DNA of 64,000 nucleotides from Actinoplanes sp. SE50/110 (GTDB lineage: Bacteria > Actinomycetota > Actinomycetes > Mycobacteriales > Micromonosporaceae): positions 882,501-946,500 of the forward strand of contig NZ_LT827010.1 of assembly GCF_900119315.1 (NCBI RefSeq), read 5' to 3'. This document shows positions 1-64,000 of the stretch, piece by piece. Position 1 is the stretch's first letter; every line of letters begins with the position of its first letter. Below the pieces are notes generated by a model. It was given only the letters and a program-made list of their open reading frames with translations, made no database searches and had not been told where the DNA came from. The position numbers were made by a program, and so were the translations under genes.

Positions 1-2
1 TC

Positions 3-347
3 AAGCCGGCGAACTTCCTCGACATCGGCGGCGGCGCCAGCGCCCAGGTGATGGCGAACGGCCTGGAGATCGTTCTCGGCGACCCGGCGGTCAAGTCGGT
101 CTTCGTGAACGTCTTCGGCGGTATCACCGCCTGTGACGCGGTGGCCAACGGCATCATCCAGGCTCTCGCCCTGCTGGCCGAGCGCGGCGAGACGGTGACC
201 AAGCCGCTCGTCGTACGCCTCGACGGCAACAACGCCGAGGCCGGCCGCGCCATCCTCGACGGCGCCAACAACCCGCTGGTCGAGCGGGTCGACACGATGG
301 ACGGAGCGGCCGCGCGCGCCGCCGAGCTCGCGGCTGCGGGGAAGTGA
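3..347 (+). CDS. sucC: Succinate-CoA ligase (ADP-forming) subunit beta, C-terminal part
   Basis: This is the 3' end of a gene that begins before the window. The frame is open from base 3 and ends in TGA at 345-347. The visible 114 residues match the C-terminal CoA-ligase domain of SucC: the N-F-L-D-I-G-G-G-A stretch at the very start and the F-V-N-V-F-G-G-I motif are characteristic. With SucD it forms the TCA-cycle enzyme that converts succinyl-CoA to succinate with nucleotide phosphorylation. The sucD start lies 4 bases downstream, so the two are co-transcribed. Confidence 0.95.
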
Positions 348-351
348 ACTA

Positions 352-1233
352 ATGGCTATCTGGCTCACCAAGGACTCCAAGGTCATCGTCCAGGGCATCA
401 CCGGCTCGGAGGGCTCCAAGCACACCCGCCGGATGCTCGCCGCCGGCACCAACGTGGTCGGCGGGGTGAACCCGCGCAAGGCCGGCACCAAGGTGGACTT
501 CGACGGCACCGAGCTGCCGGTGTTCGCCACCGTCGCCGAGGCGATCAAGGAGACCGGCGCCGACGTGTCGGTCATCTTCGTGCCGCCGGCGTTCACCAAG
601 GCCGCGGTGGTCGAGGCGATCGACGCCGAGATCCCGCTCGCCGTGGTGATCACCGAGGGCGTCCCGGTGCAGGACTCGGCCGCCTTCTGGGCGTACAACG
701 TCAGCAAGGGTGAGAAGACCCGGATCATCGGCCCGAACTGCCCGGGCATCGCCTCGCCGGGCGCCTCGAACGCCGGCATCATCCCGGCCGACATCACCCC
801 GCAGGGCCGGATCGGCCTGGTCAGCAAGAGCGGCACGCTGACCTACCAGCTGATGTACGAGCTGCGCGACTTCGGTTTCTCGACCGCGGTCGGGATCGGC
901 GGCGACCCGGTGATCGGGACCACCCACATCGACGCGCTGAAGGCGTTCCAGGACGACCCGGACACCGACGCGATCGTCATGATCGGTGAGATCGGTGGCG
1001 ACGCCGAGGAGCGGGCCGCCGAGTTCATCAAGGCGAACGTGACCAAGCCGGTGGTCGGCTACATCGCCGGCTTCACCGCCCCGCCCGGCAAGACCATGGG
1101 CCACGCCGGCGCGATCATCTCCGGCTCGGCCGGCACCGCCGACGCGAAGAAGGCGGCGCTCGAGGCGGCCGGCGTCAAGGTCGGCAAGACGCCGAGCGAG
1201 ACCGCGCGGCTCATGCGCGAGATCATGAGCTGA
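352..1233 (+). CDS. sucD: Succinate-CoA ligase (ADP-forming) subunit alpha
   Basis: 293 residues, the usual length for SucD. The N-terminal CoA-binding Rossmann domain carries the Q-G-I-T-G-S-E-G motif. The C-terminal ligase domain has the active-site histidine that is phosphorylated during catalysis, in the M-G-H-A-G-A motif (His about 251). It acts in the cytoplasm with SucC in the TCA cycle. The ATG lies directly after the sucC stop, indicating one operon. A large GC hairpin follows the stop and probably terminates the transcript before the membrane-protein gene. Confidence 0.97.
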
Positions 1234-1250
1234 CCATCGATTCGGCAGCA

Positions 1251-1299
1251 ACGGCGCGCCGCGGGCCGGGTCGATACGACCCGATCGGCGGCGCGCCGT
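1251..1299 (+). terminator. Hairpin after sucD
   Basis: A perfect 12-bp stem (1251-1262 pairs with 1288-1299) encloses a second stem, GGGTCG-ATA-CGACCC at 1268-1282. There is no clear T-tract, which is common for high-GC actinobacterial terminators. It lies 17 bases after the sucD stop. Confidence 0.6.
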
Positions 1300-1346
1300 C
1301 GTATCTGCATCGCCGTGAGTGCCACGGCGTGACAAGGTAGGTCGCG

Positions 1347-2786
1347 ATGCCCAGCACAACCGACCGTCCCGGCGGCTCGGAGGACCCGTTCGCGGTCGCC
1401 GAGGCGCTGCAGTCTGTCGTGCGGGACACCGAGGCCCCGCCGATCGACGCCGATCAGCGCGACGAGCCGACGCCGGGCACCCGGGACACCGTCGTGGTGG
1501 ACGAGGCGATGCTCGGCCGCCGGGAGACCGTCCGGGTGCCGGTGCAGCGCCGCCCGCCGGATCGTGCCGGGCGGGCCCCGCTCCCGGTCGCGGTCGCCTT
1601 CGCCACGATCTGGGCGGCCCTGCTCAGCTACCTTCCGGTCGCCGCGGCGCTCGGGCTGGCCCGCACCCTGGAGGGCCAGGGTGGGCTGGCCGGCGCGGCC
1701 AAGGCCGGGGCGGCCGCCTGGCTGCTCGGCCACGGGGTGCCGATCGGCACCTCGATCGGGTCACTCGGGCTGGCCCCGCTGCTGCTCACCGTGCTGGTGC
1801 TGTGGCGGCTCGGCCGGGCCGGGCTGCACGTGACCCGGGCGATCGGGGCCCGGCACTCCGGCGGGGTCGGCGCGGCGCTGCTGGTCGCGGCGTGCGTCGG
1901 TGGGACGTACGCGGCAATCGGCGCCTTGACCGCCCACCTGATCGACGGTCGCGGCACGGATGTCTCCACCGCCCGCGCCGCGTCCGATTTTCTCGCCCTC
2001 GGCGTGGCCGGGGCGCTGATCGGTGCGCTGCGCGGCAGCGACGCGGTGACCACGTTGGCCCGGCGGGTCCCGGTCGTGGTGCGGCACGGGGTGCGGACCG
2101 GCCTGGTCGCGGCGTTCCTGATGGTCGGGGCGGGCGCCGCGGTCGGCGGCCTGTCGGTGGCCCTGGGCGGCGGCGATGCCGCCAAAATCATCTCGGCCTA
2201 TCACACCGGGGTCGCCGGACAGGCCGGAATCACCCTGGTCAGCGTCGCCTACGCGGGGAACGCGGCGATCTGGTCCACCGCCTATCTGCTCGGGCCGGGC
2301 TTCGCGCTCGGCACCGGCTCGGTGATCCGGCTCACCCAGCTCACCGTGCACGACCTGCCCACCCTGCCGCTGCTGGCCGGCCTGCCGAACGGTCCGGTGG
2401 GCGGCGCCGGCGCGCTGCTGCTCGCCCTGCCGGTGATCGCCGGCGCGGTGGCCGGCTGGGTGCTCACCCAGCGGCTGCGGTACGGCCGGGCGCACGCCTG
2501 GCGGCCCGGGCCGGGTTCCGGCGCGGACGCCCCGGAACCGGCCTGGTCGCTGCTGCTCGGCGCGGGTCTGCTGGCCGGTCCGGTGGCCGGCGTGGTGCTG
2601 GGCGTGCTCGCCGCGCTCTCCGGCGGCCCGGTGGGGGACGGCCGGCTGGCTCAGATCGGCCCGGCAGCCTGGTCGGTGGGCCTGGTCGCGGCGATCGTCG
2701 CGGCGATCTCGGTGATCCTGGGAGCGTCGGCGGCCCGCATCTTCCGCGAGCCGCGCCCGAAGCGTCGTCCGAACGGCCGGCGGTAA
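1347..2786 (+). CDS. DUF6350 / PerM-like polytopic membrane protein
   Basis: 479 residues. The first ~75 are hydrophilic and acidic to basic; the rest is a chain of about 9-10 hydrophobic helices rich in Ala, Gly, Leu and Val, ending in a basic tail (R-P-K-R-R-P-N-G-R-R). Its position between sucD and purN is the same as that of the PerM gene in mycobacteria, a membrane protein linked to cell division and persistence. Family membership is inferred from topology and this conserved neighbourhood. The ATG at 1347 has the weak upstream signal AAGGTAGG. No enzymatic motif is visible. Confidence 0.75.
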   Translation: MPSTTDRPGGSEDPFAVAEALQSVVRDTEAPPIDADQRDEPTPGTRDTVVVDEAMLGRRETVRVPVQRRPPDRAGRAPLPVAVAFATIWAALLSYLPVAAALGLARTLEGQGGLAGAAKAGAAAWLLGHGVPIGTSIGSLGLAPLLLTVLVLWRLGRAGLHVTRAIGARHSGGVGAALLVAACVGGTYAAIGALTAHLIDGRGTDVSTARAASDFLALGVAGALIGALRGSDAVTTLARRVPVVVRHGVRTGLVAAFLMVGAGAAVGGLSVALGGGDAAKIISAYHTGVAGQAGITLVSVAYAGNAAIWSTAYLLGPGFALGTGSVIRLTQLTVHDLPTLPLLAGLPNGPVGGAGALLLALPVIAGAVAGWVLTQRLRYGRAHAWRPGPGSGADAPEPAWSLLLGAGLLAGPVAGVVLGVLAALSGGPVGDGRLAQIGPAAWSVGLVAAIVAAISVILGASAARIFREPRPKRRPNGRR

Positions 2787-2831
2787 CCGCCCGATTTCGG
2801 TTGACCTGAGCTGCCCGGATAGGGTGCTCAG

Positions 2832-3449
2832 GTGACTGCGCCCGCGCCCGCCCGCCTGGTCGTCCTGATCTCCGGATCGGGCAGCAACCTGCAAGCCCTG
2901 CTCGAAGCCACCCGCGACCCGGCGTATGGCGCCGAGGTGGTCGCGGTCGGCGCCGACCGGGACGGCATCGCCGGTCTCGACCACGCCGCCGCGGCCGGTG
3001 TCCCCACCTTCGTCGACGCGGTCAAGGCGTATCCGACCCGCGACGACTGGGACGCGGCGCTCACCGCGCACGTCGCCGCGCACCGGCCCGACCTGGTCAT
3101 CTCGGCCGGGTTCCTGAAACTGGTCGGCAAGCAGTTCCTGGACGCGTTCGGCGACCGCTACATCAACACCCACAACGCGCTGCTGCCGTCGTTCCCCGGT
3201 ATCCACGGGCCACGCGACGCGCTCGCCTACGGCGTGAAGCTGGCCGGGGCGACGCTCTTCTTCGTCGACGCCGGCGTCGACACCGGACCGATCATCGCCC
3301 AGGTCAGCGTCCCCGTGCTCGACGACGACACGGAGGAGACGCTGACCGAGCGGATCAAGGTGGCCGAGCGGGCCCAGCTGGTCGACTTCGTCGGCCGCCT
3401 GGTCCGGGAGGGCTGGACCATTGAGAACAGGAAGGTACGGATTCCGTGA
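2832..3449 (+). CDS. purN: Phosphoribosylglycinamide formyltransferase
   Basis: 205 residues, normal for PurN, which transfers the formyl group of N10-formyl-THF to GAR in the third step of purine synthesis. The N-terminal phosphate-binding loop S-G-S-G-S-N-L-Q is at residues 14-21. The active-site Asn/His region is [12 protein letters not shown] near residue 113, and the catalytic Asp lies in [10 protein letters not shown]. The start is GTG. Its stop overlaps the GTG of purH by four bases (GTGA), so translation is probably coupled. Confidence 0.96.
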
Positions 3450-5005
3450 GCACCGATGAGGGCCGCCGTCCGATCAAGCGGGCGCTGCTGAGCGTGTGGG
3501 ACAAGGCGGGCATCGTCGAGCTCGCCCAGGCGCTGCACGCGGCCGGCGTCGAGATCGTCTCGACCGGCTCGACCGCGTCGACCGTGGAGAAGTCCGGCGT
3601 GCCGGTGACCCGGGTCGAGGATCTGACCGGCTTCCCGGAGATCCTCAGCGACCGGGTGAAGACGCTGCACCCGAAGGTGCACGCCGGTCTGCTCGCCGAC
3701 CTGCGGCTGGAGAGCCATGCGGCGGAGCTGGCCGAGCACGGGATCGAGCCGTTCGACCTGTTGGTCAGCAGTCTCTACCCGTTCTCCGAGACGGTCGCCT
3801 CCGGGGCCGGCGAGGAGGAGTGCATCGCCAAGATCGACATTGGTGGCCCGGCGATGGTGCGGGCCGCGGCGAAGAATCACGCGTCGGTCGCGGTGGTGGT
3901 CTCCACCGCGGGCTACCCGTCGATCCTCTCCGCGCTGCGCGACGGCGGGTTCACGCTGAACCAGCGCAAAGCGCTGGCCTCCACGGCGTTCATCAACATC
4001 GCGGAGTACGACATCGCGGTGGCGAACTGGACGGCCAGCACCCTGGCGCCCGCGGACTGGCCGGACTTCGCCGGGATCGCTCTGCGCAAGCAGGACACCC
4101 TGCGGTACGGGGAGAACCCGCACCAGCAGGCCGCCCTCTACCTCGACCCCGCCGCGCCCGCCGGCCTCGCCCAGGCCGAGCAGCTGCACGGCAAGGAGAT
4201 GTCGTACAACAACTACGTCGACGCGGACGCCGCGTGGCGCAGTGCCAACGACTTCACCGAGCCGGCCGTGGCGATCATCAAGCACGCCAACCCGTGCGGC
4301 GTCGCGATCGGCGCGGACGTGGCCGAGGCGCACCGCAAGGCGCACGAGTGTGACCCGGTCTCCGCGTTCGGCGGTGTGATCGCGGTCAACCAGGAGGTGT
4401 CCGCCGAGCTGGCCCGCCAGGTCGCGGAGATCTTCACCGAGGTGATCGTGGCGCCGGCCTTCGCGCCCGAGGCCCTGGAGATCCTGCGCGAGAAGAAGAA
4501 CCTGCGCATCCTGGTCGCCCCGGCGTGGAACCCGCCGCCGGCCGAGGTGAAGCAGGTCGGCGGCGGCATGCTGGTGCAGGCGGCCGACCGGATCGACGCG
4601 ACCGGCGACGACCCGTCCGGCTGGACCCTGGCCACCGGTGCCCCGGCGTCGCCCGAGGTGCTGCGCGATCTGGTCTTCGCGTGGCGGGCGATCCGCGGCG
4701 TGAAGAGCAACGCGATCCTGCTGGCCAAGGACGGCGCCGCGGTCGGCATCGGGATGGGCCAGGTCAACCGGGTCGACTCGGCGAAACTGTCGGTGGCCCG
4801 GGCCGGCGCCGAGCGGGCGGCCGGCAGCGTCGCCTCCTCGGACGCGTACTTCCCGTTCCCGGACGGCCTGGAGGTGCTGATCGAGGCCGGCGTCAAGGCG
4901 GTCGTCCAGCCCGGCGGCTCGATCCGCGACAACCTGGTGATCGAGGCCGCCGAGAAGGCCGGCCTGACCGTCTACTTCACCGGCACGCGGCACTTCTTCC
5001 ACTGA
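3446..5005 (+). CDS. purH: Bifunctional AICAR formyltransferase / IMP cyclohydrolase
   Basis: 519 residues, full length. The N-terminal MGS-like IMP cyclohydrolase domain (about 1-200) begins with [11 protein letters not shown] and contains the [13 protein letters not shown] motif. The C-terminal AICAR transformylase domain has the K-H-A-N-P-C-G active-site motif. It carries out the last two steps of de novo IMP synthesis. It is translationally coupled to purN, and a perfect hairpin follows the gene. Confidence 0.97.
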
Positions 5006-5014
5006 CACCGCAGC

Positions 5015-5049
5015 CGAGAGGCCGGGGGCGACGGCGTCCCGGCCTCTCG
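5015..5049 (+). terminator. Hairpin after purH
   Basis: A perfect 12-bp stem, CGAGAGGCCGGG at 5015-5026 paired with CCCGGCCTCTCG at 5038-5049, starts 9 bases after the purH stop. It is probably the terminator of the purN-purH operon. Confidence 0.65.
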
Positions 5050-5116
5050 CTGTCCACCCCGATCGCGGCAGTGCGGCCGGCTGTGCGCTCGGCCAGGAAG
5101 ATGGTGGTCGAGGCCG

Positions 5117-5800
5117 ATGGTGAGTGACGCTGAGCTGATCGAGAAGCGGGACTTCTCGAGGGTCAAGAGCATCGGCAGTCATCGGACGCTGGCGGGCTTC
5201 CACCTGGTCCGGTGCGAGTTCGACGGTTCCAGCCTGGCGCAGTTCGACGATCCGGGCCTGAATCTGGTGGTCCGGGACGCGAGGCTGACCCGTTGCGTGT
5301 GCAGGCAATCGTCGATCCAGGGCGTCCGGTTGGAGGACGTGCTGGTCGACGGGGTGACCATGAGCGGTTCGCTCAATCTCCACGGGTGCGCGTTGCGGCA
5401 CGTCACCCTGCGGGGCCGGGTGGGCAGATGGTTCATCATGCCGCCGAATCCGTCGCTGCCCGCCGAGGTGCGCGAGGCGTTCATGATCGCGATCCAGCGG
5501 TTCTACCGGGACGTGGACTGGGCGCTGGACATCTCGGCGGCCGAGTTCACCTCCGCACAACTGCACTATGTGCCGGGCGAGCTGGTCCGGCGGGATCCGG
5601 AGACCCAGTTCCTGCTGCGCCGGCACGTCGTCGAAGCGGTCGATCCGGCCGAGCTGCCCTCGTTCGGCTCGATCGCGGTGAGCCGCTTCGAGACGACTCC
5701 GCTGGATTGCATCGTGGCGGCTGCCCCGAAGCGGTCCTCGAATTTCGCGGAGATTCTGGATCACCTCCAGCAGATGCGGAACCGCGGCCTGGCGGAGTAG
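5117..5800 (+). CDS. Hypothetical protein with pentapeptide-like N-terminal half
   Basis: 227 residues. Residues ~25-105 show the loose five-residue periodicity of pentapeptide-repeat beta-helices (alternating F/L/V with C/R/D, for example H-L-V-R-C-E-F-D-G-S-S-L), though with poor consensus. The second half is different: A-F-M-I-A-I-Q-R-F-Y-R-D-V-D-W and a charged alpha-helical tail with no family I recognise. The start is ATG at 5117. It lies 67 bases before a clear pentapeptide protein on the same strand, and the two may be related or work together. Function unknown. Confidence 0.7.
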   Translation: MVSDAELIEKRDFSRVKSIGSHRTLAGFHLVRCEFDGSSLAQFDDPGLNLVVRDARLTRCVCRQSSIQGVRLEDVLVDGVTMSGSLNLHGCALRHVTLRGRVGRWFIMPPNPSLPAEVREAFMIAIQRFYRDVDWALDISAAEFTSAQLHYVPGELVRRDPETQFLLRRHVVEAVDPAELPSFGSIAVSRFETTPLDCIVAAAPKRSSNFAEILDHLQQMRNRGLAE

Positions 5801-5867
5801 GCGGGCGGTCGCTCGGCCGGACCCGGGTGCGCTGCCCGGCACCGCCTTCTTCTGGCAGGGTGGGCGG

Positions 5868-6467
5868 ATGAACGAAGCACGGCACGTCGCCGGTGAGCGG
5901 TTCTCCGGTGCGGACTGGGCGCTCGACGAGCGGGAACGGGTCCACTTCGAGGACTGTGTGTTCCATGACGTCGACTGGAGCGAGTCCACCTTCACCGCGT
6001 GCACCTTCGAGCGGTGTGAGTTCGGCAACTGCCGCTTCAACGCGGCGGTCTTCGAGCGGACCGCGCTCCTGCAGTCCACGCTGCGTCGCTGCTCGTTCTT
6101 CGGCACCACCTTCGACGACTGCAAGCTGACCGGCAGCACCTTCGACGACTGCGGGCTGCGGCCCCTCACCGTGCACGGCGGCGACTGGGGTTTCGTCAGC
6201 CTGCAAGGGCAGAACCTGTCCGGTGTCAGGTTCGGCGCGGTCCGGCTCCGCGAGGCCGACCTGAGTGGGGCGGATCTCACCAGGACCGACCTGCGCGGCG
6301 CTGACCTGTCGAACGTGCGGCTGGCCGGTGCCGTGCTGAAGGGGGCCGACCTGCGCGGCGCCGACCTGGACGGCGCACCGCTGCGCGGCGTCGACGTGAC
6401 CGGGGCGAAACTGAACCTGGCCCAGGCCGTGCACTTCACCAGGGCCTATGGTGCGATCGTCAGCTGA
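5868..6467 (+). CDS. Pentapeptide repeat protein
   Basis: 199 residues. Residues ~20-110 contain F-x-x-C-x-F type repeats (D-C-V-F-H-D-V-D-W, R-C-E-F-G-N-C-R-F). Residues ~125-190 are classic A-D-L-x-x pentapeptides (L-R-E-A-D-L-S-G-A-D-L-T-R-T-D-L). These fold as a right-handed quadrilateral beta-helix. Some family members mimic DNA and protect gyrase (Qnr/MfpA type), but nothing here proves that role. The ATG follows GGCAGGGTGGGCGG. Icd follows 121 bases later with its own promoter region. Confidence 0.85.
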   Translation: MNEARHVAGERFSGADWALDERERVHFEDCVFHDVDWSESTFTACTFERCEFGNCRFNAAVFERTALLQSTLRRCSFFGTTFDDCKLTGSTFDDCGLRPLTVHGGDWGFVSLQGQNLSGVRFGAVRLREADLSGADLTRTDLRGADLSNVRLAGAVLKGADLRGADLDGAPLRGVDVTGAKLNLAQAVHFTRAYGAIVS

Positions 6468-6539
6468 GCGGTGCTCGCGCCTGGGATGGTAGAGGCAGAT
6501 CACCAGTTCGGGGGCGCGCGGCGCGGTCCCGCGAGTGGG

Positions 6540-6555
6540 CAGTACGCTCGTACTG
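6540..6555 (+). promoter_or_regulatory. Palindrome in the icd promoter region
   Basis: CAGTACG-CT-CGTACTG is a perfect 7-bp inverted repeat with a 2-base centre, 33 bases before the icd ATG and directly before CTAAGCG. The same arms, centred on AG, occur at 14850-14865 before the VOC gene. A 16-bp palindrome of this form suits a dimeric regulator such as a TetR-type protein. The regulator is not encoded in the window. Confidence 0.5.
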
Positions 6556-6588
6556 CTAAGCGTGTTTTCGGGAGAGGAGCGCCGGCCG

Positions 6589-7803
6589 ATGGCGAAAATC
6601 AAGGTCAAGAACCCGGTCGTGGAGATCGACGGCGACGAGATGACCCGGATCATCTGGAAGCAGATCCGGGAGCAGCTGATCCAGCCCTACCTCGACGTCA
6701 ACCTCGAGTACTACGACCTCGGCATCCAGTACCGGGACGAGACCGACGACCAGGTGACGATCGACGCGGCGAACGCGATCAAGCGGCACGGCGTCGGCGT
6801 CAAGTGCGCCACCATCACCCCGGACGAGGCGCGGGTGCAGGAGTTCGGCCTGAAGAAGATGTGGCGGTCGCCGAACGGCACGATCCGCAACATCCTCGGC
6901 GGCGTCGTCTTCCGTGAGCCGATCATCATGAAGAACGTGCCCCGGCTGGTACCCGGCTGGACCAAGCCGATCGTCATCGGCCGTCACGCCCACGGCGACC
7001 AGTACAAGGCCAGCGACTTCGTGGCGCCCAGCAAGGGCAAGATGACCGTCACCTTCACCCCGGAGGACGGTTCCGCGCCGATCGAGATGCACGTGGCCGA
7101 CTTCCCGGCCGGCGGCGTCGGCATGGCCATGTACAACTTCGACGAGTCGATCCGCGACTTCGCGCGCGCCTCGCTGCGCTACGGCCTGGCCCGCAACTAC
7201 CCGGTCTACCTGTCCACCAAGAACACCATCCTGAAGGCGTACGACGGCCGCTTCAAGGACCTGTTCGCGGAGATCTTCGAGACCGAGTTCGCCGACCAGT
7301 TCAAGGAGGCCGGGATCACCTACGAGCACCGGCTGATCGACGACATGGTCGCGGCCGCGCTCAAGTGGGAGGGCGGCTACGTCTGGGCGTGCAAGAACTA
7401 CGACGGTGACGTGCAGTCGGACACGGTCGCGCAGGGCTTCGGCTCGCTCGGCCTGATGACGTCGGTGCTGATGACCCCGGACGGCCAGACCGTCGAGGCC
7501 GAGGCGGCGCACGGCACGGTCACCCGGCACTACCGGCAGTGGCAGAAGGGCGAGAAGACGTCGACCAACCCGATCGCGTCGATCTTCGCGTGGACGGGCG
7601 GGCTCAAGCACCGCGGCAAGCTGGATGGGACGCCGGAGGTCACCCAGTTCGCCGAGGCTCTGGAGCAGGTCTGCATCGAGACCGTCGAGGGCGGTCAGAT
7701 GACCAAGGACCTCGCGCTGCTGATCAGCAAGGACGCGCCGTGGCTGTCGACCGACGAGTTCATGAACGCGCTCGACGAGAACCTGGCGCGTAAGCTCGCC
7801 TGA
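6589..7803 (+). CDS. icd: NADP-dependent isocitrate dehydrogenase
   Basis: 404 residues. The start [20 protein letters not shown] is typical of the dimeric, eukaryote-like subfamily of NADP-IDH, as are R-S-P-N-G-T-I-R-N and the substrate-binding D-D-M-V-A near the middle. It oxidises isocitrate to 2-oxoglutarate in the TCA cycle. An upstream in-frame ATG (6535) is rejected because the ATG at 6589 has the RBS GGAGAGGAG nine bases upstream and gives the family N-terminus. A palindromic operator candidate overlaps the promoter region. Confidence 0.97.
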
Positions 7804-7920
7804 TTTCGCACCACAGCATCACAGCATCACCGCACTTCCGTGGGGGAGGGGGCCGGCCGAGCCTCTTCCCCCGATCCATTTCCAAGATCAAATCCAATGT
7901 GGCGGTACGCGTTGTCCAAG

Positions 7921-8150
7921 CCCGCCGTGCCGCTGCCCGCTGCCCGCTGCCCTCGCCGTGCCGGCTGCCCCTGCCCGCTGCCTCGCCGTGCCCGCTGCCC
8001 CCGCCGTGCCGGCTGCCCCTGCCCGCTGCCTCGCCGTGCCCGCTGCCCCCGCCGTGCCGGCTGCCCCTGCCCGCTGCCCCCGCCGTGCCGGCTGCCCCTG
8101 CCCGCTGCCCTCGCCGTGCCCGCTGCCTCGCCGTGCCCGCCGTGCCCGCG
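7921..8150. repeat. C-rich tandem repeat array
   Basis: Repeats built from GCCGTGCC, GGCTGCCCCT and GCCCGCTGCC blocks. The block GCCGTGCCGGCTGCCCCTG recurs at about 7955, 8003, 8051 and 8082, giving periods of 48, 48 and 31 bases. The strand is strongly C-biased (few purines other than G). Such a purine/pyrimidine-skewed array could form unusual structure and is prone to copy-number change. Confidence 0.8.
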
Positions 8151-8365
8151 GTGCTGGCGCCTGGCTGCGGTGTGCGACGAGCCAAGATGGGGCCGGACGG
8201 ATGCGGCTGGCGACGTACTAAATGAGCGGTTGGTTTTGAGTGCTCGTTAAGCGGACGAAAAACTTCGCAAATCGGATGTTTCGGATCGTAACCGCGGGGT
8301 ATGTGGCCTCGTTTCTCTGAGTGGTGCGGGTGGCGGACTTGGGTACGCCGCTCGCCGTCCCCTTC

Positions 8366-8404
8366 AGCGGGGGCCTTGTCCCGGGCCCCCGCTGGTCCCT
8401 TTTT
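8366..8404 (+). terminator. Rho-independent-type terminator
   Basis: AGCGGGGGCC (8366-8375) pairs with GGCCCCCGCT (8384-8393) and is followed by GGTCCCTTTTT. This is the best T-tailed terminator in the window. It reads on the plus strand 560 bases after icd, so it ends either a long icd read-through or a short transcript starting in the AT-richer stretch before it. Confidence 0.6.
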
Positions 8405-8614
8405 CGCCACCCGCACCCCCACCGTTCCCGTCCGGCGCCCGAACCCCCGCCGGCTCTTCGGATCACATCTCCGTGTCCATGCCCCACTGGCTCTTCGGTT
8501 CGCGGCTCGCCGCCCGTGGCCGCCCTGGCTCTCCCTTCGCGTCTCAGCGTCCGCGACCTCCGCTGGGTTGTCTGGCGTTCCTACTTCGGCGTCTGCGGTC
8601 TGCGGAAATGCAAG

Positions 8615-8642
8615 CGCGGCCCGTTCGGAGGAACGGGCCGCG
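8615..8642 (-). terminator. Perfect GC hairpin, probable galT terminator
   Basis: CGCGGCCCGTTC (8615-8626), loop GGAG, then GAACGGGCCGCG (8631-8642): a perfect 12-bp stem. It lies on the downstream side of galT, beyond a repeat array. There is no good T-tract on either strand. Confidence 0.45.
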
Positions 8643-8770
8643 GTGAGAAGCCGCGGTGGCAGGCCGCGGTGAGAAGCCGCGGTGGGGCAGGCCGCGCTGA
8701 GGCCGTGGTGGCGGGCCGCGGTGAGAAGCCGCGGTGGCAGGCCGCGCTGAGGCCGTGGTGGCGGGCCGCG
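8643..8770. repeat. GC-rich tandem repeats downstream of galT
   Basis: Interleaved copies of GGTGAGAAGCCGCGGTGG, CAGGCCGCG and CTGAGGCCGTGGTGGCGGGC occur in about five imperfect units. They start directly after the 8615-8642 hairpin and run to within 20 bases of the galT stop. Confidence 0.75.
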
Positions 8771-8784
8771 GTGAAGGGCCGGGG

Positions 8785-9879
8785 TCAGCCGGCGTCGCGC
8801 AGCAGCTGCGCGGCCTTCTCCGGGACGACGTCGCTGACGAAGGCGCCCATCGCCGACTCCGAGCCGGCCAGGAACTTCAGTTTGTCGGCGGCCCGGCGGA
8901 TGCTGAAGATCTGCAGGTGCAGGTAGCCGAGGTCGCGGCCCTCGCCGACGACGGCCTGGTGCCAGGCCGAGATGTAGGGCATCGGCTTGCCGAACAATCC
9001 GTCGAACCGGCGCAGCACATCGAGGTAGAGCGGGGCGAGCGCGTCGCGTTCCTCGTCGGTGAGCGCGGGCAGGTCGGGGACCTGTCGGTGCGGGGCGATC
9101 TGCACCTCGAACGGCCAGCGGGCGGCGGCCGGCACGTACGCCGTCCACAGCTCGTTGGCGGCGACCACCCGGACCTTCGCCTCCTGCTCGGCGGCGAGAA
9201 CGTCGGCGTAAAGGTTGCGCCCGCCGGTCCGCTCCGCGTGCTTGGCGGCGGCCCGCAGCATGGCGGCGGTGCGCGGCGGCACCATCGGGTACGCGTAGAT
9301 CTGCCCGTGCGGGTGGTGCAGTGTCACCCCGATCTCGACGCCCCGGTTCTCGAACGGGAAGACCTGGGCGACGCCCGGCAGCGCGGACATCTCGGTGGTC
9401 CGGTCGGCCAGCGCGTCGATCACGGTGCGCACCCGGGCCGGCGGCAGCGCACCGAACGAGCTGTTGTGGTCGCTGGTGAAGCAGACCACCTCGCAGCGGC
9501 CCAGCCCCGGCTTGACCGGCACCATGTCGGTCAGCTCGGTGATGTCGCCGCCCGGCACCTCGCGGTAGCTGAACGACGGGAACTGGTTCTCGAAAACCAC
9601 GACGTCGTAGTCCGGCGCCGGGACCTCGCTGGCGAACCGCGACGAGCTCGGGCACAGCGGGCAGGCGTCGGACGGCGGCAGGAAGGTGCGGGTCTGCCGG
9701 TGCGCGGCGACCGCCACCCACTCGTCGACCAGCGGGTCGTACCGCAACTGGGACGCCGGCGGCGGTGGTGGCAGCTCGCGGGTGTCCGGGAACGCCGAGC
9801 GGCTGGAATCGGCCTTCTCGTCGAAGTAGATGAGCTCGCGCCCGTCGGAGAGTGCGACGGTCGAGCGGAAGAACGTCAC
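8785..9879 (-). CDS. galT: Galactose-1-phosphate uridylyltransferase
   Basis: 364 residues. It exchanges UDP between UDP-glucose and galactose-1-phosphate in the Leloir pathway. The active-site motif H-P-H-G-Q-I-Y-A-Y-P is at residues 189-198, with His191 the expected uridylylated nucleophile. C-P-L-C at 73-76 is the zinc-binding pair. The GTG start overlaps the stop of the upstream DeoR gene by four bases. No galK or galE is adjacent. UDP-sugars could feed the neighbouring polysaccharide genes (inference). Confidence 0.95.
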   Translation of the reverse strand: MTFFRSTVALSDGRELIYFDEKADSSRSAFPDTRELPPPPPASQLRYDPLVDEWVAVAAHRQTRTFLPPSDACPLCPSSSRFASEVPAPDYDVVVFENQFPSFSYREVPGGDITELTDMVPVKPGLGRCEVVCFTSDHNSSFGALPPARVRTVIDALADRTTEMSALPGVAQVFPFENRGVEIGVTLHHPHGQIYAYPMVPPRTAAMLRAAAKHAERTGGRNLYADVLAAEQEAKVRVVAANELWTAYVPAAARWPFEVQIAPHRQVPDLPALTDEERDALAPLYLDVLRRFDGLFGKPMPYISAWHQAVVGEGRDLGYLHLQIFSIRRAADKLKFLAGSESAMGAFVSDVVPEKAAQLLRDAG

Positions 9880-10652
9880 TGGGGGTTCACCACCACGAGT
9901 TCAGGAACGGTTTCGGTGAGCAGGGTGCGGGTGGCGGTGTCCAGGCCGTCGTCGGTGATCAGCACGTCGGCCCGCTCCAGCGGGACGATCGACGAGATGC
10001 CGACCGTGCCCCACTTGGTGCTGTCGGCGAGCACGACCAGACGCTCGGCCGCCTCGACCAGGGCGCGGTTGACATCCGCCTCCATCAGGTTGGGGGTGGT
10101 GTAGCCGGCCCGCTCACTCATCCCGTGCACGCCGAGGAACAGCATGTCCAGGTGCAGGGTGCCGATCGCGGCCACCGCGACCGGGCCGACGAGCGCGTCG
10201 GACGGGGTGCGGGTGCCGCCGGTCAACACCACGGTCTGGTCGGGCCGGCCGGCGCGGTAGAAGACGTCGGCGACCGGGATCGAGTTGGTCACCACGGTCA
10301 GCGACGGCACGTCGACCAGCCGCTGCGCGAGCACCGCGGTGGTGGTGCCGGCCGAGAGGGCGATCGCGTCGCCGGGCGAGACCAGGGCGGCGCCCCGGGC
10401 CGCGATCGCGGCTTTCTCGTCGCGCTGGCGGACCGACTTGGCGGCGAAGCCCGGCTCGTGTGCGGAACCGGGGCTGACCGTGGTCGCACCGCCGTGTACC
10501 TTCGCGAGCAGCCCGCGGTCGGCCAGGGCTTCCAGGTCGCGGCGGATGGTCATGTCGGAGACGCCGTACTCGGTGGCGAGCTCGCTGACCCGGACGCCGC
10601 CGGTGGCGCGGACCCGGTCGAGGATCGCGGCTTGGCGTTGCTGGGCCAACAT
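9876..10652 (-). CDS. DeoR/GlpR family transcriptional regulator
   Basis: 258 residues. The N-terminal DeoR winged helix (about 3-57) has V-S-D-M-T-I-R-R-D-L in the recognition helix. The C-terminal DeoRC sugar-phosphate sensor has the S-A-G-T-T-T and L-T-G-G motifs. The ATG at 10652 is preferred to TTG at 10658 because GGTGGA sits 8 bases before it. It is cotranscribed with galT (4-base overlap) and probably controls galactose use. The candidate operator at 10691-10706 lies just upstream. Confidence 0.9.
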   Translation of the reverse strand: MLAQQRQAAILDRVRATGGVRVSELATEYGVSDMTIRRDLEALADRGLLAKVHGGATTVSPGSAHEPGFAAKSVRQRDEKAAIAARGAALVSPGDAIALSAGTTTAVLAQRLVDVPSLTVVTNSIPVADVFYRAGRPDQTVVLTGGTRTPSDALVGPVAVAAIGTLHLDMLFLGVHGMSERAGYTTPNLMEADVNRALVEAAERLVVLADSTKWGTVGISSIVPLERADVLITDDGLDTATRTLLTETVPELVVVNPQ

Positions 10653-10690
10653 CAGCAATCCACCATCTTCTGCCGTGGGTTCCGCACTAA

Positions 10691-10706
10691 TTCAAACACA
10701 CTTGAA
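10691..10706 (-). promoter_or_regulatory. Candidate DeoR operator
   Basis: The inverted repeat TTCAA-ACACAC-TTGAA lies 39 bases before the DeoR start in an otherwise AT-richer stretch. Position and symmetry fit autoregulation of the deoR-galT pair. Confidence 0.45.
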
Positions 10707-10743
10707 CAGTACCGCCTGCTCGGGTGTGCGCGAAAGAGTGACT

Positions 10744-11658
10744 TCAGATACCACGTCCTCGCTTGTGCAGCGCTGAAAGCACATTCTCCACCTTCACCGC
10801 TCCGGTCATCGCGGCCAGCGCGATCGCGGTCCGGGGTTCCTTCCAGTTCGCCCGCACCGCCTCCTTGCTGAACTGCCAGGCCTGGCTGCGGTTTCCGGTC
10901 GCCGCCGACCAGCAGGCGAGCTGTCCGTACACCCGGGCGGCCCCCGGGCGGCAGCCACTGATCTCCGGGTGCCGCTGCATCATCCAGCGCAGCGAGGAGA
11001 TCTTGGTGGCGTACTCGTACGCGTAGTGCGAACTCCGGCCCCACAGCACCTGCACCAACGGCTCGTCCAGATGCACGATCGGCGAGCGGCGCGCCGCCCT
11101 GAGCAGAAGATCCCAATCCTCGTTCTGGCTGCCCGGCGCATCCTCGGCGACCAGGCCCACCGCGTCCTCGGCCAGCGCCTCCCGGCGGATCAGGAACGAT
11201 GACGAATGCAGCATCGCCATCCGGGACCGGGCCAGGTCGTCGACCGTCACCCGGCTCCGGCCGGCCAGCCGCGGCGTGGTGTGCCCCTCGAACTCCACCT
11301 CGATGGCGCAGGTGGCGAATTCGGCGTCCGGCTCGGCCAGCAGCGCGGCCACCTGGCGACGCAGCTTGTCCGGCAGCCAGCGGTCGTCGTCGTCACAGAA
11401 CGCCACCAGCTCGGTGTCCAGGGCCAGCACCCCGGTGTTCCGGGCGCCGGCCAGGCCGGCGGCCCGCCAATTCGTCAACACCAGCACCGGTACGCCGTCG
11501 GTCTGCGCCAGCAGGTAATCCGGCTCGGTCTGGTCGTAGACGACGACCACCCGAAGCTCACCCGGATATTTCTGGGCGCGCACCGCGGCGATCGACCGTC
11601 GGACCAGCTCGGGGCGGTTCCGAGTGGGGATGACGACCCCGACCGACGGCCAGTTCAT
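10744..11658 (-). CDS. Family 2 glycosyltransferase
   Basis: 304 residues. The GT-A fold begins at once: V-G-V-V-I-P-T-R-N-R-P-E-L-V-R-R. The metal-binding acidic cluster C-D-D-D-D-R-W-L is near residue 95, and the catalytic-region acidic motif is in Q-N-E-D-W-D-L-L. It transfers a sugar from a nucleotide donor to an unknown acceptor at the cytoplasmic face. The ATG at 11658 overlaps the stop of the sulfotransferase gene (ATGA), so the two are co-translated. It probably builds part of the repeat unit of the nearby polysaccharide. Confidence 0.9.
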   Translation of the reverse strand: MNWPSVGVVIPTRNRPELVRRSIAAVRAQKYPGELRVVVVYDQTEPDYLLAQTDGVPVLVLTNWRAAGLAGARNTGVLALDTELVAFCDDDDRWLPDKLRRQVAALLAEPDAEFATCAIEVEFEGHTTPRLAGRSRVTVDDLARSRMAMLHSSSFLIRREALAEDAVGLVAEDAPGSQNEDWDLLLRAARRSPIVHLDEPLVQVLWGRSSHYAYEYATKISSLRWMMQRHPEISGCRPGAARVYGQLACWSAATGNRSQAWQFSKEAVRANWKEPRTAIALAAMTGAVKVENVLSALHKRGRGI

Positions 11659-12587
11659 CGTGACTCCTGCGGGTTCAGGGGGTAGCCGTACGCGCGGAGC
11701 ATCGGCGCGCACACCGCGCCGACCAGGCGGCGCTGCACGGTCGGCAGGGCGCGGACCCACGCGTCGTCGTGCCGCAGCGGCAGCCGGCCCACGGTGAACC
11801 GCATCGGGTTGCCGGCCGCGCTGTGCCCGGCCCGCAGGTCGGCGTGCCCCGGGCGCAGGAAGTCCAGGTCCTCGGGGTGCAGGGTGAGCCCGGCGAAATC
11901 GGCCAGCCGGATCAGCGCGGCCCGCGGGTCGGCCAGGAACTCCTCGTAGCGGATCCGGCGGACCGGCACACCGCGGCGGGCCAGCAGCCCGAAAGCGGCG
12001 TTGTGCGCGTTCCAGAGCAGCGCCGACCGGCCGGGGGAGTAGCGGGTCATCTCCTGCGCGCCGTCGGTCTCCGGGCGGGCCACCCGCTTGGTCCAGGAGT
12101 ACGCGACGCCGCGCGCGTCCCGGACCACGTGCAGCACCCGCAGATCCACCTGGCCGGCCGCGCGCAGCACGTGCGCCAGGGCGGAATGCTTGGACGAGTC
12201 GACGACCAGGTCGGCGCCGGACACCTCGGCGGCCGCGGCGTACACCTTGGCGTAGTAGCCGGCGTACTCCCGCACCGCGGCGCCCGGGTGGGTGGTCGCG
12301 GCCAGCCGCGGGATGTGCCGGGTTCGCTCCACCGCGTCCCGCAACGCGTGCACCCGGTCCACGTCGACGTTGTTCCAGCCGTCGAAGGCGTGCTTGCCCA
12401 CCCGTTTCCAGAAGTCGCAGCCGGAGAACCGCTCCCCGCACCCGCAGCGTTCGTCGTCGCGTAGATCGCGCTGCCACAGGTGGACGACCTCACCGAGCGC
12501 GCAGACCCCGGGCAGCTCACCGAGCAGGCGTTCCACGAGCGTCGTGCCGCTTCGCCCTAATCCGCCCAGAAATAGCACTTGTGCCAC
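11655..12587 (-). CDS. Sulfotransferase (PAPS-dependent)
   Basis: 310 residues. The 5'-phosphosulfate loop is G-G-L-G-R-S-G-T-T-L at residues 8-17. The 3'-phosphate-binding region is V-V-R-D-A-R-G-V-A-Y-S-W near residue 157. A C-G-C-G pair of cysteines near residue 50 is unusual and could be structural. It moves sulfate from PAPS to a sugar hydroxyl or similar acceptor. It is translationally coupled to the glycosyltransferase and divergent from the WecG-like gene. Together with the PAPS synthase-like gene at 24 kb it supports a sulfated glycan. Confidence 0.88.
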   Translation of the reverse strand: MAQVLFLGGLGRSGTTLVERLLGELPGVCALGEVVHLWQRDLRDDERCGCGERFSGCDFWKRVGKHAFDGWNNVDVDRVHALRDAVERTRHIPRLAATTHPGAAVREYAGYYAKVYAAAAEVSGADLVVDSSKHSALAHVLRAAGQVDLRVLHVVRDARGVAYSWTKRVARPETDGAQEMTRYSPGRSALLWNAHNAAFGLLARRGVPVRRIRYEEFLADPRAALIRLADFAGLTLHPEDLDFLRPGHADLRAGHSAAGNPMRFTVGRLPLRHDDAWVRALPTVQRRLVGAVCAPMLRAYGYPLNPQESR

Positions 12588-12605
12588 TTTGGCCCGCCTT
12601 CAATC

Positions 12606-12629
12606 GTTTCGCTCTGGTAACGAGTGAAG
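12606..12629. promoter_or_regulatory. Imperfect palindrome in a divergent promoter region
   Basis: TTCGCTC-TGGTAAC-GAGTGAA (6 of 7 pairs) lies between the divergent sulfotransferase and WecG-like genes. It is centred in the 62-base gap and could be an operator for both, but the evidence is symmetry only. Confidence 0.25.
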
Positions 12630-12649
12630 CAGGCAAAAGGAGGCGTCAG

Positions 12650-13888
12650 GTGGTTATCGAGGCTTTCGACCGCGTGCACCTGGGTGGCACCGGCATCGAC
12701 CGGATCACCGAGGACGAGGTGGTGGCGGTCGTCCGCGACGCCCTCTCGCACGGCCGCGGCGGCCGCATCATCACCCCGAACGTCGACATCCTGCGCCGCG
12801 CCGCCGAAGACCCGGCCGCCCGCCGCCACCTCGACGACGCCGACCTGATCGTGGCCGACGGCATGCCCCTGATCTGGGCCAGCCGCCTCGGCGGCGTCCC
12901 CCTGCCCGAGCGGGTGGCCGGCAGCAGCCTGATCTGGACCCTCTCCGAGGGCCTGGGCCGCGACACCCGCTCCATCTTCATCCTCGGCGGCACCCCCACC
13001 CCGCGAACCCTGCACGCCCTCCCCGGCCCGGCCTCGTCCTCCCCGGACCGCGCGCTCGCCGCTCTCCGCGACCCGGCCTCGTTCACCACCCCGGACCGCG
13101 CGTCCGCCGCCCCCGGCGACCGTTCGTTTTCCGCCACCCCCGACCGCGCATCGTCCACTGCCCCGGGCCGCCCGTTTGCCGTCCTTTGCGATCGCGCGCC
13201 TTCCGGCGCCCCGGACCGCGACTTCTCGGCTCCGGGGACCGCTGCCGCCCCCGCCACCGAAACGCTGGTCTGGAACTCCCTCTCCGGCGAAACCTGGACG
13301 GCGAATGTCCCGGTCGCCGAGTCCGTCACTCGGCGCCCGCCTGCCGCGCCGACGTCGGGCGATATCGTGCCGGCCGACCCGGCCGCGGAAGCCCCGATCG
13401 TCGGCGGCCGGGGGTCCGCGCCCGCCACCGGCGTCACGGTCCGGGACGTGCGGGCGTCCGGCGCGGTCCGGGCCGCGGTGCGCCTCGCCACCGCGAACCC
13501 CGGCCTGCGGATCGCCGGCGCGCTCAGCCCCCCTTTCGGTTTCGACGACGACGAGAACACCTACGCCGAGGTCTGCGCCCGGGTCACCGCCGCCCAGCCG
13601 GACCTGGTCTTCGTCGGCCTGGGTTTCCCCAGGCAGGAACAGGTCATCGAACGCCTCCGCCGCGACCTCCCGGCCACCTGGTTCGTCGGTTGCGGCGCCG
13701 CCATCAACTTCGTCGCCGGCGACATCCACCGCGCCCCGCGCTGGATGCAACGCACCGGCCTCGAATGGGCCCACCGCCTCACCACCGAACCTCGCCGCCT
13801 GGCCCGCCGCTATCTGCGCCACGACGCTCCATATGCCCTCCGCCTCCTGGCCCGGGCCCGAGCTCGCCGCCGCTCCCGCCGCGCCTGA
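12650..13888 (+). CDS. WecG/TagA/CpsF-type glycosyltransferase with large internal insertion
   Basis: 412 residues from the GTG at 12650, which has the strong RBS AAAGGAGG six bases upstream. The N-terminal part (I-T-P-N-V-D-I-L, A-D-G-M-P-L-I-W-A-S) and C-terminal part (L-S-P-P-F-G-F, F-V-G-L-G-F-P-R-Q-E) are the two halves of a WecG/TagA transferase, which adds a ManNAc-type sugar to a lipid-linked GlcNAc. Family members are about 240-260 residues. Here about 150 residues of Pro/Asp/Arg/Ala low-complexity sequence (roughly 118-265, with recurring P-D-R-A) split the domain after S-I-F-I-L-G-G-T-P. The frame stays open throughout. Confidence 0.85.
   Translation: MVIEAFDRVHLGGTGIDRITEDEVVAVVRDALSHGRGGRIITPNVDILRRAAEDPAARRHLDDADLIVADGMPLIWASRLGGVPLPERVAGSSLIWTLSEGLGRDTRSIFILGGTPTPRTLHALPGPASSSPDRALAALRDPASFTTPDRASAAPGDRSFSATPDRASSTAPGRPFAVLCDRAPSGAPDRDFSAPGTAAAPATETLVWNSLSGETWTANVPVAESVTRRPPAAPTSGDIVPADPAAEAPIVGGRGSAPATGVTVRDVRASGAVRAAVRLATANPGLRIAGALSPPFGFDDDENTYAEVCARVTAAQPDLVFVGLGFPRQEQVIERLRRDLPATWFVGCGAAINFVAGDIHRAPRWMQRTGLEWAHRLTTEPRRLARRYLRHDAPYALRLLARARARRRSRRA
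12999..13440 (+). repeat. Low-complexity insertion inside the WecG-like gene
   Basis: Irregular repeats around CCCCGGACCGCGC encode the P-D-R-A segments. They resemble the GC-rich arrays found between genes in this window, rather than the flanking conserved coding sequence. The boundaries are estimated from where family conservation stops and resumes. Confidence 0.6.
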
Positions 13889-13937
13889 CCCGCCATCCCG
13901 GAGCGCCTGCACCGCCCGCCCGAGGTCGCCCGTCCGC

Positions 13938-14099
13938 GACGGCCCCGCTCGCCGGGAGTCGCCCGACGGCCCCGCTCGCCGGGAGTCGCCCGACGGCCCC
14001 GCTCGCCGGGAGTCGCCCGACGGCCCCGCTCGCCGGGAGTCGCCCGACGGCCCCGCTCGCCGGGAGTCGCCCGACGGCCCCGCTCGCCCGTAGTCGCCC
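13938..14099. repeat. 27-bp tandem repeat, six copies
   Basis: The unit starts GACGGCCCCGCTCGCCGGGA and ends GTCGCCC. The first five copies are identical and the sixth has changes near its end. There are no spacers, so it is not a CRISPR array. It lies in the gap between convergent genes. Confidence 0.9.
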
Positions 14100-14173
14100 G
14101 CCCGGGACCCCCGCCCGGGACCGCCCGGGACCCCCGCCCGGGACCGCCCGGGACCCCCGCCCGGGACCGCCCG
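14100..14173. repeat. 23-bp tandem repeat, about three copies
   Basis: Copies of CGGGACCCCCGCCCGGGACC plus GCC follow directly after the 27-bp array. They contain internal CCCGGG palindromes. Confidence 0.8.
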
Positions 14174-14200
14174 GAAGGACCGACCGCCCGCGGTCGTGCG

Positions 14201-14740
14201 TCAGGGGATCGGGCCGCGGCGGGTGACGGAACGCCGCCCGCGCGGGCCGGCCAACCCGCGCGGCGAACCGCAACGGACCATCGTGGCCGGCGGCGCGTCG
14301 ATCAGCGGCTGGGCGTGGTCGGCATCCGAATACCCCGCCTGCCAGGGGAACCGGTTTCCCGGGTCGGGCCAGACCAGCTGTTGCAGGCGGACCCGCCGCC
14401 CATACCGCGCGAGGGCGGCGCCCGGCCACAGTTCCGCGGTCGGCGACCCGTTCAGCAGCACCACGTCCTGCTCGACGATCAGATCGGTCACCCGTCGCCC
14501 GTGCCGGAACCGGGCGCCCTCCTCGTGCACCCGCCCGGCCAGCTCGTTGAGCAGCTGGTGGGCCAGGTCGGGCGGCAGCCCGGCGATGATCAGCTCCGGG
14601 TGGCTGTCGGCGGTCAGCCCGACCGTGTAGGCGAACGGCGCCACGTCGTCGGCCGCTTCCTCGTCGGTGGGCACCACATGCACCACGGCCCAGCCGAACT
14701 GCTGGATGATCTCGGTCTGCTCACGGAAGAAGTCGGACAT
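14201..14740 (-). CDS. DUF4262 family protein
   Basis: 179 residues. The body (F-G-W-A-V-V-H-V-V-P-T, F-A-Y-T-V-G-L-T, H-P-E-L-I-I-A-G-L) matches the DUF4262 family as I recall it; its biochemical role is not established. The ATG at 14740 is chosen over an upstream in-frame ATG at 14800 because AGGGGGCC precedes it and the family starts there. The C-terminal ~25 residues are arginine-rich and may be an extension into repeat-derived sequence. It is divergent from the VOC gene. Confidence 0.75.
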   Translation of the reverse strand: MSDFFREQTEIIQQFGWAVVHVVPTDEEAADDVAPFAYTVGLTADSHPELIIAGLPPDLAHQLLNELAGRVHEEGARFRHGRRVTDLIVEQDVVLLNGSPTAELWPGAALARYGRRVRLQQLVWPDPGNRFPWQAGYSDADHAQPLIDAPPATMVRCGSPRGLAGPRGRRSVTRRGPIP

Positions 14741-14845
14741 CGCGGGGCCCCCTGGCTCGGTGCTGACGGACAGCGGGGCGCCGGACGGGGCCGGCACCAC
14801 TGAGCCTCACTATGGAACACATGTACGACACTTTTCCGGGACTCG

Positions 14846-14869
14846 TTAGCAGTACGAGCGTACTGTTAA
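14846..14869 (+). promoter_or_regulatory. Palindromic operator over the VOC promoter
   Basis: TTAGCAGTACG-AG-CGTACTGTTAA is a near-perfect inverted repeat (10 of 11 pairs). Its core CAGTACG/CGTACTG is shared with the icd promoter site at 6540-6555. It overlaps a good extended -10, TGT-TAAAGT (14864-14872), so a bound repressor would block the promoter. It lies between the divergent DUF4262 and VOC genes. Confidence 0.6.
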
Positions 14870-14878
14870 AGTCTTCGC

Positions 14879-15253
14879 ATGACCTTCCGCATCGACGACC
14901 TGCACCACGTCCAGCTCCTGATCCCGCCCGGCGGCGAACCGGTGGCCCGCGCCTTCTACAGCGGCGTCCTCGGCATGGCCGAGATCGTCAAGCCCCCGGT
15001 CCTGGCCGCCCGGGGCGGTTGCTGGTTCCGCGCCGGCGGCTGGGAGGTCCACCTCAGCCCGGTCCCCGATTTCGCCCCGGCCACCAAGGCTCACCCCGGC
15101 GTCCTCGTCCGCGATCTCGACGCCCTGGCCGAGGTCCTGACCTCGGCCGGCCACCCGGTCGAGCGGGATCCGCACTTCCCGGGCCACCACCGCCTCTACT
15201 CCGCCGACGGCCACGGAAACCGGCTGGAGTTCCTGGAGCCCATCCGGAGTTGA
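14879..15253 (+). CDS. VOC-fold (glyoxalase/bleomycin-resistance-like) protein
   Basis: 124 residues. It has the typical single VOC module: D-D-L-H-H-V-Q-L-L-I at the start, A-R-A-F-Y-S-G-V-L-G-M-A-E near 25, and N-R-L-E-F-L-E-P at the end. Metal ligands could be His11 or His12 and the late Glu. The substrate cannot be read from sequence. The -10 TAAAGT ends seven bases before the ATG, so the mRNA may be leaderless. Expression is probably controlled through the overlapping palindrome. Confidence 0.85.
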   Translation: MTFRIDDLHHVQLLIPPGGEPVARAFYSGVLGMAEIVKPPVLAARGGCWFRAGGWEVHLSPVPDFAPATKAHPGVLVRDLDALAEVLTSAGHPVERDPHFPGHHRLYSADGHGNRLEFLEPIRS

Positions 15254-15254
15254 T

Positions 15255-15308
15255 GCCGCGGCCGGAGAGCAGGCCGCGGCCGGAGAGCAAGCCGCGGCCG
15301 GAGAGCGG
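15255..15308. repeat. 18-bp tandem repeat, three copies
   Basis: Three copies of GCCGCGGCCGGAGAGCAG or a one- or two-base variant begin one base after the VOC stop. They fill the gap before the convergent GH26-like gene. Confidence 0.85.
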
Positions 15309-15321
15309 TCCCGAAAACCCC

Positions 15322-16329
15322 TCAGCGCCCGACGTTGAAGTAGGGATCCTTGGCGAGCGCGTGGAACGCCTTGAAAGCCGCCTTGTCCCCGCTCAGCTGG
15401 AACTGCTGGTTGGGCCCGTTCCCCGTCGGGTCCGACTCGAAATAGGCGACCGCTTTGATCTGCCGGTTCGCCTTGAAGGTGCGTTCCGCGTCGCGCAGCC
15501 ACGCCGCCCGGTTCGCGGATCCCCAGGCTTTCGCCACCCCGAACTCCCCGATGATGATCGGTTTCGGCCGTTGTGCCGCCCACTGCAGGAAGGGCCCCAT
15601 GAGTTGCCCGATCGGCTGGAAGTCGGCGCCGGCGTAAACGTCCACGCAGGTCCAGTCCACCTGATCGTCGCCCGGGTAGAACTGCTGGGCATCCCCGCGC
15701 TGGAAGCCTTCGGCGGTCGGGCACCACACCCAGGACACGTTGTCCGCGTGCTCCCGCTGGAAGATCGCCCGCACGTACTTCCACGCCGCGATGTAGTCGG
15801 CGCCGGACCACATGGTGGCCCGCAGGTTGGGCCGGTCCATCTCCCAGCGCATCCGGAGCAGCACCGGCCGCCCGATCCTCCGGATCGCCTCGGCCTGCTG
15901 CCGGATCAGCCGGTCGTGTTCGCCGTCCAGGATGGACCGGTTGTCGCCGGTCGCCCAGCTGATCATCAGCGACTGCCCCTGAGCCAGGAACTCCTGATCG
16001 GATTCGGTCCCGACCATCTGGTCGAAGCGACGATACGTGTTCAGGATGTCGAGCCGGCGACCCAGCGACGCCTCCAACGTGTCGACCGCTTCCAGGCGCC
16101 CGATGTGGGTGAGCTGGTCCGGCTTGATCCAGGCGCCGACGTACGCCCCCGTCGCCGGAGGCGTGAACGGTCCGGCGGCGAACGGACCGTCCTGCACCGC
16201 GATGGCCGGCGGCCGCGCGGTCAGGTCCGGCGACGGCGGCGGCGCGGGATTCCCGCGGTGGCTGCCACTGCAGGCGGACAGGATGAGGAGTACGCCGACG
16301 AGCACCCCGCCGAGCCCGGCCCTACGCAT
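15322..16329 (-). CDS. GH26-like glycosidase lipoprotein
   Basis: 335 residues. The signal peptide ends in lipobox L-S-A-C with Cys20 as the lipidation site, followed by a Pro/Ser linker. The TIM-barrel domain has the acid/base candidate Glu163 in R-M-R-W-E-M-D and the nucleophile candidate Glu262 in I-I-G-E-F-G, the two GH26 positions. It would act on beta-glycans outside the membrane. It is the last gene of the polysaccharide operon and overlaps the methyltransferase gene by 8 bases. A role in trimming or releasing the polymer is inferred. Confidence 0.82.
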   Translation of the reverse strand: MRRAGLGGVLVGVLLILSACSGSHRGNPAPPPSPDLTARPPAIAVQDGPFAAGPFTPPATGAYVGAWIKPDQLTHIGRLEAVDTLEASLGRRLDILNTYRRFDQMVGTESDQEFLAQGQSLMISWATGDNRSILDGEHDRLIRQQAEAIRRIGRPVLLRMRWEMDRPNLRATMWSGADYIAAWKYVRAIFQREHADNVSWVWCPTAEGFQRGDAQQFYPGDDQVDWTCVDVYAGADFQPIGQLMGPFLQWAAQRPKPIIIGEFGVAKAWGSANRAAWLRDAERTFKANRQIKAVAYFESDPTGNGPNQQFQLSGDKAAFKAFHALAKDPYFNVGR

Positions 16330-17059
16330 GGACCCGCCGCGCCGTGTACAGCACGTTCACCGCGTAACCGTCGGTGCCGGGCAGCCGCCGGGCGGCCGCG
16401 TCGGCGAGCCGGGCCAGCCGGTTGTCGTGCAGGGACGGGGTGAGCATGGAGAAGCCGCGCCGTTCGACGATCTCGAAGCCGTGCCGGTCGAGCAGCGCCG
16501 CGACCTCCTCGTGGGAGAGCTCGGCGAACCAGCGTTCGCCCTGGTGCCGCCGGGCCCGCAGGTGCCGGACGGAGCCGGCGTTGCCGTGATTCTCGACGAC
16601 GAGCAGGCCGGAGCCGCGGTGCGGCAGGGCTTTCGCGGCGAAGGCGAGCGCCCGGTCGCGGACCGTGTCGTCCACGTTGAGCAGCAGCCGGAAGATGGTC
16701 ACGATGGCCGGGAAGCCGGCCGCGACCGGCGCCGGGACCGGTCCGTCGATCGACACCCGGTGCCAGTACGCGCGGGAGCCGACCTCGGCCGCTTTCGTCA
16801 TCATCTCGGCCGACGTGTCGTATCCGTGCGCTTCCCGGACCAGGCCGTGCAGGGTGCGGATGGCCCGCCCGGTGCCGCAGGCGAAGTCGTGCTGGACCGG
16901 CGGGTGCTGACCCTCGAATTCGCGGCGGACCAGGGCACGCAGGTAGTCGCGCTGCCGGTCGTTGATGCGGGACGCGTAACTGTCCGGCGCGTACGTGATC
17001 GACTCGTACTTCTCGACCGCCTCGGTGTCCTGGAACACCTCGGTGTAATCGCTGGTCAA
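16322..17059 (-). CDS. SAM-dependent methyltransferase
   Basis: 245 residues from a TTG start that overlaps the flippase stop (TTGA) and has AGGAGG four bases upstream. The class I motif I region is H-D-F-A-C-G-T-G-R-A-I; G-Y-D-T-S-A-E-M-M follows as motif II. It is probably a sugar or polysaccharide methylase, by operon context. No ATG start exists near the family N-terminus (T-S-D-Y-T-E-V-F), so TTG is the best choice. Confidence 0.82.
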   Translation of the reverse strand: MTSDYTEVFQDTEAVEKYESITYAPDSYASRINDRQRDYLRALVRREFEGQHPPVQHDFACGTGRAIRTLHGLVREAHGYDTSAEMMTKAAEVGSRAYWHRVSIDGPVPAPVAAGFPAIVTIFRLLLNVDDTVRDRALAFAAKALPHRGSGLLVVENHGNAGSVRHLRARRHQGERWFAELSHEEVAALLDRHGFEIVERRGFSMLTPSLHDNRLARLADAAARRLPGTDGYAVNVLYTARRVHA

Positions 17060-18612
17060 CTCGCCTCCTGGGTCTTTCGTCGGGTGAACGCGCCGAGTTC
17101 GAGCCGGCCCCGGAGCAGCCAGGCGCCGGCGGCGAAGGCCGGCACGGCTGCCGCGACGGCCGGCGCCAGTCCGGCCGGGCCGTCCCCGAGCAGGGCGGTC
17201 ACCGCCCGGGGCAGCAGGCCGAAGCAGCCGGTCGAGAGCAGCGCGGCGGCCCGGGTGCCCGGGCCGAACGGATGCAGGCGGGCGCCGCGGAACACCTGGA
17301 TCAGCGGCAGCAGATTGTTGGCGACGATCGCGCCGGCCAGGCCCACGGCGGCCCCCATCGCGCCGTACCGGGGGATCAGCACCACGTCCAGGCCGATCGT
17401 GACGACCAGGGCGATCAGCACGTTGCCGAGGTTCAGCGAGGTGCGCCCGGCCATCGACAAGACCATGTCGACCATGCCGCAGCCGGTGGCGACCAGCATG
17501 GCCGCCGCGAGCAGCCGGACCACCGGGGTGCCGGCCGTGTACCCGGCGCCGAAGACACGGAGGTAGTACGGCGCGAACAGGATGACGAGCAGGCTGACCG
17601 GCCAGGTGATCAGCACCAGCCAGCCGGTGGCCACCTGGTACAGGCGATTCGCGGCGTCCCGGTCGCCGATGCTCAGCGCCTCGGCCAGCCGGGGCTGCAC
17701 GGACTGGGAGATGCCCTGGTTGGCGAACTGGATCAGGATCACGAACCGGCCGGCGACCGCGTAGACGGCGGCCGGCCCGAGGCCGCCCAGCGCGGCGACC
17801 AGCAGCACGTCGACCCGTTGCAGGGCGAGCTGGGCCACGGCGGCCAGCGCGCGCGGTGCGGTGAACCGCCAGAATTCCCGGTGCAGCTGCCGGCGTTCGG
17901 CCCGTCGGCTGGCCGCCGCGGCGGGGCGTCCGGTCAGGTAGAGCCGCCTCACCGCGTACGCCGCAAACAGGGTCACCGGGAGGTAGGGAGCGGCCCAGGC
18001 CAGCGCGAAGACCGGCAGCGAAGCTGCCGCCAGGAGGCCGGCCGCACCGACCCCGAGCAATTGCAGTGCGCTGCGCAGCGTCCGGTCCAGCAGCACGGTG
18101 GGGCGCATCGAGCGGTACCCACGAGTGATCGTCAGCAGCACGTCGGTGAGTGCCTGCAGCGGGATGAAGACGGCCAACACCCGCAAACCGGTGAGGTACG
18201 CACCGGCCGAGTCGTGCGCGGTGACCCGGGCGATCTGCGGCGCGCCGGCCCACACCGCCACCGCGAGGATCAGCGAGAACACGAAGACCGGGACGAGGCC
18301 GGTACGCAGGCAGGTGCCGAGCAGGTGAGCACGCCCGGTGGCCCGCAACCGGGCCGGCCAGTAGACCAGCCCGGTGTTGGTGCCCAGCTTGGCCAGCCCG
18401 CCGGCCAGCACGAACGCTGCGGTGGCGGAGAAGAACGCGCCCGCCTCGTCGGTGCCGAGGCGACGCGCCACCACCCAGGTGACGATCACGCCGGCGCCTC
18501 CGGCCAGTGCCGATCCGGCCATGTTGGCGAGTCCGCCACGGGCCGCGCCGCGAGTGCCCCGGCCCGGATCGGCCCGCGGTGGCGCCGGGTCGGTCAGCGG
18601 GCCGGCCGTCAC
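17056..18612 (-). CDS. Polysaccharide flippase (Wzx/MVF-like)
   Basis: 518 residues with about 13-14 transmembrane helices. The N-terminal helix contains G-A-G-V-I-V-T-W-V-V-A-R-R-L-G-T-D-E-A-G, typical of the polysaccharide-transport (PST/MOP) flippases. It would move the lipid-linked repeat unit across the plasma membrane. The GTG start overlaps the sulfotransferase stop (GTGA), and its own stop overlaps the methyltransferase start. Nearly identical layouts occur in Wzx/Wzy-type clusters. Confidence 0.9.
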   Translation of the reverse strand: MTAGPLTDPAPPRADPGRGTRGAARGGLANMAGSALAGGAGVIVTWVVARRLGTDEAGAFFSATAAFVLAGGLAKLGTNTGLVYWPARLRATGRAHLLGTCLRTGLVPVFVFSLILAVAVWAGAPQIARVTAHDSAGAYLTGLRVLAVFIPLQALTDVLLTITRGYRSMRPTVLLDRTLRSALQLLGVGAAGLLAAASLPVFALAWAAPYLPVTLFAAYAVRRLYLTGRPAAAASRRAERRQLHREFWRFTAPRALAAVAQLALQRVDVLLVAALGGLGPAAVYAVAGRFVILIQFANQGISQSVQPRLAEALSIGDRDAANRLYQVATGWLVLITWPVSLLVILFAPYYLRVFGAGYTAGTPVVRLLAAAMLVATGCGMVDMVLSMAGRTSLNLGNVLIALVVTIGLDVVLIPRYGAMGAAVGLAGAIVANNLLPLIQVFRGARLHPFGPGTRAAALLSTGCFGLLPRAVTALLGDGPAGLAPAVAAAVPAFAAGAWLLRGRLELGAFTRRKTQEAS

Positions 18613-19487
18613 CCGCGGCGCCAGATCGGCGTGTGCCCCAGCCAGCCGGCCAGCGCCTCGTCGTGGGACTGGTAGTAGGCGCCCAGTTCCCGGCGCAGCT
18701 GCGGGTCCATGTCGGCCTGCCGGGGGCGGGCGTTGTGCCGCTCGAAGGCCGGTCGTTCCAGGTGCGGTGGCAGCCCGAGGAAGTGGCAGACCTCGTCGTA
18801 CACCGGCTCCGGGTCGCTGAAGAACCGTTCGCTCTCCACCACGTGGATGCGTTCCCGGCCGACGTGCTGCGCCATCACGCTCAGATACCGGGCGTATTCG
18901 CCGCGCCCCCGGTAGGCGTGGTGCTGGTGCGCGAAGCTGTAGTACGCCGGGTCGTCGGCCAGCCGTTCCTCCTGCCGGTGCAGGCGGGCCGGCTCCAGCG
19001 CCATCGCCGCACCGAAGTCACGCTCGGTCTCGAAACCCCGCGCCACCTCGTGGTGATGCTGTGAGTAGGCGCGCTCCACCGGATCGCGCACCAGAACCAC
19101 GATCCTGGCGTACGGCAGGTCCCGCGCGATCCGGGCCACCGCCTGGGGGTGGTACATGTAGTACGGACTGGACTCGAAGGTCTGTGCCGGCACCCCGAAC
19201 CGCTCGGCGATCTTCTCGGCCGCCCGCCGCGCCGGGAAATGCGCGCGATACCAGTCGAGCCCGCGGTGGTACGACGTGTCGAAGTAGTGCACGCCCTTGT
19301 GGAGCACCGCCTTGAGCACCACCGGATGTGCGGCCAGCGCCCGGTACAACGAGGTGGTGCCGCACCGCTGCCCGCCGCAGATCAGGAAGGACGGCAGCAT
19401 CCGGTGGTCGGCGGTGAGCCGGCCGTACGAGCGGGAGCCCAGGTGCACCACCGCCTTCATCGGCGCGGGCAGATTGCGGACGTTCAT
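18609..19487 (-). CDS. Sulfotransferase (heparan-sulfate-type fold)
   Basis: 292 residues. The PAPS 5'-phosphosulfate loop is C-G-G-Q-R-C-G-T-T-S at residues 37-46. The 3'-phosphate motif is I-V-V-L-V-R-D-P-V-E-R-A-Y-S near residue 127. K-G-V-H-Y-F-D is the position of the catalytic Lys/His region seen in glycan sulfotransferases. The ATG at 19487 is preferred to GTG at 19490 because GGAG is five bases before it. It sits inside the polysaccharide operon and is the second sulfotransferase in the region. Confidence 0.9.
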   Translation of the reverse strand: MNVRNLPAPMKAVVHLGSRSYGRLTADHRMLPSFLICGGQRCGTTSLYRALAAHPVVLKAVLHKGVHYFDTSYHRGLDWYRAHFPARRAAEKIAERFGVPAQTFESSPYYMYHPQAVARIARDLPYARIVVLVRDPVERAYSQHHHEVARGFETERDFGAAMALEPARLHRQEERLADDPAYYSFAHQHHAYRGRGEYARYLSVMAQHVGRERIHVVESERFFSDPEPVYDEVCHFLGLPPHLERPAFERHNARPRQADMDPQLRRELGAYYQSHDEALAGWLGHTPIWRRG

Positions 19488-20725
19488 CACAGCTCCTCAA
19501 CACGCCGGATGAGCACCGGCAGCAGCCAGGTACCGAGCACGCCCAGCCGGGCGCCCGCCTCGGCCTGGCGGTCGGTCAGGTAGCGCACGGCCAGGTCGAC
19601 CAGGTAGAGCAGGGCGGTCGTCTCGCGGGCCACCGCGGCCACCCCGAACGGCGCGAGCAGCTCGTCGGCCCGGCGCACGGTGGCCTCCACCGCACCCCGC
19701 GCGTCACCGCTGGTCTGGATCCGTCTCTGCAGCTCGTGATGCACCGCGTCGAAGCCGAGCGGAACCCCGGTGGCGAACCGCTCCCAGTCCCAGACGAGCA
19801 GCGCGTCGGTGAGGTTGGCCATGTTCCACGGGGCCCAGTCGCCGTGCCAGGCGCCGTAGCGCAGGGTGTGCTCGCCGCTGTGCGCGGCGAGCAGGTCGAC
19901 CGCGGCGGACAGCGCGGCGCCCTCGGCCCGGTCGGAGACCGCGGCCAGCCGGGCCCGCAGCTCGTGCCAGTAAGAGCTCTGGGTCAGCGGTCCGGTGGTG
20001 TAGCCGCAGCATCCGGCGATGTCCAGCATGGCGGCGGTGAGCCGGCGCGGGGTCAGCGGCGCGCGCGGCAGCCACACCGGCAGTGCCGACTGGACCAGCA
20101 CCTGCATGCCGCGCCACTGCCCGGCGTGCATCACCCGGGGGATGGTCAGCTTGGTCAGTCCGCTGGAGCCGATCGCGTTCAGCGCCGCGGTCTCCGCCTT
20201 GACCAGGCGCTGGGTGAGCGGCCCGGCACCGATCTTGCCGAACGCGAAGGTCTCGCCGTCCGGGGTGAGCAACTGCAGCACCGGTTTGCGGTTGGCCCGG
20301 GCCGGGCCGATGTGGACGCTGACCGACAGGTCGCGCCGCAGCGCGTCGCTGAGGTAGCCGTCGATGCTGGCCGACACCGGGCCGGAGACCCGGATCCGGT
20401 CGCGGAAGACCAGCCGGTCGGTCCGGGTGCGGACCGCGGCCACCACGGCGTCCCGCTTGAACCGGGCCATCCGGGACTGCGGCTCGGCGTACCGGCGGAC
20501 CGCGGCCGCGGCGACCGCGGCGGAGGTGTTCGGCACCAGCAGGCGGGGGCGGTGCGCGTTCGGCACCACCAGGTATTCCACGATCGTGTTGCCCGCACCG
20601 TCGTCCTCGCGGGCGGGGCGGCACGGCGGCGGATAGAGCAGCGCCATGACCTCGGTCAGATACTGGGTACGCAGTGCGGCGTCGCCCGCCGTGAGCTCGG
20701 CTGGCGCCGTTTTGACCGGACTCAA
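19487..20725 (-). CDS. APH-fold phosphotransferase-like protein
   Basis: 412 residues. The C-terminal half has the kinase catalytic loop H-G-D-W-A-P-W-N and the metal-binding D-W-E, as in aminoglycoside phosphotransferase-fold enzymes. The N-terminal ~120 residues (R-T-Q-Y-L-T-E-V-M-A-L-L onwards) are not a family I know. The TTG start overlaps the O-antigen-ligase stop (TTGA); no nearer ATG preserves the N-terminus. In this operon a sugar or lipid-linked intermediate is a more likely substrate than an antibiotic, but that is inference. Confidence 0.7.
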   Translation of the reverse strand: MSPVKTAPAELTAGDAALRTQYLTEVMALLYPPPCRPAREDDGAGNTIVEYLVVPNAHRPRLLVPNTSAAVAAAAVRRYAEPQSRMARFKRDAVVAAVRTRTDRLVFRDRIRVSGPVSASIDGYLSDALRRDLSVSVHIGPARANRKPVLQLLTPDGETFAFGKIGAGPLTQRLVKAETAALNAIGSSGLTKLTIPRVMHAGQWRGMQVLVQSALPVWLPRAPLTPRRLTAAMLDIAGCCGYTTGPLTQSSYWHELRARLAAVSDRAEGAALSAAVDLLAAHSGEHTLRYGAWHGDWAPWNMANLTDALLVWDWERFATGVPLGFDAVHHELQRRIQTSGDARGAVEATVRRADELLAPFGVAAVARETTALLYLVDLAVRYLTDRQAEAGARLGVLGTWLLPVLIRRVEEL

Positions 20726-22095
20726 TTGTCGTCGTTCCCCTCGATCCAGTTGCGCCAGAGCAGCGCGTACGCCAGAACCATGAAAGCCAGGGGGGTGACC
20801 AGCGAGTTGTACCAGAGCATCGCGGAGAACGAGCTGACCAGCGCGGCGCTGCCGGCCACCCCGATCGGGGTCCGGTCCCGGCGGAACCGCCACAGCCCGT
20901 ACGCGAAGAAGCCCAGGTAGCCCGCGGTGCCCACCGCGCCGTGCGAATACAGCAGCTGCCACAGCTGCCCGTTGCCGCCGATCGTGAAGTTGCCGCAGCG
21001 CTCGCACTCCGAGCTCTCGCCGACCGTGATCGAGTTGCGGCCGCCGAGGGTGTTGCGGGTGCCCCCGTACCCGATCACCGGCGAACCGGTGAACCCGGCC
21101 ATGGCCCGCTCGATCAGGAACGAGCGGACCCCGTTCGACTTGCCGTTGTCCAGCCGGGCCTGCACGGTGGTGCCCAGCGGGGTGGCCGCCAGCGCCACCG
21201 CGAGCGCCCCGCCCGCCACCAGCAGCACGCCGAGCACCCACAACTTGCCGGCCAGCACGTAGCGGACCGCGGCGTACCCGCCGATGATCCCCAGGCCGAT
21301 CCACAGGCCGCGGTTCAGCGAGACGACCGCCGGCACGATCGAGACCAGCAGGAACACCCACAGCACGGCGCGCCGGCCCCGGCTGCGCGCGGCCGCCGCG
21401 GCCACCAGCAGCCACGGCACCAGCAGGCAGAAGTTGTTGCCCCAGGTGTTGGTGTACCCCCAGGGGGCGGCCGGACGCGGGGCGTCACCGCCGACGATGT
21501 CCATGATCTGCGCGGCGTACGGGTGGACCAGCGACCGGACGAAGCCCTTGCTGCGCACCCCCTGCGGCAGCAGCCACTCGACCGGCGAGGTGAACTCGAA
21601 GTGCCCGGCCACCATGCCGAGCAGCCCGCCCAGCACGGTCAGCACGAACATGCCGGCCAGCAGCCGGACCATCCGCCGCCGCGGCAGCTCCCGCTCGGTC
21701 AGGTTCCCGGCGTAGACCAGCAGCACGGTCAGCGAGAGGTACATGGCCAGCTTGTAGAGCACCGCGGGCAGCCGGCCGACGGCCCGCTCGACCACGGTCT
21801 GCGCCGGGTCGGCGCCCAGTGCGGCGATGCTCACCACCACCGCGACCAGGAACACCACCCACCAGGTGAAGCCCGGTGGCAGGCGCAGTGGGCGGCCCGC
21901 GGCCCGGCGGCGGATCAGCAGGAACAGCATCGGCGCGGCGACCAGCGGGAAGATCAGCACGCCCAGGCCGAGCGCCCACCAGAGCGGGTAGAGCAGCAGG
22001 ATCCCGGTCACCGGCCAGGCCGGCAGGCTGAGGTCCTTACCGGCCCGGTGCTGGGCCGGTCCGGCGGGCGGCGCCGCCGGGACGACCGTGATCAC
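20722..22095 (-). CDS. O-antigen ligase / Wzy-type polymerase family membrane protein
   Basis: 457 residues with about 11-12 transmembrane helices and a large extracytoplasmic loop after mid-protein. The loop region has G-Y-G-G-T-R-N-T-L-G-G-R-N-S, similar to the Wzy_C signature region. It would polymerise or ligate repeat units outside the membrane. The GTG start overlaps the stop of the Wzz/Wzc-like gene, and its stop overlaps the next gene. Polymerase and ligase cannot be told apart from sequence. Confidence 0.85.
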   Translation of the reverse strand: MITVVPAAPPAGPAQHRAGKDLSLPAWPVTGILLLYPLWWALGLGVLIFPLVAAPMLFLLIRRRAAGRPLRLPPGFTWWVVFLVAVVVSIAALGADPAQTVVERAVGRLPAVLYKLAMYLSLTVLLVYAGNLTERELPRRRMVRLLAGMFVLTVLGGLLGMVAGHFEFTSPVEWLLPQGVRSKGFVRSLVHPYAAQIMDIVGGDAPRPAAPWGYTNTWGNNFCLLVPWLLVAAAAARSRGRRAVLWVFLLVSIVPAVVSLNRGLWIGLGIIGGYAAVRYVLAGKLWVLGVLLVAGGALAVALAATPLGTTVQARLDNGKSNGVRSFLIERAMAGFTGSPVIGYGGTRNTLGGRNSITVGESSECERCGNFTIGGNGQLWQLLYSHGAVGTAGYLGFFAYGLWRFRRDRTPIGVAGSAALVSSFSAMLWYNSLVTPLAFMVLAYALLWRNWIEGNDDN

Positions 22096-23813
22096 TTCTC
22101 GTCGCCGTCCGTGGCGCCCGAGCCTTCGACAACCGAGGTCTGCTCGCCGGTGTCGCCGTCGGCCGGCCGCTGCCGGACCGTGGCCGAGACCGGCTCACCG
22201 CGGTCCTTGAGTGCCGACAGCTGCTGGGTGGCCTCCTCGACGACCGGCTCGGTGCCGGTCGGCGGCAGGGTCACCGCGGGCGCGGCGGCCGGCTCGGCGG
22301 TGTGCTTGACGTTGAGCCGGGGCAGCACCACCGCGCCGAGCAGCCGGGTGCCGACCCGCTGCAGCTGCTCGGTCGCGTCGACCAGGGCCGGCCGGCGGGT
22401 GCGGCGCAGCTCGACCGCGAGGATCGCCGCGTCGGCGAGGCTGGCCAGGCTCTGCGCGTCGGCGCTGCTGCTGGTCGACGGGGCCTCGATCACCACGTAC
22501 CCGCCCTGCCGGCGCAGCGCCTCCAGGGTGTCGCGCAGCCGCTGCGACTGGATCAGCCCGGCCGCGGTCGCCGCGCCGCCGGTGGTGATCACCCGCAGCG
22601 CCGGGATCCGGGCGGTGTGCTGCAGCACCCGGCTCAGCGACACCCGGCCGGCCAGCATCTCGGACAGGCCGGGCACCGGGGCGACCCCGAGCATCCGGGC
22701 CAGTGGCGCGGCGTCCACCACGCTGTCCGGCAGGTGCGCGCCGATCAGCACCACGTCGCTGCCGGTGCGGGCCAGGGCGGCCGCCAGGTTCGCCGCGACC
22801 AGCGTGCTCGCCGAGCCGCGGCTGGTCCCGGTCACCACGATCACCCGGTCGTGCGGGTCGAGGCTGGCCAGCACCTCGTTGCGCAGGCGGTTGAAGACGC
22901 GGCCGCCCGGCCCGTACGGCTGCAGCACGTCGTCGAAGTGCGGCGTGGTCCGCTCGTCGAGCGTGGCCAGCACCGCGACCCGGCCGCGGTCACGCACGTC
23001 GGCCGCGGTCACCAGGCGCCGGTCGAACCGCTCCCGCAGGTACGCCAGGGCCAGCCCGAGCAGCAGCCCGATCATTCCGCCGGTGGCGATGTCCAGCAGC
23101 GTGTTCGGGCTGGACGGGGTGTCCGGCAGCCGGGCGTCGCTGATGATCGCGCCGGCGCCGACCGTGGTGGTGGTCAGCTCGTTGAGCCGGCCGGTGAGGC
23201 TGTTCAGCTGGTTCTGCGAGTTGCTGCGCAGACTCTGCAGGTTGCTCTCCGCGGAACTGCCCGGCCGGGCGTCGGCCAGCTTGGCGTTGATCCCGGTGAG
23301 CGCCGTGGTGAGCTGCTTGACCTTCAGGTTCAGTGAGGCGATCTGCTTGTCCAGCAGGCCGCGTGCGGTCTCCTCACGGTTGCGCAGGTAGGCCTCGGCG
23401 AACGCGTGCGAACCGGCCTGGGCCTTCATCGGGGTGTCCGCCTGGAAAGTGATCACCAGAACCGTGGTGTTCGCCGGTACCTGCACCGACACCGAATGCG
23501 CCAGCTCCAGCGGCGACACCGTGGTGCGCATCAGCGCGGCGGCCTTGGCGGCGACCGCGCCGGAACCGACCAGCTGGGCCTCGGTGTCCAGGTTGACCGC
23601 GCCCTTGGTGCGGCCACCCTGCGCGTTCACGTCCTGGTCGACCGACTGGACCAGGACCGACGACGAGGACTCGTAGACGCGCGGGAGCGAGTGCGTGACG
23701 GCGGCGCCCACGCCCAGGCCGGCGGCCGTGGCCACCAGGGCGATCCACCAGTGCCGGCGAACCGCGCCCAGGTAGTGCGCGACATCGGAGGACGGTGGGC
23801 GTGACGCTTCCAT
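22092..23813 (-). CDS. Wzz/Wzc-like chain-length protein with degenerate BY-kinase domain
   Basis: 573 residues. An N-terminal Wzz domain (R-R-H-W-W-I-A-L-V and the first TM helix at ~20-40) is followed by a long periplasm-side coiled region and a second TM helix near residue 235. The cytoplasmic domain is BY-kinase-like but the ATP sites are lost: the Walker A position reads G-T-S-R-G-S-A-S-T (Lys replaced by Ala, about 325-337), Walker A' reads V-L-I-G-A-H-L and Walker B reads V-V-I-E-A. There is no C-terminal tyrosine cluster. It probably acts as a scaffold that sets polymer length. Confidence 0.85.
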   Translation of the reverse strand: MEASRPPSSDVAHYLGAVRRHWWIALVATAAGLGVGAAVTHSLPRVYESSSSVLVQSVDQDVNAQGGRTKGAVNLDTEAQLVGSGAVAAKAAALMRTTVSPLELAHSVSVQVPANTTVLVITFQADTPMKAQAGSHAFAEAYLRNREETARGLLDKQIASLNLKVKQLTTALTGINAKLADARPGSSAESNLQSLRSNSQNQLNSLTGRLNELTTTTVGAGAIISDARLPDTPSSPNTLLDIATGGMIGLLLGLALAYLRERFDRRLVTAADVRDRGRVAVLATLDERTTPHFDDVLQPYGPGGRVFNRLRNEVLASLDPHDRVIVVTGTSRGSASTLVAANLAAALARTGSDVVLIGAHLPDSVVDAAPLARMLGVAPVPGLSEMLAGRVSLSRVLQHTARIPALRVITTGGAATAAGLIQSQRLRDTLEALRRQGGYVVIEAPSTSSSADAQSLASLADAAILAVELRRTRRPALVDATEQLQRVGTRLLGAVVLPRLNVKHTAEPAAAPAVTLPPTGTEPVVEEATQQLSALKDRGEPVSATVRQRPADGDTGEQTSVVEGSGATDGDEK

Positions 23814-23944
23814 CGGTTTCCGCGGCCTTTCGAGGAGGATTTTGGGCGTTTCGCCCCAAGGGCTAACGCCCACTCCCAGCCGCGAGTGATGGGTCAGCTC
23901 GACCCCATGCCTCGCAGGGTTGGTGAAACCACCACGCATTGCGC

Positions 23945-24014
23945 CCGCTGACGTCGAGAGGACCGAGAAAGGCCAGGCGAAGCCCTGGTCTTCTGCGGCT
24001 CTCGACGTCAGCGG
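23945..24014 (-). terminator. Long perfect inverted repeat between operon genes
   Basis: CCGCTGACGTCGAGAG (23945-23960) is exactly repeated in inverse at 23999-24014, with an imperfect inner stem (AGGCCAGG/CCCTGG). It separates the PAPS-synthase-like gene from the Wzz/Wzc-like gene. There is no T-tract. It could attenuate or terminate transcription, or be a binding site. Confidence 0.5.
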
Positions 24015-24032
24015 CAAGGGGCGCGACGCCGG

Positions 24033-25553
24033 TCAGCTCAGCTTGGGCTCCACCCAGCCGTTCTCGACCAGGTAGCCGAGGACCATCTCGACCGCTTCGG
24101 CCACCGACATCGTGCTGGTGTCGATGGTCAGTTCGGCGTCCAGCGGCTCCTCGTACGGGTCGTCGATCCCGGTCATGCCGCGCAGCTGACCGGCCCGGGC
24201 CCGCGCGTACAGGCCCTTACGGTCCCGTCGCTCGCAGACCTCCAGCGGGGTGGCCACGTGGACGAGCAGGAACCCGGCGCCCGCCTCGGCCGCCATCCGG
24301 CGCACCGCGGTGCGGGCCGCCTCGTACGGCGCGATCGGGCAGGCGACCGCCATCCCGCGGTGCCGGCCGACCTCGGCGGCGACCCAGCCGATCCGGCGCA
24401 CGTTGCGGTCCCGGTCGGCCTTGCTGAAGCCCAGCCCGGCGGTCAGCTCCCGGCGCACCACGTCGCCGTCGAGCAGGGTGACCGTGCGCTCGCCGGTCTC
24501 CCGCAGCGCGTCGGCCAGGTTGCGGGCGATCGTCGACTTGCCGGAGCCGGACAGGCCGGTGAAGAACAGCACCAGGCCGCGGTGCCGGCGCGGCGGCCGG
24601 ACCCGGGCCAGTTCCTTGGCGACCGCCGGCGGGGTGTGCCACTCGGGCAGCGGGAAACCGCGGTCCAGCAGGTCGTCGATCTCGTCCGGGGTCATCGCCA
24701 GCCGGCGGTTGCGCGGCGGGATGTCGTCGCGCCAGCGCCACTGGCCGTCCCGGTTGTCGTAGGCGAGTTCGCGCGGCACCAGTACCCGCAGCCCGGCTCC
24801 GGAGAGCGACTCGCCGGTGGAGAGCACGTGGGTCACGCCGTACGCCGCGGCGACCCGGGAGCGCAGCAGCGCGTCGCGCATCTCGTCGCCGTGCGGCATC
24901 AGCGGGACCGCGACCACGGTGGCCGGGGGCATCCGGTCGCGGGCCGCGAAGACCGCCCGGACCAGTGCCTCGGGCGGTAGGCCGTCCGGCCCGTGCCCGC
25001 TCACCGGAATCATGATCAGCAGGTGGGCCGCGAGGGTGCGGGCGGCGTGCGCGATCTGGGCGAGCTGCGGGCGGTGCAGCGGCCGGTCGGCGATCACGCC
25101 GAGCACCCGGCCCGGTGGCAGCAGCGCCTTGACCTCGGCCGGGGAGCGGCGCAGACGCTGGAACGGGCCGTGCCCGCCGTCGCCCATCCGCTGCACCGGG
25201 CCGCCCACGCCGTACCGGTTGTCGGCGATCCGCCAGACGTCGCGCGCCTCGATCGCGGCGATCGGCGCGCCCTCCAGGTCGGTCAGCACCACGGTGCGCC
25301 GTGCCGGGTCGGCCGGGTTCAGGCGCTCGGCGAGGTCGAGCGGGATCTCCAGGGTCACCGCGACCGGCCACGGGGTGCCGTCGGCCAGTCGCCCGGTGCG
25401 GGCCAGCGCGACCAGGTCGGCGCGGACCAGGAATCCGGTCAGCGGCGCGTACGCCCCGGAGAGCAGCAGTTCGAGATCGGCCAGCTCGTACGGGCGCGGC
25501 GCGAACGAGGGTGCGTCCCGGAGGACGTCTTCGGGCAGTACCGAGCCACTCAC
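24033..25553 (-). CDS. Fused ATP-sulfurylase-like / adenylylsulfate kinase
   Basis: 506 residues. The C-terminal APS kinase (from about residue 325) is intact: P-loop F-F-T-G-L-S-G-S-G-K-S-T, L-D-G-D-V-V-R, L-G-F-S-K-A-D-R, and K-G-L-Y-A-R-A. It makes PAPS from APS. The N-terminal domain is homologous to ATP sulfurylase (F-P-L-P-E-W matches the C-terminal signature), but the Q-x-R-N-P-x-H-x-x-H motif reads A-D-R-P-L-H-R-P-Q and the G-R-D-H-A-G site is absent. PAPS supply for the two nearby sulfotransferases is the obvious role. The start is GTG or ATG near 25553, with a weak RBS. Confidence 0.88.
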   Translation of the reverse strand: MSGSVLPEDVLRDAPSFAPRPYELADLELLLSGAYAPLTGFLVRADLVALARTGRLADGTPWPVAVTLEIPLDLAERLNPADPARRTVVLTDLEGAPIAAIEARDVWRIADNRYGVGGPVQRMGDGGHGPFQRLRRSPAEVKALLPPGRVLGVIADRPLHRPQLAQIAHAARTLAAHLLIMIPVSGHGPDGLPPEALVRAVFAARDRMPPATVVAVPLMPHGDEMRDALLRSRVAAAYGVTHVLSTGESLSGAGLRVLVPRELAYDNRDGQWRWRDDIPPRNRRLAMTPDEIDDLLDRGFPLPEWHTPPAVAKELARVRPPRRHRGLVLFFTGLSGSGKSTIARNLADALRETGERTVTLLDGDVVRRELTAGLGFSKADRDRNVRRIGWVAAEVGRHRGMAVACPIAPYEAARTAVRRMAAEAGAGFLLVHVATPLEVCERRDRKGLYARARAGQLRGMTGIDDPYEEPLDAELTIDTSTMSVAEAVEMVLGYLVENGWVEPKLS

Positions 25554-25676
25554 CGTTGTTATCCCCTTGCCGGCCGACTTGGGTGACAGTTTCGCAGCCC
25601 GATTCGAACCGGTCGAGGCGGGCTCACGATCTCGCTGTCCCGCCGCTATACCCGCTAACGGATGATTGCTGACTTT

Positions 25677-25705
25677 TTGGACTTTATCGGAGGATCCCCT
25701 AATAT
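25677..25705 (+). promoter_or_regulatory. Sigma-70-type promoter of the GH26-like gene
   Basis: TTGGAC (25677-25682), a 17-base spacer and TAATAT (25700-25705). Transcription would start about 25712, only about three bases before the GTG at 25715, so the mRNA is expected to be leaderless or nearly so. This is among the best promoter matches in the window. Confidence 0.65.
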
Positions 25706-25714
25706 AGGGCGATT

Positions 25715-26941
25715 GTGAGACAGACCTTACGTTCTGCCGCGTTCGGCACCGCCTTCACGATGGCCGTGGCGGTCACTCTGGCCTGGGCCTGGACCGGCGG
25801 CGTGGAGCAACTCGGCCGGCTGCCCGCCGGCGACCCGGTGGTCTCCGCCGCACCGGCCGGCCCACACCCGGGCACGACGGCCGGCACCGCGGCCGACCCC
25901 GCGCCGCCCGGCTCCGCCCGGCTCCGCCAGGCCGTGCTCAGCGGCGCCGACAGCCCGCTGACCGGGAGCTTCCCGGCCCGGGCCGCCGTCCACCGGACCT
26001 GCACCACCGGCCGGCTGCTGGTGCCCACCTGCGGCATCCTGTGGGGGGTGGCGCCCGGTGCGCGCACCGACGACCACGGGGCCGAGGCGCTCGCCGAGTT
26101 CGAGCGCAAGACCGGGCGGCAGCAGGCCATCTTCCACGCCTACCACCACGGGATCCGGCAGCTGTTCCCGACGCCGCAGGAGATCGCGATCGCCCGGCAG
26201 CCCGGCAAGAAGCGGATCCTGCTGCTCAACTGGAAGCCGGAGAGCGCCTCCTGGGCGGCGATCGCGCGCGGCGACCGGCGTACCGACGCGTTCCTCGACC
26301 AGCTCGCGGTGCACCTGCACCGCGACTTCCGGGAGCCGTTCTTCTTCGCGATCCACCACGAGGCCGAGGACCAGGTCCGGGAACGTCCCGGGTCGGGGTA
26401 CACCGCGAAGGACTACGCGGCGATGTTCCGGCACGTGGTGCGGCGGCTGCGGGCCCACGGCGCGACGAACGTGGTCACCGTGCTGGTGCACATGGCGTAC
26501 GTGCCGCACACCACAAAGAGCTGGTTCACCGACATGTACCCGGGGGACTCGGTGGTCGACTGGATCGGGTTCGACACGTACTCGTACAGCGACCCCGGTT
26601 ACGGCCACGGCGACTTCGCCGAGCTGCTCAACCGGCGCTCCGCGCTCAAGCCGCGCTGGCCCGGCTTCTACAACTGGGTGCGCGCCGCCCACCCCCGCAA
26701 ACCGCTGATGGTCGCCGAGTGGGGGGTGTGGTTCAGCAAACGCCACCCCGGGCACATGGCCGCGTTCTACCGCGAGGTGGGCCAGCAGATCGGGCATTTC
26801 CCGGCGATCAAGGCGATGGTGCACTTCGAGACACCGGCCAACCAGAAGGGCCAGGACTCGTCGGTGGACTGCACCCCGGCCGCCCTGCGCGAATATCGCA
26901 AGCTGGGCCGGCTTCCGGTCTTCCAGGTCGCGGTCCGCTGA
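25715..26941 (+). CDS. GH26-like secreted or membrane-anchored glycosidase
   Basis: 408 residues. An N-terminal hydrophobic segment (about 9-29) serves as a signal or anchor, followed by a Pro/Ala linker. The catalytic domain has the acid/base candidate Glu216 in I-H-H-E-A-E and the nucleophile candidate Glu335 in V-A-E-W-G-V-W, in the GH26 arrangement. It is divergent from the polysaccharide operon and is a distant paralogue of the lipoprotein at its other end. The GTG start is set by the promoter immediately upstream. A perfect hairpin follows. Confidence 0.82.
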   Translation: MRQTLRSAAFGTAFTMAVAVTLAWAWTGGVEQLGRLPAGDPVVSAAPAGPHPGTTAGTAADPAPPGSARLRQAVLSGADSPLTGSFPARAAVHRTCTTGRLLVPTCGILWGVAPGARTDDHGAEALAEFERKTGRQQAIFHAYHHGIRQLFPTPQEIAIARQPGKKRILLLNWKPESASWAAIARGDRRTDAFLDQLAVHLHRDFREPFFFAIHHEAEDQVRERPGSGYTAKDYAAMFRHVVRRLRAHGATNVVTVLVHMAYVPHTTKSWFTDMYPGDSVVDWIGFDTYSYSDPGYGHGDFAELLNRRSALKPRWPGFYNWVRAAHPRKPLMVAEWGVWFSKRHPGHMAAFYREVGQQIGHFPAIKAMVHFETPANQKGQDSSVDCTPAALREYRKLGRLPVFQVAVR

Positions 26942-26970
26942 GGTCTCCACAAACCTGTGAACAAGCTGAG

Positions 26971-26995
26971 GGACCCTGAGATGGCCTCAGGGTCC
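26971..26995 (+). terminator. Hairpin after the GH26-like gene
   Basis: GGACCCTGAG-ATGGC-CTCAGGGTCC is a perfect 10-bp stem starting 30 bases after the stop, followed by TTCC. Confidence 0.65.
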
Positions 26996-27037
26996 TTCCG
27001 GATCCGCACGGGTGCGATGGGTTTCTAGGCTGAGGCC

Positions 27038-27952
27038 GTGAACATCATCGCTACTCAAGCGCTCACCAAGACGTACGGGGGCGGGGTGACCGCCCTGTCC
27101 GACCTGACCGTCTCGGTCGAGCCCGGCGTCATCGGCCTTGTCGGCGCCAACGGCGCCGGCAAGAGCACGTTCATCAAAATCATGCTCGGCCTGATCACTC
27201 CCAGCGCCGGTTCGGTTCGCGTCTTCGACATCGACCCGGTCGTCGACACCGACAAGGTGCGGGCCCGGGTCGGTTACATGCCGGAGAACGACTGCCTGCC
27301 GCCGGACGTGTCGGCCGCCGAATTCGTCACCCACCTCGGCCGGATGAGCGGCCTGCCCCGCACCGCGGCCCGCGAGCGCGCCTCCGAGGCGCTGCGCCAC
27401 GTCGGCCTCTACGAGGAGCGGTACCGGCAGATCGGCGGCTACTCGACCGGCATGAAGCAGCGGGTCAAGCTGGCCCAGGCGCTGGTCCACGACCCCGACC
27501 TGCTGCTGCTCGACGAACCCACCAACGGCCTGGACCCGGCCGGCCGGGACGCCATGCTCGCCCTGATCCACCGGATCGGCACCGAGTTCGGCATCTCCGT
27601 GGTGGTCTGCTCGCACCTACTCGGCGAGGTCGAGCGGATCTGCGACTCGCTGATCGCCATCCAGGGCGGCCGACTGCTGCGTGCCGACCGGATCTCCTCG
27701 ATGACCGCCGCCTCCGACGTGCTGGCGGTCGAGGTCACCGAGGGCACCGACCAGCTCGCCGCCCGGCTCACCGAGGCCGGCCTGCGGGTCACCCGGGAGA
27801 ACCGGATGCTGCTCGTCCCGATGGACTCCGACGAGGCGTACGACCGGATCCTGCGCGCGGTGACCGACCTCGAACTCAACCTGCACCGCCTGGACCAGCG
27901 CCGGCACCGTGTCGCCGAGCTCTTCACCGCGAAGGAGACCGCCGATGTCTGA
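27038..27952 (+). CDS. ABC transporter ATP-binding protein
   Basis: 304 residues. Walker A G-A-N-G-A-G-K-S-T at 37-45, signature Y-S-T-G-M-K-Q-R, Walker B L-L-L-L-D-E-P-T-N-G-L-D and the H-loop C-S-H-L are all present, so it should be active. The C-terminal ~90 residues are the regulatory tail common in ABC-2 exporters. It is the first of four overlapping genes that give two ATPase/permease pairs. The substrate is unknown. Its stop lies inside the start of the permease gene. Confidence 0.93.
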   Translation: MNIIATQALTKTYGGGVTALSDLTVSVEPGVIGLVGANGAGKSTFIKIMLGLITPSAGSVRVFDIDPVVDTDKVRARVGYMPENDCLPPDVSAAEFVTHLGRMSGLPRTAARERASEALRHVGLYEERYRQIGGYSTGMKQRVKLAQALVHDPDLLLLDEPTNGLDPAGRDAMLALIHRIGTEFGISVVVCSHLLGEVERICDSLIAIQGGRLLRADRISSMTAASDVLAVEVTEGTDQLAARLTEAGLRVTRENRMLLVPMDSDEAYDRILRAVTDLELNLHRLDQRRHRVAELFTAKETADV

Positions 27953-28805
27953 GACCGGCGTCATCCATGACATCGGCTATCAGCGGTACTCCGGGCCACG
28001 CCTGGGCCGCTCCGCCGGGATCGGGGCACTCTACGTCCACGGCCTGCGTGCCGCGTTCGGGTTCGGCCGGTCCGCCAAGGCCAAGATCTTTCCGTGGATG
28101 GTCGCCGGTGTGGCGCTGCTGTTCGCGATCATCATCGCCGCGGTCAAGTCGCAGGTGACCGAGTTCAGTTTCGGCTACGCCGACCTCGACGACCAGCTCA
28201 GCTGGATGATCATCTTCTTCGTCGCGATCCTGGCACCGGCCCTGGTCTCCCGGGACATCCGCTCGGGCACCCTGCCGCTGTACTTCAGCCGCCCGCTGCG
28301 CGCCGCCGACTACGTGCTCGCCAAGTTCCTGGCCATGGTCACCGCGGTCTGGCTGCTGCTCGGCGTCCCGCAGCTGATCATGTTCCTGGGCTCCGCCTTC
28401 ACCACCAAGAAGGGCATGTCCGGGGTCTGGCACGAAGTCCTCAAGCTGCTCCCCGGCTGGGGCTACAGCCTGCTCTGGGCGCTGCTGTTCACCAGCATCG
28501 GCCTGCTCATCGCCTCGTTCACCGGCAAGCAGGCGTTCGCCGCCGGCGGTATCGTCGCGGTCTTCCTGATGACCACCCCGGTCGTCGGGGTGCTGGCCAA
28601 CCTGCCCTCCAGCAACGCCCGGCAGCTGGCGTTCCTGGCCAGCCCGAACACCCTGATCGCGGGCGTCGGCCACTGGCTGTTCGACACCAGCATCGACTTC
28701 GATCTCGGGCGGTTCGGCCCGATCTACGGCATCGAGGCGCTCTGCCTGATCGCCGCCTGCCTCCTGCTCCTGCTCGCCCGCTACCGGAAGGTGGCCGCGC
28801 TGTGA
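27945..28805 (+). CDS. ABC-2 type transporter permease
   Basis: 286 residues with six predicted transmembrane helices. The first follows a ~40-residue cytoplasmic start with V-I-H-D-I-G-Y-Q-R-Y. L-V-S-R-D-I-R-S-G-T-L-P-L-Y-F-S is the typical ABC-2 coupling region. The ATG at 27945 is preferred over an upstream in-frame codon because GAAGGAG precedes it. It overlaps the first ATPase gene by 8 bases and the second by 4. It pairs with the ATPase at 27038. Confidence 0.9.
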   Translation: MSETGVIHDIGYQRYSGPRLGRSAGIGALYVHGLRAAFGFGRSAKAKIFPWMVAGVALLFAIIIAAVKSQVTEFSFGYADLDDQLSWMIIFFVAILAPALVSRDIRSGTLPLYFSRPLRAADYVLAKFLAMVTAVWLLLGVPQLIMFLGSAFTTKKGMSGVWHEVLKLLPGWGYSLLWALLFTSIGLLIASFTGKQAFAAGGIVAVFLMTTPVVGVLANLPSSNARQLAFLASPNTLIAGVGHWLFDTSIDFDLGRFGPIYGIEALCLIAACLLLLLARYRKVAAL

Positions 28806-29767
28806 CCCTCGAAACCCAGCCCACGGCGCCCGCCGCACCCGCCGCGGCGGCCACCCCCGGCGTGGTCGACCTGCAGGGCGTGTCCCGCTGGTACGGCAAC
28901 GTCGTGGCGGTCAACGACATCACCATGTCGCTCGGCTCCGGCGTGACCGGCCTGCTCGGCCCGAACGGCGCCGGCAAGACCACGATCCTGCACATGATGG
29001 CCGGCTTCCTCGCCCCGTCCAAGGGCACCGTCACCATCGACGGCACCCCGACCTGGCGCAACCCGGGCGTCTACCGCGACCTCGGCCTGGTCACCGAGCG
29101 CGAGGCGGTGCACTCCTTCCTGACCGCCGAGCAGTTCGTGCTGGCCTGCGCCAAGATGCAGAAACTGCGCGACCCGGCCGGCGCCGCCCGCCGCGCCCTG
29201 GAGCTCGTCGAGATGACCGACGCGGCGAACCGCCGGATCGGCACCTTCTCCAAGGGCATGCGCCAGCGCACCCGGGTGGCCGCCGCCCTCGTCCACGAGC
29301 CGCGGGTGCTGCTGCTCGACGAGCCGTTCAACGGCATGGACCCGCGGCAGCGGATGCACATGATGCAGCTGCTGCACTCACTCGGCGACACCGGGCACAC
29401 GATCCTGTTCAGCTCGCACATCCTGGAGGAGGTCGAGCAGGTCGCCGGGCTGGTCCAGGTGATCGTCGCGGGCCGGCTCGCCGCCTCCGGCGACTACCGC
29501 AAGATCCGCCGGCTGATGACGAACCGGCCGCACGTGTTCGCCGTGCGCAGCTCCGACGACCGGCGCCTCGCGGTCGCCCTGATCGCCGAGAAGTCCGTCG
29601 CCGGCATCGAGATCGAGAACGGCGGGCTCACCGTCCGCGCCTCCGACTACGGCGACTTCACCCGCAACCTGCCCCGTATCGCCCTCGACGAGGGAATCCG
29701 GCTGCACCAGCTGGTGCCGTCCGACGAGTCCCTGGAGAGCGTCTTCTCCTACCTGCTGGAGGCCTGA
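28802..29767 (+). CDS. ABC transporter ATP-binding protein
   Basis: 321 residues. After a Pro/Ala-rich leader of ~20 residues, Walker A G-P-N-G-A-G-K-T-T is at 53-61, the signature is F-S-K-G-M-R-Q-R and Walker B is L-L-L-D-E-P-F-N-G-M-D. The GTG start overlaps the permease stop (GTGA). It pairs with the permease that follows, and all four proteins may form one exporter or two related ones. Confidence 0.93.
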   Translation: MTLETQPTAPAAPAAAATPGVVDLQGVSRWYGNVVAVNDITMSLGSGVTGLLGPNGAGKTTILHMMAGFLAPSKGTVTIDGTPTWRNPGVYRDLGLVTEREAVHSFLTAEQFVLACAKMQKLRDPAGAARRALELVEMTDAANRRIGTFSKGMRQRTRVAAALVHEPRVLLLDEPFNGMDPRQRMHMMQLLHSLGDTGHTILFSSHILEEVEQVAGLVQVIVAGRLAASGDYRKIRRLMTNRPHVFAVRSSDDRRLAVALIAEKSVAGIEIENGGLTVRASDYGDFTRNLPRIALDEGIRLHQLVPSDESLESVFSYLLEA

Positions 29768-30477
29768 TGTCGACCGTCGCCCTGATCACGGCGCGCGGCC
29801 TCTTCGGCCGTCGCCGGGCCCTGCTCCTGCTGCCCCTGCCCCTGCTCCTGATCGGCCTGGCGGCGCTCTGCCGGGCCAACGACCTCGACGTCACCAACTG
29901 GGGCTCGCCGGTCGTCATCGGCCTCGGCTTCGGCGTCGTCCTCCCGGTGATCGCCCTGATCGTCGGCACCGGCGTCCTCGGCTCCGAGGTCGACGACGGC
30001 ACCCTGGTCCACATCCTGACCAAGCCCCTGGCCCGCCGCGAGATCATCCTCGCCAAGTTCGTCGTCGCGGTGCTCGCCACCGCCGTGACGTCGGCGATCC
30101 CGCTGTACCTCACCGGCCTGCTGGCCAACTCCGCCAAACTGGGCGCCGCCCTGGCCCTCGCCGCGGTAGTCGGCTCCTTCGCCTACACCGCGCTGTTCCT
30201 GCTGCTCAGCCTGCTCACCCGCCGCCCGGTGCTGCTCGGCCTGGTCTACATCCTGATCTGGGAAAACCTGCTCGGCAAATTCCTCAGCGGCACCCGGGTG
30301 CTGTCCATCCAGCAGTACGTCATCACCATCGCCCACAAGATGCAGCCCGCCACGTTCCTCGACCCGAAGGTCAGCGTCACCACGGCCGCGGTGATGAGCG
30401 CGATCTTCGTGGTGGTCTGCACGGTCCTGGCCATCAACCGCCTCGGCTCCTTCAGCCTCGCCGGCGAAACCAGCTGA
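29767..30477 (+). CDS. ABC-2 type transporter permease
   Basis: 236 residues with six hydrophobic helices. L-G-S-E-V-D-D-G-T-L-V-H-I-L-T-K-P is the family's coupling-loop motif. The ATG shares one base with the stop of the ATPase gene (TGATG). It is the last gene of the operon; a GC hairpin begins about 10 bases after the stop. Confidence 0.9.
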   Translation: MSTVALITARGLFGRRRALLLLPLPLLLIGLAALCRANDLDVTNWGSPVVIGLGFGVVLPVIALIVGTGVLGSEVDDGTLVHILTKPLARREIILAKFVVAVLATAVTSAIPLYLTGLLANSAKLGAALALAAVVGSFAYTALFLLLSLLTRRPVLLGLVYILIWENLLGKFLSGTRVLSIQQYVITIAHKMQPATFLDPKVSVTTAAVMSAIFVVVCTVLAINRLGSFSLAGETS

Positions 30478-30487
30478 TCTTCAGCAG

Positions 30488-30521
30488 AAGCGGCCCGGGC
30501 GTTTTCGCTTCCGGGCCGCTT
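30488..30521 (+). terminator. Terminator of the ABC operon
   Basis: AAGCGGCCCGG (30488-30498) pairs perfectly with CCGGGCCGCTT (30511-30521); the loop is T-rich and TTCGG follows. Confidence 0.7.
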
Positions 30522-31062
30522 TCGGTTGCGGTCGAACTTCTTGATCAAATTCTTGATATACGCGCATCCGCCGGGGTACAGATCGCATGCTCCCGCGCGG
30601 GCCGGGCCACGGTGATCTGGCCGCTGCGCGTCCATAACGATCACCGCGGCCCTTCACTGTCCGCGGTCGGTTCCGGACATCAAAATCAAGCCCCCGCGCT
30701 CATGCCCTCCCCACCCTCAGCCTGCCTCGCCGGCCTGCCGAGGAATGGCGTAGAGCGGCGGCTCGCGGACAGAGCCGGACGCCGGGAGAGCCGACCGAGC
30801 GTGGCCTTCTTGTCGGTGGGGATGGACAGGGTCCGGACCATGGGTTGCCTGGTTGGTTTTGTCCGCGAGTCTCGGCGCCGAGTGTCGCTGAGGTTCGGCG
30901 CCACCGAGATTTCACCCATTGCGATGTTCGCGAGTTGGGGCCCCACCTCTCGGTTGGACCCGGTCACGTGTCGATGGCCGGGTATACCGCATACGTACAG
31001 TGACGGGCATCGGAGCCAAGGCACGCCCTGTCTGCGACATGAACGGATGGTCTGAAGGCTGG
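30522..31062. other. Gene-free left edge of an accessory patch
   Basis: About 540 bases with no convincing gene. It holds the left copy of the 87-bp inverted repeat (30573-30659) and a short motif, GTTCGCGAGTTGGGG at 30926-30940, that recurs in inverse near 34150. Open frames on both strands here have no coding character that I can see. Confidence 0.6.
30573..30659 (+). repeat. Left copy of an 87-bp inverted repeat
   Basis: This segment is repeated in inverse orientation at 34393-34479 with 86 of 87 identities (T/C difference in TCCATAACG). Similarity fades over the next ~30 bases inward. Each copy contains its own hairpin, GGCCACGGTGATC paired with GATCACCGCGGCC (one mismatch). Confidence 0.9.
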
Positions 31063-31407
31063 TCAGCCTCTGGTGGCCGATGCGAGCACGATGTCGATCA
31101 GGCTGGGGAAACGGGCGTCGAGCTCGGCCAAGCGCAGCATCGCCCAACGGCGGTTGCCGTCCTCACGCTGGCGGATGACGCCGGCTTCCCGCAGCACTCG
31201 GAAGTGGTGGCTCAGCGTCGAGGGCGCGACGCGAACGGGGAATGTGCCGCAGGCGCGTTCCCGTTCGCCACGCAACGTCCGCACGATCGTGAGCCGGGTT
31301 GGATCGGCCAGCGCGTGCAGCACAGCGACCAGTTCTACGTCGTCGATGTCGGGGTGGACCAGTGGGGGGCGCGGCGTGACGGGCATGACTTCTCTTTCGA
31401 CAGTCAT
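31063..31407 (-). CDS. ArsR-family transcriptional regulator
   Basis: 114 residues. The winged helix-turn-helix covers about 25-95: L-A-D-P-T-R-L-T-I-V-R-T-L, then the recognition helix S-T-L-S-H-H-F-R-V-L-R-E-A-G-V-I. One Cys (in R-A-C-G-T-F) is present but no classic metal-binding C-x-C pair, so a metal ligand is uncertain. It is divergent from the broken oxidoreductase gene and probably controls it through the TTTCGA sites between them. Confidence 0.88.
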   Translation of the reverse strand: MTVEREVMPVTPRPPLVHPDIDDVELVAVLHALADPTRLTIVRTLRGERERACGTFPVRVAPSTLSHHFRVLREAGVIRQREDGNRRWAMLRLAELDARFPSLIDIVLASATRG

Positions 31408-31429
31408 CGAAGGTAGGCTCTGGTCGTAA

Positions 31430-31449
31430 CTTTCGACGACCTTCGAAAG
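31430..31449. promoter_or_regulatory. Candidate ArsR operator
   Basis: CTTTCGA-CGACCT-TCGAAAG is a perfect 7-bp inverted repeat 2 bases before the oxidoreductase ATG. A further TTTCGA/TCGAAGG pair lies at 31415-31432, overlapping the start of the arsR-like gene. Both fit a divergent autoregulated promoter. Confidence 0.55.
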
Positions 31450-31451
31450 AG

Positions 31452-32458
31452 ATGGTAGCCGTGCAAGCTCTCGTGTTCGACCGCCCAGCTCCCGACACCA
31501 GCGCGACCCGGGTAGCGAACATCGACCGCCCGACGCCCGGCCGGGGGCAGGTGTCCATCGAGGTCGCCTTCGCCGGAATCAATTTCAAGGACGTCATGGC
31601 CCGGCGCGGCGACCCGGGGTATGCGCCGAGGTGGCCGTTCACCCCGGGCCTCGAAGTCTCCGGAACCGTGTCGAGCTCGGACCCGGCGTCACATGTCCAC
31701 GCCTGGGAGACCGGGTCGTCGCGCTGACCAATGAGGGCGGCCTCGCGGAAGTCGCAACGGCTGATGCCGCGTTGACTGCATCCGTTCCCGCCGGGCTGAA
31801 CCTCGCTGATGCGGTCATCGCACCCGGGGTGCTGACCACCGCAGTGCTTCTTCACGACCACCTGGCGAGAGTCCGCGCCGCTGACGTCGTACTGGTGCAC
31901 AGCGCCGCCGGCGCGATCGGCCGCGCCTTCGCCGACGTCGTACGTGCAACCAGCGGTGCGCGCCTGATCGGCGTCGTCGGCGCACCTTCCCGGATCGAGG
32001 CCGCGCATCGCGCGGGCTATCCCGACGTACTCGTGCGCGGCGACACCTTCGCGGCCCAGGTCCACGCCGAACTCAGCGATCGAGGCGTCGACGTCGTGCT
32101 GGACCCTCAGGGCACCGCCTTCCTGGATCAGGATCTCGAACTGCTCGCCCCTAGCGGCCGAATCATCCTGTTCGGCAACGCCTCCGGCGCACAACTGGGT
32201 GCGCTACCGGCTACCGCTTCGCTCTACGCGCGCAATGCCTCCATCGGTGGCTTCAGCCTCGCCGCACTGTCCGCCCGGGCGCCGCACATGGTCACCTCTG
32301 CGCTGCGCGTCGCGCTCGACCTCCTCACCGCGGGACAGGCCAGCACAGAAGTCACCGTGCTGCACGGCCTGGAAGCCGCCGCGAATGCGCAGCAAGCCCT
32401 CGCCGAGGGCACCGGCACCGGCAAGTACATCGTCGGCCTCCTCGAGCTTCAGCGCTGA
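31452..32458 (+). pseudogene. Zinc-type alcohol dehydrogenase/quinone oxidoreductase, frameshifted
   Basis: The first frame (31452-31727) gives the MDR N-terminus: I-N-F-K-D-V-M-A-R-R-G and F-T-P-G-L-E-V-S-G-T-V. It then turns into nonsense and stops. The second frame (from about 31671 to 32458) continues the same protein: V-E-L-G-P-G-V-T-C-P-R-L-G-D-R-V-V, the Rossmann motif S-A-A-G-A-I-G-R-A and an intact C-terminus. One missing base near 31670 (expected GTGGTCGAG, found GTGTCGAG) explains the break. Joined, it would be about 335 residues, normal for the family. It could be a true mutation or a sequencing error. Confidence 0.8.
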
Positions 32459-33045
32459 ATCGGAAGAGACACGTTGCTGACGCGATCGGAGATGAGTCCG
32501 GCCCTTCGCCGGGTCTGTTACTCGATACAGACCCACGTCTTGGATGACACCGGGAGGAGCCGGATCCGCGCGTCGCGCTCTGAGTAGCCTCGTAATCGTT
32601 GGTACGCAGGGTGAGCGGGCGTGGCGGATGACCGTCGACACCCTCGATGGTCAAGATCCGCTAGTGGCGCCGGTTCTCACCAACATTCCGGCACGCGATC
32701 CTGGCAGAGCGGCGCCGGAAGTCGGGAACATCTGGTTCCCAAACTCGCTTCTGGCGCAAGAAGTGTGATCGATAAGTCCCGATGCGCCGCTCACTGTGTC
32801 CTTTGCCAACGAAGTGTGTCCGCGTGCCAGCGAAGTTGTCCCGCCGAGGGTTTTGCCAGTCATGTTTGTCTGCCGGTCGCCGGCCGTTAACGTCGCGATG
32901 TAGCGCCACCCGGTGCCCGTTTAGATTCCCGTTGACCGAGGACGACTGCCGCTACCTGCACGTCCAGCCTCCGGCGCGACCCAGCGGGCCTGCTGCATGC
33001 ATCGACGGGCGCCACGGCCGCGCGAGCTCGCGCTAGCTTGGGGCA
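32459..33045. other. Gap holding the left end of an IS-like element
   Basis: No confident gene. Bases 32795-32873 are the left inverted end of a 1.1-kb element. The stretch 32640-32780 has weak open frames on both strands without recognisable domains. Confidence 0.6.
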
Positions 33046-33891
33046 ATGTCGCAAGATCCCAGACTCCAACGAGCAGCTGAGCTTTTCCACGCCGCCACCT
33101 TCAACGGCGATCCTGACGCGGTACCGGCCGCGACCGAGCAGTTAGACAGCCTCGAAGCTGCCCTGGCGTTGGCGCGGGGCCGGGTTCTGCACGCGGCGTT
33201 CCTCCGTGACCGCCGGGAGGACCCGCGCGAGTTGGTCGCCTTCGAGCGGGCCGCCGAGCTATACGCCTCGCTCGGCGACGACCACGCGCTGGCCGAGGCG
33301 GAGTTCTGGCTGGGTTGTTTCCTCCAGGTTGTGCGCCAGGACGGGGATGCGGCGCACCCGCACCTGCAGCGCTCTGCAGCCCTGGCCCGGGCGACCGACA
33401 ATCGGCTGACACTGTCCTACGCGGTGCGGCACCTGGGCTTCGCGGCGGGCATGGCCGGGGATCACGCCACGGCACGCCTCCTGTTGGAGGAGTCGGTAGC
33501 GCTCCGCCGGGAGCTCGATTTCCCGGCGGGGGTAGCGGCCGGGCTGGTAGCGCTGGCGGACCTGGCCTATCGGGACGGTCGTTCAGACGAAGCCGAGCGA
33601 CTGCTCGACGAGGCGACGGCAGTCGCGGCGAAGTGTGGGGCCATCGGGGTGCTCGGCTGGGCGGACAACACCCGCGAGGAAAATACCCGGCCATAATGAT
33701 CCGGCTTCGAGCGTACGGGCCCGTGACAACGCTTCAGTACTGGCAGGACCGCTGCCGTGCGCTCGCGAGTACCTCACGCGATATGAACCACCCTGGGAGT
33801 CGCGTCGCTGCAGACAAACTTGAGTGGCACAAACCTCTTCCGAGACAGAGTCCGTTGACACGCGGACACACCTCAATGGCAAAGGACACAC
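32795..33891. mobile_element. 1.1-kb IS-like or MITE-like element with ~80-bp inverted ends
   Basis: The left end 32795-32873 and right end 33810-33891 are inverted copies, about 70-75% identical by eye. Both begin TGTGTCCTTTGCCA and continue with GTGTGTCCGCGTG and GTTTGTCTGC. The repeated TGTCC...GCCA blocks look like transposase-binding sites in IS ends. No transposase lies inside; the interior holds a TPR gene. No clear target-site duplication is visible. Confidence 0.6.
33046..33696 (+). CDS. Tetratricopeptide-repeat protein
   Basis: 216 residues made of about five TPR-like helical hairpins (for example A-F-E-R-A-A-E-L-Y-A-S-L-G-D-D-H-A-L-A-E-A-E and A-R-L-L-L-E-E-S-V-A-L-R-R-E-L-D). TPRs mediate protein contacts; the partner is unknown. 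The ATG at 33046 has a weak GGGGC upstream. The C-terminus (D-N-T-R-E-E-N-T-R-P) looks abrupt and may be truncated. The gene lies wholly between the two inverted ends of the IS-like element, so it could be a passenger or an older gene caught between insertions. Confidence 0.75.
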   Translation: MSQDPRLQRAAELFHAATFNGDPDAVPAATEQLDSLEAALALARGRVLHAAFLRDRREDPRELVAFERAAELYASLGDDHALAEAEFWLGCFLQVVRQDGDAAHPHLQRSAALARATDNRLTLSYAVRHLGFAAGMAGDHATARLLLEESVALRRELDFPAGVAAGLVALADLAYRDGRSDEAERLLDEATAVAAKCGAIGVLGWADNTREENTRP

Positions 33892-33916
33892 TGGTCGCAC
33901 CCGTACGGTGCCGTCT

Positions 33917-34108
33917 ATGGATGTGCGAGAACGACGAGTCGACACTGCCCGGATCCTCGGGACCATTGCCCTGGTCACTGGCTTCTTGATCACTATCGTT
34001 GGCCTTGCGACCGACAGCACGCCAGCTAAGGGCTACGTCTTCGCCGGGATGCTGGTAACCGTCGGCGTCGGCCTGCGCCTCGAGGCAGCCATCACGGATC
34101 GCCGCTGA
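33917..34108 (+). CDS. Small two-helix membrane protein
   Basis: 63 residues. A short basic/acidic N-terminus (M-D-V-R-E-R-R-V-D) is followed by two hydrophobic helices (about 13-32 and 36-52) and a charged end. The ATG at 33917 is chosen because upstream residues of the open frame are encoded by the right end of the IS-like element. No family recognised. It begins 26 bases after the element end, so the element may have displaced its promoter. Confidence 0.5.
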   Translation: MDVRERRVDTARILGTIALVTGFLITIVGLATDSTPAKGYVFAGMLVTVGVGLRLEAAITDRR

Positions 34109-34570
34109 GATGCAGCCACTCAAGATCAATCACGCTTCTTGCGTCAGAGCCCCAAACTCGCGAACGTAGCCACCTGGTTCGCCTGGTCTGGGTGGCTATA
34201 GGCGGTTTGAGGCGTCTGGGGTTCGCTGGAGCCGTTCGGGCGGGAGCAGGGTGTCGTTGCCGCTGCTGCGGTTTCAGGCCAGGGTGTCGTTGCGGGTGCC
34301 GCGGTCACGGACCGGGTGTGCTGGGTTGGGCGGCGGGGATCGGATGGCGAGCTGGCGCCCCGTTGTTTTTGATCTCCGGGACCACCGGCGGGCAGTGAAG
34401 GGCCGCGGTGATCGTTGTGGACGCGCAGCGGCCAGATCACCGTGGCCCGGCCCGCGCGGGAGCATGCGATCTGTACCCCGCTGGACCTGCGTAAAAAAGA
34501 CTTTGACCCGAGTTCCGAGCCGTGACAAAAGCAACCAAACAAAAGTGCCTGATTGCGCCGCACGGAAAAG
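34109..34570. other. Gene-free right edge of the accessory patch
   Basis: No gene is visible. It contains CCCCAAACTCGCGAAC (34150-34165), the inverse partner of a motif at 30926, two copies of CAGGGTGTCGTTGC (about 34247 and 34277) and the right copy of the 87-bp repeat. It ends at the ppc terminator. Confidence 0.6.
34393..34479 (-). repeat. Right copy of the 87-bp inverted repeat
   Basis: Inverse copy of 30573-30659 with 86/87 identity. Together the copies bracket 3.9 kb. Each contains a hairpin, so the pair may be either terminal repeats of one insertion or two copies of a dispersed intergenic element. Confidence 0.9.
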
Positions 34571-34614
34571 CGACCGCAACGGCTCGGGAGCGCGCTCCCG
34601 GGCCGTTGCGGTCG
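34571..34614 (-). terminator. Terminator of ppc
   Basis: CGACCGCAACGGC (34571-34583) pairs with GCCGTTGCGGTCG (34602-34614), and the inner part CGGGAGCG/CGCTCCCG also pairs. This near-continuous 21-bp stem begins 5 bases past the ppc stop on the minus strand and is followed there by CTTTTCC. Confidence 0.75.
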
Positions 34615-34618
34615 ACAA

Positions 34619-37417
34619 TCAGCCGGTGTTGCGCATGCCGGCGGCGATGCCGTTGACCGTGGTGAGCAGGGCGCGTTCCAACGCCGTCGAGTCCGACGGG
34701 CCGCGGCGGGCGCCCGGCGCGGTCGGCATCTGGCGGGCCGCGTCGCTCAGGTCGCGGTACTGGCGGAGCAGGGCGACCTGGAGGTGGTGCAGCGGCTCCA
34801 GGTACGTGTCGCGGACGCCGAGGGTGCGGGAGAGTTCCGGCTGCGCCGCCAGGATGCGGGGCTCGCCGGTGATGGCGAGGACCTCCTGGACGGTGCGGTC
34901 GTATTCGGCTTCGATGGTGGCGAAGATCGGGTGCAGTTCCTCCGGGACGAGTGTCTCGACGTAGCGGCGGGCGATCGACAGGTCGGTCTTGGCCAGCATC
35001 ATCGCGACGTTCGACAGGAAGGTGCGGAAGAACTGCCAGTTGTCGTGCATCTCGGTGAGCACGTCGCCGAGGCCGGCCTTGCGGGCGGCGGCCAGGCCGG
35101 TGCCGACGCCGAACCAGCCGGGGACGATCTGCCGGGTCTGGGTCCAGCCGAACACCCACGGGATGGCGCGCAGGCCGCCCAGGCCGGCGTCGGCGTTGGG
35201 GCGTTTCGCGGGGCGGGAGCCGATGTTGAGCGCGCCGAGCAGTTCGGTGGGGGTGGCCGCCCAGAAGTAGGCGGGCAGGTCCGGGTTCTCCACCAGCCGG
35301 CGGTAGGCGGCGAACGCCGCTTCCGAGGTGGTGTCCATGGTCGCGTCCCACACCTCGAGGCGGACCGGGTCGACCGACAGCGTGGTGTGCAGCAGGGTGG
35401 CCTGCAGCACGGCGGCCGTGGTGAGCTCCAGGTTCTCCCGGGCCAGGGCGGGCACGGTGTACTTGTCGGAGATCACCTCACCCTGCTCGGTGACCTTGAT
35501 CGCGCCGTCGAGGGTGCCGTACGGCTGGGCCAGGATCGCCTCGTGGGTGGGGCCGCCGCCGCGGCCGACGGTGCCGCCGCGGCCGTGGAACAGGCGCAGC
35601 CGGACGCCGTGCCGGGCGGCCACGTCACGCAGCGAGCGCTGCGCCTTGTGGATGCGCCACTGGCTGGTGGTGATCCCGGCCTCCTTGTTGGAGTCCGAGT
35701 AGCCGAGCATGACCTCCTGCACGTCGCCGCGGGCCCGGACGATCGCCCGGTAGGCGGGCAGCGACAGCATCTCGTCGAGCAGGTCGCCGCCGGCGTCCAG
35801 TTCGGCCGGGGTCTCCAGCAGCGGCACGATGTTGACCCGGGCCCGGCCGGTGTGGATGTCGACCAGGCCGGCCTCGCGGGCCAGCACGGCCGCGGCGAGC
35901 ACGTCGTCGACGCCCAGCGTCATCGAGATGATGTACGTCTCGATGACGTCCGCCCCGAACCGCTCCTGCGACTCGCGGATCGTGTTGAACACGTCGAAGG
36001 TCTTGCGCGCCGAGTCGGTCAGCGGGGTGTCGGCGCTGGACAGCGGCCGGCGCCCGGTCAGTTCGGCGGCGAGCAGCTTGGTGCGCTCGGTGCGGTCCAG
36101 GGCGGCGTAGTCCTCGACCTCGCCGACCTGCGTGTACATCTGCTGGAGCACCTCGTGGTGCTTCTCGGCGTGCTCGCGCACGTCGAGGGTGGCCAGCTGC
36201 AGGCCGAACGCGGACGCCTGGCGGATCGCGGTGGCGACCACGCCGACCGCGGGCAGCTGGCCGGAGTTGCGGGCCAGCGAGGCGCGCATCAGTTCCAGGT
36301 CGGCGATCAGCTCGTCGCTGCCCAGGTAATCGCGGCCGGCCACGTGCGGGGTGCCGTGCTGCAGCCGGGACCGGGTGTTGGCCAGCTTCGCCTTGATCGC
36401 CCGGACCTTGAGCCGGTACGGCTCCTCGGCGTTGACCCGGCGGAACCGGTCGGCGACCTCGGGCAGGTTGTCCAGGTCCTGGGCGAGGCTGGCGGACAGG
36501 TCGAGGGAGACCCCGCGCAGCCGGCGGGAGACGGACAGCTCCTCGATCAGCTTGTCCATCACCTTCTCGGTGGCCTGAATGCCGTGCTCGTGCTGGATGA
36601 GCAGCACGGCGGCGGTGACCGCGGGGGTGACGAACGGGTTGCCGTCGCGGTCGCCGCCGATCCACGAGCCGAAGGTCAGCGGGCGGGACGTGGGCGCGGT
36701 CTCCACACCCAGCCGGCGCAGCGTCTCGGCCAGGTCGTCGAGGACCTGCGGGGCAGCCTCGGCGTACAGGTCCTTGAGGTAGTAGACCGCGTTGCGGGCC
36801 TCGTCGGTCGGGTCCGGCCGGTCGAGACGCAGCTCGTCGGTCTGCCAGAGCAGGTCGATCAGCTCGGCGAACCGCTTGGTGGACTGCGTGGTGTCGGTGT
36901 CGCCGTAGAGCGCGGCGGCGGCCGACTCGGCGTCCAGCGAGTCGGCGACCTGGCGCAGCTTCGACAGGATCGACCGGCGCGACGCCTCGGTCGGGTGGGC
37001 GGTGAAGACCGGGCGGACCGCGAGCCGGCGGGCGGCCGAGGCGATCTCGTCGGCCGGGACGCCCCGCTCGGCGATCCGCTTGGCGGCCTGGTCCAGCCAG
37101 CCGCCGTCCTTGGCCCGGCGGCGCCGCAGGTCGCGGGCGCGGTGCACCTGTTCGGTGATGTTGGCCAGGTGGAAGTAGGTGGAGAAGGCCCGGGCCAGCT
37201 TGGTGCCGGTGGTGATGTCCATCGCGGCGAGCCGCTCGGCGGCGGCCGGCACGTCCTGGCGGACCAGGGCGCGGATCTCCTCGACCAGGTCGAGCAGCGG
37301 CCGGCCTTCCTGGCGGGCCAGGGTCTGCCCGAGCAGGGTGCCGATCCGGCGGATGTCGGCACGGAGCTCGGCGTCGGGCCCCTCTCGCTCGTCGAGATGG
37401 GCGGGCAGCTCTGTCAT
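34619..37417 (-). CDS. ppc: Phosphoenolpyruvate carboxylase
   Basis: 932 residues, full length. It makes oxaloacetate from PEP and bicarbonate to refill the TCA cycle. Motifs are F-T-A-H-P-T-E-A-S with the catalytic His near 142, V-M-L-G-Y-S-D-S-N-K-E-A-G, the F-H-G-R-G-G-T-V-G-R-G-G loop near 609, and the invariant C-terminal M-R-N-T-G. The ATG at 37417 has AAGGAG eight bases upstream. Upstream in-frame sequence belongs to other frames of the hypX gene. It is a single gene with its own terminator. Confidence 0.97.
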   Translation of the reverse strand: MTELPAHLDEREGPDAELRADIRRIGTLLGQTLARQEGRPLLDLVEEIRALVRQDVPAAAERLAAMDITTGTKLARAFSTYFHLANITEQVHRARDLRRRRAKDGGWLDQAAKRIAERGVPADEIASAARRLAVRPVFTAHPTEASRRSILSKLRQVADSLDAESAAAALYGDTDTTQSTKRFAELIDLLWQTDELRLDRPDPTDEARNAVYYLKDLYAEAAPQVLDDLAETLRRLGVETAPTSRPLTFGSWIGGDRDGNPFVTPAVTAAVLLIQHEHGIQATEKVMDKLIEELSVSRRLRGVSLDLSASLAQDLDNLPEVADRFRRVNAEEPYRLKVRAIKAKLANTRSRLQHGTPHVAGRDYLGSDELIADLELMRASLARNSGQLPAVGVVATAIRQASAFGLQLATLDVREHAEKHHEVLQQMYTQVGEVEDYAALDRTERTKLLAAELTGRRPLSSADTPLTDSARKTFDVFNTIRESQERFGADVIETYIISMTLGVDDVLAAAVLAREAGLVDIHTGRARVNIVPLLETPAELDAGGDLLDEMLSLPAYRAIVRARGDVQEVMLGYSDSNKEAGITTSQWRIHKAQRSLRDVAARHGVRLRLFHGRGGTVGRGGGPTHEAILAQPYGTLDGAIKVTEQGEVISDKYTVPALARENLELTTAAVLQATLLHTTLSVDPVRLEVWDATMDTTSEAAFAAYRRLVENPDLPAYFWAATPTELLGALNIGSRPAKRPNADAGLGGLRAIPWVFGWTQTRQIVPGWFGVGTGLAAARKAGLGDVLTEMHDNWQFFRTFLSNVAMMLAKTDLSIARRYVETLVPEELHPIFATIEAEYDRTVQEVLAITGEPRILAAQPELSRTLGVRDTYLEPLHHLQVALLRQYRDLSDAARQMPTAPGARRGPSDSTALERALLTTVNGIAAGMRNTG

Positions 37418-37560
37418 CGGGGCGCTCCTTCGCTCGGATGGCTCCAGGACGGCGCTGTCCCGACTTCGCCGATCGTATCGGCGTCCCCCGGCGCGGGGGT
37501 GAATTGAGTCAAGAGTCTCACGGTCGTTCAGGCGGCCACCGTCGGCCCGACCTGCGGCGG

Positions 37561-39330
37561 TCAGGCCGAGACCGGCACCGCCGGGCGCACCGTGATCGGC
37601 GCCCGCCGCTCGCCGGCCGGGCCGCTGTTGCCGGTCCGCTGGCGCCCGGGCAGGGCCGGTCCGGCGTTGCCGGCGAGCAGCAGCCGGCGCGGCGTGCCGT
37701 CCGGCCGGGCCTTGCGCACGAACGCCTGCCGGGCGGCGGCGAAGCCGGACCGGTCGGTGTAGATGTCCCGGCTCATCTCGGCCAGCTCGCGGGTCTCGTA
37801 CACGTCGAGCGGGATGCGCTCCCCGGCCAGCCGGCGTGCTTTGGCGGCCCGGCGTTTCCGGGCGCTGCGGGCGTCCGAGTGGCGTTCGGCGAGCAGGGTC
37901 AGCCACTGCGAGTACGCCTCCGGGTGGCGCGGGCCGACCTCGTCGATGAGCCCGATCCGGACCGCCTGCGCCGTGCTGAGCGGCAGCTTCTCGTCGATCA
38001 GCCGCTGCGCCCGGTCCGCGCCGACCCGCCGGGGCAGCGTGTAGGTGTGCAGTTCCGAGCCGTACAGACCGATGTCGTAGTACGGGTTGAGCACGATCCC
38101 GTCGCGGGCCGCGACCACGTCGGCGCCCAGGCCGAGCATCACCCCGCCGGCCCCCGCGCTGCCCGCGTAGGCGGCCACCACCAGCTGCCGGGTGCACCCG
38201 ATGATCTCCCGGCACACCTGGTTGATCGCCCGGATGTTGGCCCAGGCGGCGGCCGCCGGGTCGGGTGCGGCCTCGATCACGTTGAGGTGGATGCCGTTGC
38301 TGAACGCCTCGGTCCCGCCGCGCAGCACCAGCACCCGGGTGTCCTGGGCGGCCGCGTGTCGCAGCGCGGCGAGCAGCCGGCGGCAGTGCCCGGGCGCCAT
38401 CGCGCCGTTGTAGAAGTCGAAGTGCAGCCAGCCGATCGCCCCGGTGCGTCGGTAGCGGACCTGCCGGTAGGCGGCCGGCGCCTCCGGCTGGGCGTGCGCC
38501 TCCAGCGGCGAGTTCGGCACGCCGCGCAGCCGCTCGCCGAGCGCCGTGGTGGCCGGCACCTTGATCCCGCCGGGGCCGGCCGGTCGCAGGTGGCCGATCC
38601 ACAGGCTGCCGTCGCCGGTGGCGACGAGCACCGCCCCTTGACGGCGGCTGAGCAGGGCTCCCGGCCGGGCGCCGCGGGCCGCTCCGCGATGGGCGTCATA
38701 GGCGTACGCGGGTAGCCCGCCCACCTCGGTCAACACCCCCGGCGAGCCGTCCGCGGCCCGGATCCGGCGCAGGATCGCGTCGGTGGCGTCGCCCCAGTCG
38801 AACGACCGGTCGCTCTGCCGCATCATCGGCCGGGGAGCCGCGACGGATGCCGGGACCGGGCTGAACGACGGGTCGGCCGCTTTCGTCACCACCTCGAGCG
38901 CGCACTCCAGGGCGGCGTCCGAGACCGGCCCGGTGTAGAGCGCCGACTTGCGCGGCGGGGCGGCCGGCACGTCGAAGGTGCGGCTCGCCCAGATCGGTCC
39001 GGCGTCCAGCTCCTCGACCGCCTGCAGCGCGGTCACGCCCCAGGTGCGGGCCCCCTCGCTGATCGCCCAGTCCAGCGAGGAGGGGCCGCGGTCGCCGACC
39101 GGGCCGGGATGCAGGATCACCGTGGGCCGGCGCTGCCACACCTCGGCGGGGACCCGGTCCTTGAGGAACGGGCAGAGGATCAGCTCCGGGTCGGCGGCCC
39201 GGACCCCGTCGGCGATCTGCTGCTCACTGCCCGCCAGCAGCACACCCACCTGGTGTCCGGCGTCGCGCAACGCGCACCAGACCCGCTGACTCAAGCCGTT
39301 GAAAGCGCTGACTAGCAGCAGGATGCGCAC
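37561..39330 (-). CDS. hypX: HypX/HoxX-type hydrogenase maturation protein
   Basis: 589 residues. The N-terminal half resembles formyl-THF-using enzymes (I-L-C-P-F-L-K-D-R, T-V-I-L-H-P-G-P-V-G-D-R-G-P-S-S-L-D-W). The C-terminal half is a crotonase fold (G-W-L-H-F-D-F-Y-N-G-A-M, A-G-S-A-G-A-G-G-V-M-L-G). In HypX these halves turn a formyl group into the CO ligand of aerobic [NiFe]-hydrogenases. The GTG at 39330 has GGGAGG just upstream. No hydrogenase or other hyp gene lies nearby in the window, so its partner genes must be elsewhere. Confidence 0.85.
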   Translation of the reverse strand: MRILLLVSAFNGLSQRVWCALRDAGHQVGVLLAGSEQQIADGVRAADPELILCPFLKDRVPAEVWQRRPTVILHPGPVGDRGPSSLDWAISEGARTWGVTALQAVEELDAGPIWASRTFDVPAAPPRKSALYTGPVSDAALECALEVVTKAADPSFSPVPASVAAPRPMMRQSDRSFDWGDATDAILRRIRAADGSPGVLTEVGGLPAYAYDAHRGAARGARPGALLSRRQGAVLVATGDGSLWIGHLRPAGPGGIKVPATTALGERLRGVPNSPLEAHAQPEAPAAYRQVRYRRTGAIGWLHFDFYNGAMAPGHCRRLLAALRHAAAQDTRVLVLRGGTEAFSNGIHLNVIEAAPDPAAAAWANIRAINQVCREIIGCTRQLVVAAYAGSAGAGGVMLGLGADVVAARDGIVLNPYYDIGLYGSELHTYTLPRRVGADRAQRLIDEKLPLSTAQAVRIGLIDEVGPRHPEAYSQWLTLLAERHSDARSARKRRAAKARRLAGERIPLDVYETRELAEMSRDIYTDRSGFAAARQAFVRKARPDGTPRRLLLAGNAGPALPGRQRTGNSGPAGERRAPITVRPAVPVSA

Positions 39331-39514
39331 GGTGCCTCCCCTAACCTGTCCCGGCTGAAGTCTGTGCACCGGCCGGCGGCGGTACGTCGGACGTGCTGTG
39401 CGATACCACGCGTGCCGCCGGGAGTGTCGGTGGGTCGGACTAAGCTGTTCGCATCACCCCGCCCCCGTTGGGGCGTCCGGGGTGGTTCGTCGTGCCCTCG
39501 GGGGGTTTCTCGTC

Positions 39515-43126
<3,612 letters not shown>

Positions 43127-43158
43127 CGGATCACATTTCGCGTGAGACAGTGTTGACC

Positions 43159-43869
43159 ATGCTGCGTACCCGACGATTCGCATCCATGGCCGTCATCGCG
43201 TCCCTGGCGGTCGCCGGCCTGTCCGCGTGCCGCTCCGAGCCGTCCGTGGCCGCCTATGTCGGGGACACCCGGATCACCGAGAAGCAGGTCGAGCGGATCG
43301 CGGACGAGGCGCAGCGGGCCCGGGCCGGTGCGGGCGCCACGCCGATTCCGCGGTCCGAGGTCGTCCGGCTGCTGGTCGCCCGGCCGTTGCTGGATCAGCT
43401 CGCGGCCCGCCACCAGGTGACCCTGCCGGCCAACCTGCCGTACGACCAGTACGCCAAGCTGATCGGGCTGCCGGCGGACAACGAGCTCCTGCACCTCATC
43501 GTCGACAACGGCACCCTGCAGCAGGCGGTGAGTCAGAAGATCACCGGCCCGGCCACGCTGAGCGACGACGATCTGCGCGATGTCTACCAGCGTCCCGAGG
43601 TGCAGAAGGCGCTCCCGCCGGGCACCAGCCTGGAGCAGTTCCGCTCGGTGCTGAGCAACGCGGACCTCAAGGCCGGGGTGCAGGCCGGCATCGGCCTGCG
43701 CAACGAGCTCGCCGAGGTGGCCGCGCCGCTGCACGTCACGATCAACCCGCGGTATCAGCCGCTGGAGCTGGTGACGTACACCTTCCAGCCGTCCCAGACG
43801 ACTAACATCGGCATGGTCGGCGCCCCGCTCGGCGACCCGGCGCACCTCCCGGTCTCCGACGTCTCTTGA
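43159..43869 (+). CDS. SurA N-domain-like lipoprotein
   Basis: 236 residues from the ATG at 43159, chosen because it gives a proper signal peptide (R-T-R-R then a hydrophobic core) ending in lipobox L-S-A-C. An in-frame GTG at 43123 overlaps the mfd stop and is the alternative. The body resembles the SurA/trigger-factor-type chaperone N-domain (A-Y-V-G-D-T-R-I-T-E-K-Q-V-E). No PPIase domain follows. The mfd-lipoprotein-mazG order is common in actinobacteria. Confidence 0.75.
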   Translation: MLRTRRFASMAVIASLAVAGLSACRSEPSVAAYVGDTRITEKQVERIADEAQRARAGAGATPIPRSEVVRLLVARPLLDQLAARHQVTLPANLPYDQYAKLIGLPADNELLHLIVDNGTLQQAVSQKITGPATLSDDDLRDVYQRPEVQKALPPGTSLEQFRSVLSNADLKAGVQAGIGLRNELAEVAAPLHVTINPRYQPLELVTYTFQPSQTTNIGMVGAPLGDPAHLPVSDVS

Positions 43870-44825
43870 GCGCCCGCATCGTTCTGCTGGTCACCTCGCC
43901 GCGGCTGCCGGCCGGGCTGCTGACCGCCGAGGCCTGGGACACCGTCCGCTCCGGCCCGGTCTTCGCCGCCGCCGAGTCGCCGCAGGCCGAGGCGCTGCGG
44001 GCGGCCGGGGTGCCGGTCACCGTGCTGGACATCGACGCGCAGGGGCTGCTCGACGCGATCGGCGCGGCCCCGCTCGCGGTCTGGCTCGCCGGGCCGCACG
44101 GCGACCAGCCGTTCGCCCGACAGCTCGGCCTGCGGCTGGCGCGCGAGCCCGGGTTGGCCGAGCTGGAGCTGATGTACGGCTCGTGGGACCCGCCCGGCGC
44201 CCGCCTGCTCGACGCGGTCACGGTGATGGACCGGTTGGCCTCGCCCGGCGGCGACCCGTGGAAACGGGCGCAGACCCACCGGACGCTCGCGCCGTACCTG
44301 CTGGAGGAGAGCTACGAGGCGTACGACGCGATCGAGCGCGAGGATTACCACGAGCTGCGCGAGGAGCTGGGCGACGTGCTGCTGCAGGTGGTGCTGCACG
44401 CCCGGCTCGCCGAGGACCTGCCGGACGGGCGCGCGTGGAACATCGACGACGTGGCCGGGATCCTGGTGGAGAAGATGGTCCGGCGCAACCCGCACGTCTT
44501 CGCCGGGGAGACCGTCGAGGACCTCGAGGAGATCACCGCCAACTGGGAGCGGATCAAGCGCGAGGAGAAGGCGCGCGAGTCCGTGCTGGACGGTGTGGCG
44601 CTGAGTCAGCCGGCCCTGGCGCTGGCCGCGAAGGTGCTGCAGCGGGCCGCCCGGGGCGGGGTGGACGTGCCGCTGCCGGCCGGTGACGAGCTGGGCGCCG
44701 GGCTGCTGCGGCTGGTCGCCGAGGCCCGCGCGGCCGGGCACGACCCGGAGGCGGAGCTGCGCGCGGCTGTTTTGACGTACGCCGAAGCGGTGCGAGCGGC
44801 AGAAAAAGTCGGACCCCCCGAGTAG
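43866..44825 (+). CDS. mazG: Nucleoside triphosphate pyrophosphohydrolase
   Basis: 319 residues. The MazG core has Q-T-H-R-T-L-A-P-Y-L-L-E-E-S-Y-E-A-Y-D-A-I and E-E-L-G-D-V-L-L-Q, the E-x-x-E / E-x-x-D metal ligands of the family. It hydrolyses NTPs to NMPs and cleans damaged nucleotides. The N-terminal ~110 residues are the actinobacterial extension. The TTG start overlaps the lipoprotein stop (TTGA), implying coupled translation. Confidence 0.92.
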   Translation: MSARIVLLVTSPRLPAGLLTAEAWDTVRSGPVFAAAESPQAEALRAAGVPVTVLDIDAQGLLDAIGAAPLAVWLAGPHGDQPFARQLGLRLAREPGLAELELMYGSWDPPGARLLDAVTVMDRLASPGGDPWKRAQTHRTLAPYLLEESYEAYDAIEREDYHELREELGDVLLQVVLHARLAEDLPDGRAWNIDDVAGILVEKMVRRNPHVFAGETVEDLEEITANWERIKREEKARESVLDGVALSQPALALAAKVLQRAARGGVDVPLPAGDELGAGLLRLVAEARAAGHDPEAELRAAVLTYAEAVRAAEKVGPPE

Positions 44826-44835
44826 GTTTTTCGGC

Positions 44836-46452
44836 ATGCCGGAGTTTGTGCCACTTGCCGAGCGGATCGCCGACTCTCTCCTGGAGAGCGATCCCGTGAC
44901 GGCCCTCTACGCGGGGGACCATCGGTTCGACGACCGTCTGCCCGACCTCTCCGCCACCGCGGTCGACGGCCGGGTCGCCATGCTGCGGGACGCGGCCGAC
45001 GCGCTCAGCGCGATCGACGCCGACGCCCTCGACCCGGAGGAGCAGGTCGACCACGCGATCCTCACCGCCCAGGTGGACCGTGGGCTGTTCGAGCTCACCG
45101 AGGTCCGCGAGCACGAGTGGAACCCGTTGGAGCACAACCCCGGCCCGCTCCTGCACGGCCTGCTGTCCCGCCCGTTCGCGCCGCCCGCCGAGCGGCTGAC
45201 CAGCCTGCGCGGCCGGCTCGCCGCGCTGCCCGACGCGCTGGCCACCGCCCGGGCCGTGCTCGACGACGTGCCGCGGATCCACGCCGAGACCGCGGCCGGC
45301 CAGTTCGCCGGCACCGCCGGGCTGATCCGCGACGAGCTGCCCGCCCTGCTCGCCCAGGAGCCCGGCCTGCGGGGCACCGTGGAGCCGGTCGCCGCGGCCG
45401 CGGTCGCCGCGCTCACCGAGTTCGACGGCTGGCTGCGCAAGCGGCTGGAGAGCGGCGAGTCGGGGCGTGACCCGCGGCTCGGCCGCCGGCTGTGGGAGGC
45501 CCGGCTCTGGCACACCCTCGACACCGAGCTGTCCGCGGCCGAGGTGCTGTCCCGGGCCCGGGCCAATCTCGATCGGGTCGGCGCCGAGCTGCGCGTGCTG
45601 GCGGCCGAGATGGTCGGCGGCGAGCCCACCGACGACACCGTGCGGCGCGCACTGGACACCATCGCCGATCAGCACCCCGACAACACCACCATCCTCGGGC
45701 TGGCCAAGAGCACGATGGACGAGGCCACCGAGTTCGTCCGCGCCCACGACGTGGTGTCGCTGGTGGACGACCCGTGCGTGATCGAGGAGATGCCGGAGTT
45801 CGCCCGCGGCGTGGCGGTGGCCTACTGCGACCCGCCCGGCCCGCTGGAGACCGCGGACGTGCCCACGTTCTACTGCATCGCGCCCGCGCCGGCCGGGTGG
45901 TCGCCCGAGCGGATCCGCAGCTTCTACCGCGAATACAACAACGAGATGATCCGCAACCTGACCGTCCACGAGGCGATGCCGGGGCACTTCCTGCAGTTGG
46001 CGCACGCGCGGCGGTTCCGGGGCAGCAGCCCGGTGCGGGCGCTCGGCTGGTCCGGACCGTTCGTCGAGGGCTGGGCGGTCTACGCCGAGGAGATGATGGT
46101 CGGGCTCGGCTTCGGCGGGCCCGCGGTGAAACTGCAGCAGCTCAAGATGCAGCTGCGGATGAGTCTCAACGCGATCATCGACCAGCTGGTGCACTGCGAG
46201 GACCTGGCCGAGGGCGAGGCGATGGCGCTGATGACCGGGCGGGGCTTCCAGGAGGAGGGGGAGGCGGCCGGGAAATGGCGGCGGGCGCTGCTCACCTCGA
46301 CCCAGCTGTCCACCTACTTCGTGGGATACACCGAGGTGGCGGGGCTGGCGGCGTTGCGGCCGTTCGGGGCCACGCCCAAGGCGTGGCATGACGCGATGCT
46401 GGCGCACGGGTCGCCGCCGCCGCGGCATCTGCGGGCGTTGCTCGGGGTGTAG
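44836..46452 (+). CDS. DUF885 family protein, probable metallopeptidase
   Basis: 538 residues. The C-terminal part has V-H-E-A-M-P-G-H-F-L, the H-E-x-x-P-G-H zinc-site motif of the DUF885 family, followed by G-W-A-V-Y-A-E-E-M. The start D-S-L-L-E-S-D-P-V-T-A-L-Y-A-G matches family N-termini. It has no signal peptide, so it is cytoplasmic. It starts 10 bases after mazG. Substrate unknown. Confidence 0.85.
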   Translation: MPEFVPLAERIADSLLESDPVTALYAGDHRFDDRLPDLSATAVDGRVAMLRDAADALSAIDADALDPEEQVDHAILTAQVDRGLFELTEVREHEWNPLEHNPGPLLHGLLSRPFAPPAERLTSLRGRLAALPDALATARAVLDDVPRIHAETAAGQFAGTAGLIRDELPALLAQEPGLRGTVEPVAAAAVAALTEFDGWLRKRLESGESGRDPRLGRRLWEARLWHTLDTELSAAEVLSRARANLDRVGAELRVLAAEMVGGEPTDDTVRRALDTIADQHPDNTTILGLAKSTMDEATEFVRAHDVVSLVDDPCVIEEMPEFARGVAVAYCDPPGPLETADVPTFYCIAPAPAGWSPERIRSFYREYNNEMIRNLTVHEAMPGHFLQLAHARRFRGSSPVRALGWSGPFVEGWAVYAEEMMVGLGFGGPAVKLQQLKMQLRMSLNAIIDQLVHCEDLAEGEAMALMTGRGFQEEGEAAGKWRRALLTSTQLSTYFVGYTEVAGLAALRPFGATPKAWHDAMLAHGSPPPRHLRALLGV

Positions 46453-46506
46453 GGGTGCCCGCCGCGGGGCCGGCCCCGATGGGTGGCACGGGGGTGATCC
46501 TGGGGC

Positions 46507-46695
46507 GCGGTTGCGGGGCGGTGCGGGTTCGCGGTGGGCATGCGAGGGCCGATCCGCCGAATGCGGTTGCGGGGCGGTGCGGGTTCGCGGTGGGCATGCG
46601 AGGGCCGATCCGCCGGATGCGGTTGCGGGGCGGTGCGGGTTCCCGGTCGGCGCGCGGGGGCTGATCTCGGCACACGGTTGCGGGGCGGTGGGCGT
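46507..46695. repeat. 56-bp tandem repeat, about 3.4 copies
   Basis: Copies start at 46507, 46563, 46619 and a partial one near 46674. Each opens GCGGTTGCGGGGCGGTGCGG. The first two are almost identical and later ones diverge. The array fills the gap between the convergent DUF885 and lipoprotein genes. Confidence 0.85.
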
Positions 46696-46710
46696 CTGCG
46701 GAGCGCGGGG

Positions 46711-47352
46711 TTACTTCGGGCGTTGGTCGGTGACGGTGGCGCCGGGCGGGGGCCGGAAGTCGGCGACGGCGGTGGTCGAGGTGAGGTCGGTGAGGGTCAT
46801 CTCGACGCGGAGGCCGCCGAGGTTGCCCTTGAAGGCGGCCAGCGTCCCGTCGCCGGCCACGCACACCTCGAACGAGCCGACGATCTGCAGGCAGGATGCG
46901 TGCCGCTCGGCCAGGGTGGTGTCCCGCTGGGTGATCCGCAGGGCCGGGTCCGCCTCGGCGGAGCGCAGCATCGCCATCACCCCTTCCGGGCTGATGAGAC
47001 CGGCGGCGGGCGGCGGCTCCGGGGCCGGCCCGCCGGGGTCGCTGATCGCGCAGGTCGCCTTCGCACACCGGGTGGTCCCGGTTGCGGTGAGGATGAGCCG
47101 GCCGCCGGGCCAGCGGTACGCGGTCCGTGGCGGATCCTGCGCCCGGCTCACCGTGGCGGTGTCGCCGCCGGTCAGGCTGTAGGTCGCGGTGTACGTCGCG
47201 TCGGCCGAGTCGGCGAGCTGGGCGGCGAGCTGGGCGACCGCGTCGGCGGGGCCGACCCCGGCGGCGCTGGCCTGGTCGAGGTCGGTGCAGGCGGTGCCGG
47301 CGAGCAGCACGCCCACGGCCAGTATTCCATTCACAAAACGACGGCGGGCCAC
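46711..47352 (-). CDS. Putative lipoprotein
   Basis: 213 residues from the GTG at 47352, chosen because it gives a compact signal peptide (A-R-R-R-F then a hydrophobic core) with lipobox L-A-G-T-A-C; longer in-frame starts exist. The body is a small secreted domain with paired cysteines (R-C-A-K-A-T-C and S-C-L-Q-I-V-G-S-F-E-V-C) that could form disulfides. It vaguely recalls LppX/LprG-like folds, but I cannot assign it. Confidence 0.75.
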   Translation of the reverse strand: MARRRFVNGILAVGVLLAGTACTDLDQASAAGVGPADAVAQLAAQLADSADATYTATYSLTGGDTATVSRAQDPPRTAYRWPGGRLILTATGTTRCAKATCAISDPGGPAPEPPPAAGLISPEGVMAMLRSAEADPALRITQRDTTLAERHASCLQIVGSFEVCVAGDGTLAAFKGNLGGLRVEMTLTDLTSTTAVADFRPPPGATVTDQRPK

Positions 47353-47400
47353 GATCACCACCCTGGCCCACCCGGCCGCGACATGCAAATGATATCCGCC

Positions 47401-47448
47401 GATCAATTGATCGACGCTTTTGACAATTGTCCGATGAACGATTGTTCA
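47401..47448. promoter_or_regulatory. Cluster of three palindromes
   Basis: GATCAATTGATC (47401-47412), GACAATTGTC (47422-47431) and TGAAC-GATT-GTTCA (47435-47448) sit in an unusually AT-rich 48-base stretch upstream of the lipoprotein gene, reaching the stop of the PilZ-like gene. They may be operator sites for the lipoprotein promoter. Confidence 0.4.
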
Positions 47449-48075
47449 GGCCGACTCGGCGGTTTTCGCGCGCATCAACAGCTGGTGACGCAGGACATAA
47501 CGCCGAATGATCTTCGCCTGTGACTCGGGCGGGTCGTAGAGGGCGACCATCTCCACCGACAGCGGCCCGCGGACCGGCACCTGCTGCCGCATCGCGCTGG
47601 CCTTCCACACCGTGGCGGGCATCTCCACCACGTCGGCGCCGAGTTGGACGCGCAGCGCCACCTCGTGCCCGGGCCGCACCTCCACGTCGGTGAAGTGCGC
47701 CCGGATCGAGCGTTCGCTGATGTCGTGCACCCAGCCGATCGCGTCGGGGTGCCCGGGCCGGGTCATCACCACCGGCTCACCGCCGCCGCCGCGCACGTAG
47801 AGCCGGTTCTGCACGATCTCCGGCTCGCCGGCCAGGCGGAGTTCCACCCGGTTCTCACCGGCCGCGGCGACCGTGGCGGACACCACGTACCGGCCGCGGG
47901 GCGTGGCCGGCCAGCGCAGGATCACGGTCGCGCCGGCCCGGGGCACCCCGGCCTGCGGCAGGGAGACGGTCACCCCGGCCGCCGACCCGGCCACGACCCG
48001 GACGCCCGGGTGGATGTCGCCCCCGGACTCCATCTCGACGCGTGAGCCGTCCTCTGGAAACACGCTGATGCTCAT
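47446..48075 (-). CDS. PilZ-domain-like protein
   Basis: 209 residues. The N-terminal ~90 residues form a beta-rich domain like that in front of PilZ in YcgR-type proteins. Near residues 107-135 are N-R-L-Y-V-R and G-W-V-H-D-I-S-E-R-S, matching the position of the c-di-GMP motifs R-x-x-x-R and D/N-x-S-x-x-G; the Gly of the second is replaced. The ATG at 48075 has AGGGGAC upstream. Binding of c-di-GMP is plausible, not shown. Confidence 0.65.
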   Translation of the reverse strand: MSISVFPEDGSRVEMESGGDIHPGVRVVAGSAAGVTVSLPQAGVPRAGATVILRWPATPRGRYVVSATVAAAGENRVELRLAGEPEIVQNRLYVRGGGGEPVVMTRPGHPDAIGWVHDISERSIRAHFTDVEVRPGHEVALRVQLGADVVEMPATVWKASAMRQQVPVRGPLSVEMVALYDPPESQAKIIRRYVLRHQLLMRAKTAESA

Positions 48076-48232
48076 AGTGTCCCCTGTTTCGGCAGGCGGA
48101 CCGAGGTTTTGAGGCATACCGGCCGGTGAAGTTGACCGGCCGGGCGAACGTGCGGCGGGCGGGCTCGATACGCTCAGGGGCGTGGTCGGCCCGCAGGGTC
48201 GCGGACCGAAACGGTATTCGTACAACGCTTAG

Positions 48233-49531
<1,299 letters not shown>

Positions 49532-49607
49532 CTCACGCTCGACAGATCATGGGTGGTGGCACCCGACCGCGGGAGGGTGCCACAATCCGGGGCGGGGAGG
49601 GGTGAAG

Positions 49608-50207
49608 ATGACACAGCGCCGCATGCCGAGCGGTCAGGGCCCGTCCCGCCGATCGGGTGGCGCCAGTGGCCGTCCCGGTGCTTCCCGCACCCGTGGCGCC
49701 GGTCCGGTCCGGGTGGAGGCCCGCCCGACCGTCCGGGTGCCCACGTCACGCAGCGCGCGCCCGGCCGGCGCGCGGCGTACTTCGCAGTCCGGCGGCCCGG
49801 CCGCCACGCGCACCGCCGCGCCCCGGCCGCGTGCGCTGACCAGCCGGGCAACCGTCCTGCTCGCGGTCCTCGTGGTGCTGGCCCTGGCCTACACCTACCC
49901 GATCCGGGTCTATCTGCAGCAGGAGGCGCAGATCGCCCAGATGGAGCGGGCCCAGGCCGAGCAGCGCGACCAGATCGCCGCCACGGCGACGGAGCTGGCG
50001 AAGTGGAACGACAACGAGTACATCCGGATCCAGGCGCGCAAGCAGCTGTATTACGTGCGCCCGGGTGAGGCACCGCTGCTCGTGATCGAGGACCGGGCCG
50101 GCGCCGCGCACGACGCCGGTCAGAAAGCCCCGGCGGCCGCCCCGGACCGCTGGTACGACACGCTGTGGAACAGCGTCCGAGCCGCCGACGCGGAGCCCGC
50201 GAACTGA
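49608..50207 (+). CDS. FtsB/DivIC-type septum formation initiator
   Basis: 199 residues. A long, basic, disordered N-terminus (~75 residues, rich in Arg, Ser, Pro) precedes one transmembrane helix (about 78-95), then a short coiled coil (Q-Q-E-A-Q-I-A-Q-M-E-R-A-Q-A-E-Q) and the family's A-R-K-Q-L-Y-Y-V-R-P-G-E motif. It belongs to the divisome with FtsL and FtsQ. The ATG at 49608 follows GGGAGGGG. Its stop shares a base with the DUF501 start (TGATG). Confidence 0.9.
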   Translation: MTQRRMPSGQGPSRRSGGASGRPGASRTRGAGPVRVEARPTVRVPTSRSARPAGARRTSQSGGPAATRTAAPRPRALTSRATVLLAVLVVLALAYTYPIRVYLQQEAQIAQMERAQAEQRDQIAATATELAKWNDNEYIRIQARKQLYYVRPGEAPLLVIEDRAGAAHDAGQKAPAAAPDRWYDTLWNSVRAADAEPAN

Positions 50208-50707
50208 TGGATGCACCAACCCCCGCCGACCTCGACATCGTGGCGGCCCAGCTGGGCCGCCCACCCCGCGGCACCCGCGCGGTCGCGCACCGCTGCCCGT
50301 GCGGCAACCCGGACGTGGTGGAGACCTCGCCCCGGCTGGACGACGGCACGCCGTTCCCCACCATGTACTACCTGACCTGCCCGCACGCCACGGCCGCCTG
50401 CTCCCGTCTGGAGTCGGCCGGCGTGATGCGTGACATGCAGGAGCGGCTGAGCACCGACCCGGAGCTGGCCGCCCACTACGCCGCGGCGCACCGTGACTAT
50501 CTGGACCGCCGCCAGGCGATCGACGACGTCCCGGAGATCCACGGCGTGTCGGCCGGCGGCATGCCCGACCGGGTGAAGTGCCTGCACGTCCACCTGGGAC
50601 ACGCGCTTGCCGCGGGCCGCGGAGTGAACCCGTTCGGCGACGAGGTGCGCGACGCGGTCGAGCCGTGGTGGGTCGACGGCCCCTGCGTCAAGCGCGACGA
50701 ATGCTGA
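50207..50707 (+). CDS. DUF501 family protein
   Basis: 166 residues. It contains conserved Cys/His groups: H-R-C-P-C-G-N-P, T-C-P-H, and K-C-L-H-V-H-L-G-H-A, which suggest metal binding. Function not known. It sits in its usual place between the divIC/ftsB-like gene and ppx and overlaps both neighbours, so all are one operon. Confidence 0.9.
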   Translation: MDAPTPADLDIVAAQLGRPPRGTRAVAHRCPCGNPDVVETSPRLDDGTPFPTMYYLTCPHATAACSRLESAGVMRDMQERLSTDPELAAHYAAAHRDYLDRRQAIDDVPEIHGVSAGGMPDRVKCLHVHLGHALAAGRGVNPFGDEVRDAVEPWWVDGPCVKRDEC

Positions 50708-51195
50708 TCCGCCGGGCCCGCACCGGGGATGTCCGGGCGATCCGGCACCTGGTCGACACGTACACGACGGATCGGCGGCTGCTCAGCAAGGCGACGGTCA
50801 CCCTCTACGAGTCCGTCCAGGAGTTCTGGGTGGCGGTCGACGAGGACGGCACGGTGTCCGGCTGCGGCGCCCTGCACGTGATGTGGGAGGACCTGGCCGA
50901 GATCCGCACGGTCGCCGTGCACCCCGACAAGCGGGGCCGGAGAATCGGTCACCGGATCGTCGGCGTGCTGCTCGACCAGGCCCGCGAGCTGGGCGTGCGA
51001 CGGGTCTTCTGCCTCACCTTCGAGACCCGGTTCTTCGGCTCGTTCGGCTTCACCGAGATCGACGGGGCCCCGGTTCCGCACGCGGTCTACGAGCAGCTGC
51101 TGCGGTCGTACGACGAGGGCGTCGCCGAATTCCTGGACCTGGAGCGGGTCAAGCCGAACACCCTGGGGAACACGAGAATGCTGCTGCACCTATGA
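50701..51195 (+). CDS. GNAT acetyltransferase, ArgA-like
   Basis: 164 residues. The acetyl-CoA loop is V-A-V-H-P-D-K-R-G-R-R-I-G-H-R (about 75-89), preceded by A-E-I-R-T. The C-terminal F-E-T-R-F-F-G-S-F-G-F-T-E motif resembles the short actinobacterial amino-acid N-acetyltransferases that acetylate glutamate for arginine synthesis. The assignment to ArgA is probable but not certain. It overlaps DUF501 by 7 bases and ppx by 4. Confidence 0.82.
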   Translation: MLIRRARTGDVRAIRHLVDTYTTDRRLLSKATVTLYESVQEFWVAVDEDGTVSGCGALHVMWEDLAEIRTVAVHPDKRGRRIGHRIVGVLLDQARELGVRRVFCLTFETRFFGSFGFTEIDGAPVPHAVYEQLLRSYDEGVAEFLDLERVKPNTLGNTRMLLHL

Positions 51196-52103
51196 GGGTC
51201 GCCGCGATCGACTGCGGGACGAACGCGATCCGCCTGCTGATCGCCGACGTGGACGGTGACCGGCTGACCGACGTGACCCGCCGGATGGAGATCGTCCGGC
51301 TGGGCGAGGGCGTCGACCGGACGGGCATGCTGTCGCCCGCCGCGATCGAGCGGACCCGGGTCGCCCTCGCCGGCTACGCCGCCGACATCGAGAAATCGGA
51401 GGCCGTCGCGGTACGCATGTGTGCCACCTCCGCCTCGCGCGATGCGTCGAACGCCGGCGACTTCCGCGCCATGGTCCGTGGTGTCCTCGGCATCGACCCG
51501 GAGGTGATCACCGGGGAGGAGGAGGCCACCCTCTCGTTCCTCGGCGCGGTCAAGGGTCTCGCCGCGCCCGGCCCGTATCTCGTCGTCGACCTGGGTGGCG
51601 GCTCCACCGAGTTCGTCACCGGCACGGACACTGTCGAGCGCGCCATCTCGATGGACATCGGCTGCGTCCGGATGACCGAGCGGCACCTGCACGGCGATCC
51701 GCCGGCCGCGGAGGAGTTGGCCGCGGCGCAGCGGGAGGTCACCGTGGCGGTGGACACCGCGCTGGCCGCGGTCGGCGGCCGGGCGGCACGCACCCTGGTC
51801 GGGCTGGCCGGGACGGTGGCCACGGTCGCGGCGCTGGCGCACGACCTGCCGGAGTACGACTCGGCGCGGATCCACCACAGTGCGGTCAGCCGGGCGGCGG
51901 TCACCCGGGTCACCGGGGAACTGCTCGGGATGACCGTGGAGCGGCGGCTGGCGCTGCCGGTGATGCATCCGGGCCGGGCCGACGTGATCGGCGGCGGCGC
52001 GCTGATCATGCGGACCATCATGGAGCGTTCCGGCCATGACACGGTGATCGCCTCCGAACACGACATCCTCGACGGCATCGCGTTCGGCCTGGCGGCGGGC
52101 TGA
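51192..52103 (+). CDS. ppx: Exopolyphosphatase / pppGpp phosphohydrolase family
   Basis: 303 residues. It is an ASKHA-fold enzyme: A-I-D-C-G-T-N-A-I-R-L-L-I at the start (phosphate 1), V-D-L-G-G-G-S-T-E-F near 131-140 (phosphate 2). It is the short actinobacterial Ppx/GppA form without the C-terminal HD domain. It degrades polyphosphate or pppGpp. The ATG overlaps the GNAT stop (ATGA). Confidence 0.93.
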   Translation: MRVAAIDCGTNAIRLLIADVDGDRLTDVTRRMEIVRLGEGVDRTGMLSPAAIERTRVALAGYAADIEKSEAVAVRMCATSASRDASNAGDFRAMVRGVLGIDPEVITGEEEATLSFLGAVKGLAAPGPYLVVDLGGGSTEFVTGTDTVERAISMDIGCVRMTERHLHGDPPAAEELAAAQREVTVAVDTALAAVGGRAARTLVGLAGTVATVAALAHDLPEYDSARIHHSAVSRAAVTRVTGELLGMTVERRLALPVMHPGRADVIGGGALIMRTIMERSGHDTVIASEHDILDGIAFGLAAG

Positions 52104-52386
52104 CGCCGGCCGCACGGCTGTGTGACGGCGCCGGAGGCCGCGGGCAACGATGCCGCCGGCGGGCGGCCGTCGGCTGAACGGCCGGTCCGATCCGCCCTGT
52201 CAGCTACTTTTCGCCGCCCGTAAGTCGCTATGACGGCACCCTGCGTGATATTCCCAGCAAAGTCTCAGCACCTCTTCGATGTTTTCCGATAACCGCAGGT
52301 GGGCGGGGTCGCGTGAGGCTTCCGCGGCTGGTTATCCTCGCCTGCCACAGCGAACGGACGCTTGGCGTCCGCGAAAGGAAGCATCG

Positions 52387-53013
52387 ATGTCCAACCCGGT
52401 TGAGCCGAACCCGTACGGCGCGCCCGCCGAGCAGCCCGGCACGGCGTTCCCGCCGCCGAACGCGGGCGCTCCCGGTGCGTACCCGCCGCCGAACCCCGGC
52501 GCCCCCGCTGCCTACCCGCCCCCGAACGCCGGCGCCCCCGGTGCGTACCCGCCGCCGAACGCCGGTGCCCCGGGCGAGTCCGCCTACCCGCCGCCCGGCG
52601 CGGCCGCCTTCCCGGCCCCGCAGCCGGCCCCGAAGAAGTCGTTCGGCAAGAAGCTGCTGGGTGTTCTCGGCACGATCGTGGTCCTGATCGTCATCGCGGC
52701 GGTCAAGTTCGGCATCGGCTTCGGGGTGAGCAAGGCGCTCAGCGGCGACCCGACCAAGGACGCCAAGGTCGGCAACTGCATCTCGGTCGACGACAAGCTG
52801 TCCGACAAGGAGACCGAGACCAAGGCCGACATCGTCGACTGCTCGAAGTCGGACGCCAAGTTCATCGTGGTCGGCCGGGTCGACGGCGTCAACGACGTGA
52901 ACAGCACCGCCTGCGACAAGTACTTCACCGAGAAGGACAAGGACCCGGCGATCCTGTCCAGCCCGTCCGACTCCAAGAACAAGTACCTGCTGTGCGTCAA
53001 GGCCAACGGCTGA
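52387..53013 (+). CDS. LppU-like membrane protein with proline-rich repeats
   Basis: 208 residues. The N-terminus carries about four tandem P-P-N-A-G-A-P-G-A-Y-P type repeats (residues ~16-65). A basic patch K-K-S-F-G-K-K precedes one transmembrane helix (about 87-108). The rest is a small extracytoplasmic domain with paired Cys (N-C-I-S, D-C-S-K, A-C-D-K, L-C-V-K), likely two disulfides. It resembles LppU/SCO3897-type proteins. The ATG follows GAAAGGAAG. Confidence 0.8.
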   Translation: MSNPVEPNPYGAPAEQPGTAFPPPNAGAPGAYPPPNPGAPAAYPPPNAGAPGAYPPPNAGAPGESAYPPPGAAAFPAPQPAPKKSFGKKLLGVLGTIVVLIVIAAVKFGIGFGVSKALSGDPTKDAKVGNCISVDDKLSDKETETKADIVDCSKSDAKFIVVGRVDGVNDVNSTACDKYFTEKDKDPAILSSPSDSKNKYLLCVKANG

Positions 53014-53035
53014 GCCCGAGGTCGCTGAACCGAGC

Positions 53036-53066
53036 CCACCGGGGGTGGCGTCGTCGCCCCCGGTGG
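53036..53066 (+). terminator. Hairpin after the LppU-like gene
   Basis: CCACCGGGGG (53036-53045) pairs with CCCCCGGTGG (53057-53066). It lies 23 bases after the stop and before the UDG gene. Confidence 0.6.
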
Positions 53067-53100
53067 TGCCGTTCCCGGCGCGGGATGCTCTGCTGAACGG

Positions 53101-53853
53101 GTGCAACCGTCGGAGAGCTCACCGCGTACGCCGCAATCGGTTGTCGATCAGGCGGCCGGGGCCGCGTCGCTGACCGTGCTCGATGCCCGCGTCGCGGATT
53201 GTTTCGCCTGCCCCCGGCTGGTCGCCTGGCGGACCGAGGTGGCCACGGTCAAGCGCGCCGCGTTCCGCGACCAGCACTACTGGGGGCGCCCGGTGCCCGG
53301 GTGGGGCCCGGCGGACGCCGCGATCGGCATCCTCGGCCTGGCACCCGCGGCGCACGGCGGCAACCGCACCGGCCGGATCTTCACCGGCGACCGTTCCGGC
53401 GACGTCCTCTTCGCCGCCCTGCACCGGGCCGGTCTGGCCAACCAGCCGACCAGCGTCGCCGCCGACGACGGCCTGACCTTGCGGCACACCCGGATCTTCG
53501 CGGCGGTGCGCTGCGCGCCGCCGGACAACAAGCCGACCCCGGCCGAACGCGACACCTGCGCCCCCTGGTTCCAGCGCGAGTTGCGGCTGCTCACCCCCAC
53601 CCTGAAGGTGGTGGTCACGTTGGGTGCCTTCGCCTGGGCGGCCTGGTGGCCGGCGATGAGATCGGCGTACGCGGTGACACCCCCCGTGCCACGCCCGAGG
53701 TTCGGCCACGGCGCCGAGGTGCATCTGCCCGGCGTGCCCCCGCTGCTGGGGTGTTTCCACGTCAGCCAGCAGAACACTTTCACCGGCCGGCTCACCCCCG
53801 ACATGCTCGACGCGGTGTTCGCGCGTGCGAAGGATCTGGCGGGCCTGGCATGA
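53101..53853 (+). CDS. Uracil-DNA glycosylase, family 5 (UdgB-type)
   Basis: 250 residues. The first motif is [20 protein letters not shown], and H-V-S-Q-Q-N-T is the family-5 version of the late active-site motif. Four cysteines (Cys34, Cys37, and two in R-C-A-P-P...D-T-C) fit the [4Fe-4S] cluster. It excises uracil and related damage from DNA. The start is GTG at 53101. Confidence 0.9.
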
Positions 53854-53901
53854 TGCGCAGGTCTGTTTGTCGCCTCACGTCACGGATCTGATCGCGCCCG
53901 C

Positions 53902-54591
53902 ATGGACCTTGGACTTCTGCGCCGCTGGTGGCCGCTGGCCGCCGTCATCGGGCTGCTCTTCGTGATCTCGCTGGCGGCCACCCGCTCGGCGCCCCAGCTG
54001 GACCGGATCACCCCGGAGTCCACCACGCCGACCACCCAGGCGCCGCTGCTGCCGCCCACCCCGCATCCGACCGTGGAGCAGAGTGAGTCGCCGGTCGAGG
54101 CGGCTCGCGGCCTGCCCGGCTGGGTCGGCAGCGCGGCGGTCGCGGTGATCGTCGTGCTGGTGATCGTGATGGTGGTGATCCTCATCTGGGCGCTGCTGCG
54201 GGACGTGGCCCGCCGTCGGCGCAACCGGACCGGCCGCCGCGACCCGCGCCGCGCCGGGAACACCGCCGAGGATCTGGTCGCCGCGCTCGACGCCGGTCTG
54301 GAGGAGCTCTCCGACACCGACCGCGACCCGCGTCGCGCGGTGATCGCCTGCTGGGTGCGGCTGGAGCAGGCCGCCGCCGCGGCCGGCACCGTCCGGCATC
54401 CCGGCGACAGCCCCACCGACCTGGTCGGCCGGCTGCTCGCCGAGCAACAGGTGGACGCCGCCGTGCTCGCCGCCCTGATGGAGGTGTACCGGGAGGCCCG
54501 GTACGCCACCCACACCGTCGACGACCGGATGCGCCAGCAGGCGCGGTACGCGCTGGAGCGGTTGCGCGCCGACCTGGGGGCGCTGGCGTGA
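53902..54591 (+). CDS. DUF4129 domain membrane protein
   Basis: 229 residues. A transmembrane helix near 10-28, a Ser/Thr/Pro-rich outside loop and a second helix near 77-98 are followed by the cytoplasmic DUF4129 domain (P-R-R-A-V-I-A-C-W-V-R-L-E, A-R-Y-A-T-H). It is typical of MoxR/DUF58 clusters. Its stop overlaps the GTG of the next gene (GTGA). Confidence 0.85.
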   Translation: MDLGLLRRWWPLAAVIGLLFVISLAATRSAPQLDRITPESTTPTTQAPLLPPTPHPTVEQSESPVEAARGLPGWVGSAAVAVIVVLVIVMVVILIWALLRDVARRRRNRTGRRDPRRAGNTAEDLVAALDAGLEELSDTDRDPRRAVIACWVRLEQAAAAAGTVRHPGDSPTDLVGRLLAEQQVDAAVLAALMEVYREARYATHTVDDRMRQQARYALERLRADLGALA

Positions 54592-55169
54592 GCGACGGGG
54601 GACTCGACGAACTCTTCGGGATGACGGCCGCGCCGGCCGCCCCGGAGCCCGCGCCGGCGCCGGCCCGTCGCCGCTCGCCGGCGCTGCGGGTGGCCGGCAA
54701 CGTGCTGCTGGTGGTGGTCGCCACGGTGGTCGTGGTGGCCGCGCTGCGGGCCGGCGGCGTGCACGTGCCGCTGCTGCTGGTCGTGGCCCTGCTGGCCGGC
54801 CTGCGGCTGGTCACCATGGCGGCCGCCGCGGTGCGCCCGCCGAAGCCGCCGCGCGGCCGGTCCGGCGGCACCGACGCCCAGGCCCGGGCCGCCGACTCGC
54901 TGCGGGCCACGGTGCGCCGCTGGGAGTGGACCCTGGACAAGGCGCACGCCGACCCGGACACCTATGCGCGTACCGTCGTGCTGCCGGTGCTCGGCGAACT
55001 CGCCGACGAACGCCTGCGGCTGCGGCACGGCATCACCCGCGCCACCGATCCGGCACGCGCCCGGGAACTGCTCGGCGGCGACGCCTGGGCGGTACTGTCC
55101 GATCCCGGTCGTCGCGGACTGAAGGCGAAAGACCTGGAGACGTACGTGCAAGCCATGGAACGACTGTGA
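54588..55169 (+). CDS. Conserved membrane protein of the MoxR cluster
   Basis: 193 residues. Two hydrophobic helices (about 34-52 and 57-77) follow a Pro/Ala-rich start; the C-terminal ~100 residues are soluble and helical (W-E-W-T-L-D-K-A-H-A-D-P). Not a named family to me. Its position between DUF4129 and MoxR genes suggests it belongs to the same complex. Confidence 0.78.
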   Translation: MSDGGLDELFGMTAAPAAPEPAPAPARRRSPALRVAGNVLLVVVATVVVVAALRAGGVHVPLLLVVALLAGLRLVTMAAAAVRPPKPPRGRSGGTDAQARAADSLRATVRRWEWTLDKAHADPDTYARTVVLPVLGELADERLRLRHGITRATDPARARELLGGDAWAVLSDPGRRGLKAKDLETYVQAMERL

Positions 55170-55182
55170 GAAAGGTGCGCCG

Positions 55183-56184
55183 GTGACCCAGCAAGGCGGA
55201 CAGGCTCTTCCTCCGTACGAGGTCGGGCGGCTGGCCGGTGCGGTGCTCGACGCGGTGAACAGCGTCGTGGTCGGCAAACGGGAGGCGCTCGAACTGGTGC
55301 TGGCCGGCATCCTGGCCGGTGGCCACGTGCTGCTCGAGGACCTGCCCGGGCTGGGCAAGACGCTGACCGCGCGGTCGTTCGCGCAGGCGCTCGGGCTCGA
55401 CTTCCGGCGGCTGCAGTTCACCCCCGACCTGCTGCCCGCCGACGTCACCGGCTCGTTCCTGTACGACCAGCGCAAGGGTGACTTCGCGTTCCGGGCCGGG
55501 CCGGTGTTCACCAACATGCTGCTGGCCGACGAGATCAACCGGACCCCGCCGAAGACCCAGTCCGCCCTGCTCGAGGCGATGCAGGAGAAGCAGGTCTCGG
55601 TCGAGGGCGTGACCTACCGGCTGGACCCGCCGTTCCACGTGCTGGCCACCGCCAACCCGATCGAGTACGAGGGCACGTACCCGCTGCCCGAGGCGCAGCT
55701 CGACCGGTTCCTGCTCCGGGTGTCGTTCGGCTACCCGACCGCCGAGGAGGAGTGGGAGGTGATGCGCCGCCGGATGTCCCGCCGTCAGGAGGAGGCGCAG
55801 CTCACCCCGGTGGTCGACGCCCGCACCCTGCAGGTGATGCAGGCCGCGCTGGAGTCGGTCGCGGTCGAGGACTCGATCGGGCGCTACATCGTCTCGCTGG
55901 CCGCGGCCACCCGCGAGCACACCGCGGTGCTGGTCGGCTCGTCGCCGCGTGGCTCGCTGGCACTGCTGCTGCTGGCCCGGGCCCGGGCCGCGATGGCCGG
56001 CCGGGACTACGTGGTGCCCGAGGACGTCAAGGACGTCGCGGTGCCGGCCCTGGCGCACCGGATCACGCTGCGTCCGGAGATGTGGCTGCGCCAGGTGAAC
56101 CCGGCGTTCGTGGTGCAGGAGGTGCTCAGCGCGGTGCCGGCCCCGGCCAGCGGGGCGCTTCCGACCTACGCCCGGCATGACTGA
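55183..56184 (+). CDS. MoxR-family AAA+ ATPase
   Basis: 333 residues. Walker A is L-P-G-L-G-K-T (54-60), Walker B is L-L-A-D-E-I-N-R, and sensor 1 is A-T-A-N-P-I-E-Y-E-G-T-Y-P-L-P-E-A-Q. It is a MoxR-type chaperone that works with DUF58 partners in maturing protein complexes. The GTG start has GAAAGG upstream. It overlaps the DUF58 gene by 8 bases. Confidence 0.94.
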   Translation: MTQQGGQALPPYEVGRLAGAVLDAVNSVVVGKREALELVLAGILAGGHVLLEDLPGLGKTLTARSFAQALGLDFRRLQFTPDLLPADVTGSFLYDQRKGDFAFRAGPVFTNMLLADEINRTPPKTQSALLEAMQEKQVSVEGVTYRLDPPFHVLATANPIEYEGTYPLPEAQLDRFLLRVSFGYPTAEEEWEVMRRRMSRRQEEAQLTPVVDARTLQVMQAALESVAVEDSIGRYIVSLAAATREHTAVLVGSSPRGSLALLLLARARAAMAGRDYVVPEDVKDVAVPALAHRITLRPEMWLRQVNPAFVVQEVLSAVPAPASGALPTYARHD

Positions 56185-57481
56185 ACCGGCCGCTCCGAGT
56201 TGGGCGCCGACCCGGGCGCTCGGCCGCTCGGTGCTGCTCACCGGGCTGCTCCTGCTGCTCGGCGTGGCCCTGGGCCGGGTCGACCTGGTGCTGCTGGCCG
56301 CCCCGTTCGCGATCGGGGTGGCGCTGAACCTGCGGAACCGGCCGCAGGCGATGCCGGAGGTGACCATCACCGCCGACGAGGCGCACCTGGTCGAGGGCGG
56401 CGCGGTGCAGGCCGCCCTGACCGTGGCCAACCCGGACGTGCTCGGCTACGACCTGGTGGTGGTGCGCACCCGGACGTCGCCGTGGCTGCGCCTGGAGCAC
56501 GCCGACCGGCCGTTCGCGATCACCGTGCCGTCCGACGGGTGGGCCGCCGTCGACCTGCCCGGCGAGGCGCTGCGCTGGGGCCGGCAGGACGTCGGCCCGG
56601 CCGCCGCGCGGGCCGCGGCCTGCGGCGGGCTGCTCGCCTGCCGCCCGGTGGTCACCCCGGCGCGCGGCGTGCGGGTCTATCCGATGACCGAGCCGTTCAA
56701 GGCGACCGAGGCGATGCCGGCCGCGGCCGGCCTGGTCGGCGCGCACCGCTCGCGGCGGCTGGGGGAGGGCGGTGAGCTGGCCGGCGTGCGCCAGTTCGCA
56801 CCCGGCGACCGGCTGCGCCGCATCGACTGGCGGGTCTCGCTGCGCACCCGCGACCTGCACGTGGCCTCCACCCTCTCGGACCGCGACGCCGAGGTGCTGC
56901 TCCTGCTCGACCTGCTGGGCGAGGTGGGCCGGTCCGGCGGGGTGGCGGGCGGCGCCTCGGTGCTGGACACCACGGTCCGCGCGGCCGCCGCGGTCGCCGA
57001 GCACTACCTGCACCGCGGCGACCGGGTGTCACTGCTGGAGTACGGCGCCACCGCCCGCCGGCTGCGCGCCGCCTCCGGCCGCCGGCAGTACCTCACCGTC
57101 CTGGAGTGGCTGCTCGACGTGCGCGCCGACCCGGTCGACGAGGAGTACGAACCTGCCCTCGGCTCGCACCAGATCTCCACCTCGGCGCTGGTCGTGGTGC
57201 TCACCCCGCTGATCGATCCGCGCGCCGCGGACATGCTGGCCCAGCTCACCCAGGCCGGCCGGTTCGTGGTCGCGGTGGACACGTTGCCGGAGGACGCCGC
57301 GCCGCCGGTCCGCAACCAGTGGAGCCAGCTGGCCACCCGGCTGTGGCGGATCGAGCGGGAAAACGTGCTGGGCCGGCTCCGCGAGCACGGTGTGCCGGTG
57401 GTCACCTGGGCCGGCGCCGGCAGCCTGGACCTGGTGCTGCGCGACGTGGCCCGGATGGCCGCCGCACCGAGGGGGCGATGA
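56177..57481 (+). CDS. DUF58 domain protein (MoxR partner)
   Basis: 434 residues. Two N-terminal helices (about 14-50) precede a beta-rich region. The DUF58 signature G-V-R-Q-F-A-P-G-D-R-L-R-R-I-D-W is near residue 206, followed by a vWA-like fold whose MIDAS motif is weak (L-L-L-D-L-L). It is coupled to the MoxR gene. Confidence 0.9.
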   Translation: MTEPAAPSWAPTRALGRSVLLTGLLLLLGVALGRVDLVLLAAPFAIGVALNLRNRPQAMPEVTITADEAHLVEGGAVQAALTVANPDVLGYDLVVVRTRTSPWLRLEHADRPFAITVPSDGWAAVDLPGEALRWGRQDVGPAAARAAACGGLLACRPVVTPARGVRVYPMTEPFKATEAMPAAAGLVGAHRSRRLGEGGELAGVRQFAPGDRLRRIDWRVSLRTRDLHVASTLSDRDAEVLLLLDLLGEVGRSGGVAGGASVLDTTVRAAAAVAEHYLHRGDRVSLLEYGATARRLRAASGRRQYLTVLEWLLDVRADPVDEEYEPALGSHQISTSALVVVLTPLIDPRAADMLAQLTQAGRFVVAVDTLPEDAAPPVRNQWSQLATRLWRIERENVLGRLREHGVPVVTWAGAGSLDLVLRDVARMAAAPRGR

Positions 57482-57482
57482 C

Positions 57483-58046
57483 GTGCTGACCGGACTCCTG
57501 CGGCGGATCAGCCGGATCCCGGGCATGGTCCGCCGGGCCACCGTGATCCCGATGCTGGTACGCGCCGGCATCGCCCTGTGCGGGCTGTTCGCGATCGCCG
57601 TGGCCTGGCCGATCGAGCTGGTGGCGAGTCAGTTCGTGGTGCCGCTGGTGCTGGTCGCGCTCTGGCCGGCGTTCGCCCCGCGGGGCCGCGCCGCCACCTT
57701 CGCCGCGCTGGTCGTGGTGGCCGGCTGGATCGTCGACACCTCGGGGTACGACTCGCGGATCGCGCTCTGGCGGGTGCTGTCCCTGGCCACCCTGCTCTAT
57801 CTCGGTCACACGCTGACCGCGCTGGCCGCCGTCCTGCCCTACGACGCGGTGGTCAACCTGGAGGTCCCGGGCCTGTGGCTGGGCCGCGCCGGGATCGTGG
57901 TGCTGATCTCGGCGGTGTTGACCGTGCTCGCTCTGGGGCTTACTGCGGATCTTGATGGTGATGCGTTCCAATTGGCGACATTGGTGGGATTGGCTGCTGC
58001 GACCGGTGTGACGATGCTTTTGGTTCGCCTTACCAGGCGGAGCTGA
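57483..58046 (+). CDS. Conserved membrane protein downstream of DUF58
   Basis: 187 residues with five or six hydrophobic helices after a short basic start (L-L-R-R-I-S-R-I-P-G-M-V-R-R). The GTG at 57483 is the first start after the DUF58 stop; longer forms would read into the DUF58 gene. No named family. It is the last gene of the DUF4129-MoxR-DUF58 operon. The final ~100 bases are less GC-rich than the rest. Confidence 0.78.
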   Translation: MLTGLLRRISRIPGMVRRATVIPMLVRAGIALCGLFAIAVAWPIELVASQFVVPLVLVALWPAFAPRGRAATFAALVVVAGWIVDTSGYDSRIALWRVLSLATLLYLGHTLTALAAVLPYDAVVNLEVPGLWLGRAGIVVLISAVLTVLALGLTADLDGDAFQLATLVGLAAATGVTMLLVRLTRRS

Positions 58047-58144
58047 TATTCGGGGAGTTTATGTGTCCTTCGACACTTGACTTTCAAGGTTGCGATGGTC
58101 ACAGAACGACGCATGAACGGCCGGTCGCGCGCGAGAATAGGGGC

Positions 58145-59506
58145 GTGAATCCGCCGCGCATAGTCGTCGTAGGTGCAGGTCATGTCGGGCTGTACACGGC
58201 CCTACGCCTGTCCAAGAAGCTGAACCGGAACCACGCCGAGGTCGTTGTCATCGACCCCGTGCCGCACATGACCTATCAGCCGTTCCTGCCCGAGGCAGCG
58301 GCCGGTAGCATCTCGCCGCGCCACGCCGTTGTGCCGCTGCGCCGTGAGCTGAAGAAGTGCCGCATCGTCTCCGGTGAGGTCACCAAGGTCGAGCACGCTC
58401 GCAAGACGGTGATCATTCAGCCGATCGACGGCCCCTCCTACGAGATGGCGTACGACCACATCATCGTGGCGCCCGGCTCGGTCTCGCGGACTCTCCCGAT
58501 CCCCGGTCTCAGCGAGATCGGTATCGGTCTCAAGACCATCGGCGAGGCCATCTACCTGCGCAACCACATCCTCGACCGGCTCGACGTCGCCGCCGTGACG
58601 CCGGACCCGGAGGTGCGCAAGGCCTCGCTCAACTTCGTCTTCGTCGGTGGCGGCTTCGCCGGCATCGAGGCGCTCGCCGAGATGCAGGACCTGGTCGCCG
58701 ACGGTTTGAAGTACTACCCGGAGCTGGACCCGAAGGAGGTCCACTTCATCCTGGTCGAGGCGACCAACCGGATTCTGCCCGAGGTCGGCCCCGAGATGGG
58801 GGCGTACGCCGCTCGCCAGCTCGCCGCCCGCGGCGTCGACCTGCGCCTCGAGGTCTTCCTGAACTCCTGCGTCGACGGCCAGATCGAGCTCTCCGACGGT
58901 GACTCGTTCCGCGCCGAGACCCTGGTCTGGACGGCCGGCGTGAAGCCGTCGCCGATGCTGCAGCAGACCGACCTGCCGCTCGGTCCGCGCGGGCACGTCA
59001 ACTGCCTGCCCACCCTGCAGGTCGCCACGCTCGAGGGCGAGGTGCTCGAGGGTGCCTGGGCGGCCGGCGACTGCGCGCAGGTCCCCGACCTGACCAACCC
59101 GGGTGGCTGGTGCTCGCCGAGCGCCCAGCACGCGGTCCGGCAGGCCAAGGTGCTCGCCGACAACATCGCCCAGGTGATCCTCGGCGGCGCTCCGAAGGAG
59201 TACCGGCACAAGCACGTCGGCGGCGTCGCCGGCCTGGGCATCAACAAGGGTGTCGCGCACGTCTACGGCATCAAGGTCAAGGGCTACCCGGCCTGGCTGA
59301 TGCACCGCTTCTACCACGTCAGCCGGATCCCGTCGTTCAACCGCAAGGTGCGGGTGCTCGCCGACTGGGTGCTGGCCTTCATCCTCAAGCGGGAGACCGT
59401 GGCACTCGGCCAGCTGCACGCGCCGCGCGAGGAGTTCCTCGAGGTGACCCCACCGGTCGCGCCGAAGCCGAAGGCCGAGGAGAAGGTGGCCTCCGGGGCT
59501 CGCTGA
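58145..59506 (+). CDS. ndh: Type II NADH dehydrogenase
   Basis: 453 residues. The FAD-binding motif V-V-G-A-G-H-V-G is near residue 8-15; the NADH-binding Rossmann motif is F-V-G-G-G-F-A-G-I-E near 163; A-A-G-D-C-A-Q-V-P near 309 binds FAD. It passes electrons from NADH to quinone at the membrane without proton pumping. It has no N-terminal helix; membrane contact is by the C-terminal region. The GTG start lacks an RBS (AATAGGGGC upstream). Confidence 0.92.
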   Translation: MNPPRIVVVGAGHVGLYTALRLSKKLNRNHAEVVVIDPVPHMTYQPFLPEAAAGSISPRHAVVPLRRELKKCRIVSGEVTKVEHARKTVIIQPIDGPSYEMAYDHIIVAPGSVSRTLPIPGLSEIGIGLKTIGEAIYLRNHILDRLDVAAVTPDPEVRKASLNFVFVGGGFAGIEALAEMQDLVADGLKYYPELDPKEVHFILVEATNRILPEVGPEMGAYAARQLAARGVDLRLEVFLNSCVDGQIELSDGDSFRAETLVWTAGVKPSPMLQQTDLPLGPRGHVNCLPTLQVATLEGEVLEGAWAAGDCAQVPDLTNPGGWCSPSAQHAVRQAKVLADNIAQVILGGAPKEYRHKHVGGVAGLGINKGVAHVYGIKVKGYPAWLMHRFYHVSRIPSFNRKVRVLADWVLAFILKRETVALGQLHAPREEFLEVTPPVAPKPKAEEKVASGAR

Positions 59507-59561
59507 CGGCAAGGCCGTTCCCCACCGGGCGGGCGGCACCAGCTACGGTGTTCGCAGGCCC

Positions 59562-59644
59562 GCCCGGGTGGTGGAATGGCAGACACGGCCGCCTTAAAAG
59601 CGGCTGCCCTAACAGGCGTGCGGGTTCGAGACCCGCCCCGGGCA
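59562..59644 (+). tRNA. tRNA-Leu (anticodon UAA)
   Basis: 83 bases. The acceptor stem GCCCGGG pairs with CCCGGGC (59637-59643), with discriminator A. The anticodon stem GCCGC/GCGGC holds loop CTTAAAA with anticodon TAA. The long variable arm (TGCCCTAACAGGCGT) is that of a class II tRNA. The T-arm is GCGGG-TTCGAGA-CCCGC. CCA is not encoded. Confidence 0.95.
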
Positions 59645-59647
59645 CAG

Positions 59648-59678
59648 AGCGGTCGCGACCGGTTCGGTCGCGGCCGCT
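59648..59678 (+). terminator. Hairpin after tRNA-Leu
   Basis: AGCGGTCGCGACC (59648-59660) pairs with GGTCGCGGCCGCT (59666-59678) with one mismatch; the loop is GGTTC. It starts four bases after the tRNA. Confidence 0.65.
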
Positions 59679-59865
59679 TCGTCGTTCCCCCGTCGTCTCT
59701 TCGTCGGTGGCTGGGCCGTCGACTAGCATCGGAGCGCGCCACGCACCCATGACACTTGTCATTTTCAGCCTGCTCACAGCTTCGCAGAGCGGCGATCCGG
59801 AGGCGCAGCGCTTACCCTTGAACCACAGGCATCCTGGTGCCGAACCTCAAGGGAGGCTGGACACA

Positions 59866-60720
59866 GTGAAGACTTCCAACCCGGTGCTCTCGCGCCTCGG
59901 CCAGGCGGCCGAGCGGGAGCGGACGGCCGGGTACGGGCCGGCCGGGCACGCGGGTTACGGTCAACCCGGCTACGGCTACGGTCAGCCGGGTTACGGCTAC
60001 GGTCAGCAGCCCTATCCGACCGCCGAGGGCTACGCCGCCCCGCCCGCCGTCCAGCCGATGACCATCGACGACGTGGTCGTCAAGACGGTCACCCTGCTGG
60101 GCATCACCGGTATCTCGGCGGTCGTGGCGTGGAGCGTCGTCCCGATCTCGATGACCATGGTCGCCTGGATCGGCGCCGCCATGGTCGGCTTCGTGCTCGG
60201 CATGGTCCTCAGCTTCATGCGGATGGCGAACCCGGCGCTGGTCGTGGCCTACGCGGTGGTCGAGGGCGTCTTCGTCGGCATGATCAGCAAGGCCTACCAG
60301 AGCTTCCTCGGCTATGACGGCATCGTGCTGCAGGCGGTGGTCGCCACCTTCGGCGTCTTCTTCCTGATGGCGATGCTCTATCGCGCCCGCGTCATCAGGG
60401 CCACCCCCAAGTTCCAGCGGATCATGTATGCGGTGCTCGGCGGCCTCTTCATGGTCATGCTGATCAACCTGGTGCTGTACCTGTTCGGCGTCAACACGGG
60501 CCTGCGCGACAACGGCCCGCTCGGCTACCTCTTCAGCCTGGTCTGCATCGTCGTCGCCTCGCTGAGCTTCATCCTGAACTTCAACGAGATCGAGGAGGGC
60601 GTCCGCCAGGGTCTGCCCAAGCGCTACTCGTGGACCGCGGCGTTCGGCATCCTGGTCGGCCTGGTCTGGCTCTACGTCGAGATCCTGCGCCTGCTGAGCT
60701 ATCTGCAGGGCGACGACTGA
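59866..60720 (+). CDS. Bax inhibitor-1/YccA-like membrane protein
   Basis: 284 residues. After L-S-R-L-G-Q-A-A-E-R-E-R there is a soluble stretch with three G-Y-G-Q-P-G-Y-G-Y repeats (about 24-45). Seven transmembrane helices follow, with the acidic end I-L-N-F-N-E-I-E-E-G typical of the Bax1-I/YccA family. Some members are calcium-leak channels; the role here is unknown. The GTG start has GGGAGG about 9 bases upstream. Confidence 0.9.
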   Translation: MKTSNPVLSRLGQAAERERTAGYGPAGHAGYGQPGYGYGQPGYGYGQQPYPTAEGYAAPPAVQPMTIDDVVVKTVTLLGITGISAVVAWSVVPISMTMVAWIGAAMVGFVLGMVLSFMRMANPALVVAYAVVEGVFVGMISKAYQSFLGYDGIVLQAVVATFGVFFLMAMLYRARVIRATPKFQRIMYAVLGGLFMVMLINLVLYLFGVNTGLRDNGPLGYLFSLVCIVVASLSFILNFNEIEEGVRQGLPKRYSWTAAFGILVGLVWLYVEILRLLSYLQGDD

Positions 60721-60742
60721 CGGTTCGTCGGTCCGTCAACCC

Positions 60743-60779
60743 GCAACGCCCGGCCGCCTCCCCGCGGTCCGGGCGTTGC
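60743..60779 (+). terminator. Hairpin after the Bax1-I-like gene
   Basis: GCAACGCCCGG (60743-60753) pairs exactly with CCGGGCGTTGC (60769-60779), followed by CCTTG. It lies 22 bases after the stop. Confidence 0.7.
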
Positions 60780-60803
60780 CCTTGACGATCAGCGCCCGGC
60801 CTG

Positions 60804-60974
60804 CCTTCCGTGGCCCGGCCCGCCTTCCGTGGCCCGGCCCGCCTTCCGTGGCCCGGCCCGCCTTCCGTGGCCCGGCCCGCCTTCCGTGGCCCGGCCCGCC
60901 TTCCGTGGCCCGGCCCGCCTTCCGTGGCCCGGCCCGCCTTCCGTGGCCCGGCCCGCCTTCCGTGGCCCGGGCGC
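60804..60974. repeat. 19-bp tandem repeat, nine copies
   Basis: The unit CCTTCCGTGGCCCGGCCCG is repeated nine times head to tail, nearly perfectly. It translates to repetitive peptide in all frames, which explains the false open frames here. There are no spacers, so it is not CRISPR. Confidence 0.95.
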
Positions 60975-61175
60975 TGCCTTCTTCCCCCACCATGGCCCGC
61001 GTGCGGCCACGCGCCTCCCGGTGCGCTCTTTCGCTCGCGGTTTCCGGTGGCACGACCCATTCCGCTGGTGTACGTCGAAAGCGCCGCACGGGTCGATTGA
61101 TCCCGCGATAGGCACCTGCGGTAATCGTGCCGTCGCATTCCGAAATGATGGAATGTCCGGTCCGGTGCGCAGGGG

Positions 61176-61505
61176 TCAGACGATACGACGGAATTCGTCG
61201 ACGGCCGCGGTGGCAATCGTCAGCAGTTCCGGGCCGGGGGAGGCGGCCAGCAGATCGTCGGAAACCACCCGCAGCTGATCCGGCAGCACCAGATCGTGCA
61301 GTCGTGGCACCTCGCGCGGCGCCCGGCCCGCCGCCTCCGCGTCCAGATCGGCGAGACGCTGCACCAGCGCGAATGCCTGATCGGCCTTGCTCGCCGAGTC
61401 GCCCCCCGCCGCGCTCTCCGCGCCGGCGCGCGCGGACCAGCGGGACTCCTCCCAGTGCCGGACCTGGGTGAGCAGACGCTCGATCGACGTGGCGAAGTCG
61501 GACAT
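61176..61505 (-). CDS. Small hypothetical protein
   Basis: 109 residues, ATG start, acidic and mostly helical (A-T-S-I-E-R-L-L-T-Q-V-R-H-W-E-E-S-R-W, then L-V-Q-R-L-A-D-L-D-A-E-A-A-G). No signal peptide, membrane helix or known domain. Codon use fits the genome (GC-rich third positions). It lies between a convergent neighbour and the thiolase gene upstream on the same strand. Confidence 0.7.
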   Translation of the reverse strand: MSDFATSIERLLTQVRHWEESRWSARAGAESAAGGDSASKADQAFALVQRLADLDAEAAGRAPREVPRLHDLVLPDQLRVVSDDLLAASPGPELLTIATAAVDEFRRIV

Positions 61506-61674
61506 CCGGCGAGCCTACCCGGGCCGGCCCGCGGCCCGTCGGCACACCGAACGACGACGTGGGCCCGGCAACACCGGAGAGCTGTGACGCGGGGTGGCTC
61601 GTGGGCTGACGACGTACCGCGGCAATCGGATCGCGGAACGAGGCGGGCCCGGCGGGAACATGTGACCGGAACGG

Positions 61675-61707
61675 GCAGAGCCCGGCGCGGGAAGCGCCGG
61701 GCTCTGC
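61675..61707 (-). terminator. Terminator of the thiolase gene
   Basis: GCAGAGCCCGGCGC (61675-61688) pairs perfectly over 14 bp with GCGCCGGGCTCTGC (61694-61707); the loop is GGGAA. It starts 38 bases beyond the thiolase stop on the minus strand. Confidence 0.75.
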
Positions 61708-61745
61708 GGGTGCGTCGAGCCGCGGGTGCGGGGGCCGCTGCCGGG

Positions 61746-62990
61746 TCAGCTCAGGCGTTCGATGAGCAGGGCCATGCCCTGGCCGCCGCCGACGCACATG
61801 GTTTCCAGGCCGATCGACTTGTCGTGCCAGTTCAGCGAGTTGATCAGGGTGCCGGTGATGCGGGCGCCGGTCATGCCGAACGGGTGGCCGACCGCGATCG
61901 CGCCGCCGTTGACGTTCAGCTTGTCCAGCGGGATGTTCAGGTCCTTGTAGGACGGGATGACCTGGGCGGCGAACGCCTCGTTGATCTCGACCAGGTCGAC
62001 GTCGTCGATGGTCATGCCGGCGCGCCGGAGGGCCTGCTTCGACGCCTCGACGGGGCCCAGGCCCATGATCTCCGGGGAGAGGGCGGTGACGCCGGTCGAG
62101 ATGATCCGGGCGAGCGGGGTGATGCCCAGCTCACGGGCCTTCGTGTCGCTCATGATGACGACCGCGGCGGCGCCGTCGTTCAGCGGGCAGCAGTTGCCGG
62201 CGGTGACCCGGCCGTCCGGGCGGAACACCGGCTTCAGACCGCTGACCGCCTCCAGGGTGACGCCGGCGCGCGGGCCGTCGTCCTTCGACACGACGGTGCC
62301 GTCCGGCAGGGTGATCGGGGTGATCTCCCGCTCCCAGAAACCGTCGGCGATCGCCTTCTCGGCCAGGTTCTGCGAGCGCACACCGAACTCGTCCATCTCC
62401 TCGCGGGAGACGTTCTTGATCTGGGCCAGGTTTTCCGCGGTGTAGCCCATCCCGATGTAGATGTCGGGCAGCAGGCCGTCCTCACGCGGGTCGTGCCAGG
62501 TGCCGCCGCTCTCCGCGGTGGCCTTGGTGCGGGCCTGCGCGTCGGCGAACGCCGGGTTCTCCCAGCCGCCGCCGACCAGCGCCTGCGCGGCCGAGGGCAG
62601 GCCGTCGGAGCTGCCCCGGGCGAACCGGGACACGGTCTCCACACCGGCCGAGACGAAGATGTCGCCCTCGCCGGCCTTGATCGCGTGGAACGCCATCCGG
62701 GTGGTCTGCAGCGAGGAGGAACAGTACCGCGTGATGGTGGCGCCCGGCAGACCGTCCAGGCCCAGCTTGGTGGCGACCACCCGGGCCATGTTGAAGCCCT
62801 GCTCGCCACCCGGCAGGCCACAGCCCAGGTAGAGATCCTCGATCAGGGCGCGATCGAGTTGGGGCACCTTGTTGAGCGCGGCGTCGACGATGGTGGCGGT
62901 GAGGTCGTCGGGGCGAAGCTCCTTCAGCGAGCCCTTGTGGGCGCGGCCGATCGGGGAGCGGGCAGTGGCGACGATGACAGCTTCCGGCAT
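61746..62990 (-). CDS. Acetyl-CoA acetyltransferase (thiolase)
   Basis: 414 residues. The nucleophile Cys90 is in [14 protein letters not shown] and [16 protein letters not shown] contain the second His, and C-V-G-G-G-Q-G-M-A has the second Cys. It condenses or cleaves acyl-CoA thioesters in fatty-acid or sterol-type degradation or acetoacetyl-CoA formation; the exact chain length cannot be told. Several mycobacterial FadA-type enzymes look similar. Confidence 0.93.
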
Positions 62991-63043
62991 GCCACCAGTT
63001 TACTCAGCGGTAACATGGTCGGAAGTGTGGATTGGTCACATCA

Positions 63044-63832
63044 TCACACGCCGCTCAGGGCGGCTTTCGCCACCGCCGGATAGAGGGCGTGAGCCCACAC
63101 CCGATAGCCGTCCGCGGACGGGTGGAAGCCGTCGTAACACAGCGTCCCGGCATCGGCCCGGAACACCGCGCCGGTCTCCCCGGCCAGGTCGACCACCACG
63201 CCACCGGCATCGGCGACCGCCTTGGCCTGCGCTTTCGCCATCCGCCGGCCGAACACGCCGGCGATCTGCCGCAGCGGGGGCGCCATCGACCGCAGCGCGC
63301 CCAGATCGGGGCAGGTGCCGACGACGACCTGCACGCCGGCGGCGCGCAGCCGGCGGACCGCCTGACCCAGATGGCCGGCCGCCTCCTCCGGCGCCCGGCC
63401 CGACGTCGCGTCGTTCGACCCGATCAGCACCACCGCCACGTCCGGTTTCACCCCCAGCAGGGCCCGGGCCACCTGGGTGGACAGGTCCGCCGAGCGGGAA
63501 CCGGCCACACCGACGCTGGACAGCAGCACGTGCCGCGGGCCGGTCTCCGGGGTGCCGTCGGCGACCAGCCGGGCCAGTTGGCCGCCGACCGTGTCGGACA
63601 GCCACTCCACGCCGACCCCCACCGCGGCCGAATCGCCGAGCAGCACCAGCCGCAGCGGCGGGGCGGTCACCGGGCCCATCGAGGTGCGCAGCGCCAGACC
63701 CATGGTGGGCTTGGCGTAGCGGCGCGCCTTGGCGGCCAGCATCTCACCGGCGAGCAGGGCGGCCCCGCCCAGCGCGCCGGCGAGCAGGCTCGTGGCCGCG
63801 GCCCTGGTCAATCGTTCCGGCAGCCCAGCCAT
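63044..63832 (-). CDS. SGNH/GDSL-family hydrolase
   Basis: 262 residues. An N-terminal hydrophobic segment (about 13-30) anchors or exports it. Catalytic Ser68 is in L-L-G-D-S-A-A-V-G, the G/N block is I-G-S-N-D (138-141), and Asp234/His237 lie in Y-D-G-F-H-P-S. It is probably an extracytoplasmic esterase or lipase of unknown substrate. It is transcribed toward the thiolase gene with a 53-base gap. Confidence 0.9.
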   Translation of the reverse strand: MAGLPERLTRAAATSLLAGALGGAALLAGEMLAAKARRYAKPTMGLALRTSMGPVTAPPLRLVLLGDSAAVGVGVEWLSDTVGGQLARLVADGTPETGPRHVLLSSVGVAGSRSADLSTQVARALLGVKPDVAVVLIGSNDATSGRAPEEAAGHLGQAVRRLRAAGVQVVVGTCPDLGALRSMAPPLRQIAGVFGRRMAKAQAKAVADAGGVVVDLAGETGAVFRADAGTLCYDGFHPSADGYRVWAHALYPAVAKAALSGV

Positions 63833-64000
63833 GTCCCGCCTCCCGGTGCTTGCTAAGTCCGAGGTTCCCGCCGACTTCGATGATCCTTCTTCCTCTTTAC
63901 CCTACGGCGCGGATCGCATCCGGTCTCTAACTCGCTGCCCGGATCGGACCCGGAGCCTGCGGCTGCGGCACCGACCGGGCGCTCAACGACCCGAACCAGT

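Follow-up and report, generated by a model that had tools for sequence, protein, structure and literature searches.

The closest described relative of the locus studied here is wps-1 of Actinoplanes missouriensis (AMIS_7280-7380), for which a study of June 2026 (PMC13390465) already predicts a sulfated polysaccharide; the core idea, that this gene set makes such a product, is therefore not new. According to the available text of that study, deletion analysis, carried out in A. missouriensis alone, found most wps-1 genes to be needed for normal sporangia. Loss of the sulfotransferase gene wpsH gave squashed sporangia, as did loss of the flippase or polymerase gene; wpsD, encoding a DUF4262 protein, was dispensable. 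Deletion of the neighbouring AMIS_7390 also damaged sporangia, and the study links this gene, which was not co-induced with wps-1, to amino-acid sulfur metabolism. The same text names no initiating transferase for wps-1, and it settles neither the sulfation of the wps-1 polymer nor the cause of the AMIS_7390 mutant's failure (PMC13390465).

We analysed 64,000 nucleotides of Actinoplanes sp. SE50/110 (NZ_LT827010.1, positions 882,501 to 946,500; hereafter the window). All 11 wps-1 genes have counterparts in the window, arranged in the order given in PMC13390465, where AMIS_7390 adjoins the cluster. The window is likewise colinear with genome G058, taken as an A. missouriensis strain, at 50-92% sequence identity; a large insertion in the GT26 protein is the window's own feature. 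From the gene content, conserved active sites and co-inheritance observed here we infer every chemical step and the product, and we consider it very likely that the window encodes the Actinoplanes wps-1 pathway, which would make a Wzx/Wzy-type sulfated polysaccharide with the participation of CysD/CysN, an APS kinase and a polyprenyl-phosphate sugar transferase (PGT). A sulfated polymer, as the sequence-only reading had proposed, is the best interpretation of the locus and was put forward independently for A. missouriensis (PMC13390465). Our additions are the finding that the cluster's supposed own PAPS supply is only half right, the co-occurrence of the PGT-cysQDN arrangement with the cluster, and the presence of the module outside the family.

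Layout of the cluster

The gene order in the window is GT2, sulfotransferase, GT26, DUF4262, GH26, methyltransferase, Wzx, sulfotransferase, kinase, Wzy, Wzz. Seven minus-strand genes (23813-15322), from the Wzz-type gene (ATG at 23813) to the GH26-like gene (end at 15322), overlap at their six stop/start junctions, by 4 bp at five and by 8 bp at the remaining one. They encode WpsK, a Wzz/Wzc-like chain-length protein (22092-23813; Pfam Wzz, about 1.4e-6 to 1.8e-6); WpsJ, a putative Wzy-like polymerase or O-antigen-ligase-like protein (20722-22095); WpsI, a kinase of the aminoglycoside-phosphotransferase (APH) fold with a TTG start (19487-20725); WpsH, PAPS-dependent sulfotransferase 1 (18609-19490; Sulfotransfer_1, 5e-15); WpsG, a Wzx-type flippase (17056-18612; MatE, 5e-13); WpsF, a SAM methyltransferase with a TTG start (16322-17059; Methyltransf_23, 8.5e-5, below the curated cut-off); and WpsE, a GH26-like lipoprotein (15322-16329; GH26, 7e-5). 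Further along lie WpsD, the DUF4262 protein (14201-14800, minus; 5e-34), WpsC, a WecG/TagA/CpsF glycosyltransferase of family GT26 (12650-13888, plus; PF03808, 2e-50 in two stretches), WpsB, PAPS-dependent sulfotransferase 2 (12587-11655, minus; Sulfotransfer_3, 7e-14), and WpsA, a GT2 glycosyltransferase (11658-10744, minus; Glycos_transf_2, 1e-20).

Gene calls and Pfam matches bear out the open reading frames, domains and overlaps of the sequence-only reading with small corrections. The second sulfotransferase and two glycosyltransferases that it had placed 3-5 kb away are present, at corrected distances from 15322 of 2.7 kb (sulfotransferase 2), 3.7 kb (GT2) and only 1.4 kb (GT26). It had overlooked a second GH26-like gene (25715-26941, plus; GH26, 2e-7), divergent from the APS-kinase gene, for which the available text of PMC13390465 describes no deletion. 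The APS-kinase gene itself (25553-24033, minus) stops 219 bp short of the Wzz-type start codon and is an unlinked eighth gene; this gap, together with the different transcription described in PMC13390465, led us to reject its placement inside the overlapping operon.

PAPS supply and sulfate activation

The protein encoded at 24033-25553, the AMIS_7390 ortholog, is a PAPS-synthase-like two-domain APS kinase (Pfam APS_kinase, 7e-54). Its predicted structure keeps the fold of both domains, with hexameric APS kinase 3cr8 as best match. In all 41 aligned sequences the ATP-sulfurylase catalytic residues Q-x-R-N-x-x-H-x-x-H are gone except the first His, and in none is the D of G-R-D kept; the P-loop and DGD motifs of the APS-kinase half are intact. 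Judged from these residues, the protein appears to join an eroded sulfurylase domain to an intact kinase, and should be able to convert APS to PAPS, the sulfurylase half being a non-catalytic remnant that perhaps serves assembly or regulation. With the residues lost in 41/41 sequences, a bifunctional PAPS synthase was rejected; the protein is expected to be unable to make APS from sulfate, and APS thus has to come from elsewhere. Of the PAPS supply earlier ascribed to the cluster, the step from APS to PAPS stands and the step from sulfate to APS falls.

Nor can the enzyme be called the cluster's own. APS kinase was found in 60/60 genomes of the genus and in 149/150 of the family, many of them cluster-free, and AMIS_7390 is not co-induced, according to the available text of PMC13390465. 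Its retention in cluster-free genomes means that it must serve other purposes as well, which counts against our preferred explanation. The source genome has a single convincing copy, scoring 185 bits; a lone further match, at 21.7 bits, is a much better fit to AAA_33. The Thiobacillus denitrificans enzyme of PDB 3cr8, whose structure was reportedly described by Gay et al. in 2009, similarly fuses a degenerate ATP-sulfurylase domain to an APS kinase (34-35% identity); the Actinoplanes protein differs in having lost more sulfurylase catalytic residues, and its gene in belonging to the core of an actinobacterial family.

APS would be made by CysD/CysN, encoded elsewhere on the chromosome. A PF01507 search found a single CysD gene, with an adjoining CysN that has no kinase tail, near 8.59 Mb (the window lies at 0.88-0.95 Mb). 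This CysD sits in a PGT-cysQ-cysD-cysN operon, whose CysQ would remove the by-product PAP. The CysH found in the genome carries a CC...CxxC pattern, which we take to mark APS reductases that need no PAPS. These genes bear on the possibility that both halves of the PAPS-synthase-like protein are active and serve cysteine synthesis, and that the AMIS_7390 phenotype reflects sulfur starvation. Annotation as sulfate adenylyltransferase/APS kinase and the predicted retention of both folds agree with it, but the eroded sulfurylase site, the separate CysD and CysN and the CysH pattern all argue the other way, and we regard it as highly improbable. In the available text of PMC13390465, whose own interpretation is the one closest to sulfur starvation, the mutants moreover looked normal on agar; the media may, however, have supplied cysteine.

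In a sample of 78 family genomes, PGT adjoins cysQDN in 36 of the 39 with a type I cluster versus 2 of the 39 without, and the contrast recurs inside two genera (g50 and g51). In three cluster genomes PGT was absent at the CysQ copy examined; the two exceptions scored cluster-free nevertheless carry it beside cysQDN. CysD and CysN follow CysQ in 20/20 cluster-free loci, so the co-occurrence with the cluster is confined to PGT and does not extend to sulfate activation, and CysQDN was rejected as a cluster marker. The 36/39 versus 2/39 distribution suggests that PGT is the starter of the wps-1-type polymer, probably initiating the repeat unit on a lipid carrier. No initiating sugar-phosphate transferase was recognised within the cluster; the genome has five PF02397 genes, the co-occurring one at cysQDN and four others. 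The PGT-cysQDN link was not found in the literature searched, which excluded most subscription papers. Two questions left by the 2026 study thereby gain direct candidates: the cysQDN-operon sugar transferase as starter, and AMIS_7390 as the main PAPS maker, which would offer an explanation for its mutant's failure.

Conservation of the gene set and active sites

The synteny in related genomes that the sequence-only reading had proposed to check is kept. Among 40 family loci centred on the APS kinase, the polymerase gene occurs in 22, and each of these 22 has the genes for the Wzz-type protein, kinase, sulfotransferase 1 and flippase as well; the remaining 18 have none of these five core genes within the stretch fetched, and one of them (L072) retains sulfotransferase 2 and GT2. 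The joint presence of the five core genes exceeds chance. In 20/20 loci centred on polymerase matches, the other four follow a constant order, with sulfotransferase 1 between kinase and flippase. The polymerase-kinase-sulfotransferase-flippase module also recurs outside the family, where the kinase and sulfotransferase 1 are no more than about 7 kb apart in 20/20 loci. In four of these 20 the pair is accompanied by APS kinase and CysN, and in three of the four polymerase and flippase are present too; in one outside family the module can occupy the same locus as APS kinase and cysN. A genus-specific or sporangium-specific cluster was set aside, the module being present in many genera and other families. 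A plasmid search gave a single match, to an 11.85 Mb record of Nonomuraea gerenzanensis, which covers 76% of the kinase at 38% identity.

Both sulfotransferases keep the 5'- and 3'-phosphate-binding motifs. Key residues of both PAPS-site motifs of WpsH are kept across 41 sequences; in WpsB the DSSK and RD motifs are kept in 34/34, and the N-terminal motif is present in all 24 sequences whose gene call extends to it. Sulfotransferase families accept a wide range of substrates, the genome has a third Sulfotransfer_3 gene at another site, and a sulfated glycan from this gene set has so far only been predicted. Accordingly, the two enzymes might have a small molecule or lipid as their substrate, leaving the Wzx/Wzy polymer unsulfated and the neighbours without a joint product. 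The fixed position of sulfotransferase 1 in 20/20 polymerase-centred loci, its proximity to the kinase in 20/20 loci outside, and the shared phenotype of wpsH, flippase and polymerase deletions (PMC13390465, available text) make this very unlikely, and on our preferred reading the two enzymes would sulfate the repeat unit. The sulfotransferase-2 mutant of A. missouriensis forms normal-looking sporangia, which counts against that explanation, and releases about tenfold fewer spores (PMC13390465, available text).

GT26 and GT2 would extend the repeat unit; WpsC contains a low-complexity insertion of about 155 residues, on either side of which orthologs align. WpsF, with an HDFACGTGR motif in 29/29, would probably methylate the unit, and WpsI would probably phosphorylate it. 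The window WpsI has no relevant Pfam match, and 8 of 19 aligned orthologs match APH; K161, E175, D293, N298 and D310, a complete catalytic residue set, are invariant in 19/19, and the leading Foldseek matches (11-20% identity) are homoserine kinase, fructosamine kinases (FN3K) and APH enzymes. WpsE keeps two candidate catalytic Glu in 25/25, whose roles we presume to be catalytic, and the second GH26-like protein keeps H-H-E and E-W-G in 22/22; both proteins may trim or release the polymer.

Wzx would flip the unit, the Wzy-like protein polymerise it and the Wzz-type protein set chain length. The C-terminal BY-kinase-like domain of WpsK has a Walker A stretch without Lys in 41/41 and a Tyr-less tail in 36/41, so an active kinase of the Wzc type was rejected and the domain is probably dead; its match to NCBIfam eps_fam (3e-23) falls below that model's cut-off. 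The window WpsJ has no convincing Pfam match of its own, and its likely assignment as polymerase draws on a sub-threshold Wzy_C match (9e-7) of a close ortholog (L095) and on conserved position. With the polymerase so identified, flippase, polymerase, co-polymerase and glycosyltransferases occur together, as in Wzx/Wzy-dependent pathways.

Actinomycete walls carry diverse glycopolymers, and the ortholog's weak match is to the O-antigen ligase/Wzy family. The same pathway could accordingly yield a sulfated polymer that is attached to the wall, through the Wzy-like protein or some other ligase, instead of a free exopolysaccharide or matrix, and the module does reach many genera beyond those with a known sporangium matrix. 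We consider this unlikely: the scanned cluster proteins include no recognisable product of an attachment gene of the LytR-CpsA-Psr type, and the squashed sporangia and matrix argument in the available text of PMC13390465 fit a matrix component.

Relation to other sulfated polysaccharides

A broader reading, which we hold tentatively and at slightly less than even confidence, is that a sulfated-glycan pathway is widespread in the bacterial class, comprising the conserved five-gene core (Wzz-type protein, polymerase, APH-fold kinase, sulfotransferase, flippase), the two-domain APS kinase and PGT-cysQ-cysD-cysN, with a repeat unit both sulfated and phosphorylated. Many genera and other families carry the module, so sulfated surface glycans may be common among these bacteria though unrecognised. 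If so, the PGT-cysQ-cysD-cysN operon would link the start of the chain with sulfate activation and the removal of PAP, and the doubly modified repeat unit would make the pathway a bacterial counterpart of animal glycosaminoglycan assembly, in which a sugar kinase acts beside sulfotransferases. The class-wide distribution of the module was not found in the literature searched, most subscription papers lying outside it; the literature found agrees that sulfated surface glycans are rarely described in soil actinobacteria.

Synechocystis makes a sulfated exopolysaccharide, synechan, from a cluster presumably named xss. By its description (PMC8205485, available text), this cyanobacterial cluster resembles the Actinoplanes one in having a sulfotransferase, Wzx and Wzy. 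The capsule clusters of Cobetia marina KMM 1449 (PMC11766843) and Vibrio sp. KMM 8419 (PMC11641403) combine sulfotransferases with cysN, cysD and APS kinase, that of Cobetia also with cysQ, in the available texts. The comparison concerns gene content: these are Gram-negative marine bacteria that export through ABC transporters (kps) and whose capsules are chemically proven to be sulfated (PMC11766843, PMC11641403), whereas Actinoplanes would use Wzx/Wzy and its product is predicted from genes.

Cluster layout and its match to wps-1

The genome of Actinoplanes sp. SE50/110 (9.24 Mb, one contig) carries a minus-strand run of seven genes (23813-15322) for a Wzz/Wzc-like protein, a Wzy-like polymerase, an APH-fold kinase, a sulfotransferase, a Wzx-type flippase, a methyltransferase and a GH26-like lipoprotein. 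Five junctions are 4-bp overlaps and one is an 8-bp overlap, and the APS-kinase gene (25553-24033, minus strand) ends 219 bp upstream, bearing out the sequence-only reading of eight minus-strand genes, seven of them overlapping. The kinase and methyltransferase genes start with TTG. Nearby lie genes for DUF4262, GT26 (plus strand), a second sulfotransferase and GT2, and a second GH26-like gene is divergent (25715-26941). Named Actinoplanes records match the window polymerase at up to 86% identity, and most of the matched records carry names of genera of the Micromonosporaceae. The GT26 protein differs from its orthologs by a low-complexity Pro/Ala/Asp-rich insertion of ~155 residues (12998-13460), which the enzyme may tolerate or which may harm its function; by eye, GC-rich short direct repeats follow its gene (13931-14180).

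All five catalytic residues of the kinase are present and do not vary in 19/19 sequences; together with the predicted APH-type fold, they indicate an enzyme that is likely active on a small molecule or sugar. The Walker A stretch of the Wzz-type protein lacks its Lys in 41/41 sequences. Candidate catalytic glutamates are kept in both GH26-like proteins, suggesting that these may cut or release the polymer.

The cluster is a known one: its gene order is that of wps-1 (wpsA-K) and the adjoining AMIS_7390 of A. missouriensis, as described in PMC13390465. Genome G058 (8,773,466 bp), probably that of A. missouriensis strain 431, is colinear with the window, with cluster genes 50-92% identical. GalT and DeoR-type regulator genes border the cluster in both genomes (8785-10658 in the window); by position, their A. 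missouriensis counterparts would be AMIS_7260 and AMIS_7270, reported as dispensable for sporangia (PMC13390465). According to the same account, sporangia are squashed when wpsA, C, G, H, I, J or K is deleted. Loss of wpsE yields both normal and abnormal sporangia, loss of wpsF distorted, connected ones, and loss of wpsB normal-looking sporangia with about tenfold fewer spores; wpsD deletion has no effect, and AMIS_7390 deletion causes severe defects (PMC13390465). The authors predicted a sulfated polysaccharide, stating that proof is lacking (PMC13390465), so this part of the sequence-only reading had already been published as a prediction for a sister species. We hold with high confidence that the product is a sulfated Wzx/Wzy-type glycan.

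Sulfate activation

We aligned the ATP-sulfurylase site of the two-domain APS kinase across 41 family sequences (the window and 40 loci). Of the ATP-sulfurylase residues Q-x-R-N-x-x-H-x-x-H (also visible in the 1m8p row), the first His alone is kept: at the first three places Q, R or N occurs in 0/41, and in place of the second His stands Q in 40/41 and D in 1/41. The G-R-D motif lacks its D in 41/41, and the next ~25 residues are absent compared with solved structures. The APS-kinase motifs of the same protein are intact. The site is also eroded in the 7 homologs outside the family whose alignment spans it, and in the four homologs that neighbour the module in one other family. When the two-domain protein was compared as a predicted structure (mean pLDDT 89), its best match was 3cr8, a hexameric APS kinase from T. 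denitrificans; the title of the publication on that enzyme states that ATP-sulfurylase activity is absent. The Entamoeba enzyme is reported to share this architecture.

The two-domain protein is the one convincing APS kinase of the genome; the other PF01583 match is marginal (21.7 bits, cut-off 21.1) and fits AAA_33 far better. The two-domain protein is also the genome's only ATP-sulfurylase-family match, and CysD, adjoined by CysN, is single-copy in a PF01507 search. Given the eroded domain, APS would, judging from sequence, have to come from CysD. CysH carries a CC...CxxC pattern, presumably the mark of APS reductases; its NCBIfam scores are ambiguous: models named for PAPS reductase exceed their thresholds, and the APS-reductase model narrowly misses its own. 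If the pattern is read correctly, PAPS would be needed for nothing but sulfation. This would account for the AMIS_7390 phenotype, which its authors describe as unexpected (PMC13390465).

The two-domain APS kinase occurs in 60/60 genus genomes and 149/150 family genomes, and a polymerase match (E <= 1e-20) in 123/150 family genomes, a count that includes distant relatives at ~33% identity. The cluster therefore draws on a family-wide PAPS maker and owns none. Of the operon's proposed own PAPS supply, the APS-kinase step is supported by intact motifs; the sulfurylase step and the ownership are not supported. Synteny in relatives was upheld: all five core genes (Wzz-type, polymerase, kinase, sulfotransferase 1, flippase) are present in 22/40 APS-kinase-centred loci. 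None of the five lies in the stretch taken for 18/40, several of these genomes having the cluster on the other side or elsewhere.

Several loci vary in content. One without the five core genes (L072, genome G120) has sulfotransferase 2 and GT2 near the APS kinase; no polymerase was found in G120 at E <= 1e-20 in the survey of 150 family genomes. L107-L111 hold a second cluster type, with a ~42% identical polymerase and Alg13/Alg14-like glycosyltransferases; L108 shows, by eye, a third sulfotransferase. In five genomes of one genus (g31), a CysQ-like gene lies 9-11 kb from the second-type cluster. The SE50/110 genome has a third Sulfotransfer_3 gene (G000:C1:3025774-3026373), outside both the window cluster and the cysQDN locus.

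A candidate initiating transferase beside cysQ-cysD-cysN

No initiating sugar-phosphate transferase was recognised among the cluster genes. One of five PF02397 genes in the genome lies directly upstream of cysQ-cysD-cysN (locus L245); this polyprenyl-phosphate sugar transferase (PGT) scores above the cut-off of the exopolysaccharide polyprenyl glycosylphosphotransferase family, and the CysQ assignment falls under its curated cut-off. The PGT-cysQ-cysD-cysN operon spans L245 6239-11107 (8.594-8.599 Mb); by eye, its neighbours resemble pth, ribosomal L25, prs and glmU, and similar-looking neighbours flank cysQDN in another family (L227).

We examined 80 CysQ neighbourhoods and scored 78 genomes, SE50/110 included, chosen non-randomly by cluster status and genus before PGT status was seen; genomes with only the second cluster type counted as lacking the window type. 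The PGT was present in 36/39 cluster genomes versus 2/39 others (Fisher value 5e-16, which ignores relatedness and overstates the evidence), counting one 2.8 kb from CysQ (G112) as present. G136, G123 and G129 have the cluster without a PGT at the examined CysQ copy, G136 having another copy; the PGT occurs in two genomes that lack the cluster, G161, which is 77% complete, and G164, which has just a fragment of the polymerase. All sampled cluster genomes carry the PGT in 25/28 cluster-bearing genera, and no cluster-free genome does in 14/16 genera with such genomes. In g50 and g51, genera that both include genomes of either state, PGT and cluster agree, as they do in g32 except for G164. In 24/98 genomes, chiefly of a few genera, CysQ is also found no more than 50 kb from the polymerase. 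With moderate confidence, we regard this PGT as the starter of the cluster polymer.

The module outside the family and known sulfated capsules

A kinase profile (E <= 1e-20) matched 67/394 class genomes in 33/138 genera, 3 of the 67 from the own family; some weaker matches were split. We fetched loci from 20 of the other 64 genomes, picked by score and spread across families. Sulfotransferase 1 lies within ~7 kb of the kinase in 20/20. Of these 20 loci, 19 hold the polymerase, 18 the flippase, 13 sulfotransferase 2, 6 CysN (>= 72% identity) and 4 the APS kinase. Four loci of one family (L225, L226, L227, L233) each bring together the kinase, sulfotransferase 1, the APS kinase and CysN, joined in all but L227 by the polymerase and the flippase. 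L227 additionally has CysD and CysQ, and only a weak, partial PGT match.

The core idea is already in print, and the added value lies in its extension beyond the published wps-1 cluster: evidence for a wider distribution across the class, and a testable explanation for the A. missouriensis mutant phenotypes. In the chemically characterised sulfated capsules of Cobetia (PMC11766843) and Vibrio (PMC11641403), cysN, cysD and an APS kinase lie inside the capsule cluster. Such co-location, which was found without reliance on the window, gives the proposed sulfation its strongest support. Because those two capsules are sulfated, they also show that the view expressed in PMC13390465, that among bacteria sulfated polysaccharides are known from cyanobacteria only, is too narrow.
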